Assembly: GCA_015178975.1 (NCBI GenBank)
Contig: WHVD01000005.1
Coordinates: 62,001 to 126,000, forward strand
Reading direction: 5' to 3'
Length of the DNA: 64,000 nt
Source: Hysterangium stoloniferum
Taxonomy: Eukaryota; Basidiomycota; Agaricomycetes; Hysterangiales; Hysterangiaceae
Position numbers and translations under genes: made by a program. The notes below the pieces were generated by a model. The model saw nothing but the letters and a program-made list of their open reading frames with translations. It was not told the origin of the DNA and did no database searches. This document shows positions 1-64,000 of the stretch, one piece after another. Position 1 is the stretch's first letter; each line of letters starts with the position of its first letter.

Positions 1-201
1 CTGGGTCCCAGCGGGTTATTTGGTAGTGGGTATAGAGAGTCAGGTACAGATAGAGTGGGTGCATACAGAGAGTCAGGCATAAACAAGTTGACATGTGGGC
101 TCTGGTGGGAACTCTGGTTGTAACTATACAAAATAGAGGGTCGGGAGCATGTTGGACAGGGTCCGGGAGCCTGGAGGCTGGCAGGTTTTCCAGTTCCTGA
201 T
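1..201 (-). repeat. LTR-B fragment, inverted
   Basis: This stretch is the reverse complement of the first part of the LTR at 4036-5078. Its right edge reads CCAGTTCCTGATA, against the expected LTR start TGTCAGGAACCGG in reverse. It abuts Tc1 transposase sequence at 202, so it was probably inserted in that Tc1 element. The other half and any target duplication lie left of the window. Confidence 0.7.
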
Positions 202-725
202 ATTTAGAAAGATCATGACCCTGAACACACCTGCAAGAAGGCCCAGACTGGGTTTCAAGATAATGATTTTAATGTCCTCCCATGGCCAGCACAGTTTCCA
301 GACCTCAACCCCATTGAATACTTGTGGGATCATAAAAAGAGGAGGCTAAGGGATACTGGAGTTGTGAGAGGGTGGAGGAGGAGGAGAACAAGATTGATGT
401 AGAGGTGTGTCAGAATTTGATTGAGAGTATGCCTAGAAGGGTTGCAAGTGTGTTGAAGGAAAAGGACAGCCATACTAAGTACTGAATATTAGTAGTTTTG
501 TGGGTCAGAGTTGTTGGCCATAAAACCCTTCCAATGAATCTCCTGTATATATATATTTGTAGTATTTCCACATTTGTAGCTTATGTAATGGGGTTGTATT
601 TAAACAATCTAGATATGATAGAGCATATTCATAAATATTTTTGATATTTTTGCAATTTTCTCCTCTGAGTTATCAAGGATATACATCTGAAGTACCAAAC
701 ATTGGAAGGGTTTTTTGAGTCACTG
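202..725 (+). pseudogene. Tc1/mariner transposase 3' remnant with right TIR
   Basis: Translation recovers the end of a Tc1-type DDE transposase in shifted frames: residues around HTCKKAQTGFQ, then PWPAQFPDLNPIEYLWDH, which carries the catalytic Glu region NPIEYLWDH. Frameshifts and stops break it. The right end is a terminal inverted repeat finishing AAGGGTTTTTTGAGTCACTG at 725, followed by TA, the expected Tc1 target. The left part is missing because LTR-B interrupts it. It sits in the GGAGG family-2 element that continues at 728. Confidence 0.8.
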
Positions 726-727
726 TA

Positions 728-968
728 GAGATACTAGAGAGTGCATCTTATCCCAAAGATTAAACCATAACCCAGAGAACCTTGTTTAACTATGATGTTT
801 GTGCATACATATTTCAAAAAAGTATACAAGTCTTAAAGATGAAATTTTGGGATAATGAAATTTAAACCCCTAAAATATGCAGTCATAGCCAGAGGAAATA
901 GTCTCACTTAAAAATATGAGGATTTTTCCACAAAGTTTTGCATATTCAATAAATTGTGACTATCCTCC
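728..968 (-). mobile_element. GGAGG family-2 element, partial, inverted
   Basis: Read on the minus strand from 968, this begins GGAGGATAGTCACA and follows, with scattered differences, the first 240 or so bases of the complete family-2 element at 56796-57376. It is interrupted by the Tc1 remnant at 725. It has no coding capacity. The shared GGAGG end relates it to the 675-bp repeats of the 7-kb element at 44892. Confidence 0.65.
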
Positions 969-1424
969 CTGCTCCAGCCATTAAATACAGCTTGATCTTA
1001 ACCAACCCATATACTACACCACATCTGTGTGTCACTGCAGCAAACAGTTTATTGCCTCCCCCAGTTGAGCTTCTGGCACCAATCAGGATTCCTTGTCACC
1101 TCTAGTTGAGCTTCTGACAATAACCCTACCCCCTGGTCACCTCTAGTTGAGCTTCTGACCCAATCAGTATTCCCTGCCACCTCTAATTGAGCTTCTGGTA
1201 ATAATCCTACATCCTTGTCACCTCTAGTTGAGCTTCTGACAAGAGTTCTGTTCCCTTGCCACCTCTTAGTTGAGTAGCTGGCCTTTATATTACTTTTCCA
1301 CCTCTAGTTGAGTTGTTGGCTATCAATTAAAGTAATAAACAATCTTGGATACCTTTGCTTGAAATTTGAAATATAATTTGAGTAGTAGCCTTTATTACTC
1401 TTCCATCTCTAGTTGAGTTGTTGG
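969..1424. repeat. Repeat E, first segment, with minisatellite
   Basis: This is the start of a dispersed repeat whose second, inverted copy lies at about 39838-41475. From about 1055 to 1420 it carries a variable tandem repeat built on CACCTCTAGTTGAGCTTCTG with a period of about 50-60 bp. The inverted copy has the matching motif (CTCAACAAGAGGTG) at 40380-40720. No coding potential is seen. Repeat E resumes after the solo LTR at 2423-2641 and again at 13998-14356. Confidence 0.6.
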
Positions 1425-2422
1425 TGTTACGACCCATTCCCGGATATTTCAATATCCAATATCCGACTTCCAACTATCCAATCCCGACTTCCGACTATGG
1501 AACATTATAGTTACCATATCTTCCGTACTCTTTCCTTTGTTCCATATTTGGTAATTTGTCCGTTGACAAGTATTCACTCGTTTGTTTGTTATATTCCCAT
1601 TTCAGAGTATTGTCTCTCTTATCCGTCTCATTGTATTCCCATTTCGGAATATTTCCATTTCTGTCTTATTGTGGTCTTAGTTTGTAGTACAATAATGAGA
1701 AGACTTATATTAGTTTCCATGAATTTGTACTTTACTTTAGATCTGATATCAACTTAATTCTTATTCCCTCTTCCATCTTTCTGTACACTCGATATTCGGA
1801 ACTCTTCAGAACTCTGAATATCCATATCTTCTAGCATAAGTTCTGTCTTTGAAATTAAGGACTTTCGAGTGTTTGCATAGAGGCACAGCACATAAGTTGA
1901 AGCTGACGTCCTGTCACGAATCGATTATTCTTCTATAAAGTCGAATAATATTCTACTAATCGAACTCAAAAGCCTCGTTCGACGAAGTATATATTCGCCC
2001 TGTCGATGAAGTAAGAGGCTAATACCAGTCACGAGAACTCACGGAAGTATTTGTCGAAGAAGTTACGACAAAGTAGATTACTAATATCACTAATATACAG
2101 ATATTTTGACTGACTTCCCTCGCTCCTTTCGTAGCCCTTTTATGCTTTTCGTCATATCGTTATGACTATGTTATGAACTAATTATGAAATCATATATGAC
2201 GTCGAAATGAGACATGTCGAAAGAGATTCGATGGTGTCGATTAATGTTCGGTTTGTTGAGTTGAATTCGATAGGTCGAAGAGTTGTCGAAAGTTACCTTT
2301 GAATGTTTGTGACAATACGTGACATGTGACGGTTGTGACACGTCCTGACCCTATCTGATAGTTTCTGAGTTTCCAGTGACTTTCCGATAGTTCTGGAATA
2401 AGTTCTGACATGGCACTTAACA
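1425..2422 (+). mobile_element. Solo LTR, family C
   Basis: It starts TGTTACGACCC and ends CACTTAACA, the TG...CA form of an LTR. It is flanked by a perfect 5-bp target duplication GTTGG (1420-1424 and 2423-2427). A second copy at 37594-38179 confirms both ends. The extra length here comes from a nested LTR at 1912-2340. No internal retrotransposon sequence is present, so it is a solo LTR left by recombination. Confidence 0.88.
1912..2340 (+). mobile_element. Solo LTR, family D, nested in LTR-C
   Basis: It starts TGTCACGAATCG and ends GGTTGTGACA, and is flanked by a perfect 5-bp duplication CGTCC (1907-1911 and 2341-2345). It carries many TCGA-containing motifs. A related copy lies at 54045-54452. 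The uninterrupted LTR-C at 37594 reads straight through the insertion point. Confidence 0.87.
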
Positions 2423-2755
2423 GTTGGCTATCAATTAAGTAATAAACAATCTTGTTACCATTGTTTGAGATTAGAAGCACAATTCTAATTTCTCCTGGTT
2501 TTAAGCATAAATAAATACTGAGAATATCCTTGCAAGATCCTTAAGACTACATTAAGATCCTGATAAGTTAGTATCACAGTAGACTCTGTAGGTTAGTGTA
2601 AATAAAGCATAAACATATTAGCCAAATAGTGTTTTATTCTACAGTGAGGGACAAAACCCTTCCAATGATTTGTGGTTGTGCAAAGATTCTTGAATAACTC
2701 AAGAACCACTGTAGCTACAGACCTGAAATTTGGTGGGTGGTTAGGTCTATCCATA

Positions 2756-3188
2756 TAAATGAATTTTGCTTGGTGGGTTGTGGATGCAAAAATACATGAA
2801 AATCCCAACTGGGCAAAAAAAGATGCCAGAAAAATAAAAGGTACCATTAGTGACTCAGCTTTCATTGTTACATCAGCACAGAACCAAATCCAGAAGCATT
2901 TTTGCACTCGTGGGGGTATGTTTAAGGCCGCAGGAACTTTTTGGCACTTGCAGGAGTATTCTTTACCACTGTATGAGCATTTGTAATATGCATGAAAGTA
3001 TTTTGATGCACGGGAGTATTTTTTGAGGCTGTGAGAGTATTTCTTAAATGTGCTGAACCATTTCATGTGCAAATAGACATATTTCCCACGACACTCCCTG
3101 CACCTTCTGTAAGCATTTCCTGTACTCTTTACAGAAGCATTTCCTGCACTCTTTATGGAAGCATGTCCCATGCCCTTCAATTTTGATG
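2756..3188. other. Unassigned sequence between Tc1 TIR and Helitron 5' end
   Basis: This segment follows the Tc1 left TIR but is not shared with Helitron copy 2, so it is not part of the Helitron. It contains degenerate motifs around GGAGTATT and AAGCATTTCC repeated several times. Open frames exist on both strands but none shows a recognisable domain, and I do not call a gene. Confidence 0.4.
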
Positions 3189-3255
3189 CCAGTTCTCTGG
3201 AGAAGGGTCACATATCCCTGGGGGGGGGGAGGATCTATAAGCATTTCCGGGAAAA

Positions 3256-3595
3256 TCTTAATAAAATTGGAATAATTCAAATAAAATACAATAAATGAAA
3301 ATAAAATGTTTAAAAATAAAATAAAATAAAATAAAATAAATCAAAAAGAAATATGAGAAATCAAGAAGTAAAAACAATAAATAAAATAAATCAAAATAAA
3401 ATACAATAAATCCAAATACAATATAATAAATCAAAATATAATAAAACTATAATCAAAATAAAATACAGTAACTCAAAATAAAATACAATATATCAAAATA
3501 AAATACAGTAACTCAAAATAAAACACAATAAACCAAAATAAAATACAGTAAATCAAAATGAAATACATTACATAAATCAAAATAAATAAATCAGG
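3256..3595 (+). repeat. A-rich AAATAAAATAC low-complexity tract
   Basis: Degenerate repeats of AATAAAATAC and AAATCAAAATA fill this tract. The counterpart in copy 2 is at 31385-31675, shorter and with different unit numbers, as expected of replication slippage. It belongs to the Helitron 5' non-coding region. Confidence 0.8.
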
Positions 3596-4035
3596 TGAGC
3601 ACAGTGATTACTTGCAGTTGACCATCAATTCAACCATTGGAACTGTTCTTTCTTTTGTAACTATTATTCCTTTTGTAACCATTGTTTCCTTTGTCACCGT
3701 TGTTTCCTTTTGTCACCGTTCTTTGAAGACTTTCCTTTCTCTATGTGAACACTTTCTTCTTTTTAAAAGGAGTCCTTTCTCAAACAATGAGTCTCAGAAA
3801 TACTTAAAAGTTGTTGACACAGGGGGGTTTGGGAGGCTTCACCTCCCAACAAGCTGGAGCCCACAGTGAAGTTGTGGGGCTGGTTGCAGAGTGACTGCCC
3901 CGTAGCATAGCAAGGGTTCCCAAGCTTGTCATATAAGTTAATTTGCATTGGTGGGTCCATGGGTGTTGTTGCTGAGTCATAAAATAGAAGCACCTGTGAG
4001 CAAAGTGAGCCCTATTTTCCCATGGTCTGCATCTG

Positions 4036-5078
4036 TGTCAGGAACCGGAAAACCCGCCAGCCTCCGGGCCCCTGGACCCCGTCCTACATGCTCCCGACCC
4101 TCTATATTGTATAGTAACAACCGGAGTTCCCACGGGAGCCCGCATATCAACTTGTTTATGCCTGACTCTCTGTACGCACCCCACCTGTCTGCATCTAACA
4201 CTCCATGTCTCATACACCAGTCCTCGGACTCCGGACTCCACCCTACATACACCCGACACTCTGTGTCTTATGTACCAGTCACCGGACTCCGACCGGACTC
4301 CTGGAACCCCTCTAACAGAGCATAGAACCCCGCTCCTGTTATCTGTCTCTGCGTCTCACACTCCAGTCATTGGAAAACCCACTGGACTCCACCGGACCTC
4401 CTGCACATCAACCCTGTCTATACCCGACACTATCTTGTGCACCAAGTCACCGGACTCCGATCGGACTTCCGGAACCCCTCTAACTGAGCCCCGCTCCAGT
4501 TATGGTTAAATGATCTGTCATGATTCGTTCTCCGCTCCCGTTCCGTTCCATCCCTAATCCAGTTTAGTACTTACTTGTTTCATTTTATGTTTAATAGTTC
4601 TGCCTCTCATTAATACCGGATTTGGTATTATTACATTTCACAGTCTATATAAGTCTGCTATATTCATGTACTTAGAATCCAGTTTCAATCTCGAACTAGT
4701 TTTCCCCCGAACAAGTTTGATCCTTGAACAGTCTCTAGTCCTCTTGTCTGTCTGCACACTCGATTCCCGGAACTCCCACGGGAACTCCGGAATCTATATC
4801 TTCCTGTATGCATTCTGTCAGCTCGAAATATGGACACCCGAATGAGTGTACGAGGGCGCAGCCTATAAGCTGAAGCCAAGTCCATCTCAGTCGTATCACC
4901 ATACTTTCTGGTAATTATTCTGATATCACCGCTCCTTGTACTAATAATCCCCAGAACTTTCCCGGGACCTATTACCTGGGGACTCCCTGGGACTATTCCC
5001 GGAAGCAAGTGTGTGTTCAGAATAGTTACCGGAAACCTCCGCGGGAATATCCGTGGAGCTTTGTTCGGGAACTTAACA
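4036..5078 (+). mobile_element. Solo LTR, family B
   Basis: It starts TGTCAGGAACCGGAAAACCC and ends GGGAACTTAACA, with a perfect 5-bp duplication ATCTG (4031-4035 and 5079-5083). Helitron copy 2 has the unoccupied site at 31968-31972, where GGTCTGCATCTGCGAG reads through. That proves both borders and dates the insertion after the copies separated. An inverted copy lies at 37051-38706. Confidence 0.92.
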
Positions 5079-5551
5079 ATCTGCGAGTGAAGCGAGCAGC
5101 CTGTTTCCCATAGTCTGTATCTGTGAGCACAGCAAGCCTCAGGGTTCCCACAAAAATTTAAAACTCCTCCTACTGCTGCCATGCTGTCAGGCCACCCAAT
5201 CACTTGCATCTTCCACTCTAAGCTCTCTAAAAATACACTCTGACCAGTTCTTCCATAGGACAATCAAGGGCTATATAATTACCACTTTTCTGAGCCTTTT
5301 AATTGGCCCCATTGGCTTTGAGGCATGTGACAGCAAATTCTCTCTTTTTGAATTTAAACTTATTTTTTCCTATAAACCTTTGGTCTTTTTTGGTAGTTTT
5401 GTTAAATAAGATCAGGGAGGTGAAGTTCTGAAGATTTTATTGAGTTTCCTGGAAATTCCAGTGAGTTATTTGTTAATTTTCACTTTTTTTAATGTCTTTT
5501 TAATACATTCCTGTCTCTTTTTGTATCCTTTCTGGCTCAGATCACATCCTC

Positions 5552-6340
5552 ATACCATCCAGGACTTTTTCAGGTAAGTCTTGGATTATTTTGATTATGT
5601 TTCTGCTTTTTTTTGATATTTTTCTGTATAAAATTTCATGTTTTTAATTTTTTTTTATGTTTCTTTAGGAAACCTTCTGATCTGTTGATTCTTATTTGAT
5701 CTCAAGGAATCTTCTCAACATCCAGGATACTTTCAGGTAAGTTTTAGGTTGTTTTGATCATGTTTTCTTTTTTTTTTTTTTTGGGATTTTTCTGTATTTA
5801 AACTTCACATTTTTAATGTTTTTTAATTTGTTTTTGTCTCAAGGGATCCTCAACATCCAGGATACTTTCAGGTAGGTTTTAAGTTGTTTTGATCATGTTC
5901 TTTTATTTTTTTGGTATTTTTCTGTATTTAAATTTTGCATTTTTTATGTTTTTTTAATGTTTCTTAAGAAGACCTTTTGATCCTTTCATTTTGATTTCAT
6001 CTCAAGGCATCTTCTCAATAGCCACAATAGTTTCGGGTGAGCCTTGGATTGTTTTGATCATGTTTTTGAGTTTTTTGGTATTTTTCTGTATTGAAATTTC
6101 GTGTTTTAACATTTTTTTTATTGTTTTTTTTTAGGAGACCTTCTAATCCTTTGGTTCTTACTTCATCTCAAGGCATCTTCACAACATCCAGGACAGTTTC
6201 AGGTGTGTTTTAGGTTGTTTTGATCATATTTCTGCTGTTTTAATGTTTTTTGAATGTTTTTCAGAGAGACTTCTTATTCCTTTGGTAGCCATTTCATTTC
6301 ACAACATCCTTACAATATCCAGGACATTTTCAAGTGAGTT
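5552..6340 (+). repeat. Tandem intron-like units in Helitron leader
   Basis: About six units of 130-170 bp repeat in tandem. Each has an exon-like piece ending CATCCAGGATACTTTCAG followed by a donor-like GTAAGT or GTAGGT. A T-rich stretch with GTTTTGATCATGTT follows, then an acceptor-like TTTAG or TTAAG before the next unit. Donor-like junctions fall near 5570, 5737, 5868, 6034, 6204 and 6334. The array is also in copy 2 at about 32450-33115. It could be a spliced 5' UTR or a plain tandem repeat. Confidence 0.6.
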
Positions 6341-6715
6341 GTGTATTCACTTATATAAGATATATTTGTTATTCTAAGCAAATTTCCTTTTTTAAAATGC
6401 ATTTTCCTATTATCCTTCCACTTTTTTGGGTTTTTTTACTCATTGCAGGTAAGTAAAACACTATCCAAGTTCTATTTTATCTTTCTGATGCTTTTGGACT
6501 AGACTAAAAATATTGGAAATATTCCAAGTGAGTGTTTAAATGATATCCATATATTTTGGCATATTTTTTTGATTATTTTTGACTACTTTAGATTCTTTTG
6601 GCTTTGTTCACATTGATTCACTTCAGTATAGGTGGAGTTTTTCAAATACAATTCAAAAGGCATTTTAAAGGTATGTTTACAATATTTTCTATGGTTACTT
6701 GGTATTGACTGAATA

Positions 6716-7261
6716 TTGTCAAGTTTCACTTTTTTGTCTATTGGTTGCTTGCATAGTAATGTAAGTCTATCCTATTCTTCATTCAATGCCTACTCTATCC
6801 ACCATTTTAAGGATCTACCTTCTGAACCTTCTACACCTGAATGCAATTGGCAGAATGTATGTGCTCAGGACCATCAGCAGCATTTGGTAATGACCCCACA
6901 CACTGAGTGTTGCTGCCTGAGACATGATGGTATTTCTCAGCAGCATGGTATTCCTGCTCCTGTACCATTTCTCTTGGCCCTTCCTGCCAATCCTATGTCA
7001 AACAATCAGCAGGATTCATTTGCCATTGCTGTATCATCACATAATATTGCCCCTCCTGCCAATCCTCTGCCTAATAATCAGCAGGATCCATTTGCTATTG
7101 CTGGATCATCACATAATATAGATGGTCCTGCCACTCCTCTGCCTATCAATCAGCAGAATCCATTTGCTATTGCTGGATCATCACATAATATAAATGGTCC
7201 TGCTCTTACTCCTGGCATTGCTATAGCTAATATACATGTCCAATTGGCAAATGGACTATAG
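6716..7261 (+). pseudogene. Helitron polyprotein N-terminal repeat region
   Basis: This open frame precedes the recognisable Helitron domain and is presumably its N-terminal, low-complexity part. It holds three to four tandem copies of a unit of about 25 residues with the core NQQDPFAIAGSSHNI (roughly residues 90-170); the matching DNA repeat is about 78 bp at 6975-7205. The frame closes at 7261. Proline-rich coding in other frames bridges to the Rep region at 7519. No known domain is seen. The region is absent from Helitron copy 2 by deletion. Confidence 0.55.
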
Positions 7262-7518
7262 CTTGCATCATCATCTAGACACAATCCTGCTGCATTGCAA
7301 CCTCCTTCTCAAGTAGGCAGGGTAGCAGTGGAAGAATTATTTACCCAGGTTGCTCTGAACCCTGCACCTCCCCTCCTAATCATAGAAGGAGATGGGCTCC
7401 TGCTACACAAGCTCAGGCAGCTGCTGTTCCATTACAACAGGCACCCTCCCAGATTATTCCTGCTCCTCCTATCTTACCTGTAGACCATGTTCCTATTCCT
7501 GCTATTGTTTCTATACCA

Positions 7519-9620
7519 ATGGATGAGGATGCATTACCATTACCACATATTCCTGAGCCTGCTGAATCTGTTCCACCACCTCCTGGACCCCCTGGGTCAC
7601 TCCCCCTGGCCAGGTGCCCAATTGATGAGGACAATCCACAGGTACAGCCACATTATCTGGGAACAATGACTGTATTGTGTTCAAAATGCAATGCATTACA
7701 TTGGATGGCAGAGTGTCTTGACCATTCCTCTAATAACAATCCTCTTTTTGGAGGTTGTTGTCTATCTGGAAAGATCAGATTACCTATACTTGAAGATGTC
7801 CCTCAACCATTAAATCATCCACTAGAGAATCCTGAGGATGCAGATTTTAAAGAGTTTTGTGAAAATATACGGGCATATAATTCTGCTTTAGCATTTACTT
7901 CCCTAGGTGCTGCAATGGACAGGTCATTGCTTGATGCATGGTCCTTATGTCTTTAAGCTCCATGGGGAACTTAGACATAATCATGGTGCTCTGATTCCTA
8001 ATGAGGGTCAGACACCTTCCTATGCTATGGAGCAGGATGAGGTGCAGGGAATTCCTGAAGAACTTGAACCTGAACAAGTGACAGAGAATAGGTGGAAGAA
8101 AAATCAGACAAAAGTCTCCCAGATAAAGTATTATGCTTATCAACTCTTTCAAAGAATTGGTGAAGCAACTACAATTCTGAGAGGTGGGAAACTGCTTCAG
8201 CAATACATTGTAGATGCATGGGCAGCAGCAGAGCAAAGCAGGCTATCATGGATAAGACACAATCAAGGCACTTTATGAGCTGAAATGTACCATCAGGTGG
8301 TTGATGCCTTCACAGTACAAGATAATAACCAGCAACCTGAGCCAAATAAATTGGAAGTAGATTTATACTGCCTGCAACCTTTCAAGGTAGCAGTCAGGAT
8401 ATGATGGAAAATCTGCAAAATTCATTGGCTATATCATGCAAGTATGGCAATGCAAGCATGTTTATTACTATGACAGCCAACCCCAAATGGAGGGAAATAA
8501 CCGAAGCACTTTTCTCAGGGCAAACTGCAGCTGATCACCCAGATATAGTGTCACATGTTTTTGCATTGAAAAAGGCACACTTGCTTCAGCTCATTATGAA
8601 GAGAAATTACCTTGGCAAAACAGTTGCCTGTGTCCATACTATTGAATTTCAGAAGTGTGGACTCCCTCATGCATTTGCTCATATGGTTTGAAGAGGGGGC
8701 AAAACTTCAGACTCCTGCAGAAATTGATTATATGATATCTGCAGAGTTTCCAGATCAAGATGAGCAACCAAAGCTTTACAAGTTGGTATCTGAGGTCATG
8801 ACTCATGTATGTGGTGAAAAATGTATCAAAGATATCAAATGCACAAAGCGTTTTCCCAAGCCCTTTTGTGAATCTACAAGTATAAATGCAGAGGTCATGA
8901 GCTAGACAATTGACATGTTGTCCCTTACTGTGCTGCCCTTCTTCTCATTCTGGAATGTCATATCAATGTTGAGATGACTTTTAATATTAAATATATTCAC
9001 AAGTATATATACAAAGGACATGATCATACAACAATGGAGTTTGGAAAGAACAAGGATGAAATTCAACAATATATTGATGCCCACTATGTCAGTGCACATG
9101 AAGTATTTTGGAGACTTTTGGAAAATGAGATACATACTCAAATACCTGCTGTTATAGCCCTCCCTGTACATTTAGAGAATCAACAGTCAGTTATCTTTGA
9201 TGGCATGGAGGGTCCAGAAGAGGCTTTGGATGCTGCCCATCATTTCAAGACCACATTGATGGCATACTTTGAGGCCAATGCTAAAAATGCAATAGGCCTT
9301 AATGGTAAGAGCAGCCAATTCACTTCACTATGTTGAATTTCCAGAATTTTTCACATGGAATTCAAAAAAAAAAAAACAGAAAATGGAATACAGGGAAAAG
9401 AGGATTTGCCATTGGACATATTCATTTTGCAGGACCCTCAAGTGGTCCAAGGTTCTTCCTACAGACTTTACTCACAGTTGTCAAGGGGGCAACTTCTTTT
9501 GAAGATCTCAGGACCTAAGAAGGACAGGTCTATCCTTCATTCCAAGCAGCCTGTATGGCACATGGTCTACTTGAAGATGATAAAGAATGGAAGTTGTGGC
9601 TTCAAGAGGCAACGGCTATG
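7519..9620 (+). pseudogene. Helitron Rep (HUH nickase) domain, broken
   Basis: Successive frames spell the Helitron N-terminal region: a CSKCNALHWMAE zinc-binding-like motif near 7675, FGGCCLSGKIRLP, then YVFKLHGELRH (7940-7975). The Rep core follows: MFITMTANPKW (8458), ACVHTIEFQKCGLPHA (8629-8676) and YIHKYIYKGHD (8992-9024) with the expected tyrosine. The HUH motif near 8670-8680 is damaged: the histidine pair that should follow GLPHA is lost by an apparent 2-nt deletion, and the frame resumes as HLLIWFEEG. Other stops lie at about 7954, 8276 and 8903, and frameshifts near 9335-9360, where an A-run sits. The protein would nick single-stranded DNA in rolling-circle transposition; it cannot do so here. 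Confidence 0.82.
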
Positions 9621-11999
9621 CAGAACGGATCTCAATTAAGGAGACTGTTTGCTACTATTCTCAGCCAATGCTTTCCTTCTGATCCAGCTGCACTCTGGCA
9701 TGAATTCAAAGCAGACATTTGTGATGACTTGAAACACTTTCTTCAGACACGTCTTCATCAACTAAATCAACCAGAGCCATCTGATCAGACAGTCCATGAC
9801 TTTGGCCTCTTTAAGCTTGAGGAAATTCCTTGTACAAGTGGGAAGCCACTCTCAGAGTACCATCATATGCCTCAATTTACAGAGCCATGGGAAGAGAGAG
9901 TGGGAAATCAATTTATCAATGAACAGAAGGCTTATGACCATGCAACTGAGCAAATAAAAGCAAATATAAATGTTGAAAAGGTGAATGAGGGCCAGAGGAT
10001 TGCATACAATCAAATTATGGATGCTGTCATTGCAAGGCATGAAACTGGAGTAGATAGAAAGCTTTTCTTTTTGAATAGACTTGCAGAGGCAAAAAACTCA
10101 TTGTACTCTGTGTTGCCTCCTCTGGCATTGCTTCATCTATTCTGAGTGGTGGGCAGACATCTCACAGCATGTTTCAAATTCCCCTTGAAGTTGATGAGAA
10201 ATTCATCTGTACAATGAAGAAAGGTTCAGATAAGGCCAATCTAATGAAAGAGGTGAGCCTTATTATTTGGGATGAGGTTCCAATGCAGAATCACTTTGTC
10301 TGTGAGGCAGTAGATCAGAGCCTTAGAGATATCCTTAACAAGGATATTCCTTTTGGAGGCATTACAGTAGCATGGGATGGTGACTTTCAACAGACATTTC
10401 CTGTCATTCCTAAAGGTTCAAAAGAGGATATTATTGGTGCATGTATCTCATGGTCTCACCTTTGGAACAATGTCAAGATTCTGTTTTTGATTGAGAATAT
10501 GCATGTGGATCCTACTGATCAAGAGAGTGCTGTTTTTGCTCAATGGCTTTTGGATATTGGACATGGAAAGGACATGCCTCTCTATCATGGAGGTTGTCTG
10601 TAATCATTATAATATCAAATGTTTACTAATAAAAGCAAAATTGCTACAAAACTTCATCTTTAAATAGCAGTATCTATTCTGAGACTATTATATTGTTAAC
10701 AACCAACCATGAGATACAATTATCCATATTACATCTTATACAACCCATAGTTATTTAAAAAATTCCATTGTATATAATTTCCTTTTTTTTACAGATGCCT
10801 ACTAATACTTTTATTAGTACTTTGTTTTTTAAAAGTTGTAATGTAGTGATTTCCATGTAAAATATGTAAAATATTATTGGAAATTTTTCATATTACAGCT
10901 GTCTTTATTAAGTAAAACCCCCTATATATTCTGGGTATGTTGAATCAAGTAGAAATCTGTTCAGATTGACAGATCCATTCTGAAGTAATACATATGTATT
11001 TAGAGGTGCCAATGATATACATATGCATGGAATGGACTATCTAAAGGTATCTATTTTTTTTAAAGTATTAGTGTTTCAAACTACTATTTTTTTTCATTGT
11101 CTACTCATGTCCAGAAAGATTCTTTAGTTTGTAATGTATGAGAGAGTTTAAAACTTTCAAAAAGTTTTAAAAACCAAATTATGTTTGAATCACATCTCAG
11201 ATGTTTAAATGACCTTTAGAGTATATTAGAATTTGGTATACTTAATAGTTTTCAGATATCCTCCCATATGTTTAAAGTCCCTGAACACATGCTATGTGGA
11301 CCAACAGTGGATAATTTAGTCTCAACTATTCATCCAAATATACATGATCCTGAGGTTCTTACCAATGAGTTTTTCTTGGAGCAGGCCATTCTCTGTCCTC
11401 GAAATTCAGATGTAGATCAAGTCAATGACATGCTCTTTGAAAAATTTCCAGGGATTAGACAAACCTACCACAGTGCAGACAGTGTCAAAGATGGAGGGGA
11501 TGAGACATTATATCCTCCTGAGTACTTAAACTCAATCAACTTTGGAGGATTGTCACCAAGTAAATTGCATTTGAAACCTGGAGTGCCATTGATGTTGCTT
11601 CGAAACTTGGATCCAGGACAAGGACTCTGTAATGGAACAAGACTGCAGTTAATACAAATGACTCACAGAGTACTTCAAGTAAAGATCATTACAGGACCTT
11701 CAGCAGGAGAGCTGGCATTCATCCCTCGAATAACAATTATTCCAAATACAAAACAAGTGCCATTTGAACTGCATTGTTGGCAGTTTCCAGTCAGGCTAGC
11801 ATTTTCTATGACTATCAGTAAGTCACAGGGTCAATCTTTAAAATTAGTTGGATTGGATCTGCATAGTCCTGTGTTCTCACATGGACAGTTTTATGTTGGT
11901 GTTTCAAGAGGGACAAATTGGGGAAGAGTGAAAACCCTACTCCATGACACTGATATGACTGCAAATGTAGTGTCTAAGGATATTATTATTGATCCATGA
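9620..11999 (+). pseudogene. Helitron Pif1-like helicase domain, broken and interrupted
   Basis: The frame at 9555-10145 leads into the helicase. The Walker A site near 10070-10100 reads NRLAEAKNS where GPxGxGKT is expected, so ATP binding is lost, and a frameshift follows. The frame at 10169-10603 has Walker B as LIIWDEVPM (10257-10283) and helicase motifs to PLYH. A 676-bp GGAGG repeat (10589-11264) interrupts it. At 11268 the protein resumes in register with MFKVPEHML and continues through LRNLDPGQGLCNGTRL and FSMTISKSQGQSLK to the stop at 11997-11999, typical of Helitron helicase C-termini. Copy 2 carries the same interruption at the same residue, so that insertion predates the duplication. 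Confidence 0.85.
10589..11264 (+). mobile_element. Solo 676-bp GGAGG repeat (family 1) in helicase gene
   Basis: It starts GGAGGTTGTCTG and ends CAGATATCCTCC, flanked by a 3-bp duplication CAT (10586-10588 and 11265-11267). Removing it with one CAT restores the helicase reading frame. It matches, with visible divergence, the full length of the direct repeats that bound the 7-kb element at 44892-51892. It therefore looks like the solo-repeat remnant of such an element. It contains no gene. Confidence 0.85.
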
Positions 12000-12263
12000 G
12001 TAAGTATTCAGCAAGGTTACTAAAGGAGACTGACTTATGTTTTTTAGGTTCAATGAATTTACAAATGTATATAATGTATATAATTCTGAATAATGTAACA
12101 TTTAATTACTTTCAAATAAGTTTCTGAATGAATAAATAGGAAACTGGAATGTACAGAAGTGGTCACAGAAGGTAATACAAACTGCTGATGTAGTGTTTAA
12201 AGACATTATTATTGATCCACCAGGTCACAAAGCAACCAAGTAAAGCTGTGGGGTGGTAGCATG

Positions 12264-12282
12264 GTGGGGGCTTGCCCTCCAC
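12264..12282 (+). other. GC-rich hairpin near Helitron 3' end
   Basis: GTGGGGG, a CTTG loop and CCCTCCAC can form a 7-bp stem with one mismatch. In copy 2 (around 57647-57665) the right arm reads CCCCCCAC and the stem is perfect. Helitrons commonly have a hairpin just before the 3' terminus, but the usual CTRR end is not obvious here, so the exact end is unresolved. Confidence 0.45.
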
Positions 12283-12681
12283 AGGTCACAGCCTTGTATG
12301 TTATCTAGATGCCCTTAAAATATTATGACATAAGCATTAGTATTTCCCATACTATAAATAAGATAATAATAAAATCACATTGGAAGGGTTTTGTCCCAGT
12401 CACATGATTAGCACAAAACCTTATTGATTATCTGCAAATCAGGTTTTGTTTAATCATGACCTGTCAAAATTAGATATATATATAGCTGTTCACTTTCTAG
12501 TTCAACAACATCCCCACAACTCAACAGTCTACACCATGAAAACTCTTACTCCAGCTCAGGTTAGTCACATTCTCACTCTGCTCAATAAGGGCAAGTCTGC
12601 TTCTTAGATCTCTGCAATCACTGGCAGAGGCCTGTCCACCATATCCAGAATTCACTTTACCCATTGCCTATCACTTGCCAA

Positions 12682-12915
12682 AGTGTTGAATGAGTAATGG
12701 TTGACCTGGATATATTAATATCTTACTGATGACTAATCATCTCAGTAGTAACTGGTTCTTAATAGAACTACTCTTAATGGCCTGATAGCTCAGGGGTTAA
12801 GAGCACTAGATATGTAATCCAAACTTAGTGGTTGCTGGTTCAAATCCAGCTCAGGTCAATATTTTCACCCTGCTTATGTAATTCTTACACAAAGCACCTG
12901 GTAGCTGTCCATGCA
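12682..12915 (+). mobile_element. tRNA-containing insertion in Tc1 transposase (possible SINE)
   Basis: Transposase coding stops making sense after CLSLAK (about 12680) and resumes with KLSPSDI at about 12915. The intervening 230 bp has no transposase similarity and includes a tRNA-like unit at 12779-12858, about 97 bp from the left edge. Clear target duplications were not found. In a typical SINE the tRNA-like part is at the 5' end, so the assignment is tentative. Confidence 0.4.
12779..12858 (+). tRNA. tRNA-Thr(UGU)-like sequence, gene or SINE head
   Basis: The acceptor stem GGCCTGA pairs with TCAGGTC over all 7 positions (one G-U), with discriminator A. The D-stem GCTC/GAGC (4/4) and T-stem GCTGG/CCAGC (5/5) with loop TTCAAAT are intact. 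A-box (TAGCTCAGGGG) and B-box (GGTTCAAATCC) are good. The anticodon arm is irregular: stem CTAGA/TCCAA pairs at only three positions, loop position 33 is A instead of T, and the variable region is long. The anticodon by position is TGT (12813-12815). Lying in a dead transposase, it may be a SINE head or tRNA pseudogene. Confidence 0.5.
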
Positions 12916-13997
12916 AGCTTTCTCCCTCAGATATTCATTATTCCATCCAACACTTCTCAGAAGGCAGAACATGCCACTGAGCTCACCAAAATCCTTCAAA
13001 ATATGACTGGAGAGTCCATTTCAGTGAAGACTGTTCATAGAGCACTCAAGAAGGCTGGAATGAGGGCTGTGATGAAGAGAAAAAGGCCTTTACTCATTAA
13101 GAGGCATAGGAAGGCAAGAATGGACTTTGCTCTGGCACACAAGGACTGGACTGTGGATGATTGGAAGAGGGTTGTTTGGTCAGATGAGACAAAAATCAAT
13201 CATTTGGGGTCAGATGGGAGGAAGTAGGTGTGGAAAAGGGCAGGAGAGGGGCTCAGTGGCTGGTCGAGGATACAGTCAAGTTTGGAGGAGGAAATCTGAT
13301 GTTGTGGGGTTGTATGTTGTGGGAAGGACCAGGATATTCCACCAAGATTGATGGAAGGATGGATGTTGACCTTTATATTAGCATTCTGGAAGATGATGTT
13401 CAAGCAACCATGGAGTACTATGGCAAGAACACAGAAGATGTGGTCTTTCAGCAAGACAATGACCCCAAACACAAGAGCAAGAAGGCCACCAATTGGTTTA
13501 AAGACAATGAATTTGTGGTCATGGTATGGCCACCTTAGTATGCTGACCTTAATCCAATTGAATACCCTGGTATTATCTCAAAAAGAGGCTGGGAGAGTAT
13601 GAAGTGGCACCCAAGAGTATTCATGAGTTGTGGGATAGGGTTCAGACAGAGTGGGAGAAGATCCCTGTCTCTACTTGTCAGAACTTGATGGAGAGTATGC
13701 TTAGAAAGGTTGAGGCTGTTTTGAAGGCCAAGGGAGGCTACTGTATACCAAGTATTAGATTGTTTGATTTGTGTTTTTATACCAGGGACAAAACCCTTCC
13801 AATGTGATTTCATTAGTGTTTTGTTTATAGTGTGGGAAATACTAATGCTTATGTCATAATATTTTAAGGACACAGATAACATATACATAGATCTAACCAA
13901 CCACCAAATTTCAGGTCTGTATCAACAGTGGTTCTTGAGTTATTCAAGAATCTTTGCACAACAAAAAATTGTTGGAAGGGTTTTGTCCCTCACTATA

Positions 13998-14356
13998 TAT
14001 CTAATCTTTTGACCTGTTTATAAATAGTTTTACTGTTTGTTAAATAGTATCAAATATTTATAAACTAGCTAGAATTGAAGTTGAATCTAGTTTCTTGTTA
14101 TTCGTATTTTAGGAGTTGTTTTCATAGAAAAAGAAGAGCTTGCAAAAGTAGCTTTAAAAACCTTCTTTGTGAAGTAGGGTGCATATATTCAAGTAGACTC
14201 TTGACTTCAGGGGTTCTAAGTCAATTCAGGCTGCCACTGATTAATATTAAATACTTAAATTATTTTACCTTGCAGTGAATTGAGTATTTGTATATTTTGA
14301 TAGAGCATTAGACTCCTTTTTCAGAAGATAGTATTAAAATATGGCTAATACATTAC
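13998..14356 (+). repeat. Repeat E, last segment
   Basis: This directly continues repeat E across the Tc1 insertion (joining at the TA at 2640-2641 and 13996-13997). It matches, inverted, 39838-40215 in the gypsy element; both end in ...AATACATTACAC. It is AT-rich and no gene is seen. Confidence 0.65.
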
Positions 14357-14698
14357 ACTAGTACAATCTCTATTGTCAGCCCCCCAATCAACTTGTTTCT
14401 CATCATTGGCCCCCCAACTTAAAGCATTCTTGCTCCTTTTCAGCTTAGATCTTAACAAGGATACAAACACTTATTAGATTTCAAGAGAATTTGGATCAGT
14501 GTACAACAATGTTGCAGAGGTGGTGTGGGGAAATATTGTTAGAATAGATGATATAAGGACCAGGAGTGACCAAACTCAGACTCAGACTCAAACTCAAATG
14601 ACCAGCAGTGGTAGATTGCCAACACACAGATAGCGCTACGGTAAGTACATGTGGGTACATATGGGTCCACAACGAACAAATATAGGTGAAGTACCACT
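14357..14698. repeat. Intergenic stretch with inverted LTR-F fragment
   Basis: From about 14530 to 14660 the sequence resembles, inverted, the segment at 19495-19645 (shared CCACATGTACTTACC-type and GACCCATATGTACC-type motifs) and more distantly the LTR at 30686. This indicates a decayed copia-type LTR. The rest holds nothing recognisable. Confidence 0.45.
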
Positions 14699-15761
14699 GG
14701 CGCCCCCCACTATGACATTCCCAAAATGGTAATGATTACAAATACGATATGACCCTCAGAATGGTAATGATTACACATATGATAGGATAATCGATAAGAT
14801 CCTCTGCACTCACGCACTTTCTTGTGTATGTTCGCTCTCTCGCTTCTTATTATGTTGTCGTCTGTCATCCCCTGTGTACCACCACCCCAGTTTACCATAG
14901 AGCCACTCGTCCACTCATAGATTATCTGTATATAATTATCCCTAAATACCCAAGACAATTGTCCTCCCTCCAACAAGACATCTCTTGCACAAAGTCCTAC
15001 ATTATATAGTTATCATAACACCATCAGACGACAGTATATAATCGCAACATCTCTACTGGTATTGGAAAGGTATAGCTGTTTGATGGACCACATCTATCTG
15101 AACGCATTTATAGATTCTTAGAATTATGAGGTATGATAATCGTGGGCTTCCGGTTGAGGCATCTTCATCATTTAGACTGTTCCTCAACAGTCTTCAGTTC
15201 CCAGGGTTCTGGGGAAACCCACTGTAAGGAGGGAACGCCAAGTTCGAGAAGCTTGCCGAAGGCTTTGGAGAAACTAGACGAAGGAGGGACGTCAAACAAC
15301 TATGAGAGCCGGGGGAGAGAAAAAGTTACGCACTCGGCGAAGAACAACGACTCATCCGCAGCATACTTCTTAACCCATTGCTTGAATGACTTGTCCTGCG
15401 CGAGCGCATAATCGGCCCTACATCCCCAAACCAGACCACACCCAATCAGGCATCAGCACAGGCCACAGACAGAATCAACACACGTACGGCAGCATAAGAG
15501 TTCCAGTCTTCTTGTCCTGCAGCTGCTTTGGCCCATTCCACTTCCTCCACACCCATTTCTCCTCGTTGCCTTGTGTTTACTATCCCCAGCACCTTCTTCA
15601 TGCACCAGGGTTTAGCACAATTTCTGAACATCGTTGAAGGTAGTGTTTGTAGACGTGTTGTTTGTTTGGTTCAGGTGGTGTTTGTGGACGTGTTGTTTGG
15701 TATGGGTTGTTTGGGTTTGTAGTGAATTCCTTTTTTGGGAAATGTCATAGTGGGGGGCGCC
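14699..15761. mobile_element. TIR-flanked non-autonomous DNA transposon
   Basis: The left end starts GGCGCCCCCCACTATGACAT at 14699; the right end at 15761 is its exact inverted copy, giving 21-22 bp perfect TIRs followed by a looser match. The element is about 1.06 kb. A 92-codon frame at 15133-15411 has no recognisable domain, so it looks non-autonomous. Flanking bases (ACT, TGT) show no clear target duplication, so the superfamily is undetermined. Confidence 0.6.
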
Positions 15762-16294
15762 TGTGCTCGTTATATAGGTGGCACAATGCAGACAAGACGA
15801 TCCGCAGCTTAATGTTGGGGAGGTAACCTGAAAGACTGTGAAAGGAATCAATGATGCAAACAATGAAAGTTGAGCACAGGCAGACTCGACGTCGCACGGA
15901 AGCATCCCGTGCTCCAATGCAGTACAGCTAATTATTAAAAGTATGAGTGAGGACAGCGATTGGTACTCTAGTAGATTTATCATGTGGCAGTGTTCTAATT
16001 CTTCCCTTTGATAATTAGCGGCCAGTATAGAGTGTAAGAATCAGCGAGAGATCCCAAGGCCGGCAACAGAACGCCATGACTTTGCAGTCACCTCCAAGCA
16101 GCTGAAATGACGGTGTCGTTGTCGGTATCAACAAGGGATATAGTGATGTGGGAAATTACAGCCAATATGTAAAATGGGATCATAAATAGTTCTATAGGTA
16201 GTGGTTCTGTGAGTGGTTTATCTGACTTTGCTTTCTGTGTATGATATCTCTCCCGAACAATGAGTGCGACGGCTACAAAGATGAGCAGATCAGC
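15762..16294. other. Intergenic, nothing recognised
   Basis: Base composition is more balanced than in the transposon blocks. I see no supported gene, repeat or RNA here. Confidence 0.4.
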
Positions 16295-18700
16295 CTAACG
16301 ATGGAACAACCCCATTGCTGCCAACTGATCAGTGTACACCATAATCCTTTGCATCAAGTTGTACTTATCTGCAGCAAATCGTGTAATCAACCTTTCCGGC
16401 AACAACGGATCAAAAGGACAAAAATTGTAAGACCCTCCAATATAAACAGCACATTCCCAATGATCGTAAAGAGCATTCCTAATAGTACTAGTACAGCCGG
16501 TAGAATATGGGGTGAGCGACCTCGGAAATAATAACTTTACGAAAGCAATGTTTGAAAACATGGATGAGGGGAAGGTGTTGACTTGGGTGTGAAGGGCATG
16601 CACCATGAGGTGCTAGCTTAAAAAGTAAGTCGACAACGTGAGTGTGAGTGTGTAAATATGTGTTTCCAACAGTACAACGATGTCTGGAATGACACCCGCA
16701 ATGGCGGGTCGAAATGCGGCTATGGTGAAATGTCAGGAGCTGGATTCCCATCCCATGGTCACATACCTCACCTTGCATTGAAACAGTCCCCAGGACCGAT
16801 ATTGCGCTTGTTCGAACGTGCAAGTGGGAGTGCTTCGACAATGAAAGAATGTCGGGAATGGCACCCACAATGGCGGGTCGAAATTCGGCTGTGAATGCCA
16901 GCTGGATTCCCATGGCATTGTCAAACACCGCACTTTGATCTGAGACCTTCCCATGGGCGGATACTGCGCTTCATCGAACGCCCAAGTCAGAGCGCCCCAA
17001 CAACGCAAGAACGATGGGAATGACACCCGCAATCGCTACTCGAAATTCGGCTGTAGTCAAATGTCAGCTGGATTTCCATCCCATTGTCACACACCGCACC
17101 CTGCTCTGAAACCTTCTCGACCACCAATACTGCACTTGATCGCACACGGCAGTGAGAGTGCTTCAACAGTATCACAACGTCGGGAATAACACCCGCAATG
17201 GCGGCTCCAAATTCGGCTGTGGTCAAATACAGGTGGATTCCGATCCCATTGTCACGCGCCGCACCTTGCTCTGAAACCTTCTCCAGGAGCGATACTACGC
17301 TTGATCGAACGTCACAGTTAGAGTCATTCAACAGTATAACAATGTCAGGAATGACACCCCCAATGGCGGCTCAAAATTCGGCTGTGGTCAAATGTCAGAT
17401 GGATTCCCATCCCATTGTCACACACCGCACCTTGCGTTAAAACATTCCCCAGGGCCGATACTGCGCTTGATCGAACGTCCAAGTGAGAATGCTTCAACAG
17501 TGCAAGAATGTCGGGAATCGCATCCGCAATAGCGGCTTGAAATTGGGCTGTGGTCAAATGTCAGCGGCATTCCCATCCCATTGTCACACACCGCACCTAG
17601 GTCTGAAACCTTCCCCCCAGGGCCAATACTGCGCTTGATCGAACGTCAGAGTCGGAGTCTTTCAACAGTATCGGAACGTCAGGAATGACACCAACAATAG
17701 GGACTCGAAATTCAGCTGTATCAAATGTCAAATGGATTCCCATTCTATTGTCACACCGCACCTTCTTGGTCTGAAACCTTCCCCACAACCGATACTGCAC
17801 TGTATCGAACGTCCAAGTCAGAGTGCTTCAACAGTGCAAGAATGTCACATGCAATGGCGACGCAAAATTAGGCTGTGGTCAAATGTCAGCTGAAATTCCA
17901 TCCCATTGTCACACACCGCACCTTGCTCTGAAACCTTCCCCAGGGCCCAGACCACACTTGATCGAACGTGCCGATCAAAGTCCTTCGACAGTGCAACAAT
18001 GTCGGAAATGACACCCGCAATGGCGGCTTGAAATTCGGCTGTGGTCAAATCTAAGATGGATTTCCATCCCATTGTCAAACACCACACCTTGCTCTGAAAC
18101 CTTCTCCAAGACCGATAATGCACTTAATCGGACGCACCAGTTAGAGCGCTTCAACGGTGCAACAATGTTGGGAATGACACCCGCAATGGCGGCTTGAAAT
18201 TCGGCTGTGGTCAAATGTCAGCTAGATCCCTATCCTATTGTCACACACCACACATTGCTCTCAAACCTTCCCCAGCGCCGTTACTGCACTTGATCGAACA
18301 CGCCCGTCAGAGTGGTTCAACAGTATCACAACGTCGGGAATGACACCCGCAATGGCGGCTCGAAATTCAGCTGTAGTCAAACGTCAACTGCATTACCATC
18401 CCATTATCACACACTGCACCTTGCTCTGAAACCTTCCCGAGGGCCGGTACTGCGCTTGATCTAACCTCAGAGTCAGAGTCCCTCAACTGTGCAAGAATGT
18501 CGGGAATGACAGCCGCACTGGTGGCTCGAGTTTCGGCTGTGGTCAAATTTCAGCTGGAGGCCCATCCCATTGGCACACACAGCACCCTGCCCTGAAACCT
18601 TCCCCAGGACGGATAGTTCCCTGGATCGAACGCGCCAGTGAAAGTCCTTTAACAGTGCAATAATGTTGGGCATGGCACCGACCATACTACGGGGAACCTA
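16295..18700 (-). CDS. HEAT/armadillo-repeat protein gene, one repeat per exon
   Basis: Read on the minus strand, the array has a period of about 166 bp with 12 intron-like units (near 18550, 18383, 18215, 18050, 17885, 17725, 17560, 17396, 17231, 17066, 16905 and 16740). Each exon is about 117 nt and encodes a 39-residue HEAT repeat with core AAIAGVIPDIVALLK, then DVRSSAV and LGKVSEQ. The intron between repeats is about 49 nt, begins GTGCGGTGTG, has a CTGAC branch-like motif and ends CCACAG. Splicing after the first base of a codon keeps frame. HEAT repeats form helical solenoids for protein binding. Some repeats have indels that break phase. The 5' start (possibly ATG at about 18685) and the 3' exons (an unrecognised frame at 16295-16606) are uncertain; it may be partly decayed. 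Confidence 0.7.
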
Positions 18701-19494
18701 GCTGAACGCCGGCCCATATTATATCGTACTCCTCGTCCACTTGGCATTTTCTTCCCACATTCCACTAGTGATCATTCCACACCATCTGCTTTTTTAACCC
18801 TTTTCTTCATTCACTCCGTTTCTTTTCCTGTTGTGATAATAATTAGATACGTGTATTTGACTTGTGGTATACGCAGTTTACCTGCTATTAAACCTTTTTC
18901 TCCTAGCACTTTCCTGAAATCCGCCGCCCATTAATCAGTTTCTTTGCTGGAGCCATGGAGAAAATCCCTACCAAGATGCTAATATGCTAACCGTTCGCAG
19001 GTTACACGTAAGCCTTCCTCTTCTGACAGTGCTCCATCAATAGTCGCCGCCATTAACGTCCTTCGCCCGTATGGTGCTGCACCCATAGTGGCCACCATTT
19101 CAATTTGTTCTGTCGGCACCTCTAGGTTACCGTCATCTATGTTTACCCAAATACAAATATAAACCGCTCAACCCAATGTCTTCACGCAAGGACCTAAATT
19201 GTCCAACTGATGTAATGGTCTCCCAACATGTGGGAGTGTTTTGAAGGGCGTAAGGTACGCTTTTTTCATGAGTTGTCTGTTGGCGGCGATAGGAGTCCTG
19301 ACATTGCAAGGAAAGAAACTTCGGCAAGCGCTGCATCATGTATAGTGACGACGCCTGCGGTGAGGTGAAAGCAGTTCTCCAAAATCCTTGACTGCACACA
19401 ATTTTAGTAGATGGGTTTGTGGAAAACTTGACAGTTTTTCTAGAGGACTTTTAGTCGTGGCAACCTCCCGGTCAAACAAAAGAGAGTTTACTCG
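18701..19494. other. Upstream of HEAT gene, no confident gene
   Basis: A minus-strand frame at 19133-19399 (88 codons) has no recognisable domain. It could be a 5' exon of the HEAT gene or chance. Nothing else is supported. Confidence 0.3.
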
Positions 19495-19980
19495 ATTCTG
19501 TCCATGTGGTTTGGACCCATATGTACCTACATACATGTACTTACCGTGGCACTATCTGCATGTTGGCAATCTACCACTGCCGGTCATTCAAGTCTGAGTT
19601 TGGTCGCTCCTGGTTATTTCTGTATCTTTCGACCATCTATTCTAACAATTACAAATTAAACGGGTGTTGAACAACACCATCGAAATGTCTAATTTCGGGC
19701 ATGGCCGCCCGGTATCAATAAACTCTCGGGCACGGCCATACACATCAATAACACAATACCTAGCAACGTATGTGGTCAAACGTATATATAAACTAAAGGA
19801 TTATGACAGTATCACCTCAGTCCGTTATATCATATACGAGACTGAGGTGAGTTCCGAAACAGTTATGTATTCGCACATAATGTAACTAATAATCGTCCAT
19901 TATTTTATTGTATTTAGGTACACAAAATACTAGTCCGTTATATCATATACGAGACTGAGTTTATTGTATTTAGGTCTTAC
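19495..19980 (+). repeat. Copia-type LTR fragments
   Basis: 19495-19645 resembles the LTR at 30686-31107 (shared TGTGGTTTGGACCCATA-like start and GGCAATCTACCACTG). From 19666 a second fragment begins TGTTGAACAACACC. It holds two copies of TCCGTTATATCATATACGAG followed by ACTGAG (near 19822 and 19932). That motif is a degenerate match to the CAGTCTCATATGATAGTACA motif in the copia LTR at 58011. Confidence 0.5.
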
Positions 19981-20600
19981 TTCTAACGACGGGGAATGGG
20001 CCTGTTGATCGTCCGTGTGTCCCCTTTGTATCCACTTATTTCAAACCAAAACAGCACACCTTGGCGCAAAAGAATAGCCCGGGAGATAGGGAGGAAGAAT
20101 ACAAAGTGGTCAACACAATGCCTTTATGCATAGATTAGGTTTGATAGCTTTCCTGTGAGGGTCGGTCCTGGTTCCGGTGGTTGCTCCGCACAGTGGGATA
20201 GTTCAAGTTTCTCAGGTCATAACAAGTCACGGTGGACTTGAATTCACCGTATGCGTTCCAATGCTTTTTTTTTTTCACCAAGGGCACGCCATGCCATCAC
20301 GCGAGAGACCTATATTTGCATGTTCCTTAAATGCGTTATGATCGAACCCAGGCGACTATAGCTAGTCGCCCTTATCGATTGGGCACGACGATATGCATGC
20401 AATAGATTGAATTGTAATTGTTTGGTTGCGCTATGAATTTTGTAGTGCACGCTAAAGTGGCGATGAATATATTTTCCGCTGCAGAGGACCAAAGGATATC
20501 CGGCTTCAATATCGAAGCGTCTATTTACTAACGGGGGCTTAGCGAAGGTCTGTCAATGCCAGAAGAGTGAATTAATGATTCGCAACCGCTCACAACCGAA
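19981..20600. other. Intergenic, weak tRNA-like palindrome only
   Basis: Around 20345-20385 the minus strand has GGCGACTAGCTATAGTCGCC, a near-perfect palindrome, followed by GGGTTCGATCATAA, which resembles a pol III B-box. It does not fold as a tRNA. Otherwise I see no gene. Confidence 0.3.
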
Positions 20601-20839
20601 TATCTTAGTATGCTGAATATAAGTGAGATAGGTCGAGCCTGGAGCGTTTATGTTGGTAATATACAAACTATACAGTGCAGAATAAACACAAGGGGCAAAA
20701 GGCAACGGCAAAGGCAGAACGTAGAACTTAAAGACAAAAAAGAACATATAAAACGACACATGAACAAGATAGTTATGAGGGGCTCCTTGGGCTCTGCGAG
20801 CGGTACTTTGGTTGATAGTACCTTGTCAGTTCTTTGAGG

Positions 20840-21870
20840 TATACGCTGTAAGGGTAATGAAATCAGTAATTGCGTCAGGATAGTCTGGACAGAGTTCAGT
20901 GGCAGATAAAGTAAAAAACAATGGCTTCTCACAAGAAGGTCCCAAAGCGTAGCATCCGGGAACCCATAGGGGAATCAAGACTGAATGGCAAATAATTTGG
21001 TCGGATGCGGTGGCTAACGGTGAGTGTAAGCAAGAGTCGGTACCAGTGACAATTAACAATCATCAACTCACAGTTGTATCGTTTCAAGGAATCGATGTCG
21101 TCCGAGCTGATAAGGTGTAGTGATGTCGGTACCTATGTAAAATGTCAGAATAATAACACATCACGGTATGACCCGAGTAGCCTCACTATTGACTTGGCCG
21201 AAGAATGCTAAATATGTCGCAGATGCCAAGCCGACACCTACAGAATCTAAGAAGGAAGTTAGAACCGGAACAACCGGAATCCTTAGAGCACTGCGGTCAA
21301 ATACAGGGAGTGTAGGATTATTAGTATATATGACATGTGTCGTGTGGGAGACAAACTTACATAATTTTAAATGGTGTAGTTCACCCACCTTGACTACATG
21401 TTGTATAGCGAACAATCGCTGTCGTCGTGAACCTCTGTCCTGGAGTAATAATCTGTGTTAGAACTAGTACGATTAACATAATTCTGTACCTACAGCAGCC
21501 AGTGTGGACTATTTCACTTGGCGCTGTGATTCCTTTTGCGAACATTCCATGCATTTGACCTTTCTAAGAAAAAATAAAGAGCAACATGATCAAGGAAATG
21601 CATGAAGATAATGTATTGGGGGCTTACATTTGCGCGTCCAGTAAACGCGACATCCTCATGGTTGCCCATACGCTCCGCAACATGGGATCCCATACTATCA
21701 GACTTACCGACTTCACACCAAGCTAGGCAATGCAGCGTCAGTGTTGCAATAAGGAGTCGCGATGGCGAAAAGAGGCTAACCGTATCCTCAAAGATGACAA
21801 TGTCAGCCTTCAGAGCCCCGCAATTACAAAAAAGAAAAAGAAATGCAAAAAAAATGCACATGTTGAACAA
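20840..21870 (-). CDS. Putative small multi-exon membrane protein gene, unrecognised
   Basis: The minus strand at 21870 opens with a strongly hydrophobic start, MFNMCIFFAFLFLFCNCGAL, followed by LLIATLTLHCLAW. A donor-like GTAAGC follows FTGRAN near 21625. Further exon-like frames are 21160-21400 (TSFLDSVGVGLASATYLAFF), then a short exon around 21066-21108, then 20840-21028 (CHSVLIPLWVPGCYALGP). Plausible short introns with GTGAGT donors and TTAG or CAG acceptors separate them. No known family is recognised. Part of the last intron and exon (20980-21110) recurs in degenerate form at 28440-28570. Exon structure is inferred by eye. Confidence 0.35.
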
Positions 21871-21930
21871 AAATAAAAAGTAGTAGGGAAACGAGAATAA
21901 AAAAATAAAATAAAAAGGTTCAGGCCCGTC

Positions 21931-24900
21931 TCATCCCACTTTCCTCCTCATAGGTAACGGCAAAATTTTCCGCTGAGTTTGTATAGGTGAGGTCTCGTCC
22001 CGAGAACGCTCGGGCGCAAGTGGCGGCGGGGATGGGGGCGGCGCGACCACAGCCTGAGCCAATGGCTGGGGCTCTCCATTGTCAGGAATATCCATCGCGG
22101 GTCCTCCGTCAGAAACGGCAGCTTTCTTTTTCTTCTTCTTTTTCTTTTTCTTCTTGCCGTCGCTCGTCGCCGGTTCGGCCGCTGCCTGTTCGGAAACTGG
22201 CTCATCGACTCCCGACTGTTCCTCGGCCTTCTCCCCTTCTTCAGGGATCTCTTCAGTTTCAGCTGGCCCGAGAACGGCACTAGGAGAGATCTCCGCGCCT
22301 TGCTGGTCTTCTGTGTCCCTCCCTGTCTGAAGACCCGGGCCAACCTGTAAAGTGAGTTGTTATCCCGTCAATTAGTAATCCATCAACGGACAATGCCATA
22401 AGCTATGACTTACTGAATCCCCAGAGCGATTCATTGATATGTTCACCATTTCCCACATATTTTGAACGCTGTCAATGAGATATTGACTGTATCTAAAGAC
22501 TCGAATACAAGGAACACTCACGCCGCGGTATATTCCAGCGTGGGATCATAGCTTTCTGGAGGCATCCCACGGCTTTGTTTCTCTTCTGTTTGTTCGACTA
22601 CAGAAAGACTTGGTTCGCTCGGCGGGTTTTGGGCCACCTATAGGGATGTTTCAGATAATTATTATTATGGTACCCTATAGTCCGATGAACCTTCACTTAC
22701 AACATTCCTCCCGATGATGTCCATGAACTCATTCATGGCTCCAGGAAGCGTTCTAAGACTTCCAAATGCGATAAGGCGCTAGATGAACGATTGAGAAAAA
22801 AATCACACTTACGCAACAGATTCATCATCACCCCCAAATTCTGGGCCTATGTTGGTATCTCCCACTGTTGGACTTGCGGAAACGGTAGAGGCCACGGCCG
22901 CACCCGCAAACGAATCCGTCATAGATCCTTCTTTGGCGGGTACAGGCGCATAGTTGTTTTTAAGGAGATCTACTCCCTCGGCTTGCTCAAGAACGACGTT
23001 TTGAGGAATGTCCACTTCCCTCTGTTCTTCGGTTTCCTTGCTGGCCGCAAGATTCACCTCGCTCGTCAGACTCGAGCCAACCTGTAAAACGAATCGTTAT
23101 TCGTCAATTTGTGCCATATCAACAAAGAATCATATAAGCCTTCACTCACACAATTAACAGAGCAATTTATGAACACGTTCGCGGCTGGAACCACATCTTC
23201 AATGCTGTTAAATGAAATAAGACACTAACTAAACGATTTGGATACAAAAGGAACTCACACAATGACTTTTTCCTCAGTGTGGGCTGGCTTAAGAACAACT
23301 TCTGGAAGCATTTCAAAACTTTCCTGCTCTTGTTTTCGCTCGACTACGGAAAGACTTGCTTCCCTTGTAGTTGGAGCTACCTGTAAATCAAGCTATTGTT
23401 CGGTCAATTAGTCTCAAGTTGACTTACAGTCCAATGAACCTTCACTTACAGAATTCCCCGCCAACACACCCATGGCTTCCGACGGGTCTCTAGCACTGTC
23501 AAGTGAGATATTGCAATTGTCCATCAGATCAATAGCAGACTCCGGCGATTCTGGAATAAATGAACCAGCTTCCGACGTCACTTGCTTGGGAGTGATACGG
23601 TCATCGGTTTTCCTCCATGCAGCGTGAAACCTTTCAGCGACAGCAGGAAGATACTTGCTTCCCATTCTAGTCGTAATTACCTCGCCAAATTCATCCGTGA
23701 TCGTCTTGAATTGAAACTCGGGCTGTTTTATTCCACTTTCTTCGGAGAAGATGAAATCACCAGGCAAAGGGGGCAGCACTAAGATATAAGGGCGCGGTTG
23801 GCGTTCCCTCCATACTTTTATTGCAGATATCTGCTCGAGACTGAGATGCCTGCAACCAATATTCAATGAGAATTAAGACTTTAATAAGATGGGACTCACA
23901 ACTGTGGGCGTGTTGCGATCTGTGGTGAATACTGGAGCCCCAGACTCATATCCATAAGTGATTGGCATATATCTGGGATTTTGTTCACATATTCAGAACC
24001 AACTAAAATGTTGAAGATCTCTGTCGCTATGGCGGCATGGTCGTCCCATGTACTTCCTTCGCCCCAGGTAAATATTGGCGGAAGGGCAACGACACGATAA
24101 ACGGTGCGTCCGGTGTAACGCAAAATTCCATCTAGTTCATCCTCATCCAGATATCTGCACAACACATTTTAAACCTGATTATAAGGATAGCTAGTACCCA
24201 GACACATACTGAGGTGTCCAGGGCGAAGGCAGGTCTCCATCAAAGGACTTGTCTAAAAAGAGGTGCATTTTGTTTCCAAGTTCATATATGAAGCAATTTT
24301 TTGATTGTCTCACCTTTTTCCTTATCGTCACCCCTATACAAATACTCTGTTGTATCATTTTATTCGGATAAATAGAGTATAACTTACGTTGTCGGCCTCT
24401 CATGCCCGGTGATACCAACTGGCACAGACTTTGATCCTAAATTGCATAAATGTTAATCTCCACAATGACAAAGGCTAAGAGATAAGTAGGCCATTACCTT
24501 CTTTGAGTGACTCATCCTCAATGTTAACCAAGGTATCAGCACTGGCAAACGATGAAACAACTTCACATGGCACGTCGGGAATGCGGGGAACTGCTAGGAG
24601 CATTTCCGGAATTGTGTTAGGCGTACCTGCGATGGTCATCCATTCAGATTATCATTCTAGAAATCTCACAAAGGAATTATTTAAAACGTACCAAAGGCCG
24701 TGGCTTGGAGATCCTTGTCACTTGGGGGCTGTGATTGTGCCGGGACGGCACGTTCCATGAAGTCGAGGATGTTGACAATAAGTGGTTCGCCAAACGCAGA
24801 TGGACTTGGCGCGGATGTGGGAGAATCTGTTTGCGTGCCCATATTGAGGAGAACCCTTTGGGGCGTGGCGGGATTATTGTTGTGACTGAACTCTCGACCG

Positions 24901-26828
24901 TTTTCTTTTGTAGGAGCTATACTGAGATTGAGTATTTGATAATACCATTAATAAGTACGGGAAACAAACCGGAATTTGTACCGTTTGATTGGGCTCGCTG
25001 TCTGTTTAACCTGCGTTTTGGCGTGGAGTTAGCTTCAGGCGACCCAATAGATTCCAGGAACATGTGATCGGCTGAAAGACAATATAAGTTCAAATAAACA
25101 ATTAAACAGAGGAGAACGGACCTATCACCACATTATCCGCGTTTTTATAGCCATCAATATCTATGTCCTCCGTATGTTTGATACCTCTTGAAGCACTGTT
25201 CGAGCTGCCGCTCGGAATAGCACGAACGGAATCGGAGGCAGTTCGTGCCTTGCTGCTAACCATGATACAACGCTGGGGAAGGGTGGGGAGGGGAATATCT
25301 TGTTGTTCTATTAAAAGTAAGTGTATATATTTAAAATGAGCATTGCTGCACGAACCTAACACCCCACCATCCATTCTTACATTATCTTGAATGCCTGCAT
25401 CCTGTTTGGTGCCGTCAATACCCTCGGTCTCTTCCACTTCCCGGTTCTTGGCATCCGAGTGACCAACTGAGCCAGGCTCACCACTATCGTTGACCTCGTC
25501 TGCAGCGGGTGCGCGACCAGTCGCAGCTTGAACCCTGGATTGGACACCATCATGTATGATGGAATCCCGAGCGAGCGTATCTGGGTCTTTGTTTTCCACA
25601 TCCATCCGGCTGAAGCTGGGTGGCGGGGTTGGCACCGAGGCAAATAACCCAGAGGATGATGCGCATGCAATTTTGGGGGCGGGCGAGGCTGGGAGTGTAG
25701 GTGACGCGATGGAGGATGGGTGTGGTTGTGGGTTAGGGGGCGGGGCAGGGGTTGCACCTTCAGTGATTGCGCCTTGGGCCTCCATACTATCCCTCCGTTC
25801 CTCTCTGTCTGCACGTTCATCATGTTTAAATCCAATAGCCCGACTATGGAGATGTCTGGCGTCACTGTCAATGCGAACAATCGATGTCGTCCGTTTGAAG
25901 AACAGTCTTTGAAGCCAAGACAGCAGGATGACGGCAACGACTAGCACAATGAGTAGTAGCAGGCATGTATACACAACAAGTGTTCTAAATGCCGCTACAT
26001 GGCTAGATAAATAAGGTGCTGTTCTTCAGACATGCGACTGTAGGTGGCTGTAACAAATGACTCACCGGCTTCTAAGCTTGGGACAAAAGGTCTCCTTGAC
26101 GTGCGCGGCCAGCATAGGTGGGAGATGCGCGACAAGCTCCCCCCTCTCTCCCATGTAATCATTGAGTACAACCATTGCGCTCAAACGTTCAGTTGCGAGG
26201 GGATACAATCTTCCAAAAGCATACCCATATGAGTTGCAAGATAATAAGCAATGAAAAATAGCCACCGCCACTCACACATCGCTATAACAAATTGCATGCA
26301 AGGAACGGAAGAGGGTGTGCTTGGGAAGCGAATGGAGCAGTTTGCTGGCCTCGCCAAGGTCCAAGTTGAGATTGAAGTGCAGCTTGATTCTTGTGACCGT
26401 GGCGGAGAAGAGGCGGGACTCGACGCCGGTATCAATCAGTGGAAGCTGGCCTTTGAGGAAGATGGCCAGTTTGGTCATCTTATCCAAAGCCCGAACTTGC
26501 ACTGCGGCGGCGGAGTGGCGGAGTAGAAATGAAAACGTGTACCGAGGAATATGGGGGATCCCAGAGATGATGTAAGCCCTATGGCAAATGTTAGTATGGG
26601 TGGCGGTGGTGAGGGGAGAGCGAAATAGAAATACACGTACAGGGTGGATGACACCATGTCCGTGAACACAAGAAAGGATTCCACAACCAGGGCAGGAGCT
26701 TGGGAGACTGTAAATGTGGGAGCTAGCACTCTCACCGCCCAGTGGCCGACAAAAACAACAAATAGTACCACCACGATGTCCATAAAAATTCGGAACGTGG
26801 GGCGCTTGATGAAACCCAATGGAATCAT
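21931..26828 (-). CDS. Long multi-exon membrane protein with disordered tail, unrecognised
   Basis: The start is ATG at 26828. Exon 1 (26828-26641) encodes FMDIVVVLFVVFVGHWAV, a membrane segment; exon 2 is about 26578-26543 and exon 3 about 26501-26276. Near 25970 a second strong membrane segment (CLLLLIVLVVAVILLSWL) leads into a long proline-, acid- and serine-rich tail. A globular-looking block follows at 24165-23420 (YLDEDELDGILRYTGRTVY, then FIFSEESGIKQPEFQFK across a phased intron). The C-terminus has a run of 11 lysines encoded at about 22125-22175, and the stop TGA is at 21931-21933. Introns of about 50-65 bp recur, and exons near 22560-22640 and 23270-23385 look like duplicates. No family is recognised. 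It might be two genes; the single-gene model is inference. Confidence 0.5.
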
Positions 26829-27729
26829 CTTTGAGTTAGGTTGGAATGATATGTTAGAGGTGTAATACTTCAGGGTAAATCTGAGGTGGCGGAGAACAAG
26901 GCTGCAGCTATGGATGATCTTATAACTCCCGAGAAAGATCATTAATAATGATCAACCAATAACAATCGGGAATCTCATTTCGTCGGAGTGGGAAATAAAT
27001 TGGCACTTGTACAAAAATTCATTCAGTGACAATATGTTATTCAGAAGGATCTTCGGAAGATAAGGTTGAAGATGGGGTCCCGATTACGCCTAATCGGGAT
27101 TTAAAATAACGAGTTAGAAGATATCCGCGTAAAACGCCATCCCCAATCTACTAGCATATCAGAGGCTCCAGTTGAAACAGCCATGTCGTACGCGTCGCAT
27201 TATCCTATACTATATACAGGTTATATCAGGAGGAAGCAGCCTCGATACAGGGTATTCTCTCGTCCCCGTCGCCCGGGTCGATCATAGCGCATTTTAGGGA
27301 TATGTGAATAGAGGTCTCTCGCGTAACGGCATGGCATGCAGTCATGAGGCCTGGCCGTGCCCCTTGGTGACGAAAAGCATTTAGATCGCGTACTGTTAAT
27401 TCAAACCATGATCCGCTTTAAGTATTGTGGCGTGAGCAACTACCCCCATTGTGTGGAGCGACCACCGGAATCAGGCCCGGGCTTCACAGGACAACGATCA
27501 AACCTTAATCCGTGCCTGCAGTCATTGTATTGCTCCGGCTTTACATTATTGCTTCGTTTCTCCCCGGCGAGTTTTGCGCCAAGCGGTGCTGTCGCGGTCA
27601 CGTTGTCTTCAGGTGACAAGCAACGAGGTCGATTGCGTGAACTCATTCCCAAAATAGGTTCTAACGCGTCCGCTCGGAGAATATCGGAAAAACCTTGTAT
27701 ACTGCAAGTTCTGACAGGCGTTTGGTCAA
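26829..27729. other. Intergenic region upstream of membrane protein gene
   Basis: This presumably holds the promoter of the minus-strand gene that starts at 26828, but I see no specific element. Around 27312-27345 a short motif (GAGGTCTCTCGCGT with CATGGCATGC) recurs inverted at about 20286-20312. Open frames at 27357-27737 show no domain. Confidence 0.35.
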
Positions 27730-27852
27730 TGTCATAGCAGTACTTCGATGATTACATGCAGGATGGGTCTTCCCCGTGTCCACATCTTAGGCATAGATAC
27801 GGACACGGGGAAGACCCATCCTGCATGTAATCATCGAAGTACTGCTATGACA
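27730..27852. repeat. Perfect inverted repeat, 52-bp arms, 19-nt loop
   Basis: Arm 27730-27781 (begins TGTCATAGCAGTACTTCG) is the exact reverse complement of arm 27801-27852 (ends CGAAGTACTGCTATGACA). The loop at 27782-27800 is ACATCTTAGGCATAGATAC. The arms are about 50% GC and carry no transposon-end signature I know. A transcript would form a 52-bp perfect hairpin, long enough to be a Dicer substrate. It could instead be a fold-back assembly or template-switch artefact. Confidence 0.9.
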
Positions 27853-28350
27853 AAGGCAGCGAGCGAGCCTTGCGAGCACTAGCTATGTATCTAGATCCGT
27901 TATCTTCGAGATACTGTAAAAACCCCTCATCCCCATCCTTTCTCTCAAAATATTTCTTATGTGCGCTACTATTGTCTAATTCATTTAGGCCATCCTTTCA
28001 CACCTTCATTCTCTTGCAAACATTCCAAAAAATCAGAAATACCTTAAGCTAAATCGACTATTTCTACCTTTTTCCTTTCTGAGTCTGACACGTGATCTTT
28101 CATTCCTTGCCTTGCTGTGGGCGCTCGAGGAAGTGACGCGAAATCATGTAAGGTTACTTGCACTTACTATCAGTATGAATAGCCATAGGTCGTACCTCGG
28201 TGGAGGGTGATTGTTTTCATGGAAAAGTACCGTACCAACCAAAAACCGACACGCCAAATGCTCCGAATTCCAAGAATCTTACACAAGCCTAATTGTGCAT
28301 TGTGTCAAAGCGCTTGAAAATGACGTACGGGCATGGATTGATTTCGCCCT
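27853..28350. other. Intergenic, nothing recognised
   Basis: No gene, repeat or RNA is supported in this stretch. Confidence 0.4.
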
Positions 28351-29589
28351 TTAGTCGACGTCCAGGGAACACATTACCCGATTAAGAGTAGTCTCCAATA
28401 TTTGACAAGTCTGCGCCGATAAATCATTGACTCCGGGACGCGATGGGTAATAATTTGGTTGGACGAGGTGGCTAACGGTTGAGTATAAGCAAGAGTTCAT
28501 GACAGTGGTTTTGAACAACCAACAACTCACACGAATAGTTGCAAGGAATCGGTTTCCGTTTCGTCCAATATAGAAGGATGTACAAAGTTCGAAAACGGCG
28601 TCATGAAATGCCATTTACAAGCACCGCTAGGCTGGCTGGTGACTCATGCTTTTCTCCCATCCTCGAATGGTCGATCAGCTTAAAGCCTACACGAACGAAC
28701 GTCCGACACTACCCAATGAATGAAATTGAAGGCACATTCACTTGGCACGGGCGTCTGATCTGACGAGTCTTCAGCCTAGTTGATAGAAGACACAGACTGA
28801 GCGTTGAGGACGGGCTGTTGGGATCCGAACAGGCATTAGTGCCATGTTACAATATACACGTCCACTTACAGATATCACCATATTATTGAACAAGTTCATG
28901 GCTTACTAAACCATAGAAACGAAAAGGACACTCACGATACTCTTTACTCGCGAGCAGTCCGGAGAGCCGGGTCGATTATAGCGCAGACAGACGTCAAATC
29001 TTATCCTTCTGTGCGGACAGAGATGTGAATATTTCTCGAGTAGGTACACGTCCACTTGCAGAGATGGCCACATGGTTGAGCAAGTCCATGGTTTGTTTAT
29101 CGAAAGAGCCTTCGGCACTATAATGTGTTACAATAGTAAGAATAAGCCATTTAAATTAAAAGGATACTTACAGAATGGATTCTTGTTGTCTCCCTCATCC
29201 TGAAGCCTGGCCAGCGCTTGTTTCCACATTGTCAGACTATTGTTATTAGATCCCATTACTGTCTTGTGGATGGATATAAATAGACTTAGTAGGACTCGCC
29301 CTGTCGAAGCTTCATTATTGTGAACGTTGCAGCACACACGTCGAAGTTGATCCGATCCTTCTGCACAGTACTCAGACGTTAATATTTCTCGAGAGCCGAC
29401 ATGAAGAGAAACCGAATCATCACCTTCTATAGATTGCCGTTCATTATATCTCCCTTCTTTGTGAACTAATGGAGCACCATCACTCGCCAAACACCAATAT
29501 GAAGTGGCCAGTTGTGGTAAATAGCGGGAACTTGGGAGTGTTGTTGATAGTATCGGAGGCATGTCTGCGATGATCGCGCATTCGAGCAA
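28351..29589 (-). pseudogene. Unrecognised minus-strand gene pieces
   Basis: A 153-codon frame (29589-29128) contains LRRVCCNVHNNEASTGRVLL, then DNKNPF followed by a donor-like GTAAGTATCC. An exon-like frame near 29100-28990 includes MDLLNHVAISASGRVPTREI, which resembles the preceding block and suggests exon duplication. Downstream, 28614-28351 resembles part of the gene at 20840-21870. Stops and unclear splicing suggest a decayed gene or two fused remnants. No function is assigned. Confidence 0.3.
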
Positions 29590-30685
29590 AGATCACAGGA
29601 AGGAACGATGTGTGAAGAAAAAATCCCTTGTCCTTGTCATCGTATATTATTGGAATATGTTCTGTAGAAATGGTATAGGTTTATAAGAAGGGGATAGCTG
29701 AGCCACAAACCTTGCACAATACTAGGACAATTCACTTATTGATCGTATCCAATTTTGCAATGTCACCTCCGCGCGGCTGGAAACGCTTTGATGGTGGTGG
29801 TTTAGGTGCGCCGAGGAGGAAGGGATATCTTGTTTTGTATGATAGAAGCAATAAACGAGCCTACACGAGCCTAGAGCCGCGCCGCGGGATATTGCACTGT
29901 GATGAACGTCTGCGTCCTATGTAGTGCAGTTACATGATCTTAGGTAAGTATATGATGAAAGTAATACATGAAACTACACGAACGTAGCTGTGCCATGCCG
30001 TTAATACCTCTCAGATCTTCTTCATCCTTGACATCCGAGTACTGGGCTGGCCTGTTCGCGGCCACTCGCAGGGGGTCCACATCAATCATAATATGAGTAA
30101 TAAGTCGACATGGTCGAATGCGTTGGAACTCGGAGCAGGAACATTTGCATGTTGGTTCTCTCACTCTGGGTTCAGCTCCTCCAACGTGGTGAAGAGAGGC
30201 AAGTGAAGGATGAAATGGGAATGGTTATAAGGGAGGGATAGATGGTGCGACCATGGTTATGATCATTGACCGAACCTGTACATCGTAATATGGGGATAGA
30301 ATAAATGATTTGCGAGACGCCGCAACATAGCTGGATGATACACTAACATGAGTAACAAGATAATAGGGAACAAAAAGTGCATGTCGCCCAAATCGGACTT
30401 ACCACTTTGAATATAGACCTGTGGCAAGAAATGCGTGATCGACTTCCTTTGATGACGCCTCAGGTGATATAACATTAATAAAACCCTCGGAATATTAGTG
30501 ACAAGGCTCACTAGACTGTGTTATTGGTGGCTTTTGGGTAAACGCCACGCGCGCGCTTTGGCCATAGGTTCGAATCGATGGATAGCCATTAAACCTTATC
30601 TCATGTTACAATTTAGTTATGCCAGCGCGATTTTGTGGTTGCCATGAGTCGTACCATGATGATATTGGCTGTGGCACGCTTTAAC
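29590..30685. other. Intergenic with small unassigned frames
   Basis: Minus-strand frames at 29940-30164 (a cysteine-containing CKCSCSEFQR motif) and 30263-30511, and a plus-strand frame at 29712-29924, show no recognisable domain. I do not call genes. Confidence 0.3.
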
Positions 30686-31107
30686 TGTTGGAATATGTGG
30701 TTTGGAACCATAAGTACCCACATGTATCCATAGTAGTCCTTATCCATGGTTTTACCATGTGGTCAATCTGAGTCTGCTGAGTCTGAGTGGTGGTCTATTT
30801 GTCCAGTAGGGTCACTAGTCTTTGTCCTGATCCCCTTCCCTCTTTTCACTCTAACAGGTTATATTGTAGTTTATATTTGAGCGAGTGAGAACTAGAAAGA
30901 TAATAATATCTTTGGGTTTTTCGGACTGATTTATTCGCCTCTTGTTTTCTATCCTATATACTATGTACCGGTAATGGTACTTTGCCGGTTCCATACTGAT
31001 TCCTAATCTTTTACTAATACTATGTTTTATTCTCTATTATAACTGTGCTCGGACTTATTCTGCGTCCGATTTCCGACTTCCGACTTCAAACTCCAACAAT
31101 CTCAACA
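30686..31107 (+). mobile_element. Copia-type LTR (family F)
   Basis: It starts TGTTGGAATATGTGG and ends AATCTCAACA, the TG...CA form typical of copia LTRs. It is followed by GGTTAGGGGCCCTAGC, which resembles the start of an internal region with a primer-binding site. Flanking 5-mers (TTAAC and GGTTA) do not match. It is therefore more likely the 5' LTR of a truncated element than a solo LTR. Confidence 0.55.
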
Positions 31108-31314
31108 GGTTAGGGGCCCTAGCAATGCCCTGGCAACATCCTCTATTATTCTTTGATCTCTGTGGGATGCACTTCACCAATTTCTTTCCACTGCTCACAG
31201 CATAATCTTATTACATCCATCCACAACTCCATCAAGTTTTGTATTTCCATAAGCTGTTGTTGCCTCTGTGCAGCCCCCAATATCTGCCAGCAGATACATG
31301 ACACTAATGTCATA
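31108..31314 (+). mobile_element. Truncated internal part of a retroelement
   Basis: This short stretch follows the LTR and is cut by the 5' end of Helitron copy 2 at 31315. A minus-strand frame through it (31146-31334) is glutamine-rich and unrecognised. Assignment to the LTR element rests on adjacency only. Confidence 0.3.
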
Positions 31315-31384
31315 TCAGTTCTCTGGAGAAGCATTACATATCCCTGGGGGGGGGGGGTCTATAAGCATTTCCGGGAAAATCTCA

Positions 31385-31675
31385 ATAAAATTGGAATAAT
31401 TCAAATAAAATACAATAAATGAAAATAAAATAAAATAAAATAAATCAAAAAGAAATATGAGAAATCAAGAAGTAAAAACAATAAATAAAATAAATCAAAA
31501 TAAAATACAATAAATCCAAATACAATATAATAAATCAAAATATAATCAAAATATAATCAAAATAAAATACAGTAACTCAAAATAAAATACAGTAACTCAA
31601 AATAAAATACAGTAACTCAAAATAAAACACAGTAAATCAAAATGAAATACATTAAATCAAAATAAATAAATCAGG
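31385..31675 (+). repeat. A-rich tract of Helitron copy 2
   Basis: This is the counterpart of 3256-3595 in copy 1, built from AAATAAAATAC and CAGTAACTCAAAATA units. Unit number differs from copy 1. Confidence 0.8.
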
Positions 31676-32449
31676 TGAGCACAGTGATTACTTGCAGTTG
31701 ACCATCAATTCAACCATTGGAACTTCTCAGAAATACTTAAAAGTTGTTGATGCAGGGGGGTTTGGGGGGCTTCACCTCCCAACAAGCTGGAGCCCACAGC
31801 GAAGTTGTGGGGCTGGTCACAGAGTGACTGCCCCGCAGCATAGCAAGGGTTCCCAAGCTTGTCATATAAGTTAATTCATTTGCATTGGTGGGTCCATGGG
31901 TGTTCTTGCTGAGTCATAAAATAGAAGCACCTGTGAGCGAAGTGAGCCCTATTTTCCCATGGTCTGCATCTGCGAGTGAAGCGAGCAGCCTGTTTCCCAT
32001 AGTCTGTATCTGTGAGCACAGCAAGCCTCAGGGTTCCCACAAAAATTTAAAACTCCTCCTACTGCTGCCATGCTGTCAGGCCACCCAATCACTTGCATCT
32101 TCCACTCTAAGCTCTCTAAAAATAAACTCTGACCAGTTCTTCCATAGGACAATCAAGGGCTATATAATTACCACTTCTCTGAGCCTTTTAATTGGCCCCA
32201 TTGGCTTTGAGGCATGTGACAGCAAATTCTCTCTTTTTGAATTTAAACTTATTTTTTCCTATATAAACCTTTGGTCTTTTTTGGTAGTTTTGTTAAAGAA
32301 GATCAGGGAGGTGAAGTTCTAAAGACTTTATTGAGTTTCCTGGAAATTCCAGTAAGTTATTTGTTAATTTTCACTTTTTTTAATGTCTTTTTAATACATT
32401 CCTGTCTCTTTTTGTATCCTTTCTGGCTCAGATCATATCCTCATACCAT

Positions 32450-33115
32450 CCAGGACTTTTTCAGTAAGTTTTGGATTATTTTGATTATGTTTCTGCTTTT
32501 TTTTGATATTTTTCTGTATGAAATTTCATGTTTTTAATGTTTTTTTAATGTTTCTTTAGGAAACCTTCTGATCTGTTGATTCTTATTTGATCTCAAGGAA
32601 TCTTCTCAACATCCAGGATACTTTCAGGTAAGTTTTAGGTTGTTTTGATCATGTTTTCTTTTTTTTTTTGGGATTTTTCTGTATTTAAACTTCACATTTT
32701 TAATGTTTTTTAATTTGTTTTTGTCTCAAGGGATCTTCGGAACATCCAGGATACTTTCAGATAGGTTTTAGGTTGTTTTGATCATGTTCTTTTATTTTTT
32801 TGGTATTTTTCTGTATTTAAATTTCGCATTTTTAATGTTTTTTTAATGTTTTTTAAGAAGACCTTTTGATCCTTTCATTTTGATTTCATCTCAAGGCATC
32901 TTCTCAATAGCCACAATAGTTTAGGGTGAGCCTTGGATTGTTTTGATCATGTTTTTGAGTTTTTTGGTATTTTTCTGTATTGAAATTTCGTGTTTAACAT
33001 TTTGTTATTGTTTTTTTTAGGAGACTTTCTAATCCTTTGGTTCTTACTTCATCTCAAGGCATATTCATAACATCCATGACAGTTTCAGGTGTGTTTTAGG
33101 TTGTTTTGATCATAT
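32450..33115 (+). repeat. Intron-like leader array of Helitron copy 2
   Basis: It is the same array as in copy 1, with about five units. Some donor-like junctions differ from copy 1: the first reads CAGTAAGT instead of CAGGTAAGT, and a later one reads CAGATAGG. The array ends at the internal deletion near 33122. Confidence 0.6.
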
Positions 33116-33123
33116 TTCTGCTT

Positions 33124-34092
33124 ATGCAGAGTAGATCTCAATTAAGAAGACTATTTGCTACTATTCTCAGCCAATGCTTTCCTTCTGATCCAGCTGTACT
33201 CTGGCATGAATTCAAAGCAGACATTTGTGATGACTTGAAACACTTTCTTCAAAAACGTCTTCATCAACCAAATCAACCAGAGCCATCTGATCAGACAGTC
33301 CATGACTTTGGCCTCTTTAAGCTTGATGAAATTATTTGTACAAGTGGGAAGCCACTCTCAGAGTACCCTCATATGCCTCAATTTACAGAGCCATGGGAAG
33401 AGAGAGTGGGAAATCAATTTATCAATTAACAGAGGGGTTATGACCATGCAACTGAGCAAATAAAAGCAAATATAAATATTGAAAAGTTGAATGAGGGCCA
33501 GACGGTTGCATACAATCAAATTATGGATGCTGTCATTGCAAGGCATGAAACTGGAGTAGATAGAAAGCTTTTCTTTTTGAATAGACCTGCAGAGGCAAAA
33601 AACTCATTGTACTCTGTGTTGCCTCCTCTGGCATTGCTTCATCTATTCTGAGTGGTGGGCAGACATCTCACAGCATGTTTCAAATTCCCCTTGAAGTTGA
33701 TGAGAAATTCATCTGTACAATGAAGAAAGGTTCAGATAAGGCCAATCTAATGAAAGAGGTCAGCCTTATTATTTGGGATGAGGTTCCAATGAAGAATCAC
33801 TTTGTCTGTGAGGCAGTAGACCAGAGCCTTAGAGATATCCATAACAAGGATATTCCTTTTGGAGGCATTACAGTAGCATGGGATGGTGACTTTCAACAGA
33901 CATTTCCTGTCAGTCCTAAAGGTTCAAAAGAGGATATTATTGGTGCATGTATCTCATGGTCTCACCTTTGGAACAATGTCAGGATTCTGTTTTTGATTGA
34001 GAATATGCATGTGGATCCTACTGATCAAGAGAGTGCTGTTTTTGCTCAATGGCTTTTGGATATTGGACATGGAAAGGACATGCCTCTCTATC
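33124..34092 (+). pseudogene. Helitron copy 2 helicase, N-terminal part
   Basis: The sequence runs in parallel with copy 1 from SRSQLRRLFATILSQ onward. An in-frame TAA (33427-33429, after QFIN) replaces a sense codon present in copy 1. The Walker A region is lost as in copy 1 (RPAEAKNS). The Walker B block LIIWDEVPM lies in the frame 33675-34109. It ends at PLYH, where the GGAGG repeat is inserted. Confidence 0.82.
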
Positions 34093-34307
34093 ATGGAGGT
34101 TGTCCGTAATCATTATAATATCAAATGTTTACTAATAAAAGCAAAATTGCTACAAAACTTCATCGTTAAATATGTAGCAGTATCTATTCTGAGACTATTA
34201 TATTGTTAACAACCAACCATGAGATACAATTATCCATATTACATCTTATACAACCCATAGTTATTTAACAAATTCCATTGTATATAATTTCCTTTTTTTT
34301 ACAGATG

Positions 34308-35126
34308 TGTTACGACCGGACAATCCCGCCGGACTCTGGGCACTAACCCGTACGCCCCCATGCGCTACAAGCACCAATCGTCTGTTTATAGGATTTCCCG
34401 CCCAGACTCCGTTATGTCAAGACTCGTTACGTTCGACCTCATTATGACACATATCAGTCACCGGACTTCCCCTGGACTCTGTCCCTGTCTATGTCCATCT
34501 TCGTCCCACGCATCAGTCACCGGATCCCGCTCAGAATCCCGTCACCGCTCTATTCGAGCCCCATTCCCATTTTAGTCAAATGACCTGTCACGATTAGGAC
34601 TCCGCTCCCGCTCCGTTTCCCGTTATGGGTTATGCCTTGTCACAATTCGGACTCCGCTCCGTTCTGTCCCGTTCCTAACACCAAATTTGGTGTTTACATT
34701 TCCTGTTTGTGTTTTGTTAGTTTCGTTTTCATTATTACCGGATTAGTATGTTCATTCACTCCATGGTCTATTTAAACTGGCAGATGTTGTACATACAATC
34801 CAGTCAGAAAATTAGCTTAGATTCCCCCCTTTAATCTACTATATTTTTCCGCCCTAAAACCCTACTCTTATCAGACCGCTCGCACTAGTCGGAGCCCACG
34901 GGCCCCGGCGCATCTATCTCTCTCAACCATCTCGACCCACGACTCACGACCTACGACCTACGACTTACGACCCACGAACTCCACCCGGACTCCCCGGGAT
35001 TCCCGTCCGTCTGTTTGAAATTGGACAACACGATCTAGCGAGGGCGCAGCCTATAAGCTGAAGCCAAGTCCTACCGGATATCCCGCGGGTTTCTCCGGAG
35101 ACCCGGCCTGTGTGTGTATCCTAACA
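34308..35126 (+). mobile_element. Solo LTR, family A (gypsy)
   Basis: It starts TGTTACGACCGGACAATCCC and ends GTATCCTAACA, with a perfect 5-bp duplication AGATG (34303-34307 and 35127-35131). The empty site is visible in copy 1 near 10795 (TTACAGATGCCTACT). It is the same family as the LTRs of the gypsy element at 36998-56728, including the GGGCGCAGCCTATAAGCTGA box. Confidence 0.92.
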
Positions 35127-35343
35127 AGATGCCTACTAATACTTTTATTAGTACTTTGTTTTTTAAAAGTTGTAATGTAGTTATTTCCATGTAAAATATG
35201 TAAAATATTATTGGAAACTTTTCATATTACAGCTGTCTTTATTAAGTAAAACCCCCTATATATTCTGGGTATGTTGAATCAAGTAGAAATCTGTTCAGAT
35301 TGACAGATCCATTCCAAAGTAATACATATATATTTAGAGGTGC

Positions 35344-36066
35344 TGTTACGACCGTGTCGTAACCCTTCGCAAACCGATGGCCCCCGATGGAATACCCTCG
35401 TTATACGTCTCCGACAATACAACACCTCGGAAGCCGTCGGACCCCCGACGCTGACGTATGCTCTCTGGTCAATCAAACCCGACTACGCCTTTCTGTCTGG
35501 TTATGTTTTGATATGTCCTTTTCATCATGTTGATCCGTCTCATCTTATGTTCCACATATGTCTAACTATATTTGTAGTCCTCGAACTATTTCCTTTTATC
35601 ATAATTTCCATTCTCGGTTATCATCGGCCTCCGAACTAATCATAAACTTCCTGTTCCTAGTCAAGCTTATTGTTAATGCCGTTTTCCGCCCTCCTCCCCA
35701 TTAGTACTTTCTAGACGCCTGTTACTTGTATATGAACTCACTGTAATTGTAGTTACTAGGCAATCAGAATATCGACTCAGAATACCCTCATACGTCTGTA
35801 GCAGTCTCATACTAGGAGAATCTCTCTTCCGCCTTCGCGTGCGCTCGCCCACTCTCGGCCCCGACCCCTTGGCCCGACACCTGACTTGTCCTTCGGTTCC
35901 GATCGGTATCTTGCCGAAAAGTTCTTCTTAGGATTTAGTCTTCGCCTGTCCGAAATTTAAGGACAACCTACGGATATTTGCGAGGGCGCAGCATATAAGC
36001 TGAAGCCAAGTCCTTCCGATCGGTCCCCGTCGGCCACCGACATTAGTCAGTTTCTAGTTCTTAACA
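35344..36066 (+). mobile_element. Solo LTR, family G
   Basis: It starts TGTTACGACCGTGTCG and ends CTTAACA, flanked by GGTGC (35339-35343) and GGTAC (36067-36071), a 5-bp duplication with one change. It shares the box GGGCGCAGCATATAAGCTGA with families A, B and C, implying related gypsy lineages. The empty site in copy 1 reads AGAGGTGCCAATG. Confidence 0.88.
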
Positions 36067-36329
36067 GGTACCAATGATATACATATGCATGGAATGGACT
36101 ATCTAAAGGTATCTATTTTTTTTAAAGTATTAGTGTTTCAAACTACTATTTTTTTTCATTGTCTACTCATGTCCAGAATGATTCTTTAGTTTGTAATGTA
36201 CAAGAGAGTTTAAAACTTTCAAAAAGTTTTAAAAACCAAATTGTGTTTGAATCACATCCCAGATGTTTAAATGACCTTTAGAGTATATTAGAATTTGGTA
36301 TACTTAATAGTTTTCAGATATCCTCCCAT

Positions 36330-36997
36330 ATGTTTAAAATCCCTGAACACATGCTATGTGGACCAACAGTGGATGATTTAGTCTCAAGTATTCATCCAAA
36401 TATACATGATCCTGAGGTTCTTACCAATGAGTTTTTCTTGGAGCAGGCCATTCTCTGTCCTCGAAATTCAGATGTAGATCAAGTCAATGACATGCTCTTT
36501 GAAAAATTTCCAGGGATTAGGCAAACCTACCACAGTGCAGACAGTGTCAAAGGTGGAGGGGATGAGACATGATATCCTCCTGAGTACTTAAACTCAATCA
36601 ACTTTGGAGGATTGTCACCAAGTAAATTGCATTTGAAACCTGGAGTGCCATTGATGTTGCTTCAAAACTTGGATCCAGGACAAGGACTCTGTAATGGAAC
36701 AAGACTGCAGTTAATACAAATGACTCACAGAGTACTTCAAATAAAGATCATTACAGGACCTTCAGCAGGAGAGCTGGCATTCATCCCTCGAATAACAATT
36801 ATTCCAACTACAAAACAAGTGCCATTTGAACTGCATCGTCGGCAGTTTCCAGTCAGGCTAGCATTTTCTATGACTATCAGGAAGTCACAGGGTCAATCTT
36901 TAAAATTAGTTGGATTGGATCTGCATAGTCCTGTGTTCTCACATGGACAGTTTTATGTTGGTGTTTCAAGAGGGACAAATTGGGGAAGAGTGAAAAC
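36330..36997 (+). pseudogene. Helitron copy 2 helicase, C-terminal part
   Basis: The protein resumes as MFKIPEHMLCGPTVDDL and runs to WGRVKT. A TGA at 36570-36572 (after GGDET) breaks it. Compared with copy 1, a Ser-to-Arg change alters FSMTISKSQGQ to FSMTIRKSQGQ. The gypsy element interrupts at 36998; the last codons and the region after the stop continue at 56729-56795. Confidence 0.83.
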
Positions 36998-37050
36998 TGT
37001 TACGACCGGAAATCCCACTGGACTCCAGGCACTAACTTATACACACCCAC

Positions 37051-38706
37051 TGTTAAGTTCCCGAACAAAAGGCTCCACGGAGGTTTCTCCGGTCACTATA
37101 TTCCGAACACACACTCTCCGGGTAATAGTCCAATGGACTCCCCGGGTAATAGGTCCAGGGAAAGTTCCGGGGATATTAGTAGTACAAGGGAGTGAGGTGT
37201 GTCAGAATAGTTACCAGAGAACAGGTAACGACTGAGATGGACTTGGCTTCAGCTTATAGGCTGCGCCCTCATACACTCATTCGGGCGTCCATATTTCGAA
37301 CTGACAGAATGCATGCAAGGAGATATAGATTCCGGAGTTCCCGTGGGAGTTCCGGGAATCAAGCATGCAGACAGACAAGAGGACTAGAGACTGGGATCGA
37401 AGGGAAACTTGTTCAAGGGTCAAACTTGTTTGGGGGAAAACTAGTTCGAGATTGAAACTGGATTCTAAGTACATGAATATAGCAGACTTATATAGACTGT
37501 GAAATGTAATAATACCAAATCTGGGATTAATGAGAGGCAGAACTATTAAACATAAAACGAAACAAGTAAATACTAAACTGGGAATTAGGGATGTGTTACG
37601 ACCCGTTCCTGGATGTTTCAATATCTGACTTCCGGTCTCCCACTCCCAACTTCCGATCCCCGACTTCCGACTTTCGACCTCCGACTACGGAACATCATAG
37701 TTACCGTATCATCCGCATTCTTCCCTTGTTCCGCATTTGGTAATTTGTCCATTGACAAGTATTCACTCGTTTGTTTGTTATATTCCCGTTACGGAATATT
37801 GCCTTCCTAATATGTCTTATTGTATTTCCGTTTTAAGAACACTTCCGTTTCCATCTTATTATGGTCTTAGTTTGTAGTACAATAACGAGCAGACTTATAT
37901 TAGTTTCTGCGAATTTGTACTTTATCTTAGATCTGATATCGACTTAGTTTCTTATTCCTCCTCCCGTCTTTCTGTACGCTCGATATTCGGAACTCTTCGG
38001 AACTCTGAATATCCGTAACTCCCATCATAAGTCTCACCTCCGAAATTAAGGACATTGAGCGTTTGCGTAGAGGCGCAGCACATAAGCTGAAGCCGACGTC
38101 CTGACCCTATCTAGTAGTTCCCGACTTCCCGGTGACTTCCCGATAGTTCCGGAATAAGTTCCTGACACGGCACTTAACAGGATGGAATGGAACGGGAGCG
38201 GAGAATGAATCATGACAGGTCATTTAACCATAACTGGAGCGGGGTTCAGTTAGAGGGGTTCCGGAAGTCCGGTCGGAGTCCGGTGACTTGGTGCACAAGA
38301 TAGTGTCGGGTATAGACAGGCTTGATGTGCAGGAGGTCCAGTGGAGTCCAGTGGGTTTTCCAATGATGGTGTGTGAGACGCAGAGACAGATAACAGGAGC
38401 GGGGTTCTATGCTCTGTTAGAGGGGTTCCAGGAGTCCTGTCAGAGTCCGGTGACTGGTACATAAGACACAGAGTGTCAGGTGTATGTAGGGTGGATTCCG
38501 GAGTCCGGTGGAGTCCGGGGACTGGTGTATGAGACATAGAGGGTTAGGTGCAGACAGGCGGGGTGTGTATAGAGAGTCAGGCATAAACAAGTTGACGTGC
38601 AGGCTCCTGTGGGAACTCCGGTTGTAACTATACAATATAGAGGGTTGGGAGCATGTAGGACGGGGTCCAGGGGCCCAGAGGCCGGCGGGTTTTCCGGTTC
38701 CTGACA
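37051..38706 (-). mobile_element. Solo LTR-B, inverted, nested in gypsy 5' LTR
   Basis: On the plus strand it starts TGTTAAGTTCCCGAAC and ends CCGGTTCCTGACA, the inverse of the LTR-B at 4036. It is flanked by CCCAC (37046-37050) and CCCGC (38707-38711), a 5-bp duplication with one change. A family-C LTR is inserted within it. Confidence 0.88.
37594..38179 (+). mobile_element. Solo LTR-C nested in LTR-B
   Basis: It starts TGTTACGACCCGTTCC and ends CACTTAACA, with a perfect duplication GGATG (37589-37593 and 38180-38184). At 586 bp it is the uninterrupted version of the LTR-C at 1425-2422. It is the third nesting level inside a gypsy element that is itself inside a Helitron. Confidence 0.92.
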
Positions 38707-39837
38707 CCCGCACCCTATATGCACCCATTATCAGTTTACCAGAATTCCCACTGGACTCTGTATGTCAGACTCGTCTTCATTACATTGTGTTTCAGTCACC
38801 AGAAAACCCACCAGACTCCATCTCTGTCTATGTCCGACCTCATCCTGCACATCAGTCACTGGACCCTGCTCAGAAAATCCATCATCTCTCTAACTGAGCC
38901 CCATTCCCATTTTAGTCAAATGACCTGTCACAATTTGGACTCCACTCCCGCTCTATTTCCCATTATGGTTTATGATTTGTCACTATTTGGACTCCACTCT
39001 GTTCCGTCCTGTTCCTAACACCAATTTGGTGTTTACTATTCCCGTTTCATGTTTTGCTCATTTCGTTTCATAATTACTGGATTTGGTATGACATTCACTC
39101 CATGGTCTATTTAAACTGGCAGATGTTGTACATAAAATCCAGTCAGAAATCAGCTTAGATTCCCCGCAGTAATCTAATACATTTTCCGCTCTAAAACCCT
39201 ACTTGAATCACACCGCTCACACTAGTCAGAGCCCACAGGCTCCGGTGCATCTATCTCTCTCACCAATCTCGACTCATGACCCACAACCTCCAACCTACGA
39301 CCCCTTGACCCATGACCACTGGCCAGACTCCCTGGGATTCCCATCCATCTGTCTGAAATTGGACAACACAATCTAGCAAGGGCGCAGCCTATAAGCTGAA
39401 GCCAAGTCCTACTGGGGGTTTCTCTGGAGACCTGCCCTGTACGTATCCTAACAGTATTTTCTGACTAAGACTCACAGATTGTTTTCAATATGCCACCAAG
39501 AACGAAAGCGAATGCACAGGCATCATTACCTGGACTGTCGACTCTTCATTCCCCATTAACTTTGTATACCAGTCAGATGCTTGCGAACCAGTTGGAACCC
39601 ATGGAAGAAGCCTGTATTGAAGAAGTCCCAGAAACCCAGGACAAATCCAAGCACGAGGATGAATCTGTGGCTCCCGACAAGGGCAAAGGTGTTGAAAATC
39701 CTCCACCTAGTCAATGACCGCACTTGGGGGATCCTACTTCTGAATTTTTAGCAGGTACTATGGATAAATTTATGACACACCTGCTCAAAGAATGAAAGAA
39801 AAAGGAACAAGAACCTCCATGGTCAAAAGTCAATGTG

Positions 39838-41475
39838 TAATGTATTAGGCTTATTTTAATATTATTTTCTGGAAAAAGGAGTCCAATGCTCTATCAAAGT
39901 GTGCAAATACTCAATTCACTACAAGGTAAAATAATTTTAAGTATTTGACATTAATCAGTGGCAGCCTTAATAGACTTAGAACCCCTGAAGTCAAGAGTTT
40001 ACTTGAATATATGCACCCTACTTTGCAAAGAAGGTTTTGAGAGCTGCTTGTGCAAGCTTGTTCTTTTTCTGTGATAACAACTACTAAAATAAGAATAACA
40101 ATTTACTGATTCCAAAGCTAGATTTAACTTCAATGCTAGCTAGTTTATATATATTTTATACTATTTGTCAAACAGTAAAAATATTTATAAACAGGTCAAA
40201 AGATTAGATATAGAAGAAAACACTATTTGGCTAATATATGCTTTATTTACACTAACCTACAGGGTCTACAGTGATACTAACTTATCAGGATCTTAATGTA
40301 GTCTTAGGATCTTGCAAGGATATTCTCAGTATTTATTTATGTGAATATGCTTTACTGATTCACAATAAATGAGCAAGGGAACAGGGATTATTTGTAATGT
40401 AATAATCAGTCAAATTACTCAACAAGAGGTGACTGAAGTTTTAGATTACAAATAACAAGAAATGTAACAAGGATTATTTGCAATGTAATAATCAGTCAAA
40501 TTACTCAACAAGAGGTGACTGAAGTCTTAAAGTACAAATAACAAGATATGTAACAAGCAGTCAAATTACTCAACAAGAGGTGACTGTAGTACAAAGGATT
40601 AATACCAAATTACTCAACAAGAGGTGGCAGGGAATCCTGATTGGTAGAATTACTGTAAAATTACTCAACAAGAGGTGACAGGGAATCCTAGGTGCCAGAT
40701 GCTCAACTAAGAGGTGGCAATAAACTGCTTGCTACAGTGACACACAGATGTTGTATAAATGGATTGATAAAATTGGTTATATTTCATGGCTGGAGCAGAG
40801 CTCCTTATATACACTGAGATCTGAGACATTTAGAGACATATTGAACTTTATTTCTATCCTAATTTAGCTATTTTACTTGGAATGTTTTAGACATTTCCAC
40901 CATTCTCTGTTGTAGCATATATGATGACATAATATATGACATAATATTCCCAGATGCGCGTGTGACACCTGTCGCGCCTTTTGTGACTGTCGCGCGCCCC
41001 TGTGACTGTCGCGCGCCCTTGTGACTGTCGCGCACTCTTGTGACTGTCGCGCGCCCTTGTGACGACTGTCACTCGTTGTGACGACGGTCACTCGTTGTGA
41101 CGACGGTCACTTGTTGTGACGACCGGTCACTTGTTGTGACGACCGGTCACTTGTTGTGACGACCGGTCACTTGTTGTGACGACCGGTCACTTGTTGTGAC
41201 GAACGGTCACTTGTTGTGACAACTATTCCCGCGCATTGTGTAATAAGCGCCAGGTGGCCGGTTTTGAAGATATATAGTTAAAAAAGAATAAAAGTAGAAA
41301 TTTCGTAGCTCCCTCAATTTATAAGATAAAAATGCAAACTAAATTGCATAAATTCAATATAAATTAAGAGAATATTGTACAATTTTATAATCGCGATATA
41401 AATACATTTAGAAGCCTTTGTTAAGAATTTCGTCTTTGGGGAAATTGCGAAAAATAGAAAAACCCTTTAAAATAC
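39838..41475 (-). repeat. Repeat E, second copy, inverted in gag
   Basis: It matches, inverted, the segments 13998-14356 and 969-2641 without the LTR and Tc1 insertions. It holds the CTCAACAAGAGGTG minisatellite at about 40380-40720 and a CpG-rich palindromic minisatellite at 40960-41225. The right border is placed where gag coding resumes. No coding region is recognised. Confidence 0.6.
40960..41225 (+). repeat. Palindromic CpG-rich minisatellite
   Basis: The first part repeats an 18-bp unit TGTGACTGTCGCGCGCCC about five times. The second repeats a 20-bp unit GTGACGACCGGTCACTTGTT about eight times, each containing the near-palindrome GTGACGACCGGTCAC. The surroundings are AT-rich and CpG-poor, so this block stands out. 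It is not present in the parts of repeat E seen at 969-2641. Confidence 0.85.
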
Positions 41476-42579
41476 ATGACACAATGCTCTGGAACCCTTC
41501 ATGGGTTCCAACCCAAACAAGCTCTCTACTTTCCTCATGCAATGTTGCTTCAATTTCTGCAATTGATCTGCTGCATTCTCCATGGACTCCTGAAAAGTCA
41601 ACTACGCCCTTTCATACTTGTTGGGATCCACGTTGAAATGGTTTGAACTGGCGTTTAGCAGAATTTCCGAGGAAGAGCTGCTTTGGCTTGAAAATTAGGA
41701 TGCTTTGTTGACGAGCTTGAAACCAACTTTGGCCCATATGACCTGACAGGAGAAGCTGAGAATAGTCTCACAAATTAGTCTCACAAATATTCGTATGAAG
41801 GACACGCAGCACATCACGGACTACATTGTCCAATTCAATAATCTTGCAGCTTGTTGTCAGTGGGGCGATCCTGCTCTCTGCCACCAATTCTATGCCGGTC
41901 TGCCATCCCGCCTTAAAGACGAAGTCTCGAAAGGAGAAGATGGCAAGCCAAAAACCCTGTCCCGTATGCACCTCAAAGCTCAAAATGTGGATGCATGTTA
42001 TTGGGAATGTCATGTGGAAGTTGCCCACGAGACCTCCGTGGACAAAGTAAACAAGTCCACAGCCAATAAAAACAACAACAACAACTCATCAACCAGCAAC
42101 CAAAACTCCACACAATCTGACAAGAAGAAAAATAAAAAGTCTTCAAACAACAACAACAACAACAAGGATAATAACAAGGGTCAACAGTCTGGCAAGCAAG
42201 CTGGAAAACCCGACCTCTCAGGCAAACTCAGACCCAATGGCAAATTGACCCCACAGGAAAGACAATGTCGCATGGACAATGACCTCTGTCTCTTGTGTGG
42301 AAAACCCGGTCATCGAGTCCCGGAATGTCTGCTGGCAAAAGCAAACTCTTCAAAAGGTCGATGTAAGACTGGTATCTGCTGCAGGTGCAGACAGACACTA
42401 GAATGAGTGATGGGGAATAAACCACTACTGTATTATAATCCACATGTATAGAATATATACAAGTGGAGAACAATGGAATGAGCACAATAGGAGTGAGAAC
42501 AAGGGGAGTGGAACAATGGGAAATGGTGAACAATGGGATCAAATATTACCAAATCACAGTGTAGGGAGTCTCACTCCCT

Positions 42580-44890
42580 TACATCGAACATCCAAGGCCT
42601 CCATGGAAACCCCGTCGAAGGGCTACCGACTCAAAAAAAGAGTAAGCAACCCCGTGGACTCTGCACGGGTTGGAGGTTGCGTTGCCTCTCCACGCATTCA
42701 AGAGTTTACCCATCTCAATGCATCTGCTCTTTCACATTCTGATTCATTTTTCATTAAACTTATGTCTAATATGATCCCGAAATTTGTTTTTTCAGCTCTT
42801 ATAGGTTCAGGCTCAACTCATTGTTTTTTAGATACAAAATTCATGCAAAACAATTTGTTATCAACTTATTCGATAAATCCCATTGGCCTCCACCTCTTTG
42901 ATGGCACAAGTAATTTGATCGTTACCCAAGCTTGTGATTTATCCATCTGTTTCCCATGTGGAACATCTCATTTGGTTACTTTCTATGTGACCCAGTTAGA
43001 CTCAAGTTGCTCGGTGGTCCTAGGACATAACTGGCTTACCGGCTACAATCCATTGATTGACTGGATAGCTAACAGTATAACATTCTGGACTCCCATGGCA
43101 GCCGAGGAAACTGCACCCGACCCGGCCTCCATGGCACCCATGGCCTTCCCGGCACCTGCAGTCTCGAGGACTCCGATGATCCCTATGGCACCCATGGCTT
43201 CCCCGGAACCCATGGCACCTCCACCTATTTCTCTGATTAATGCTGCAGCTTTTATTAGGGCTTCAAAAATGGATGGGTCCCAGGTGTTCACTATCAACTT
43301 AAAAATTGATGAAGCAACTGGACATTTTTCAACCCTGGTATCCAAATCTGAGCAAGCCACTGACCTAGAAGGCATCCCGGAGAAATATCATGACTTCACA
43401 GATGTTTTTAGCAAGCGAAAAGCTGACCGGCTTCCGCCTCACAGAGAATATGACTCAAAAATCGATCTTGAAGACGGTGCCCAGCCACCCTTAGGACATA
43501 TCTATCCACTCTCATCCATGGAACTTTCTGCAATCCACGATTTCCTGGATGAACATTTGTCCATAGGCTTTATCTGACCCTCAAAGTCTCCTTTTGGAGC
43601 ACCTGTTCTGTTTGTCAGAAAAAAGGATGGATCCCTTAGACTCTGTGTTGATTTTAGAGGCCTCAATGCTGTCACCAAAAAGGATAAGTATCCACTCCCA
43701 CTCATATCTGATCTGCTCGATGCTCCGTGGAATGCCCGGATTTACACCAAAATAGATCTCAAAAAAAAAACACGCCTATCATTTGGTCTGGATTGCCATG
43801 GGTGAGGAATGGAAAACCACTTTTAGAACCCATTATGGGGCCTTTGAGTGGTTGGTGATGCCCTTTGGACTCACCAATGCTCCATCTGTTTTTCAGTGTT
43901 TTATCAATGACATTTTCTCTGACATGCTCGATGTATGTGTCATTGTTTACTTGGACAACATTCTTATCTACTCCGAGAATCCCATGTAACATGACAAACA
44001 AGTCCATGAAGTTCTCCGGAGACTCAGACAACATGGTTTATTCGTGAATGGTAAAAAATGTACTTTTGACATGGACTCCATGGAATACCTGGGTTTCATC
44101 ATGGGACCCAATGGACTCCGCATGGATGAAACTAAAGTGCAAGTCATCAAAGATTGGCCTGAACCCTGAAAAGTTAAAGATATGCAATCCTTCCTTGGCT
44201 TTGCCAATTTTTACAAATGGTTTATCCACAGATATTCCAACATCATGGTACCCCTTACCATCTTATGCGCAAGGATACTCTGTGGAATTTTAATGATAAG
44301 TGTCAAAAAGCTTACAATCTTTTAAAAAAATCTTTTTCTTCAGCTCCTATTCTGTCACATTGGAAACTGGACTTCCCGCTCATTGTTGAAACGGACACTC
44401 CAGATTATGTGTTTGGAGCCATTCTGTCTATCCAGGACTCTGGTGGAGAAGTCCACCCTGTGGCTTTTCTGTCCCAGACTTTCACCAGAGCAGAGCTCAA
44501 CTATGATGTTCATGATAAGGAACTCCTGGCAATCTTTTCAGCTTTCAAAGTGTGGTGTCACTATTTGGAAGGCTCGGGAACTCCTATTGACATTGTAACA
44601 GATCACAAAAACCTGGAATACTTTTCTACCACAAAACGTTTGAGCTGCCGGCAGGCCCGCTGGTCTGAATATCTATCTGCCTTCAACATGATTATCCGCT
44701 TTTGACCCGGCCGTCTTGGCGGCAAACCCGACGCTTTAACTAGACAATGGAACATCTATCCTAAAGAGGGGAGCAACGACTATGCCATGGTAAACCTGCA
44801 CAACCTGAAACCTATTTTCACGAATCAGCAACTTACCACATCGGTCCGTGCAACTTTCCTAGTACATCCCATTGTCCGTGGAATTATCAT
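42580..44890 (+). pseudogene. Gypsy pol: protease, RT, RNase H (inactivated)
   Basis: The protease region (frame 42444-43577) has FSALIGSGSTHCFLD near 42790, where the catalytic Asp of DSGS is Gly, then the flap-like VVLGHNWLTGYNPLIDW. Reverse transcriptase follows: DFTDVFSKRKADRLPPHREYD, a TGA after SIGFI (43575), [35 protein letters not shown], then [10 protein letters not shown], where the YxDD catalytic pair is changed to YLDN (about 43955). RNase H (44217-44705) has LIVETDTPDYVFGAIL and ELNYDVHDKELLAI. Several stops are TGA or TAA where CGA or CAA would fit, consistent with C-to-T decay. The frame is cut at 44892 by the 7-kb element. Confidence 0.87.
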
Positions 44891-44891
44891 T

Positions 44892-45566
44892 GGAGGGTGT
44901 TTATAATTACTATAATCTCAAATATTTACTAATAAAAGTCTTATTTTTACAAAACTCCATCTTTAAATAGTGATATCTATTCTGAAACAATTATATCATC
45001 AAAAAACAACCATCAGAAATAGTTCTCCATATTACATCTTATACAACCCATAGTTATTTAACAAATTCTATTGTATATAATTTCCTTCCTTTTACAGATG
45101 TCTACTAATACTTTTATTAGTACTTTGTCTTTTAAAAGCTGTAATGTAGTTATTTCCTAGTAAAATATATGAGATGTCATTGGAAATTTTTCATCCTATG
45201 GCCTTCTTTATTAAGTGAAATTACCTATATATTCTGGGTATGTTGAATCAAGTAGAAATCTGTTCAGATTGACAGATCCATTCCGAAGTAATACATATGT
45301 ATTTAGAGGTGCCAATAATATACATATGCATGAAATAGACTATCTAAAGGTATCTATTTTTTAAAAGTATTAGTGTTTCAAACTACTAATTTTTTTTATT
45401 GTCTACTTGTGTCCGGAAAGATTCTTGGGTTTGTAATGTATGAGAGAGTTTAAAACTTTCAAAAAGTTTTAAAAACCAAATTATGTTTGAATCACATCCC
45501 AGATGTTTAAATGACCTTTAGAGTATATTAGAATTTGGTATACTTAATAGTTTTCAGATATCCTCC
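44892..45566 (+). repeat. Left 675-bp direct terminal repeat
   Basis: It starts GGAGGGTGTTTATAATTACT and ends TTTTCAGATATCCTCC; the two ends form a short imperfect inverted repeat (GGAGG/CCTCC). By eye it is identical to 51218-51892. It is AT-rich and has no gene. Single copies occur at 10589, 34095 and 53320. Confidence 0.93.
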
Positions 45567-45579
45567 TACTGGAAGTTTA

Positions 45580-46935
45580 TCAAATTTCTTCTCCTTTCTT
45601 TTTCCAGTATTCATCTATACACTCTGTGGTATCAAAACTCCTCACTCCTTGCCAAGTTACATCTTCATATCCCTTCCATTTTACAAGGTACTCTCTGAAC
45701 TTTCCTTTTCCTCTATGGTTTATTATTTCCTCAATTTCATATGCCTCATCTGTCTCATCCATATCTTCATCATCACCTAACTCCATACTCAGAAAACTTC
45801 TTTGAAGCTTGAGCATCTCCTGAGCATTACTTCTACTATCTGTCAATGATGGGAGATTCTCATATGTTTCAATATTTTCATCTTTCCAGTAGTCAAACTC
45901 TGAAGATAACCATGAAGAGTGATGAGGTTGAGGTTGAATACCACCTAAAACTACAAACTTCTTCACATTTAATAAGAGACATCCAAGCTTTAACTGGGTT
46001 GTGAATACCTCATCATCAGAAACTCTAACACCTCCTTCATTACTGAGCTTCTTAAATGTGGTAGCCAGCTCTCCAAAAGTAGCTTCAATCTTAGACCTGA
46101 AACTACCAAACATTTTGTTAAAGGTACTCTCTTCCTTTGACAATTCTATACCTTTTGATTTACGTATAGGTATACAGAAGTTAATCATATCTAATTCTGT
46201 ATTACTTGTTATCTTTGTAAGGTGTAAGGGATATCCCCCATCTAAAGCAATACAATCTAGTTTGTCTATATACTTTTCCAATTTCATCTTTACAAACATG
46301 ACTCCATCTGAATTATCTTTACAGGGTGCTGACTTTGATGTGAATAGAACCATGCCATTTATATCAATACAAACTTGTGTGCGAAGTCCAGATTTCTTGA
46401 GTTTATATGAATACATATCTTCACTCTTCTCACCAATAACACTTGCTCTAGTATCATGGCCATCTATCATTAATGTTACATGTCTAAACAATGGAGGATT
46501 TTTCTGTGCAGAATGAATGCGTATATCAATAGTTGAGAACATAGAAATGAGCATATTTGAGATCCTTTTATCAAGATCATTACCTTGTCTTTCATAGAAT
46601 TTTCTAAAAATATCATAATAACTACTTTTAGGTATAAAGACTGACATTTGATTTAAGGAATAACCTTGCAGTAGTTGATATAGTATTAAAAGTCCTTTCT
46701 CCATATTTCTATAGGGTCCAGGATAATCTTGGGTGGCAAAGACCACAACAAGGAAGAAAAAGACTGGAATAATACCAAGTCTCTGAAGAACAAGATCCTT
46801 AATGTGACTAATTTTATCAATAGGTTTGATATCAGACCTGTGATACTTGGATGGCTTGATCTGAGGCCATTCCTTATAAAGGAACTTCCATTGTTGGTCC
46901 ATTAACTTATTAAACTCCTCATTTAGAGGAGACAT
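45580..46935 (-). CDS. DDE transposase (PIF/Harbinger-IS5-like) with C-terminal chromodomain
   Basis: 451 codons, intact. The catalytic core matches the DDE_Tnp_4 pattern: IDGHD (Asp158), LDGGYP (Asp232) and RSKIEATFGEL (Glu284), with the R-x2-IE-x2-FG context of the Harbinger/IS5 group. Residues about 398-449 form a chromodomain: YEIEEIINHRGKGKFREYLV, then KWKGYEDVTWQ, with the expected aromatic and acidic residues. Chromodomains bind methylated histone tails and steer integration in some gypsy integrases; here the fusion is to a DNA transposase. A hydrophobic stretch (VFFFLVVVFA, near 58-67) is probably buried core. The start at 46935 follows a 194-bp divergent gap. The gene ends 14 bp from the left terminal repeat. 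It presumably catalyses insertion with the 3-bp duplication. Confidence 0.88.
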   Translation of the reverse strand: MSPLNEEFNKLMDQQWKFLYKEWPQIKPSKYHRSDIKPIDKISHIKDLVLQRLGIIPVFFFLVVVFATQDYPGPYRNMEKGLLILYQLLQGYSLNQMSVFIPKSSYYDIFRKFYERQGNDLDKRISNMLISMFSTIDIRIHSAQKNPPLFRHVTLMIDGHDTRASVIGEKSEDMYSYKLKKSGLRTQVCIDINGMVLFTSKSAPCKDNSDGVMFVKMKLEKYIDKLDCIALDGGYPLHLTKITSNTELDMINFCIPIRKSKGIELSKEESTFNKMFGSFRSKIEATFGELATTFKKLSNEGGVRVSDDEVFTTQLKLGCLLLNVKKFVVLGGIQPQPHHSSWLSSEFDYWKDENIETYENLPSLTDSRSNAQEMLKLQRSFLSMELGDDEDMDETDEAYEIEEIINHRGKGKFREYLVKWKGYEDVTWQGVRSFDTTECIDEYWKKKGEEI

Positions 46936-47129
46936 TGATATGATTAGTATACAATGCTATACTGATTTGGAAATATTCAATTTAATAGAGAATATTGAAA
47001 GTTTATATATTACATACTAAAATACCATTGAAGTTATTGTTATTCTACTATATGGGTATAATAATGAAAAATGAATTATTCTAACTTTATCTATCATCAG
47101 ATAGGATTCTACAATCTTTACAAGTTAAT
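46936..47129. promoter_or_regulatory. Divergent intergenic region, probable promoters
   Basis: This is the only gap where the transposase gene (leftward) and the small-protein genes (rightward) diverge. It is very AT-rich, and no specific motif can be named. The role is inferred from position only. Confidence 0.35.
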
Positions 47130-47609
47130 ATGTCTACTTCTTCAACATCACTCCTTATTAAACCTACTGCTTATAACTGCTTTGTTAGGGACAAAACAGT
47201 TATTATTACCAGAACTAGGGAGCCAAACCCCAATGTTCCAAAACAATTTCAAATTTCTATTACAGATCCTAAGAACAAAATATACTATATCAATTATGAT
47301 AGTTTGCAATTAAGTCCCCCATATAAATTTCAAGATAAGGTTGATTTTCCATTCTTATCTGAACAAATGGGGTATTACTATTTTATAGGCCTTGAACCAA
47401 TCCCTCTGAGATCATATGACAATAATATACAAATGTATAATGCTATATTTACTCATCCGAATACAGCAATTATAGATAAAATCATTTTTGAGGTGTTTGT
47501 ATCTTTCCAAAAAAAGTTAGATGAACATGAAGAAAGAGTTGAAGAAGTTCCAACATCTTCTGGTTGGTGGAAGGGATTACTTTCTTATTTCTTTGTTTGT
47601 TGTTTCTAA
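47130..47609 (+). CDS. Unrecognised 159-aa protein of the 7-kb element
   Basis: The frame is intact, starting MSTSSTSLLIKPTAYNC. The body is rich in Tyr, Asn and Pro, with motifs such as DKVDFPFLSEQMGYYYF. A charged segment (KKLDEHEERVEE) precedes a hydrophobic tail ending LLSYFFVCCF, which could anchor in a membrane. It is the first gene of a rightward cluster, 94 bp before the nuclease-like gene. I do not recognise a family. Confidence 0.6.
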   Translation: MSTSSTSLLIKPTAYNCFVRDKTVIITRTREPNPNVPKQFQISITDPKNKIYYINYDSLQLSPPYKFQDKVDFPFLSEQMGYYYFIGLEPIPLRSYDNNIQMYNAIFTHPNTAIIDKIIFEVFVSFQKKLDEHEERVEEVPTSSGWWKGLLSYFFVCCF

Positions 47610-47703
47610 ATGTATTGGTATTTGATTGTAAATTTTAAAAGTTACATTTAACTTAATAGAGGATATTGATTATTTCTGTATATTGATTAGATAAGTAAGT
47701 CTA

Positions 47704-48315
47704 ATGGAGCAAATATTAAAGATATCTGTGAATGCTGCTGAAAGTGCTTCTATAAATCCTGACAATTTAGAATGCTTTTGGTATGCACCATGGAATGTTA
47801 GACTATCATTGTTACAACCACCATTATTGGTTAATCCCCAACTATCCTTACAATATAGTATAACCAATAGGGATGATGTAGAGATACCTAAGATATTTAT
47901 ACCAGACTTTGTTGTTATCCATTATAAAAAGGAAGCACAAAGTCTATATGAATGTAAATATTTGATAGTGGAAAATAAGAGAGCAGCTGATACAGCTCAT
48001 CTAAAAAGTGATCTAGAAAAAGCAGATGCTCAACTTAAAGAATATATGCAGATAGTCTTTCTAGATGAGGACTATCATGGGATATTTGGAATAGTCTCTG
48101 TAGGAAGATTTTGGAAATGGTACAGATTTATTAGGAAAGATACTTCTAAGAGTCACAAGCCTAAAACTTCATGGGGGAATAAGAGTTATATCCCTAGTGA
48201 TGAAGAAGAGGAAGAAGTATTTGAAATAGAATATAAATCTAAAATACTTGATATTATGGATAATAATTCATTTGATCAACTTAAATCTAAAATTAGAAAT
48301 ACCTTCCCAAACTGA
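47704..48315 (+). CDS. Probable PD-(D/E)XK nuclease-like protein
   Basis: 203 codons, intact. Residues 66-72 read IPDFVVI and residues 87-92 read LIVENK, which together fit the PD...(D/E)xK active site (Asp68, Glu90, Lys92) with hydrophobic beta-strands around them. A helix with Gln-rich spacing (AQLKEYMQIVF, 109-119) follows, as in many nucleases of this fold. An acidic segment (SDEEEEEVFEIE) lies near the C-terminus. Such enzymes cut DNA or process ends; a role in excision or repair of element ends would be inference. It lies 35 bp before the next gene. Assignment rests on motifs only. Confidence 0.6.
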   Translation: MEQILKISVNAAESASINPDNLECFWYAPWNVRLSLLQPPLLVNPQLSLQYSITNRDDVEIPKIFIPDFVVIHYKKEAQSLYECKYLIVENKRAADTAHLKSDLEKADAQLKEYMQIVFLDEDYHGIFGIVSVGRFWKWYRFIRKDTSKSHKPKTSWGNKSYIPSDEEEEEVFEIEYKSKILDIMDNNSFDQLKSKIRNTFPN

Positions 48316-48350
48316 AAATTTAAAAGTTCACCAATATAAATATTGATCAG

Positions 48351-48686
48351 ATGAACTTTCCCAAAGTACTTGGATATAAGGTTTCTAGTGATAAGCTGTT
48401 AGAACAGTGTCATAGACACCATATAAATACAGAACATGGTTATTTGGGAGATATTAAGAGGTTAATAAGAAGAAGTGGATGTCCAATAACATTCAATACT
48501 CAAAAACATGAAGACTGTCCTAAAGGTGAAGGTGGAATGTTTATTATGTGTATCTATGAACTTTCTTATCCTAAAGAGGAAGTAGATATTCAAGAGATCT
48601 TATCAAAATTTCCACCTATATTTGAAGAGATAAAAAGTGATCTTGGAATAGTTGGGGATCCACAATTCTATTTAATAGAACCCTAA
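48351..48686 (+). CDS. Unrecognised 111-aa protein of the 7-kb element
   Basis: The frame is intact, starting MNFPKVLGYKVSSDKLLEQC. It has a Cys/His-containing middle part (HEDCPKGEGGMFIMC) but no clear zinc-binding spacing. It ends just before the left arm of the central palindrome, so the palindrome may overlap its transcript end. Family not recognised. Confidence 0.55.
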   Translation: MNFPKVLGYKVSSDKLLEQCHRHHINTEHGYLGDIKRLIRRSGCPITFNTQKHEDCPKGEGGMFIMCIYELSYPKEEVDIQEILSKFPPIFEEIKSDLGIVGDPQFYLIEP

Positions 48687-48690
48687 CTAT

Positions 48691-49284
48691 TCCCCATAAA
48701 TCCTATTTTTAAAAGAAATTTCAACCAACCTATTTCCCCACAACCCCTCTTTTTAAAAGTAATCCAAAAATCCTTTAAAATCCAATGATAAAATTAAAAA
48801 TCTGATGTGGTGATGTAGTGGTGACATAGGCTTAGGGGTCTACCTTAGACCCTATTCCACATGGATATTTTCTATTGGTATTTTAGGGGGTTTTGAGTAT
48901 CTTTTTCATGGAAATATTCAATGGTGATGTAGCTCATCCATTCTTTTAAGTTACTCTATCTCCTATTTCTTCCTACCCAAAAAAGGAAGAAAGAATAGAG
49001 TTGAAAAAAGAAATAATAGAGTTGAAGGAGCATTAGAGCTACATCACCATTGAATATTTCCATGAAAAAGATACTCAAAACCCCCTAAAATACCAATAGA
49101 AAATATCCATGTGGAATAGGGTCTAAGGTAGACCCCTAAGCCTATGTCACCACTACATCACCACATCAGATTTTTAATTTTATCATTGGATTTTAAAGGA
49201 TTTTTGGATTACTTTTAAAAAGAGGGGTTGTGGGGAAATAGGTTGGTTGAAATTTCTTTTAAAAATAGGATTTATGGGGAAATA
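48691..49284. repeat. Central palindrome of the 7-kb element, ~245-bp arms
   Basis: The left arm (48691-48935, starting TCCCCATAAATCC) and right arm (49036-49284, ending GGATTTATGGGGAAA) are near-perfect reverse complements around a 100-bp spacer. It separates the convergent genes ending at 48686 and 49298. It could be a bidirectional terminator, a replication structure for the Rep-like protein, or a fold-back element inserted later. No flanking target duplication is evident. Confidence 0.9.
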
Positions 49285-49297
49285 CTGTAGTAATATT

Positions 49298-49609
49298 TTA
49301 GGGATTTTCAGTTATTCTTATATATTCAACTAATTTCTCCACTACCTCATTATCTATATTTACCTTGGAAAATAATTTATGTTCTAGATCTTTTCCAATA
49401 TTAAGAAGGAAGAATATAACATCACTACCACAAGATTTCTCATCAAGTTTTGAAGAACCTTTCTCGACAAGTTTGATATTAAGTTCTACAACTGCTATAA
49501 GAATCTTTTTCATTTTGAGATCTAGTGACAATGATAAGACTACTATCTCACATATATTATTTATATGTTGTTCATTGAGGTTAGTGATATTGGTCTCAAG
49601 GAGATCCAT
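49298..49609 (-). CDS. Unrecognised 103-aa protein of the 7-kb element
   Basis: An intact leftward frame, starting MDLLETNITNLNEQHINNIC. It looks mostly helical (SLDLKMKKILIAVVELNIKL). It lies 31 bp downstream of the 512-aa gene on the same strand, suggesting co-transcription, and ends at the palindrome. No family is recognised. Confidence 0.55.
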   Translation of the reverse strand: MDLLETNITNLNEQHINNICEIVVLSLSLDLKMKKILIAVVELNIKLVEKGSSKLDEKSCGSDVIFFLLNIGKDLEHKLFSKVNIDNEVVEKLVEYIRITENP

Positions 49610-49640
49610 TCTGCCACAGAAGCAACAGATTGAACTTTTT

Positions 49641-51179
49641 TCATTTTATAAGTATATCTTTCTGTCCTCCATGTCTCATTATTATCTTACCAGTTTCAAT
49701 ATAGGTCTTGTCTTTCATATCTTTTACAACATTTTGTAAGGATTCTCCACACCTTACCTTCAGTACTTCTGAATTTTTGTCTAAGACTTCTATAACAGTA
49801 CAATTCTTTCCCCTATATGAAAGTTGACCTTTTGATATGACTTGATATTTTGAATTTTCTTTAAGAATTGAATATCCTACCTTGTACATAGATATTCTCA
49901 AATCACTCACTTCTTCTAAATTCTTACTAACTTTATGAATTGGGACAAGGGGAGGTGACTTTTTAGTTATACGAGTATCAATCCAACCAAGCTTTACTCC
50001 TTTGTATTCCACAAGTCCTATGTCACTTGCTGAAAATGAACTCTCAACCCTAGGATAGAGTCCTCCTCTGGGACCAGGTATAAGTGTAATACCCTTTTGT
50101 GACCTTTTGTATTCATCTACTATGGTTATCCCATCATCAAATCTAACAAATTTGGTAGTATTTCCATTAAAACTATAGTTAGAAATTAATTGAATTATAT
50201 CTTCCTTATTTACATTTTTTTGAAAGCCTCCTTGGATCTTTCCTGTTAAAGAATTCCACCAATGACAATATGTGAAAAACTTTCTATCTTCTAAGTAAAC
50301 CATTATTATTGATTTGGAATAAATGTTATCCACAAGTGCTCTCCATTGCTCTTCAAAAGAACTTCTATAGAATCTACATCCATTAAAATTGTTTCTAACA
50401 CTGATGAAGTTGTTTATATACCATGATTTTGAGAATACTTTGTTACCATAAAACTTAACTTCAATCCTTGTCATTCCCACATACTTTAATCTTTCTAGTG
50501 ATTGTGACATTGACTCAGTAGGATCAACATATAAATTGTGGATTCTAGATCCTAGAGTAGTCATTACATCACAGCTTTCTAGCATTTGTACAAATTTGTT
50601 ATATACTTTGATCTTATATGAGTGATCTTCATTGTAAAATGATATACAATTATCTCCAACCTTTTTTCTATCATCTATAATATCTTCTTTTCTTATTCCA
50701 AGATTTAATATATGCTTAAGAACATCTTTTCTAGTAGTAACATAGGAGATATCTTGGGAGATATCTATATCATGTAATATAATTTCATCGCAAATGGTTT
50801 CTCTTAGGAATTTTATTATGTTTTTAATGGGTACCTCAGATAATGAAATTTTATAAGAAAAGTAAGGAGTATTTGTGGGTGCAATATCATTATTCTTGAG
50901 AGTATCTGAGTGTAATAACTTTATCTTAAAGGAAAGTGAGAAATATACTTTGCATTTTCCATATATGACATCTCTAAAGTCTCCACCAATAGACCAAAGA
51001 ATTACATTGTCACAGAAAATATATGAAGTATTAGAGGACTCAAAAGACAGTCTAATGGCTTCTAAAGGATTGTGGTATTTAGTATCCAGAACATCAGGTA
51101 TACTGAACTCTTTTATAATATCAATACATTCTTTGAGTGCCTCATTTGCCATGGGAGACTGTAACAGTTGTACACTCAT
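49641..51179 (-). CDS. 512-aa protein with Rep-like (replication initiator) motifs
   Basis: This is the largest and apparently intact gene of the element. It starts at 51179, close to the right terminal repeat. Motifs in order: HDIDISQD (136-143), VGDNC (174-178), KVYNKFVQMLES (191-202) and MTRIEVKFYG (236-245). That order (acidic D-x-D strand, then RVYxK-like, then R-x-E-x-K strand) resembles replication initiators of the Rep_trans type, which nick DNA through a tyrosine. No HUH (His-x-His) motif is seen, so it is not a Helitron-type Rep. Similar proteins may exist in other eukaryotic genomes, but I cannot name a family with certainty. The C-terminal third (FVRFDDGITIVDEYKR onward) is unassigned. 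A replication role for the element is inference. Confidence 0.55.
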   Translation of the reverse strand: MSVQLLQSPMANEALKECIDIIKEFSIPDVLDTKYHNPLEAIRLSFESSNTSYIFCDNVILWSIGGDFRDVIYGKCKVYFSLSFKIKLLHSDTLKNNDIAPTNTPYFSYKISLSEVPIKNIIKFLRETICDEIILHDIDISQDISYVTTRKDVLKHILNLGIRKEDIIDDRKKVGDNCISFYNEDHSYKIKVYNKFVQMLESCDVMTTLGSRIHNLYVDPTESMSQSLERLKYVGMTRIEVKFYGNKVFSKSWYINNFISVRNNFNGCRFYRSSFEEQWRALVDNIYSKSIIMVYLEDRKFFTYCHWWNSLTGKIQGGFQKNVNKEDIIQLISNYSFNGNTTKFVRFDDGITIVDEYKRSQKGITLIPGPRGGLYPRVESSFSASDIGLVEYKGVKLGWIDTRITKKSPPLVPIHKVSKNLEEVSDLRISMYKVGYSILKENSKYQVISKGQLSYRGKNCTVIEVLDKNSEVLKVRCGESLQNVVKDMKDKTYIETGKIIMRHGGQKDILIK

Positions 51180-51217
51180 TACATTTTTTTCAATTTGAAA
51201 ATCAAGACCTTCATATA

Positions 51218-51892
51218 GGAGGGTGTTTATAATTACTATAATCTCAAATATTTACTAATAAAAGTCTTATTTTTACAAAACTCCATCTTTAAATAGTGAT
51301 ATCTATTCTGAAACAATTATATCATCAAAAAACAACCATCAGAAATAGTTCTCCATATTACATCTTATACAACCCATAGTTATTTAACAAATTCTATTGT
51401 ATATAATTTCCTTCCTTTTACAGATGTCTACTAATACTTTTATTAGTACTTTGTCTTTTAAAAGCTGTAATGTAGTTATTTCCTAGTAAAATATATGAGA
51501 TGTCATTGGAAATTTTTCATCCTATGGCCTTCTTTATTAAGTGAAATTACCTATATATTCTGGGTATGTTGAATCAAGTAGAAATCTGTTCAGATTGACA
51601 GATCCATTCCGAAGTAATACATATGTATTTAGAGGTGCCAATAATATACATATGCATGAAATAGACTATCTAAAGGTATCTATTTTTTAAAAGTATTAGT
51701 GTTTCAAACTACTAATTTTTTTTATTGTCTACTTGTGTCCGGAAAGATTCTTGGGTTTGTAATGTATGAGAGAGTTTAAAACTTTCAAAAAGTTTTAAAA
51801 ACCAAATTATGTTTGAATCACATCCCAGATGTTTAAATGACCTTTAGAGTATATTAGAATTTGGTATACTTAATAGTTTTCAGATATCCTCC
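51218..51892 (+). repeat. Right 675-bp direct terminal repeat
   Basis: Same orientation as the left repeat and, by eye, identical. It is followed by ATT (51893-51895) and the resumption of gypsy pol as MDIEKLHQDIL. Confidence 0.93.
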
Positions 51893-53290
51893 ATTATGGA
51901 TATTGAGAAGTTACATCAAGATATTCTATCAGCAATTCCACTAGACCCAATAACTAAAGCTCACCTTGACAATCCTGTGGACCCCGATCAACCTCGGTGG
52001 TCTTTTGATCAGCATGGTTTCATTAGACTTGATGATCACATCTATGTACCGGACTCTGATGGCCTCTGCCTCAGGATCCTTCAATACAAACATGATCATC
52101 CACTCTCAGGACATTTCGGGTACAACAAAACTCTATCACTAATAAGAAGAGAATACACTTGGCCCAGACTCCATGGATTCATTAAGCACTACTGTAAATC
52201 TTGTACTACTTGTCCCTGCTCAAAATCTCAGCGACACAAGCCATACGGCCTTTTGAAACAACTCCCGGTACTGGAACACCTGTGGAATTCTATCTCTATG
52301 GATTTCATTGAACACTTACCGGATTCCTAAGGCATTTCCGCTATTCTAGTCATTGTTGACAGATTCTCAAACAAAGGCATATTCATCCCTACATATGACA
52401 CAATTATGTCCGTGCAGTTAGCAGAACTTTTTATCATCTACATATTTTCCAAGCACGGAGTTCCATCCCATGTGACTTCCGATCGAGGATCAGAGTTCAT
52501 CTCTCACTTCTTTAGATCCCTTGGGAAATCCTTGGACATGACATGGCATTTCATGTCCGGACATCACCCGGAAGGTGACAGACAAACCAAACACGTCAAT
52601 CAGACATTGGAACAATATCTCCATGTATATTGCAATTACCAACAGGACAATTGGAAATCCTTGTTACCACTTGCAGAGTTTGCTTACAACAATGCACCTT
52701 CGGCCACTACTGGTGTTTCCCCATTCTTTGCAAATAAAGGATATAATCCAAATATTACAGTACATCCACAATGAAATCTCACCTCTGCTCATGCTCAAGA
52801 GTTCACCACGGACCTCCACAAGCTCCACGAGGAATTCCAGACTGCAATAATGTCCACCCAAGAGCAATACCAACATTCAGTGGACAAACGCTGGATCCTG
52901 CCACCAAACTTCAAAATTGGTGATTGTGTTTTTGTCAAAGCTCAATTCTTCCAGACAACCCATCCATCAAAAAGCTTGCTGAAAAATATTTAGGTCTGTT
53001 TGAAATTATCGCACAAGTAGGTTCAGTCTCTTGGACTACGGCTTCCAGATAGCATGCGTGTGGTACACCCGGTATTTCATGTTTCTATGCTAGAACCTTG
53101 TACTGCTAACACTATCCCGGATTGCGTGCAATCTCTGCCTCCTCCAGTCATTATTCACAGAGAATCTGAGTTTGAAATCTCACAAATTTTAGATTCGAAA
53201 TTGAAAAGCGTTGGCGCACTTGTAAACTGCTTTACTTGGTCAAGTGTATACTATAAGGGCTAGAGATACCTTATTAGTATGTAATCCATG
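51893..53290 (+). pseudogene. Gypsy pol: integrase and degenerate chromodomain
   Basis: After the 7-kb insertion the frame continues with the H2C2-type zinc-binding region (YKHDHPLSGHFG, KHYCKSCTTC) and the integrase core. Catalytic positions fall in SISMDFIEHLPDS (Asp) and HVTSDRGSEFIS (Asp). The Glu region reads HHPEGDRQTKHVNQ, where NGQTE is usual, so the Glu appears changed. Stops lie at 52328 and 52772, with further shifts after. The C-terminal region has MRVVHPVFHVSMLEP and a broken chromodomain start EFEISQILDSKLK (about 53170-53210), with the rest out of frame. Confidence 0.83.
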
Positions 53291-53319
53291 ACTCTGCTGG
53301 TTTCCATGGCAAATCTTAT

Positions 53320-53994
53320 GGAGGATATCTGAAAACTATTAAGTATACCAAATTCTAATATACTCTAAAGGTCATTTAAACATCTGGGATGTGATTCAAA
53401 CATAATTTGGTTTTTAAAACTTTCAAAAAGTTTTAAACTCTCTCATACATTACAAACTAAAGAATCTTTCTGGACACGAGTAGACAATAAAAAAAATTAG
53501 TAGTTTGAAACACTAATACTTTTAAAAAGTAGATACCTTTAGATAGTCCATTCCATGCATATGTATATCATTGGCACCTCTAAATACATATGTATTACTT
53601 CGGAATGGATCTGTCAATCTGAACAGATTTCTACTTGATTTAACATACCCAGAATATATAGGTAATTTCACTTAATAAAGAAGGCCATAGGATAAAAAAT
53701 TTCCAATGACATCTCATATATTTTACTAGGAAATAACTACATTACAGCTTTTAAAAGACAAAGTACTAATAAAAGTATTAGTAGACATCTGTAAAAGGAA
53801 GGAAATTATATACAATAGAATTTGTTAAATAACTATGGGTTGTATAAGATGTAATATGGAGAACTATTTCTGATGGTTGTTTTTTGATGATATAATTGTT
53901 TCAGAATAGATATCACTATTTAAAGATGGAGTTTTGTAAAAATAAGACTTTTATTAGTAAATATTTGAGATTATAGTAATTATAAACACCCTCC
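53320..53994 (-). mobile_element. Solo 675-bp GGAGG repeat, inverted
   Basis: The exact inverted counterpart, with few differences, of the terminal repeats of the 7-kb element; same length (675 bp). It is flanked by TAT (53317-53319 and 53995-53997). It lies in the 3' region of the gypsy element, only 1.4 kb from the right repeat of the 7-kb element. Its own duplication shows it is a separate event. Confidence 0.9.
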
Positions 53995-54044
53995 TATGTT
54001 ATCAGAACAATGACATCTTAAACTCTTGAGCTAAAGTTAAAGGA

Positions 54045-54452
54045 TGTCACAAATCGAATATTCTACAAATCGAATTCGGAAGCCTCGTTCGATGAAGTAT
54101 ATATTCGTCCTGTCGATGAAGTAAGAGGCTATTACCAGTCGCGAGTACTCACGGAAGTATTTGTCGAAGAGTTACGACAAGATAGATTACTAATATCACT
54201 AATATACAGATATTTCGACTGACTTCCCTCGCTCCTTTCGTTGCCCTTTTTATGCTTTTCTTCATATCATTATGACTATGTTATGAACTAATAATGAAAT
54301 CATACATGATGTCGAAATGAGACATGTCGAAAGAGATTCAATGGTGTCGAATAATGTTCAGTTGTGTCGAGTCGAATTCAATAGGTCGAAAAGTTGTCGA
54401 AGATTACCTTTGAATGTTTGTGACAATATTGTGACATGTAATGGTTGTGACA
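54045..54452 (+). mobile_element. LTR-D copy in gypsy 3' region
   Basis: It starts TGTCACAAATCG and ends GGTTGTGACA, matching the LTR-D at 1912-2340. The flanks (AAGGA and CAGGT) do not form a clear duplication, perhaps through decay. Confidence 0.75.
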
Positions 54453-54794
54453 CAGGTTATGAGGGCACCGGTGAAGAAACTTCATGGATTTTGGCCACGG
54501 AACTTGGTAATGCCATGGAAATTGTTACTGACTTTCATACAGCTTACCCACTCAAACCTGGACCACGATCATCTCTCTGACCGCACTCCGCAGACCCCAC
54601 GTTACGTTTGGACTCATTTTCATTATTCCCTGTCACCCTATGTCTCTCTTTGCTTTTACAGATTCTGACATGTTCTTCAAGTCCTTAAGCAGTTTTCCCA
54701 CGGACCTTGACTTTTATGTTTTTCAGGCTTTACTTTTATATTCAAAAGATTATTAAACTCTTATTATTCTATTCATCTACATTGATGGGGCTAT

Positions 54795-55748
54795 TCATTT
54801 TCCCCACCTCCTATTTCCCTGCCTCAGCCATCTCCTTGGGAGCTCCACTACCTCCGCGGGCACATTGTCCTTGTCTGAACTGGCATCCTCGGAACTCCCG
54901 GCCTCCAGCTTCTCATACACAAAGCCGGCATACTCCACCAGGAACTTATAATGGTCCGAGTGGAGTGCACAGGGATCATTCACCATGATTACGCTGACCT
55001 TGTTGCTCTTCCAGAGCAACTCATTCTGGGCCTCTATGCCCTCAGCGATCCATCCTAAAGCCTCCTCTAGACCGGAATACCCGTCCGACCCACCATTGTC
55101 CCATGCACTGGACCCCACGGCCTGCTCATGAATGAGCGAGCACCTTGATTTGAGGTGTGTGCACTGATAGCACCCTGGGCCCTGGCCAGACTTCCAATTG
55201 CACTCAGTGTTCCGGTCATTACAACCGGAACACTGCGGGTCATTCCAAGTCAGTAGGTGGACTGGCGCCACCTTCCTTGCTTTCTGTTGATATGGTTAGC
55301 TCCACGGTATCCCCATGGACCCAAGACTTACCTTTTTGGGGCTTTCTGGCTCCCCCTCAGACTCCGATTCGACTTCTGCTGCCTTGCGCTGAAAATGCCA
55401 AGTCAAAAAAAAACAAACGACAAGTCGAAATGTTGGGACTTACCTTGCCCGCGACTACCGCAGCCCTCTCTGTAACTGCCGGGCTTTCTCCACGGTGACC
55501 CACACAGCCTCTTCCTCATCCCTCTTCTGCTTCTCCTCTGCCACCTTCTCCGTGGCCAAGGCTGCCTGGTATTCCCTATCCAGGGCCTCCTCGACCTCCC
55601 TGGCTTCTTTTTCTGCCTCCTCTCGCTGTTGGCATTGTTCCTCCCACTGTGCCAAGATTTGGGTGGCAGTGAGCGGTGCCCAATAAAGATTGCCTGTGGA
55701 GGGCCTGGCAGTTGGCATTGGCTTGTGCGGCATTGGCTTGGGACCCAT
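54795..55748 (-). pseudogene. Antisense cargo gene in gypsy: coiled coil plus zinc-cluster-like domain
   Basis: Minus strand, three exons. Exon 1 (55748 to about 55445) is MGPKPMPHKPMPTARPS followed by a Glu/Lys/Ala-rich coiled coil; one TAG after QRGLR (55455-55457) interrupts it. Intron 1 has a GTAAGT donor and an ACTTGGCATTTTCAG acceptor. A short acidic exon follows, then intron 2 (GTAAGT...CAACAG). Exon 3 (from about 55282) encodes CSGCNDRNTEC and CYQCTHLKSRC, a cysteine pattern like fungal zinc clusters, then a helical tail to 54795. It lies antisense between integrase and the 3' LTR. Its role is unknown; a regulatory or captured gene is possible. Confidence 0.6.
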
Positions 55749-55930
55749 AGCATCGACGATGGGGGTATTAAAGAAGAAGAAATTTCTATTTTTTCAAAAT
55801 TTTATAGGCTCGTCACGTCTGAACCTTACCTTCCAGATCACATGACTCCTTGACACATATGTGTAACTGACATGACTTTTGACACATGCACGTAGCCAAC
55901 AAGAACCTTATCGAGGTCTAGAGCCTCTTT

Positions 55931-56728
55931 GCCACTAAACTCCGGGCACTAACTTATATGTACCCGCACCTTATATGCACCCATTATCAGTTTACCGGAA
56001 TTCCCACCAGACTCCGTACGTCAGACTTGTCTATGTTCGTCTTCATTACATTGTGTTTCAGTCACCAGAAAACCCACTAGACTCCGTCTCTGTCTATGTC
56101 TGACCTCGTCCCATGCATCAGTCACTGGACCCCACTCAGAAAATCTGTCATCTCTCTAACTGAGCCCTGTTTCCATTTTAGTCAAATGACCTGTCACGAT
56201 TGGGACTCCGCTCCCGCTCCATTTCCCATTATGGTTTATGATTTGTCACTATTTGGACTCTGCTCCGTTCCATCCCATTCCTAACACCAATTTGGTGTTT
56301 ACTATTCCCATTTCATGTTTTGCTTGTTTCGTTTCATAATTACTGGATTTGGTATGACATTCACTCCATGGTCTATTTAAACTGGCAGATGTTGTACATA
56401 CAATCCAGTCAGAAAATCAGCTTAGATTCCCCCCAGTAATCTAATACATTTTCTGCTCTAAACCCTACTTGAATCACACCGCTCACACTAGTCGGAGCCC
56501 ACAGGCTCCGGCGCATCTATCTCTCTCACCAATCTTGACTCACGACCCACGACCTCCAACCTACGACCCCTTGACCCATGACCCCTTCCTGGACTCCCCA
56601 GGATTCCCGTCCGTCCGTCTGAAATTGGACAACACAATCTAGCGAGGGTGCAGCCTATAAGCTGAAGCCAAGTCCTACCGGATATTCCATGGGTTTCTCC
56701 AGAGACCCACCCTGTACATATCCTAACA
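55931..56728 (+). repeat. 3' LTR (family A) of gypsy
   Basis: It matches the 5' LTR from the motif ACTCCGGGCACTAAC through CCATTATCAGTTTACC to the end TATCCTAACA at 56728. The first bases (TGTTACGACCGG) are not recognisable at the left border, so the start is truncated or altered. It carries the AGGGTGCAGCCTATAAGCTG box at about 56644. Confidence 0.75.
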
Positions 56729-56795
56729 AAAACCCTACTCCATGACACTGATATGACTGCAAATGTAGTGTCTAAGGATATTATTATTGATCCAT

Positions 56796-57376
56796 GGAGG
56801 ATGGTCACACTTTATTGAATATACAAAATTTTACTGAATAATCCTCATATTTTCCAAGTGAGACTATTCCTTCTGGCCATGACAACTTATTCTATGAGTT
56901 TATATTTAATTACCTGAAATTTCATCTTTAAAATATGCATGCCTTTTTAAAATACACACAAATGACATAGTTACACAAGATTATTTGGGTTAACCTCGAT
57001 TATTTGGGTTAAACAAGATTATTTGGGTTAAACAAGATTATTTGGGTTATGACTTAATCTTTGGGTTATGATTTATTCTCTTGTATACAAGCAAACTTTC
57101 AAATATATTTCATATAATTTAAATTTAGTTGGTTTAGAGAGTTAACCAGAACTATCTGGGGTACCAATCCCCATTGTGCAATTTATTCCAAAAGAATAAT
57201 CTACAGATGATTGTTTGACTAAATTTTGTCAGATATAGGATAAATATTAATATCTTTGCATTCTTCAGAGTGATACCTAATCAACTGAATTTGATTAAAT
57301 ATTAATTTTACAACAAACTATATAAATATATATACTTTAGTGGATAAATAACTTTTAAAGTTTTGGGTTATCCTCC
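56796..57376 (+). mobile_element. GGAGG family-2 element, complete (581 bp)
   Basis: It starts GGAGGATGGTCACACTT and ends GGGTTATCCTCC, with a 3-bp duplication CAT (56793-56795 and 57377-57379). Copy 1 has the empty site at 11995-11997 (GATCCATGAG). It shares ends, target and size class with the 675-bp repeats but not their interior. Inside, TTATTTGGGTTAAACAAGA-type units repeat three to four times at about 56990-57070. It has no gene and is probably a solo repeat or non-autonomous relative. Confidence 0.85.
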
Positions 57377-57685
57377 CATGAGTAAGTATTCAGCAAGGTT
57401 ACTAAAAAAGACTGACTTATGTTTTTTAGGTTCAATGAATTTACAAATGTATACAATGTATATAATTCTGAATAATGTAACATTTAATTGCTTTCAAATA
57501 AGTTTCTGAATGAATAAATAGGAAACTGGAATGTATGGAAGTGGTCACAGAAGGCAATACAAACTACTGATGTAGTGTTTAAAGACATTATTATTGATCC
57601 ACCAGGTCAGAAAGCAACTGAGTAAAGCTGTGGGGTGGTAGCATGGTGGGGGCTTGCCCCCCACAGGTCACAGCCTTGTATGTTA

Positions 57686-58010
57686 TCTATATGCCCTTAA
57701 AATATTATGACATAAGCATTAGTATTTCCCATGCTATAAATAAGATAATAATAAAATCACATTGGAAGGGTTTTGTCCCAGTCACATGATTAGCACAAAA
57801 CCTTATTGATTATCTGCAAATCAGGTTTTGTTTAATCATGACCTGTCAAAATTAGATATATATATAGCTGTTCACTTTCTAGTTCAACAACATCCCCACA
57901 ACTCAACATTCTACACCATGAAAACTCTTACTCCAGCTCAGGTTAGCCACATTCTCACTCTGCTCAATAAGGGCAAGTCTGCTTCTCAGATCTCTGCAAT
58001 CACTGGCTGC
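57686..58010 (+). pseudogene. Tc1 5' fragment carried with Helitron copy 2
   Basis: It is nearly identical to 12295-12630 downstream of copy 1: inner TIR (CATTGGAAGGGTTTTGTCCC), then the transposase start MKTLTPAQVSHILTLLNKG at 57918 with an intact KSASQISAITG. It ends where the copia LTR is inserted (58011). Copy 2 lacks the Tc1 left TIR on its other side, so this piece travelled with the Helitron or with a larger duplication. Confidence 0.75.
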
Positions 58011-58202
58011 TGTTGAAAATAAATCCCTAGAATATATCTCAGTCTCATATGGTAGTACAACAGACTAACTAAGTACCTAGAATATATCTAATACATGTGT
58101 GATTAATATAATAGTCAGTCAATATGGGAAAAGATTAGCTTATCTCAGTCTCATATGATAGTACAACGAACTGAGGTAAAACTATGGTATCTGCACGATA
58201 TA

Positions 58203-59805
58203 CAGTGACTTACAAAATGTATCCAATGTTTTGTAGTTTCAGCTTATATATGCTATATCCCAATAGATAAAATAGTAAAAATCACCAAAATATTTGTGAA
58301 CATGATCTATCATGTATATATGTGTATGGTAGAACTATATTATGTAATATCCATATATGGAAACACTATGAATATTTCAATGGAGAGCATTCATTGGATA
58401 CGTTTTGTAACTGACACATTTAGGCAGGAAATTACTAGTATTTAGTACTTAGTGTAGCCACCCTTTGCCTTTAATACATCTGAAGCCCTCCTAGGCATAC
58501 TTTCAATCAAATCCTGACACACCTTTTCATCAATATTGCACCATTACTCCACCACCCTCTCCCACAACTCTTCCATCCCCTGGGGTGCATTCTCATACCC
58601 TGCCAACCTCCTCTTCAGGTGATTCCATAGGTGTTCAATGGGATTCAATTCAGGAGACTGTGCTGGCCATGAGAGAACCCTGAAACCATTTTCTTGGAAC
58701 CAATTCTGGGCCTTCTTGCAGGTATGCTTGGGGTCATTGTCTTGCTGGAAGATGATACCATTGGCAGATTTACCATAGTCCTTAAGATTGGCTTGCAGGT
58801 CATCCTCCAGAACCTGAATGTAGAGATCCCCATCAATCCTTCCATCAATCTTGCATGCATACCCAACCCCCTCCCACAGCATGCACTCCCAAACCATTAA
58901 AGATCCACCACCAAACTTCAGGGTTCCCTCAACCAGCCTGTCACTCAAGCCCTCCCCTGCCTTTTTCCACACCCACTTCCTGCCATCTGACCCCAGCCTA
59001 TTAATTTTGGTCTCATCAGACCACACCACCTTCTTCCAATCCTCCACAGTCCAATCCTGATGTGCCAAAGCAAAATCCATCCTCTCCTTCCTATGCCTCT
59101 TAGAAAAAAGAGGCCTTTTCTTCTTTACCACAGGCTTCATCCAGCTGCCTTGAGTCCATGATGCACTGTTTGAGGATTGAGTGACTGGTTGGTGATAGTG
59201 CAAAGTGCCTTTGTTGCATCTACAGCTGTATCAGCCTTTCCAGAGCTGATAAGGCATTGTGCAAAACGGATGTTGGCTGTGGAGAGTTTGGAAGGACGAC
59301 CACCAGAGGACTTAGAAAGGTGGGAATGGTGTTTAGAACAAAGTCTAGAGATAGTAGCATAACTATAGCCAGTAGAAACTGAAATATGTCTGGCAGAATG
59401 GCCAGCATCAAGTAGAGAAAGAATCTCATACTGGGCAGCAGTGGAAAGGGGATGCATAGTTAGAATTGAGGGAATCTTAGCTGAGAAAGCCCTTCTACTT
59501 ATACTGTAGTATAGAATGATCACATTACATGTTGAAAAACATAAACAACTGCAAACAATCAACATAGGCACATGGTTTTCATGCTAGAACCTGTCAGTTA
59601 CAAAACATATCCAATGAACCCTCTCCATTAAAATATTCATAGTGTTTCCATATATGGATATTACATAATATAGTTCTACCATATAAATATATACATGATA
59701 GGTCATTTTCACAAATATTCTGGTGATTTCTACTATTTTATCTACTGGGATATAGCATATATAAGCTGAAACTACAAAACATTGGATACATTTTGTAAGT
59801 CACTG
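58203..59805 (-). mobile_element. Tc1/mariner element, complete, nested in copia LTR
   Basis: The TIRs begin CAGTGACTTACAAAATGTAT on both ends and extend well over 100 bp; TA flanks both sides (58201-58202 and 59806-59807). Length is 1,603 bp. The single gene is the transposase on the minus strand. The family differs from the Tc1 at 2642, whose TIRs start CAGTGAGGGAC. Confidence 0.92.
58442..59457 (-). pseudogene. Tc1 DD34E transposase, frameshifted
   Basis: The start ATG at 59457 gives MHPLSTAAQYEILSLLDAGH, a paired helix-turn-helix DNA-binding region with the GRPS hook motif (SSGGRPSKLS). The catalytic triad follows: WSDETKINRLG (Asp), FQQDNDPKHTCKK (Asp) and NPIEHLWNHLKRRL (Glu), with 34 residues between the second Asp and the Glu. 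A frameshift near 59150 separates the DNA-binding part from the catalytic part, and a TAA at 58544-58546 precedes the natural end at 58442-58444. With two lesions it is one of the better-preserved transposases here. Confidence 0.88.
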
Positions 59806-60026
59806 TATATATGAAAGACGAACAATGGGTAGGTGAGTGGCACAGAGGTGAGACATGGGAACAAAGGGGAATAATGGCACAACAAAGGGTGTGCTATTTT
59901 TGTACCTTTGTTACCATTGTTCGCTTGATCCTGGTAACAGTCGACCCTGATCCATATATCCATATGTGCGGTGTCTTTGTTCCTCAACAGTCCTCCTCAC
60001 CACAATACCACTCCTGTCGTGAATGC

Positions 60027-62641
60027 CTATTTTAAACCTAAAAAGGCCTGAAGACGTGTACACTGTGGCCTCTCCAATGCTTTGGTGAATATGTCTGCCA
60101 GGTTGTCCTTAGTGTGAATGTACTTGAGCTTTAGTTCTTTAGACTCTGAGCGTTCTCTTATGAAATGGTATTTAATGTCGATATGCTTGACTCAATCATG
60201 TAGTAGTGGATCCTCTGAAAGACAGATTGCAGCATTGTTGTAGCAATGAATTGTTGTTGGGTTCTTAAAAGGTAAGTTGATCCCCTCGAAAACTAACTGT
60301 AGCCAGGAATGTTCTTTGGCTGCTGAAAATGCTGCAATATATTCGGCCTCACAGGATGAAACAGCAACAGTCTTCTGTTTTCGAGCATTCCACGATACAA
60401 TACCAGAACCAAGGGTGAATGCGAACCCCCCACACTTCTACAGGTGTCAAGGCAGTTCGCCCAATCAGAGTTGCTGTACCCTACCAGGCTCAAGCTATCA
60501 GAGCCCCCAAGGTGAAGTTGAAGGGCACAAGTCCCTTTAAGGTACCAGACAACACAGACTGCGGCATTCCAGTGTTCATAAGCATAACAATCAAGGAACT
60601 GTGACAGTGGCTGGATAGCATAAGAGATATCAGGGTGAGTCGAGATGGCAAGATATAGAAGGGAGCCAACAAGGGAACAGTATGGAAGTTTGGCCAGGTT
60701 GTCCTGGTCATCTGCCAGGAGGGAAGACCGAATGACATGCCTTAGTTTGAGGCCAGGGACCATAGGAATAGAAAGGGGAGTAGCATCAGTTTGGCCGAAC
60801 TGAGAAATGAGGTGATCAATTAGAGCAGTCTGAGATAACTTAACAACATGATTTGGCCAGTCCCATTCAAAAGCTATGCCAACAACAAAGTGGACTGTCC
60901 CAAGATCAGAAATTTTCCAAACCTCTTTCATCTGTTGTTTAAACCTCTCATTTTCAGCCTGGGATGATGCAATGGATAGGAAATCATTGACATGGACTGC
61001 AGTAATGACAATCCCTAGTGATGTTTTGCGGTAGTATATGCAAGAGTCTCTGGAGAGCTGAGTAAATCCCCAGCTCAACATTTTCTCATGCATTGTTCAG
61101 TTCCAGATACAACCTGCCTGTTTCATGCCATACAAGCCATGGACAATCTGCCATACCCAAGACTCTTTTCCTGGCTCCTCAAAACCATCTGGCTGGAACA
61201 TATATTGGACCTCATAATCTGGGAGTAAACCATACAAAAATGTGGTTTTGATGTCAATTTGCTGTGCATCCCACCCAAAATGGGCTGCGATATGTAGGAG
61301 AAGGTGCCAGGACTCCATCCGGGCTGTAGGTGAGGTTGTTTTATCATAATCATGCCCATAGACCTGCTCAAAACCCTTAAAGACAAGCCTAGTTTTACGG
61401 CGGGTCACCTCCCCCATGGCATCCCATTTGATATGGAACACTGGTTTTCCTTTATGGATTTTGGTGCCAGCAGGGACCTCCGAACATGGTACCAACTCAT
61501 ATACCCCCATGTCGCGTAAGGACTGAAGTTCTTCTTGGTAGCTAGTACGCCAGGCATCTCCATGGGGAGAGTTCCGAGCCTCCTCCCAGGTGAGTGGGTC
61601 TGCCTCAAAAGATGTAGATCCATTACATGCAGACATATTTGAGATAGCAGCCAGGATCTCAGCATCAGAGTCACCCAGGCCATGAAAGTCATCCAGGCCA
61701 TGAAAGTTATCCAAAAGGATATTAAGCTCACTGGCAGTATCAGCCAGTGGACCAGAATCTTTGTGTAGCTGCTGAAAATTAAGGCGGCACTGTTCTTGTT
61801 GTGCACGCACACGTGAAGCACTGGCAATGGAGTCTTGAACAGCTGTTTCAAGCCGAGAGGGACAATTGGGAATTTGTATGGCGAGGTGGGAAGAGTGGCA
61901 AATGCCATCCTCAGCAGGAAGAGGTGCTGGAGGAACAGCAGGAGGCTCAGGGATGATAGGACCAGTAGTGGACTGCATTATTGCAGGAGGCGGGGCTGAC
62001 TGAGGCACATGGACGATAGGGTCAAGGTCTTCAAGGGGAGATGATAAAATTGTAGTGGGTAAAGGAATATTGGGTACAGGTGGTGGATGCTTTGGGAGGC
62101 TGGAGGGAGGCAAATGAGGATGGCCTTCATGACTTTCAAGTAACCTGACATGATAAGAAACATAAATTTGGTTAGATTTGGGATCATAGCAACAATATGC
62201 TTTCATATTGGGCTCATATCCAAGAAGGATACACTCAACAGAGCACTCATAGATTTTGGGGTTGTGTTTATTCAGGATGAGGACAAAGGCACAGCACCCA
62301 GCCTCATTCAAATAAGAGAGATCAGGAATGTGGCCATGCCAAAGCTCCCAAGGCATCTTGCCATGTAGTTGATGACTCATTGTTTTTGCATGTACATGTG
62401 TAGCAGTCAGGTAGAACTCCTCCCAAAATTGGGCAGTTAATCCTGCATATATGTGTATGGTACGGGCCTTGCCCATGTGAGTCCGGTAAAGGCATTCAAT
62501 GTGGCCTACTATATGCGCAGAAGTATGAGGTGCAGTAAATTGATGAACAGTACCTCGAGATTCCAGCCACTGTTTCATTTGATTAGACTTCAATTCCCCA
62601 TTATCCGTTCTGTAGATGCCAATTTTCAGGCCAGTTTCCAC
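60027..62641 (-). pseudogene. Copia integrase-RT-RNase H
   Basis: The long frame 62641-61097 begins in integrase (YRTDNGELKSNQ gives a catalytic Asp; the usual NG-x-E motif reads HIVGHIECLYRT). It passes a proline-rich linker and enters RT with GTKIHKGKPVFHIKWDAMGE and AQQIDIKTTFLYG. After a stop at 61094-61096, RT continues at 61093: the YVDD box reads VHVNDFLSIAS, so an Asp is Asn and the Tyr is His. RNase H has LYLAISTHPDISYAIQPLSQ, then (other frames) KHIDIKYHFIRER and IHTKDNLADIFTKAL, ending at the stop 60027-60029. Confidence 0.85.
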
Positions 62642-63939
62642 TTCACGAGAAAGCTCCCAGGCCTACAAGGCAGGAAAAGCATCACTCTTGTGTTTGAGGG
62701 GAATAGTCCAGGGGTAGCTGGAATAATCATCAACGATGTTCATTACATACAATGATCCTGTGTGGGATGCTACATCATTAGGACCCGCCAAATCCACCCA
62801 GACCTTCTCTAAATGTCTGGTAGCCTTATGCCCATCCCCCTGTGCTCGTACTTTCAGTACAGAACTTTTGGTCTGTTTGCCAAGAATGCAAAGTCACATT
62901 TTGGAGGAGGCTGGCGAATGGATACTAGCATACCTTTGATGGTGCCACTGTTAATCATGTCCATGATGGACTGGTAATTGGCATGGCCTAAGCATCAGTG
63001 CCAAGTAGTGATGCCTAGAGTGCTGTGGGTGAGAAGTGCATGTTCAGCTGTAGCAGATTTGATGGACAAAGAGTACATATTTTTGTGTGACAATAAAGAT
63101 CCGGATGCAATGGTTGCACCAGAGGAGTTTGTAAGCCAACATGATGTGTGCCCCCCTTCCAATGTGTAAGTGGACATCTCCTATGCCAATAGCAGTGACT
63201 GACGATCCCCCAAGACCCTTAACAGAATGTGGAGGGATCAGTCACAAGGATTTTAAATCATGGTGATCAGGTGTGACATGGACACTGGCACCCGTGTCCA
63301 GCCAAAATGGGAGCATATCACAGGAAATGGGTGTAGCAGCGGTCTGAGAGAGAGAGCAAATAGTGGAAGCAGTGAGAGCTGTCATGTCCACTGGATGTGT
63401 TTGTGTTCTCCAATCAACTGTTGCCTGCAGGTTGTCTTCCAGAGCAATCCAACCAGCATATTCTATTGTGTCAGATGGTGACATGATGATAGTGGGATCT
63501 GTGGTGGCAGCACCAACAAACGCTGGGTCAGATGGAAGGGGCGTGTCCATGTATGCAGTGTATACTTGTCCATTGGCTCCTTTGATACTAACTGGAAATT
63601 TCCTGGCAGGTGAAGGGGGTAGTACCCCCAGTCTTCTTGCTTTCCTGGTCCTTCCACCTGGCACCCTTGGACTCCTCAATCATTTTCCCAGCCATACCCC
63701 CCCCCAGGCAACACACAGTAAGTGACAATGTGGCCCTGCTTCTTGAAATTGCTGCAGGACACCACATTGCGCTTTGATGGTGCAGCCTGAGAAGCAAGGG
63801 GAACAGCATCAGCAGCAGCACGCTTGGTGTCTGACTCAAGGATATGCTGCTCATTTTCAAGAAGAGTGAGAATGCGAGAAGATGGATATGGGAGGGAGGC
63901 AGAGGACTCAGATAGATCGCGAGTGATGATAGAACGCAA
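62642..63939 (-). pseudogene. Copia gag end, protease and integrase N-terminal part
   Basis: The frame 63939-63676 carries a zinc knuckle CSNFKKQGHIVTYC, where the second Cys is Phe, so metal binding is probably lost. The frame 63679-63242 holds the protease site FWLDTGASVHVTPDHHDL with an intact DTGA. Downstream frames to 62642 contain broken pieces of the integrase zinc-binding and core region. Many shifts are present. Confidence 0.75.
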
Positions 63940-64000
63940 GTGAGGGAAATCGGCGAGTGACTTGAGTAATGCGATACGCTTGAATAAATCTTCCGTAAGT
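63940..64000 (-). pseudogene. Copia gag, continuing beyond window
   Basis: The minus-strand coding continues to the window edge. Too little is visible to describe further. Confidence 0.5.

Follow-up and report, generated by a model that had tools for sequence, protein, structure and literature searches.

Architecture and insertion site of the element

We analysed a 64,000-nt window of the Hysterangium stoloniferum genome and found a DNA transposon in which two terminal repeats (R) flank a coding core (45567-51217, 5651 bp), and which inserts precisely and duplicates 3 bp. The element and two solo copies of R in the window comprise the following features.

10589..11264, + strand: solo R with its own CAT duplication, identity 90% (alignment, flanks)
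44889..44891, no strand: left target-site duplication ATT (flank comparison)
44892..45566, + strand: left copy of the 675-bp long terminal direct repeat (R), with tips GGAGGGTGT / ATATCCTCC (alignment)
45580..46935, - strand: 451-aa transposase, DDE_Tnp_4 (E 4.9e-10) and C-terminal chromodomain (E 2.1e-6) (Pfam scan)
47130..47609, + strand: ORF174, 159 aa from its ATG (ORF list, copy comparison)
47704..48315, + strand: ORF206, 203 aa counted from the ATG; possible nuclease on visual impression only
48351..48686, + strand: ORF120, 111 aa from its ATG, kept in other copies (copy comparison)
48690..49281, no strand: perfect inverted repeat, 246-bp arms 48690-48935 / 49036-49281, 100-nt loop
49301..49612, - strand: 103-aa ORF, kept in other copies (copy comparison)
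49641..51179, - strand: 512-aa rolling-circle-initiator-like protein, Rep_trans-like predicted fold and most catalytic residues (predicted fold, alignment)
51218..51892, + strand: right long terminal direct repeat R, 0/675 differences to the left R (alignment)
51893..51895, no strand: right target-site duplication ATT (flank comparison)
53320..53994, - strand: solo R with its own ATA duplication, identity 98% (alignment, flanks)

Pairwise alignment of the two R of the element, which share one orientation, gave 675 of 675 identical bases, and the outer flanks read ...ATC-ATT on the left and ATT-ATGG on the right (chance of a 3-mer match ~0.017). The ATT duplication is limited to the outside of the whole 7-kb unit; on the core side the flanks read TAC and ATA, so neither R is bounded by a separate duplication. 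Because these inner flanks fit no duplication, we reject the idea that two MITEs inserted here independently. When the outer flanks were joined with a single ATT, the reading frame of a gypsy pol gene was open over the site (...VRGIIIMDIEKL...), with one stop farther upstream within 477 translated bases, and three other gypsy copies carry the uninterrupted, gap-free target (L011, 477 bp; L020, 435 bp; L059, 336 bp). Each R has short inverted tips (GGAGGGTGT.. / ..ATATCCTCC) that match at 8 of 12 bases, the first five perfectly. No clear inverted repeat was found at the core's own ends (14/40 matches, near the random mean of 11.4; 450 of 2000 random pairs reach this value). The first-pass annotation had read the locus as a mobile DDE transposase element with direct repeats resembling LTRs, describing two apparently identical 675-bp repeats around a core of about 5.65 kb and an ATT duplication outside the unit only, whose removal rejoins gypsy pol in frame. 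Our analysis bears this out; of the two contrary findings that the annotation had named, we saw neither clear inverted ends of the core inside R nor independent duplications of the paired R. The core also encodes a protein of rolling-circle type, to which the annotation had given no name.

Proteins encoded by the core

The transposase matches DDE_Tnp_4 with 39.7 bits (cut-off 24.8), and its catalytic residues D158, D232 and E284 are kept in 12/12 aligned transposases, none of which (0/12) carries the C/DxxH motif of the Kolobok superfamily between the second D and the E. PIF/Harbinger and other DDE_Tnp_4 (IS5-like) transposons share this domain and the 3-bp duplication. Harbinger elements are characterised by inverted repeats at their ends, by TWA-like targets and by a partner protein of the Myb-like type. 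Here the direct repeats are long and carry short inverted tips (8/12), TAA/TTA accounts for just 2 of 28 duplications, and a scan of five core ORFs showed no Myb-like partner. LTR retrotransposons likewise combine pairs of near-identical direct repeats with solo repeats and a short duplication, but the same five ORFs gave no match to reverse transcriptase, gag or protease, and the lack of a reverse transcriptase match rules out such an element. An HUH Rep or Helitron is ruled out by the absence of an HUH or helicase match in these ORFs together with the 3-bp duplication.

We further compared the predicted structure of the 512-aa protein with solved folds and found the rolling-circle initiator 4CIJ as the best match, at low TM-scores (0.23/0.39); Rep_trans initiators (pT181 Rep, RepSTK1; PMC4797284, PMC5714925) are the closest solved fold. 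The protein has the metal-binding D, D and E, Tyr191 on a strand, YxKxxE/Q and RxE in Rep_trans order; it shares with these initiators the acids that bind metal, the tyrosine, the lysine, the Gln and the RxE of motif IV, and Tyr191 is the predicted catalytic site of nicking and covalent DNA attachment. Unlike those initiators, the protein is 512 aa long, belongs to a eukaryotic transposon and lacks both motif II and the arginine of motif I: position 135, the arginine of RxD in Rep_trans, is D in 44/46 and S in 2/46 aligned members, the motif II pattern (T/SxY/ExG) between D141 and K189 occurs in 0/46, and K189 stands in place of a Rep_trans arginine. There was no significant sequence match to these initiators; PF02486 (Rep_trans) did not match the window protein at E 5 or E 1 and was absent from the best 25 of the 35 families matched by the 46 members, the remaining families being matched by at most one member each. 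These results suggest a Rep_trans-like protein whose link to that family is incomplete.

For the small ORFs, relatives of ORF174 are present in a sister family (C356, C141), while 5 of 9 other 7-kb copies had no match to it, and none of 17 candidates in the protein collection reached E 0.001. ORF206 was not retained as a PD-(D/E)XK nuclease, a by-eye impression accompanied only by a weak ERCC4 score (E 0.059); its single-sequence structure model had a pLDDT of 39.8. The Pfam scan, which covered the transposase, the 512-aa protein and ORF174, ORF206 and ORF120, gave no His-Me finger nuclease, and Rfam gave no match within 44000-53000. A viral origin was rejected, with no relatives in viral_contigs (query A1) or genome_contigs and no PHROGs match for the five ORFs.

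Related copies and their repeat pairs

Related copies in the 111-Mb genome form a mobile family. An outer 3-bp duplication was present in 9/10 full elements whose two outer tips could be read, and 19 of the 20 solo R judged had a 3-bp duplication of their own; the outer flanks of C464 are unequal (CTT/TAT). Among six elements with two complete R each, the R of a pair differed by 0.5% on average, compared with 6.6% between elements, and the true within-element pairing was the best of 720 pairings. All six complete pairs (6/6) are near-identical, and elements differ by up to 15%. Given this disparity, the two R were probably identical at the time of each insertion. The pairs of C441 and C152 show 0/675 differences each, and the R nearest to C152 among the other R compared differs at 8/593 positions; in damaged copies the R have diverged (C537, 24/297; C212, 17/539). 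C71 and C442 are not independent, because the distance between their R (0.30%) is nearly as small as that within each. Relative to the window element, C71 is a mosaic (transposase 99.6%, Rep 93.6%, ORF206 78%), and recombination between copies therefore happens. The arms of the hairpin are likewise alike within copies. The sister family has paired R as well (4/620 differences in C356), but its contigs gave no match to Rep, and the parts of them that were read contain no long hairpin.

Proposed replication model, precedent and relatives

In the model that fits best, for which we infer a circular or rolling step, a circle with one R would be released when the two R recombine or when the transposase acts, leaving a solo R behind. 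The Rep_trans-like protein would nick this circle and copy it by rolling circle into head-to-tail (R-core)n, in which the DDE transposase would cut at the outer tips of two successive R and insert R-core-R, both R being copied from one R at insertion. The absence of motif II and of the arginine in motif I led us to lower the odds of this model, to about 0.42, and likewise those of the still more doubtful reading of a eukaryotic transposon group in which a Rep_trans-like initiator multiplies the single-repeat circle and a DDE transposase cuts and inserts repeat-core-repeat from the concatemer. Further points against the circle model are K189, the low TM-scores and the failure of sequence profiles to find Rep_trans, the sister family with paired R but neither a Rep match nor, where read, a long hairpin, the unequal flanks of C464, the dependence between C71 and C442, and gene conversion between R after insertion, which would equally make pairs alike. 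An unsystematic look at the element loci listed from the genome showed neither concatemers nor tandem multimers; the adjacent inverted Rep copies at 5.4-8.9 kb of C441 arose as a fold-back duplication around a 762-bp spacer and do not form a multimer.

Three alternatives were weighed against this model. A composite transposon, in which R is a MITE-like unit and two R move the core by cut-and-paste, like bacterial IS pairs and with no replication step, would account for the common solo R with their own duplications and inverted tips and for paired R without a Rep gene in C356, and the authors of KolobokP infer that its repeat can be excised alone (PMC9587614); pairs should then diverge with lineage age, yet all the complete pairs are near-identical although elements differ, and we consider it unlikely. 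Ordinary cut-and-paste of R-core-R, in which gene conversion at the locus keeps both R alike, agrees with the likeness of the hairpin arms and the recombinant C71, but the diverged R of damaged copies are those expected if likeness is set at insertion, and we regard it as improbable. Little credence goes to a plasmid-like circle of core and one R, replicated by Rep, that joins a resident solo R by homologous recombination and inherits its older duplication: it suits the abundance of solo R and the presence of a Rep-like protein, and was put forward for KolobokP as model b1 (PMC9587614), but resident and incoming R should often differ, contrary to the identical pairs of C441 and C152, the latter with its nearest other R at 8/593 differences.

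The first-pass annotation had also called this a new class, which goes too far, as the layout has a precedent in KolobokP of animals, in which a DDD/E transposase lies between long direct repeats at the two ends and solo repeats occur (Kojima and Bao 2022, PMC9587614), and as R itself retains short inverted tips. The element here shares with KolobokP the repeat-core-repeat plan with the transposase in the core, solo repeats, short target duplications and short inverted tips on the direct repeats (~450 or 660 bp there). It differs in lacking the C/DxxH motif of the Kolobok transposase, in carrying a Rep_trans-like protein instead of a His-Me homing endonuclease, which some KolobokP families also appear to lack, and in multimers, which are common in KolobokP but were not noticed here. 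What is new is another transposase group and its pairing with a Rep_trans-like protein; in open-licence PubMed Central we found no description of the two enzymes together, nor of a Rep_trans-type protein as a eukaryotic transposon gene, and PMC3248453 contains nothing on the subject. The repeat-core-repeat plan is thus limited neither to Kolobok nor to animals, and DDE transposons may have arrived at it repeatedly. Paired repeats, a cut-and-paste enzyme and a rolling-circle-like protein suggest self-copying without RNA, and the Rep_trans-like and DDE reading, if true, would describe a DNA-only counterpart of the LTR retrotransposon cycle. The molecular pathway of KolobokP is unknown according to its authors (PMC9587614), and the conserved rolling-circle-type protein together with the pairwise likeness of R makes such a pathway directly testable.

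The pairing of transposase and Rep_trans-like protein was also found in Rhizomucor. Named relatives of both enzymes, as far as they were identified, are all fungi (Mucorales and Mortierellales); together with the style of the gypsy elements they make a fungal host genome very likely. Judged by matching sizes (5721, 3383, 3407) and sources only, Rep and transposase also seem to occur together on metagenome contigs.

Boundaries and insertion of the element

The element at 44892-51892 of the window is built as R-core-R, where R is a direct repeat, and comprises the following features.

44892-45566: left R, 675 bp
51218-51892: right R, 675 bp
48690-49281: hairpin, a very long, perfect inverted repeat between convergent genes
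Core, minus strand: transposase, 451 aa (DDE_Tnp_4 plus chromodomain)
Core, minus strand: 103-aa ORF
Core, minus strand: Rep-like protein, 512 aa
Core, plus strand: ORF174
Core, plus strand: ORF206
Core, plus strand: ORF120

The repeats lie exactly where the first-pass annotation had placed them and are identical at 675/675 bases; its claim that the target duplication is confined to the outside of the unit also held, with ATT at the outer flanks only and TAC and ATA at the inner flanks. Three gypsy paralogues (L011, L020, and L059) extend across the empty site with no gap, and GC content is 30.5% in the element versus 42.2% in the remainder of the window. The unit inserts precisely with a 3-bp duplication. 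Ten full elements could be read at both outer tips, and nine of them have equal outer flanks (table below). The exception, C464, has a right R shortened to 176 bases, and its unequal flanks are, at a guess, due to recombination with another R. Two copies lacking one outer tip (C212 and C177) fell outside this count, as did two with Rep but no transposase match adjoining (C367 and C323, one end of each covered). No strict consensus was found among 28 target duplications. The left inner junction, R|TACTGGAA, was identical in all ten copies read; at the right one most copies finish ...CTTCATATA or ...TTCATTAA-like, and the final ~50 bases of C152, C537, and C27 differ from the others.

Outer 3-bp flanks and differences between the paired repeats, by element copy (contig number)
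C441 (in the window): ATT; 0/675
C71: ATT; 1/675
C442: ATA; 4/674
C152: ATT; 0/675
C113: AAT; 6/675
C1: ATA; 10/671
C537: TAA; 24/297 (damaged pair)
C464: CTT/TAT; 4/176 (damaged pair)
C212 (not a full element): 17/539 (damaged pair)
C356 (sister family; L059 4550-9991 and L060): TGG; 4/620
C141 (sister family; L061 2387-7801): TTA; repeats ~511 bp

Paired and solo repeats

Six seven-kb elements retain both R in full; in these, the mean difference was 0.52% within an element versus 6.6% between elements, and the true pairing was the sole one of 720 possible pairings to reach 0.52%. Since the closest R of C71 and C442 differ by only 0.30%, these two count as nearly one element. Damaged pairs, kept outside this test, showed larger differences or could not be judged. 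On a plain reading, both R of an insertion would have been copied from one R upon insertion and then drifted, as in LTR elements; gene conversion between the two R is an alternative source of their likeness.

R also exists as solo units. In the 111-Mb assembly, in which the window sits on contig C441, 40 of 1098 first-look candidates were scored, and all 40 were near-full R with at least 98% identity; five were parts of three full elements (C441, C71, and C442), leaving 35 others. We read the flanks of 19 of these 35 and added the more diverged R at 10589-11264 of the window, and a perfect 3-bp duplication was present at 19 of the 20. The remaining one (L009) has undergone rearrangement and includes a partial copy in inverted orientation. 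The count left out an R in a broken element at C323 (L026 3271-3942), whose right tip is lost and flanks are unequal, and a copy at 34095-36326 of the window, split by later insertions. The latter shares flanking sequence with 10589-11264, which suggests that a single insertion was copied by segmental duplication. When flanks of solo R were joined as queries, 7 of 17 matched a place spanning the junction, the best being L014 (297/297 bases, 96% identity, gapless).

Core genes and the Rep-like protein

The gene order transposase, ORF206, ORF120, 103-aa ORF, Rep is kept, whole or in pieces, in nine other copies (C71, C113, C152, C177, C1, C212, C442, C464, and C537), with no match to ORF174 in five of them (C71, C113, C1, C212, and C442). 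Relative to C441, C71 is a mosaic (transposase 99.6%, Rep 93.6%, ORF206 78%). Of 14 copies examined, 12 have both hairpin arms within the available sequence; gaps aside, arms differed by 0-4 bases within one copy, and between copies by 10-22 bases in 50 of 66 pairs and 0-9 in 16. The hairpin might act as a replication origin or as a double terminator, or might have arisen through conversion.

Published Rep_trans motifs are D, RxD, T/SxY/ExG, YxKxxE, and W/LxRxE, and RepSTK1 ends its YxKxxE motif with Q instead of E and has arginine two residues before the tyrosine (available text of PMC4797284 and PMC5714925). The Rep-like family carries a nearly invariant D55 ... D135xD137xxxD141 ... K189xY191xK193xxQ196 ... 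R236xE238; in the right order, these residues are counterparts of all three acids that bind metal, of the tyrosine, lysine, and Gln, and of motif IV. However, position 135 is D or S where Rep_trans has arginine, and motif II is missing in 46/46 members. Sequence profiles did not find Rep_trans for this protein, so the link is made through the fold and some of the residues; we use the name Rep_trans-like. The dN/dS was 0.16-0.25 in 11 of 21 pairs (seven copies), those with dS >0.15, which suggests that the protein is maintained as a working protein; less diverged pairs reach 1.4. The first motif is altered in C1.

The transposase had 316 relatives; among the best 120 listed, those with organism names presumably belong to Mucorales or Mortierellales. 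The Rhizomucor pusillus gene model P0051 joins transposase sequence (residues 6-270) to Rep sequence (364-551), and thus the two genes adjoin in a distant lineage too.

Sister family, known relatives, and proposed mechanism

The C356 element has 620-bp direct repeats unlike R, tips GGAGGAT/ATCCTCC, a transposase 49% identical to that of the C441 family, and an ORF174 relative; its contig gave no Rep match, and the stretch that was read contains no long hairpin. C141 is a damaged relative; GGAGGAT tips are seen in both, and the C141 contig likewise gave no Rep match. The two families show the repeat-core-repeat plan to be common to elements with different repeats, and the sister family also counts against a requirement for Rep in cis. 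C356 also carries a 411-aa acidic, repeat-rich ORF.

The first-pass annotation had proposed a new class of element, which we do not retain because the plan is already known from KolobokP of animals. In the available text of PMC9587614, these elements follow the same plan as the C441 element, including repeats near 450 or 660 bp that end in short inverted tips, and solo repeats; the authors consider two routes, unequal crossover and the entry of a circle carrying one repeat into a solo repeat. The C441 transposase, however, belongs to another group and lacks C/DxxH, which makes the element a variation on a known plan. Rolling-circle Rep proteins are mentioned in rotifer Terminons and Helitrons (available text of PMC6431247). 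None of the open-licence papers listed by our searches described the combination found here, as judged from titles, abstract openings, and selected passages.

The data show that the element inserts precisely and duplicates 3 bp, that R occurs alone, that paired R are near-identical, and that enzyme residues are conserved; this descriptive part is nearly certain. Both R may be copied from a single R, a circle would form and be multiplied by rolling-circle replication, and R-core-R would be excised from concatemers; we give this whole chain a probability of about 0.4.

Near the start of contig C441 (~4.7-9.7 kb; L022 and L027), half an element and its host flank form a fold-back inverted duplication around a 762-bp spacer, either real or an assembly artefact. 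Elsewhere in the window, ~12 tandem copies of a ~166-bp unit occupy 16667-18707, and arrays of 20-bp period lie at 41084-41243, 3229-3602, and 31353-31686.
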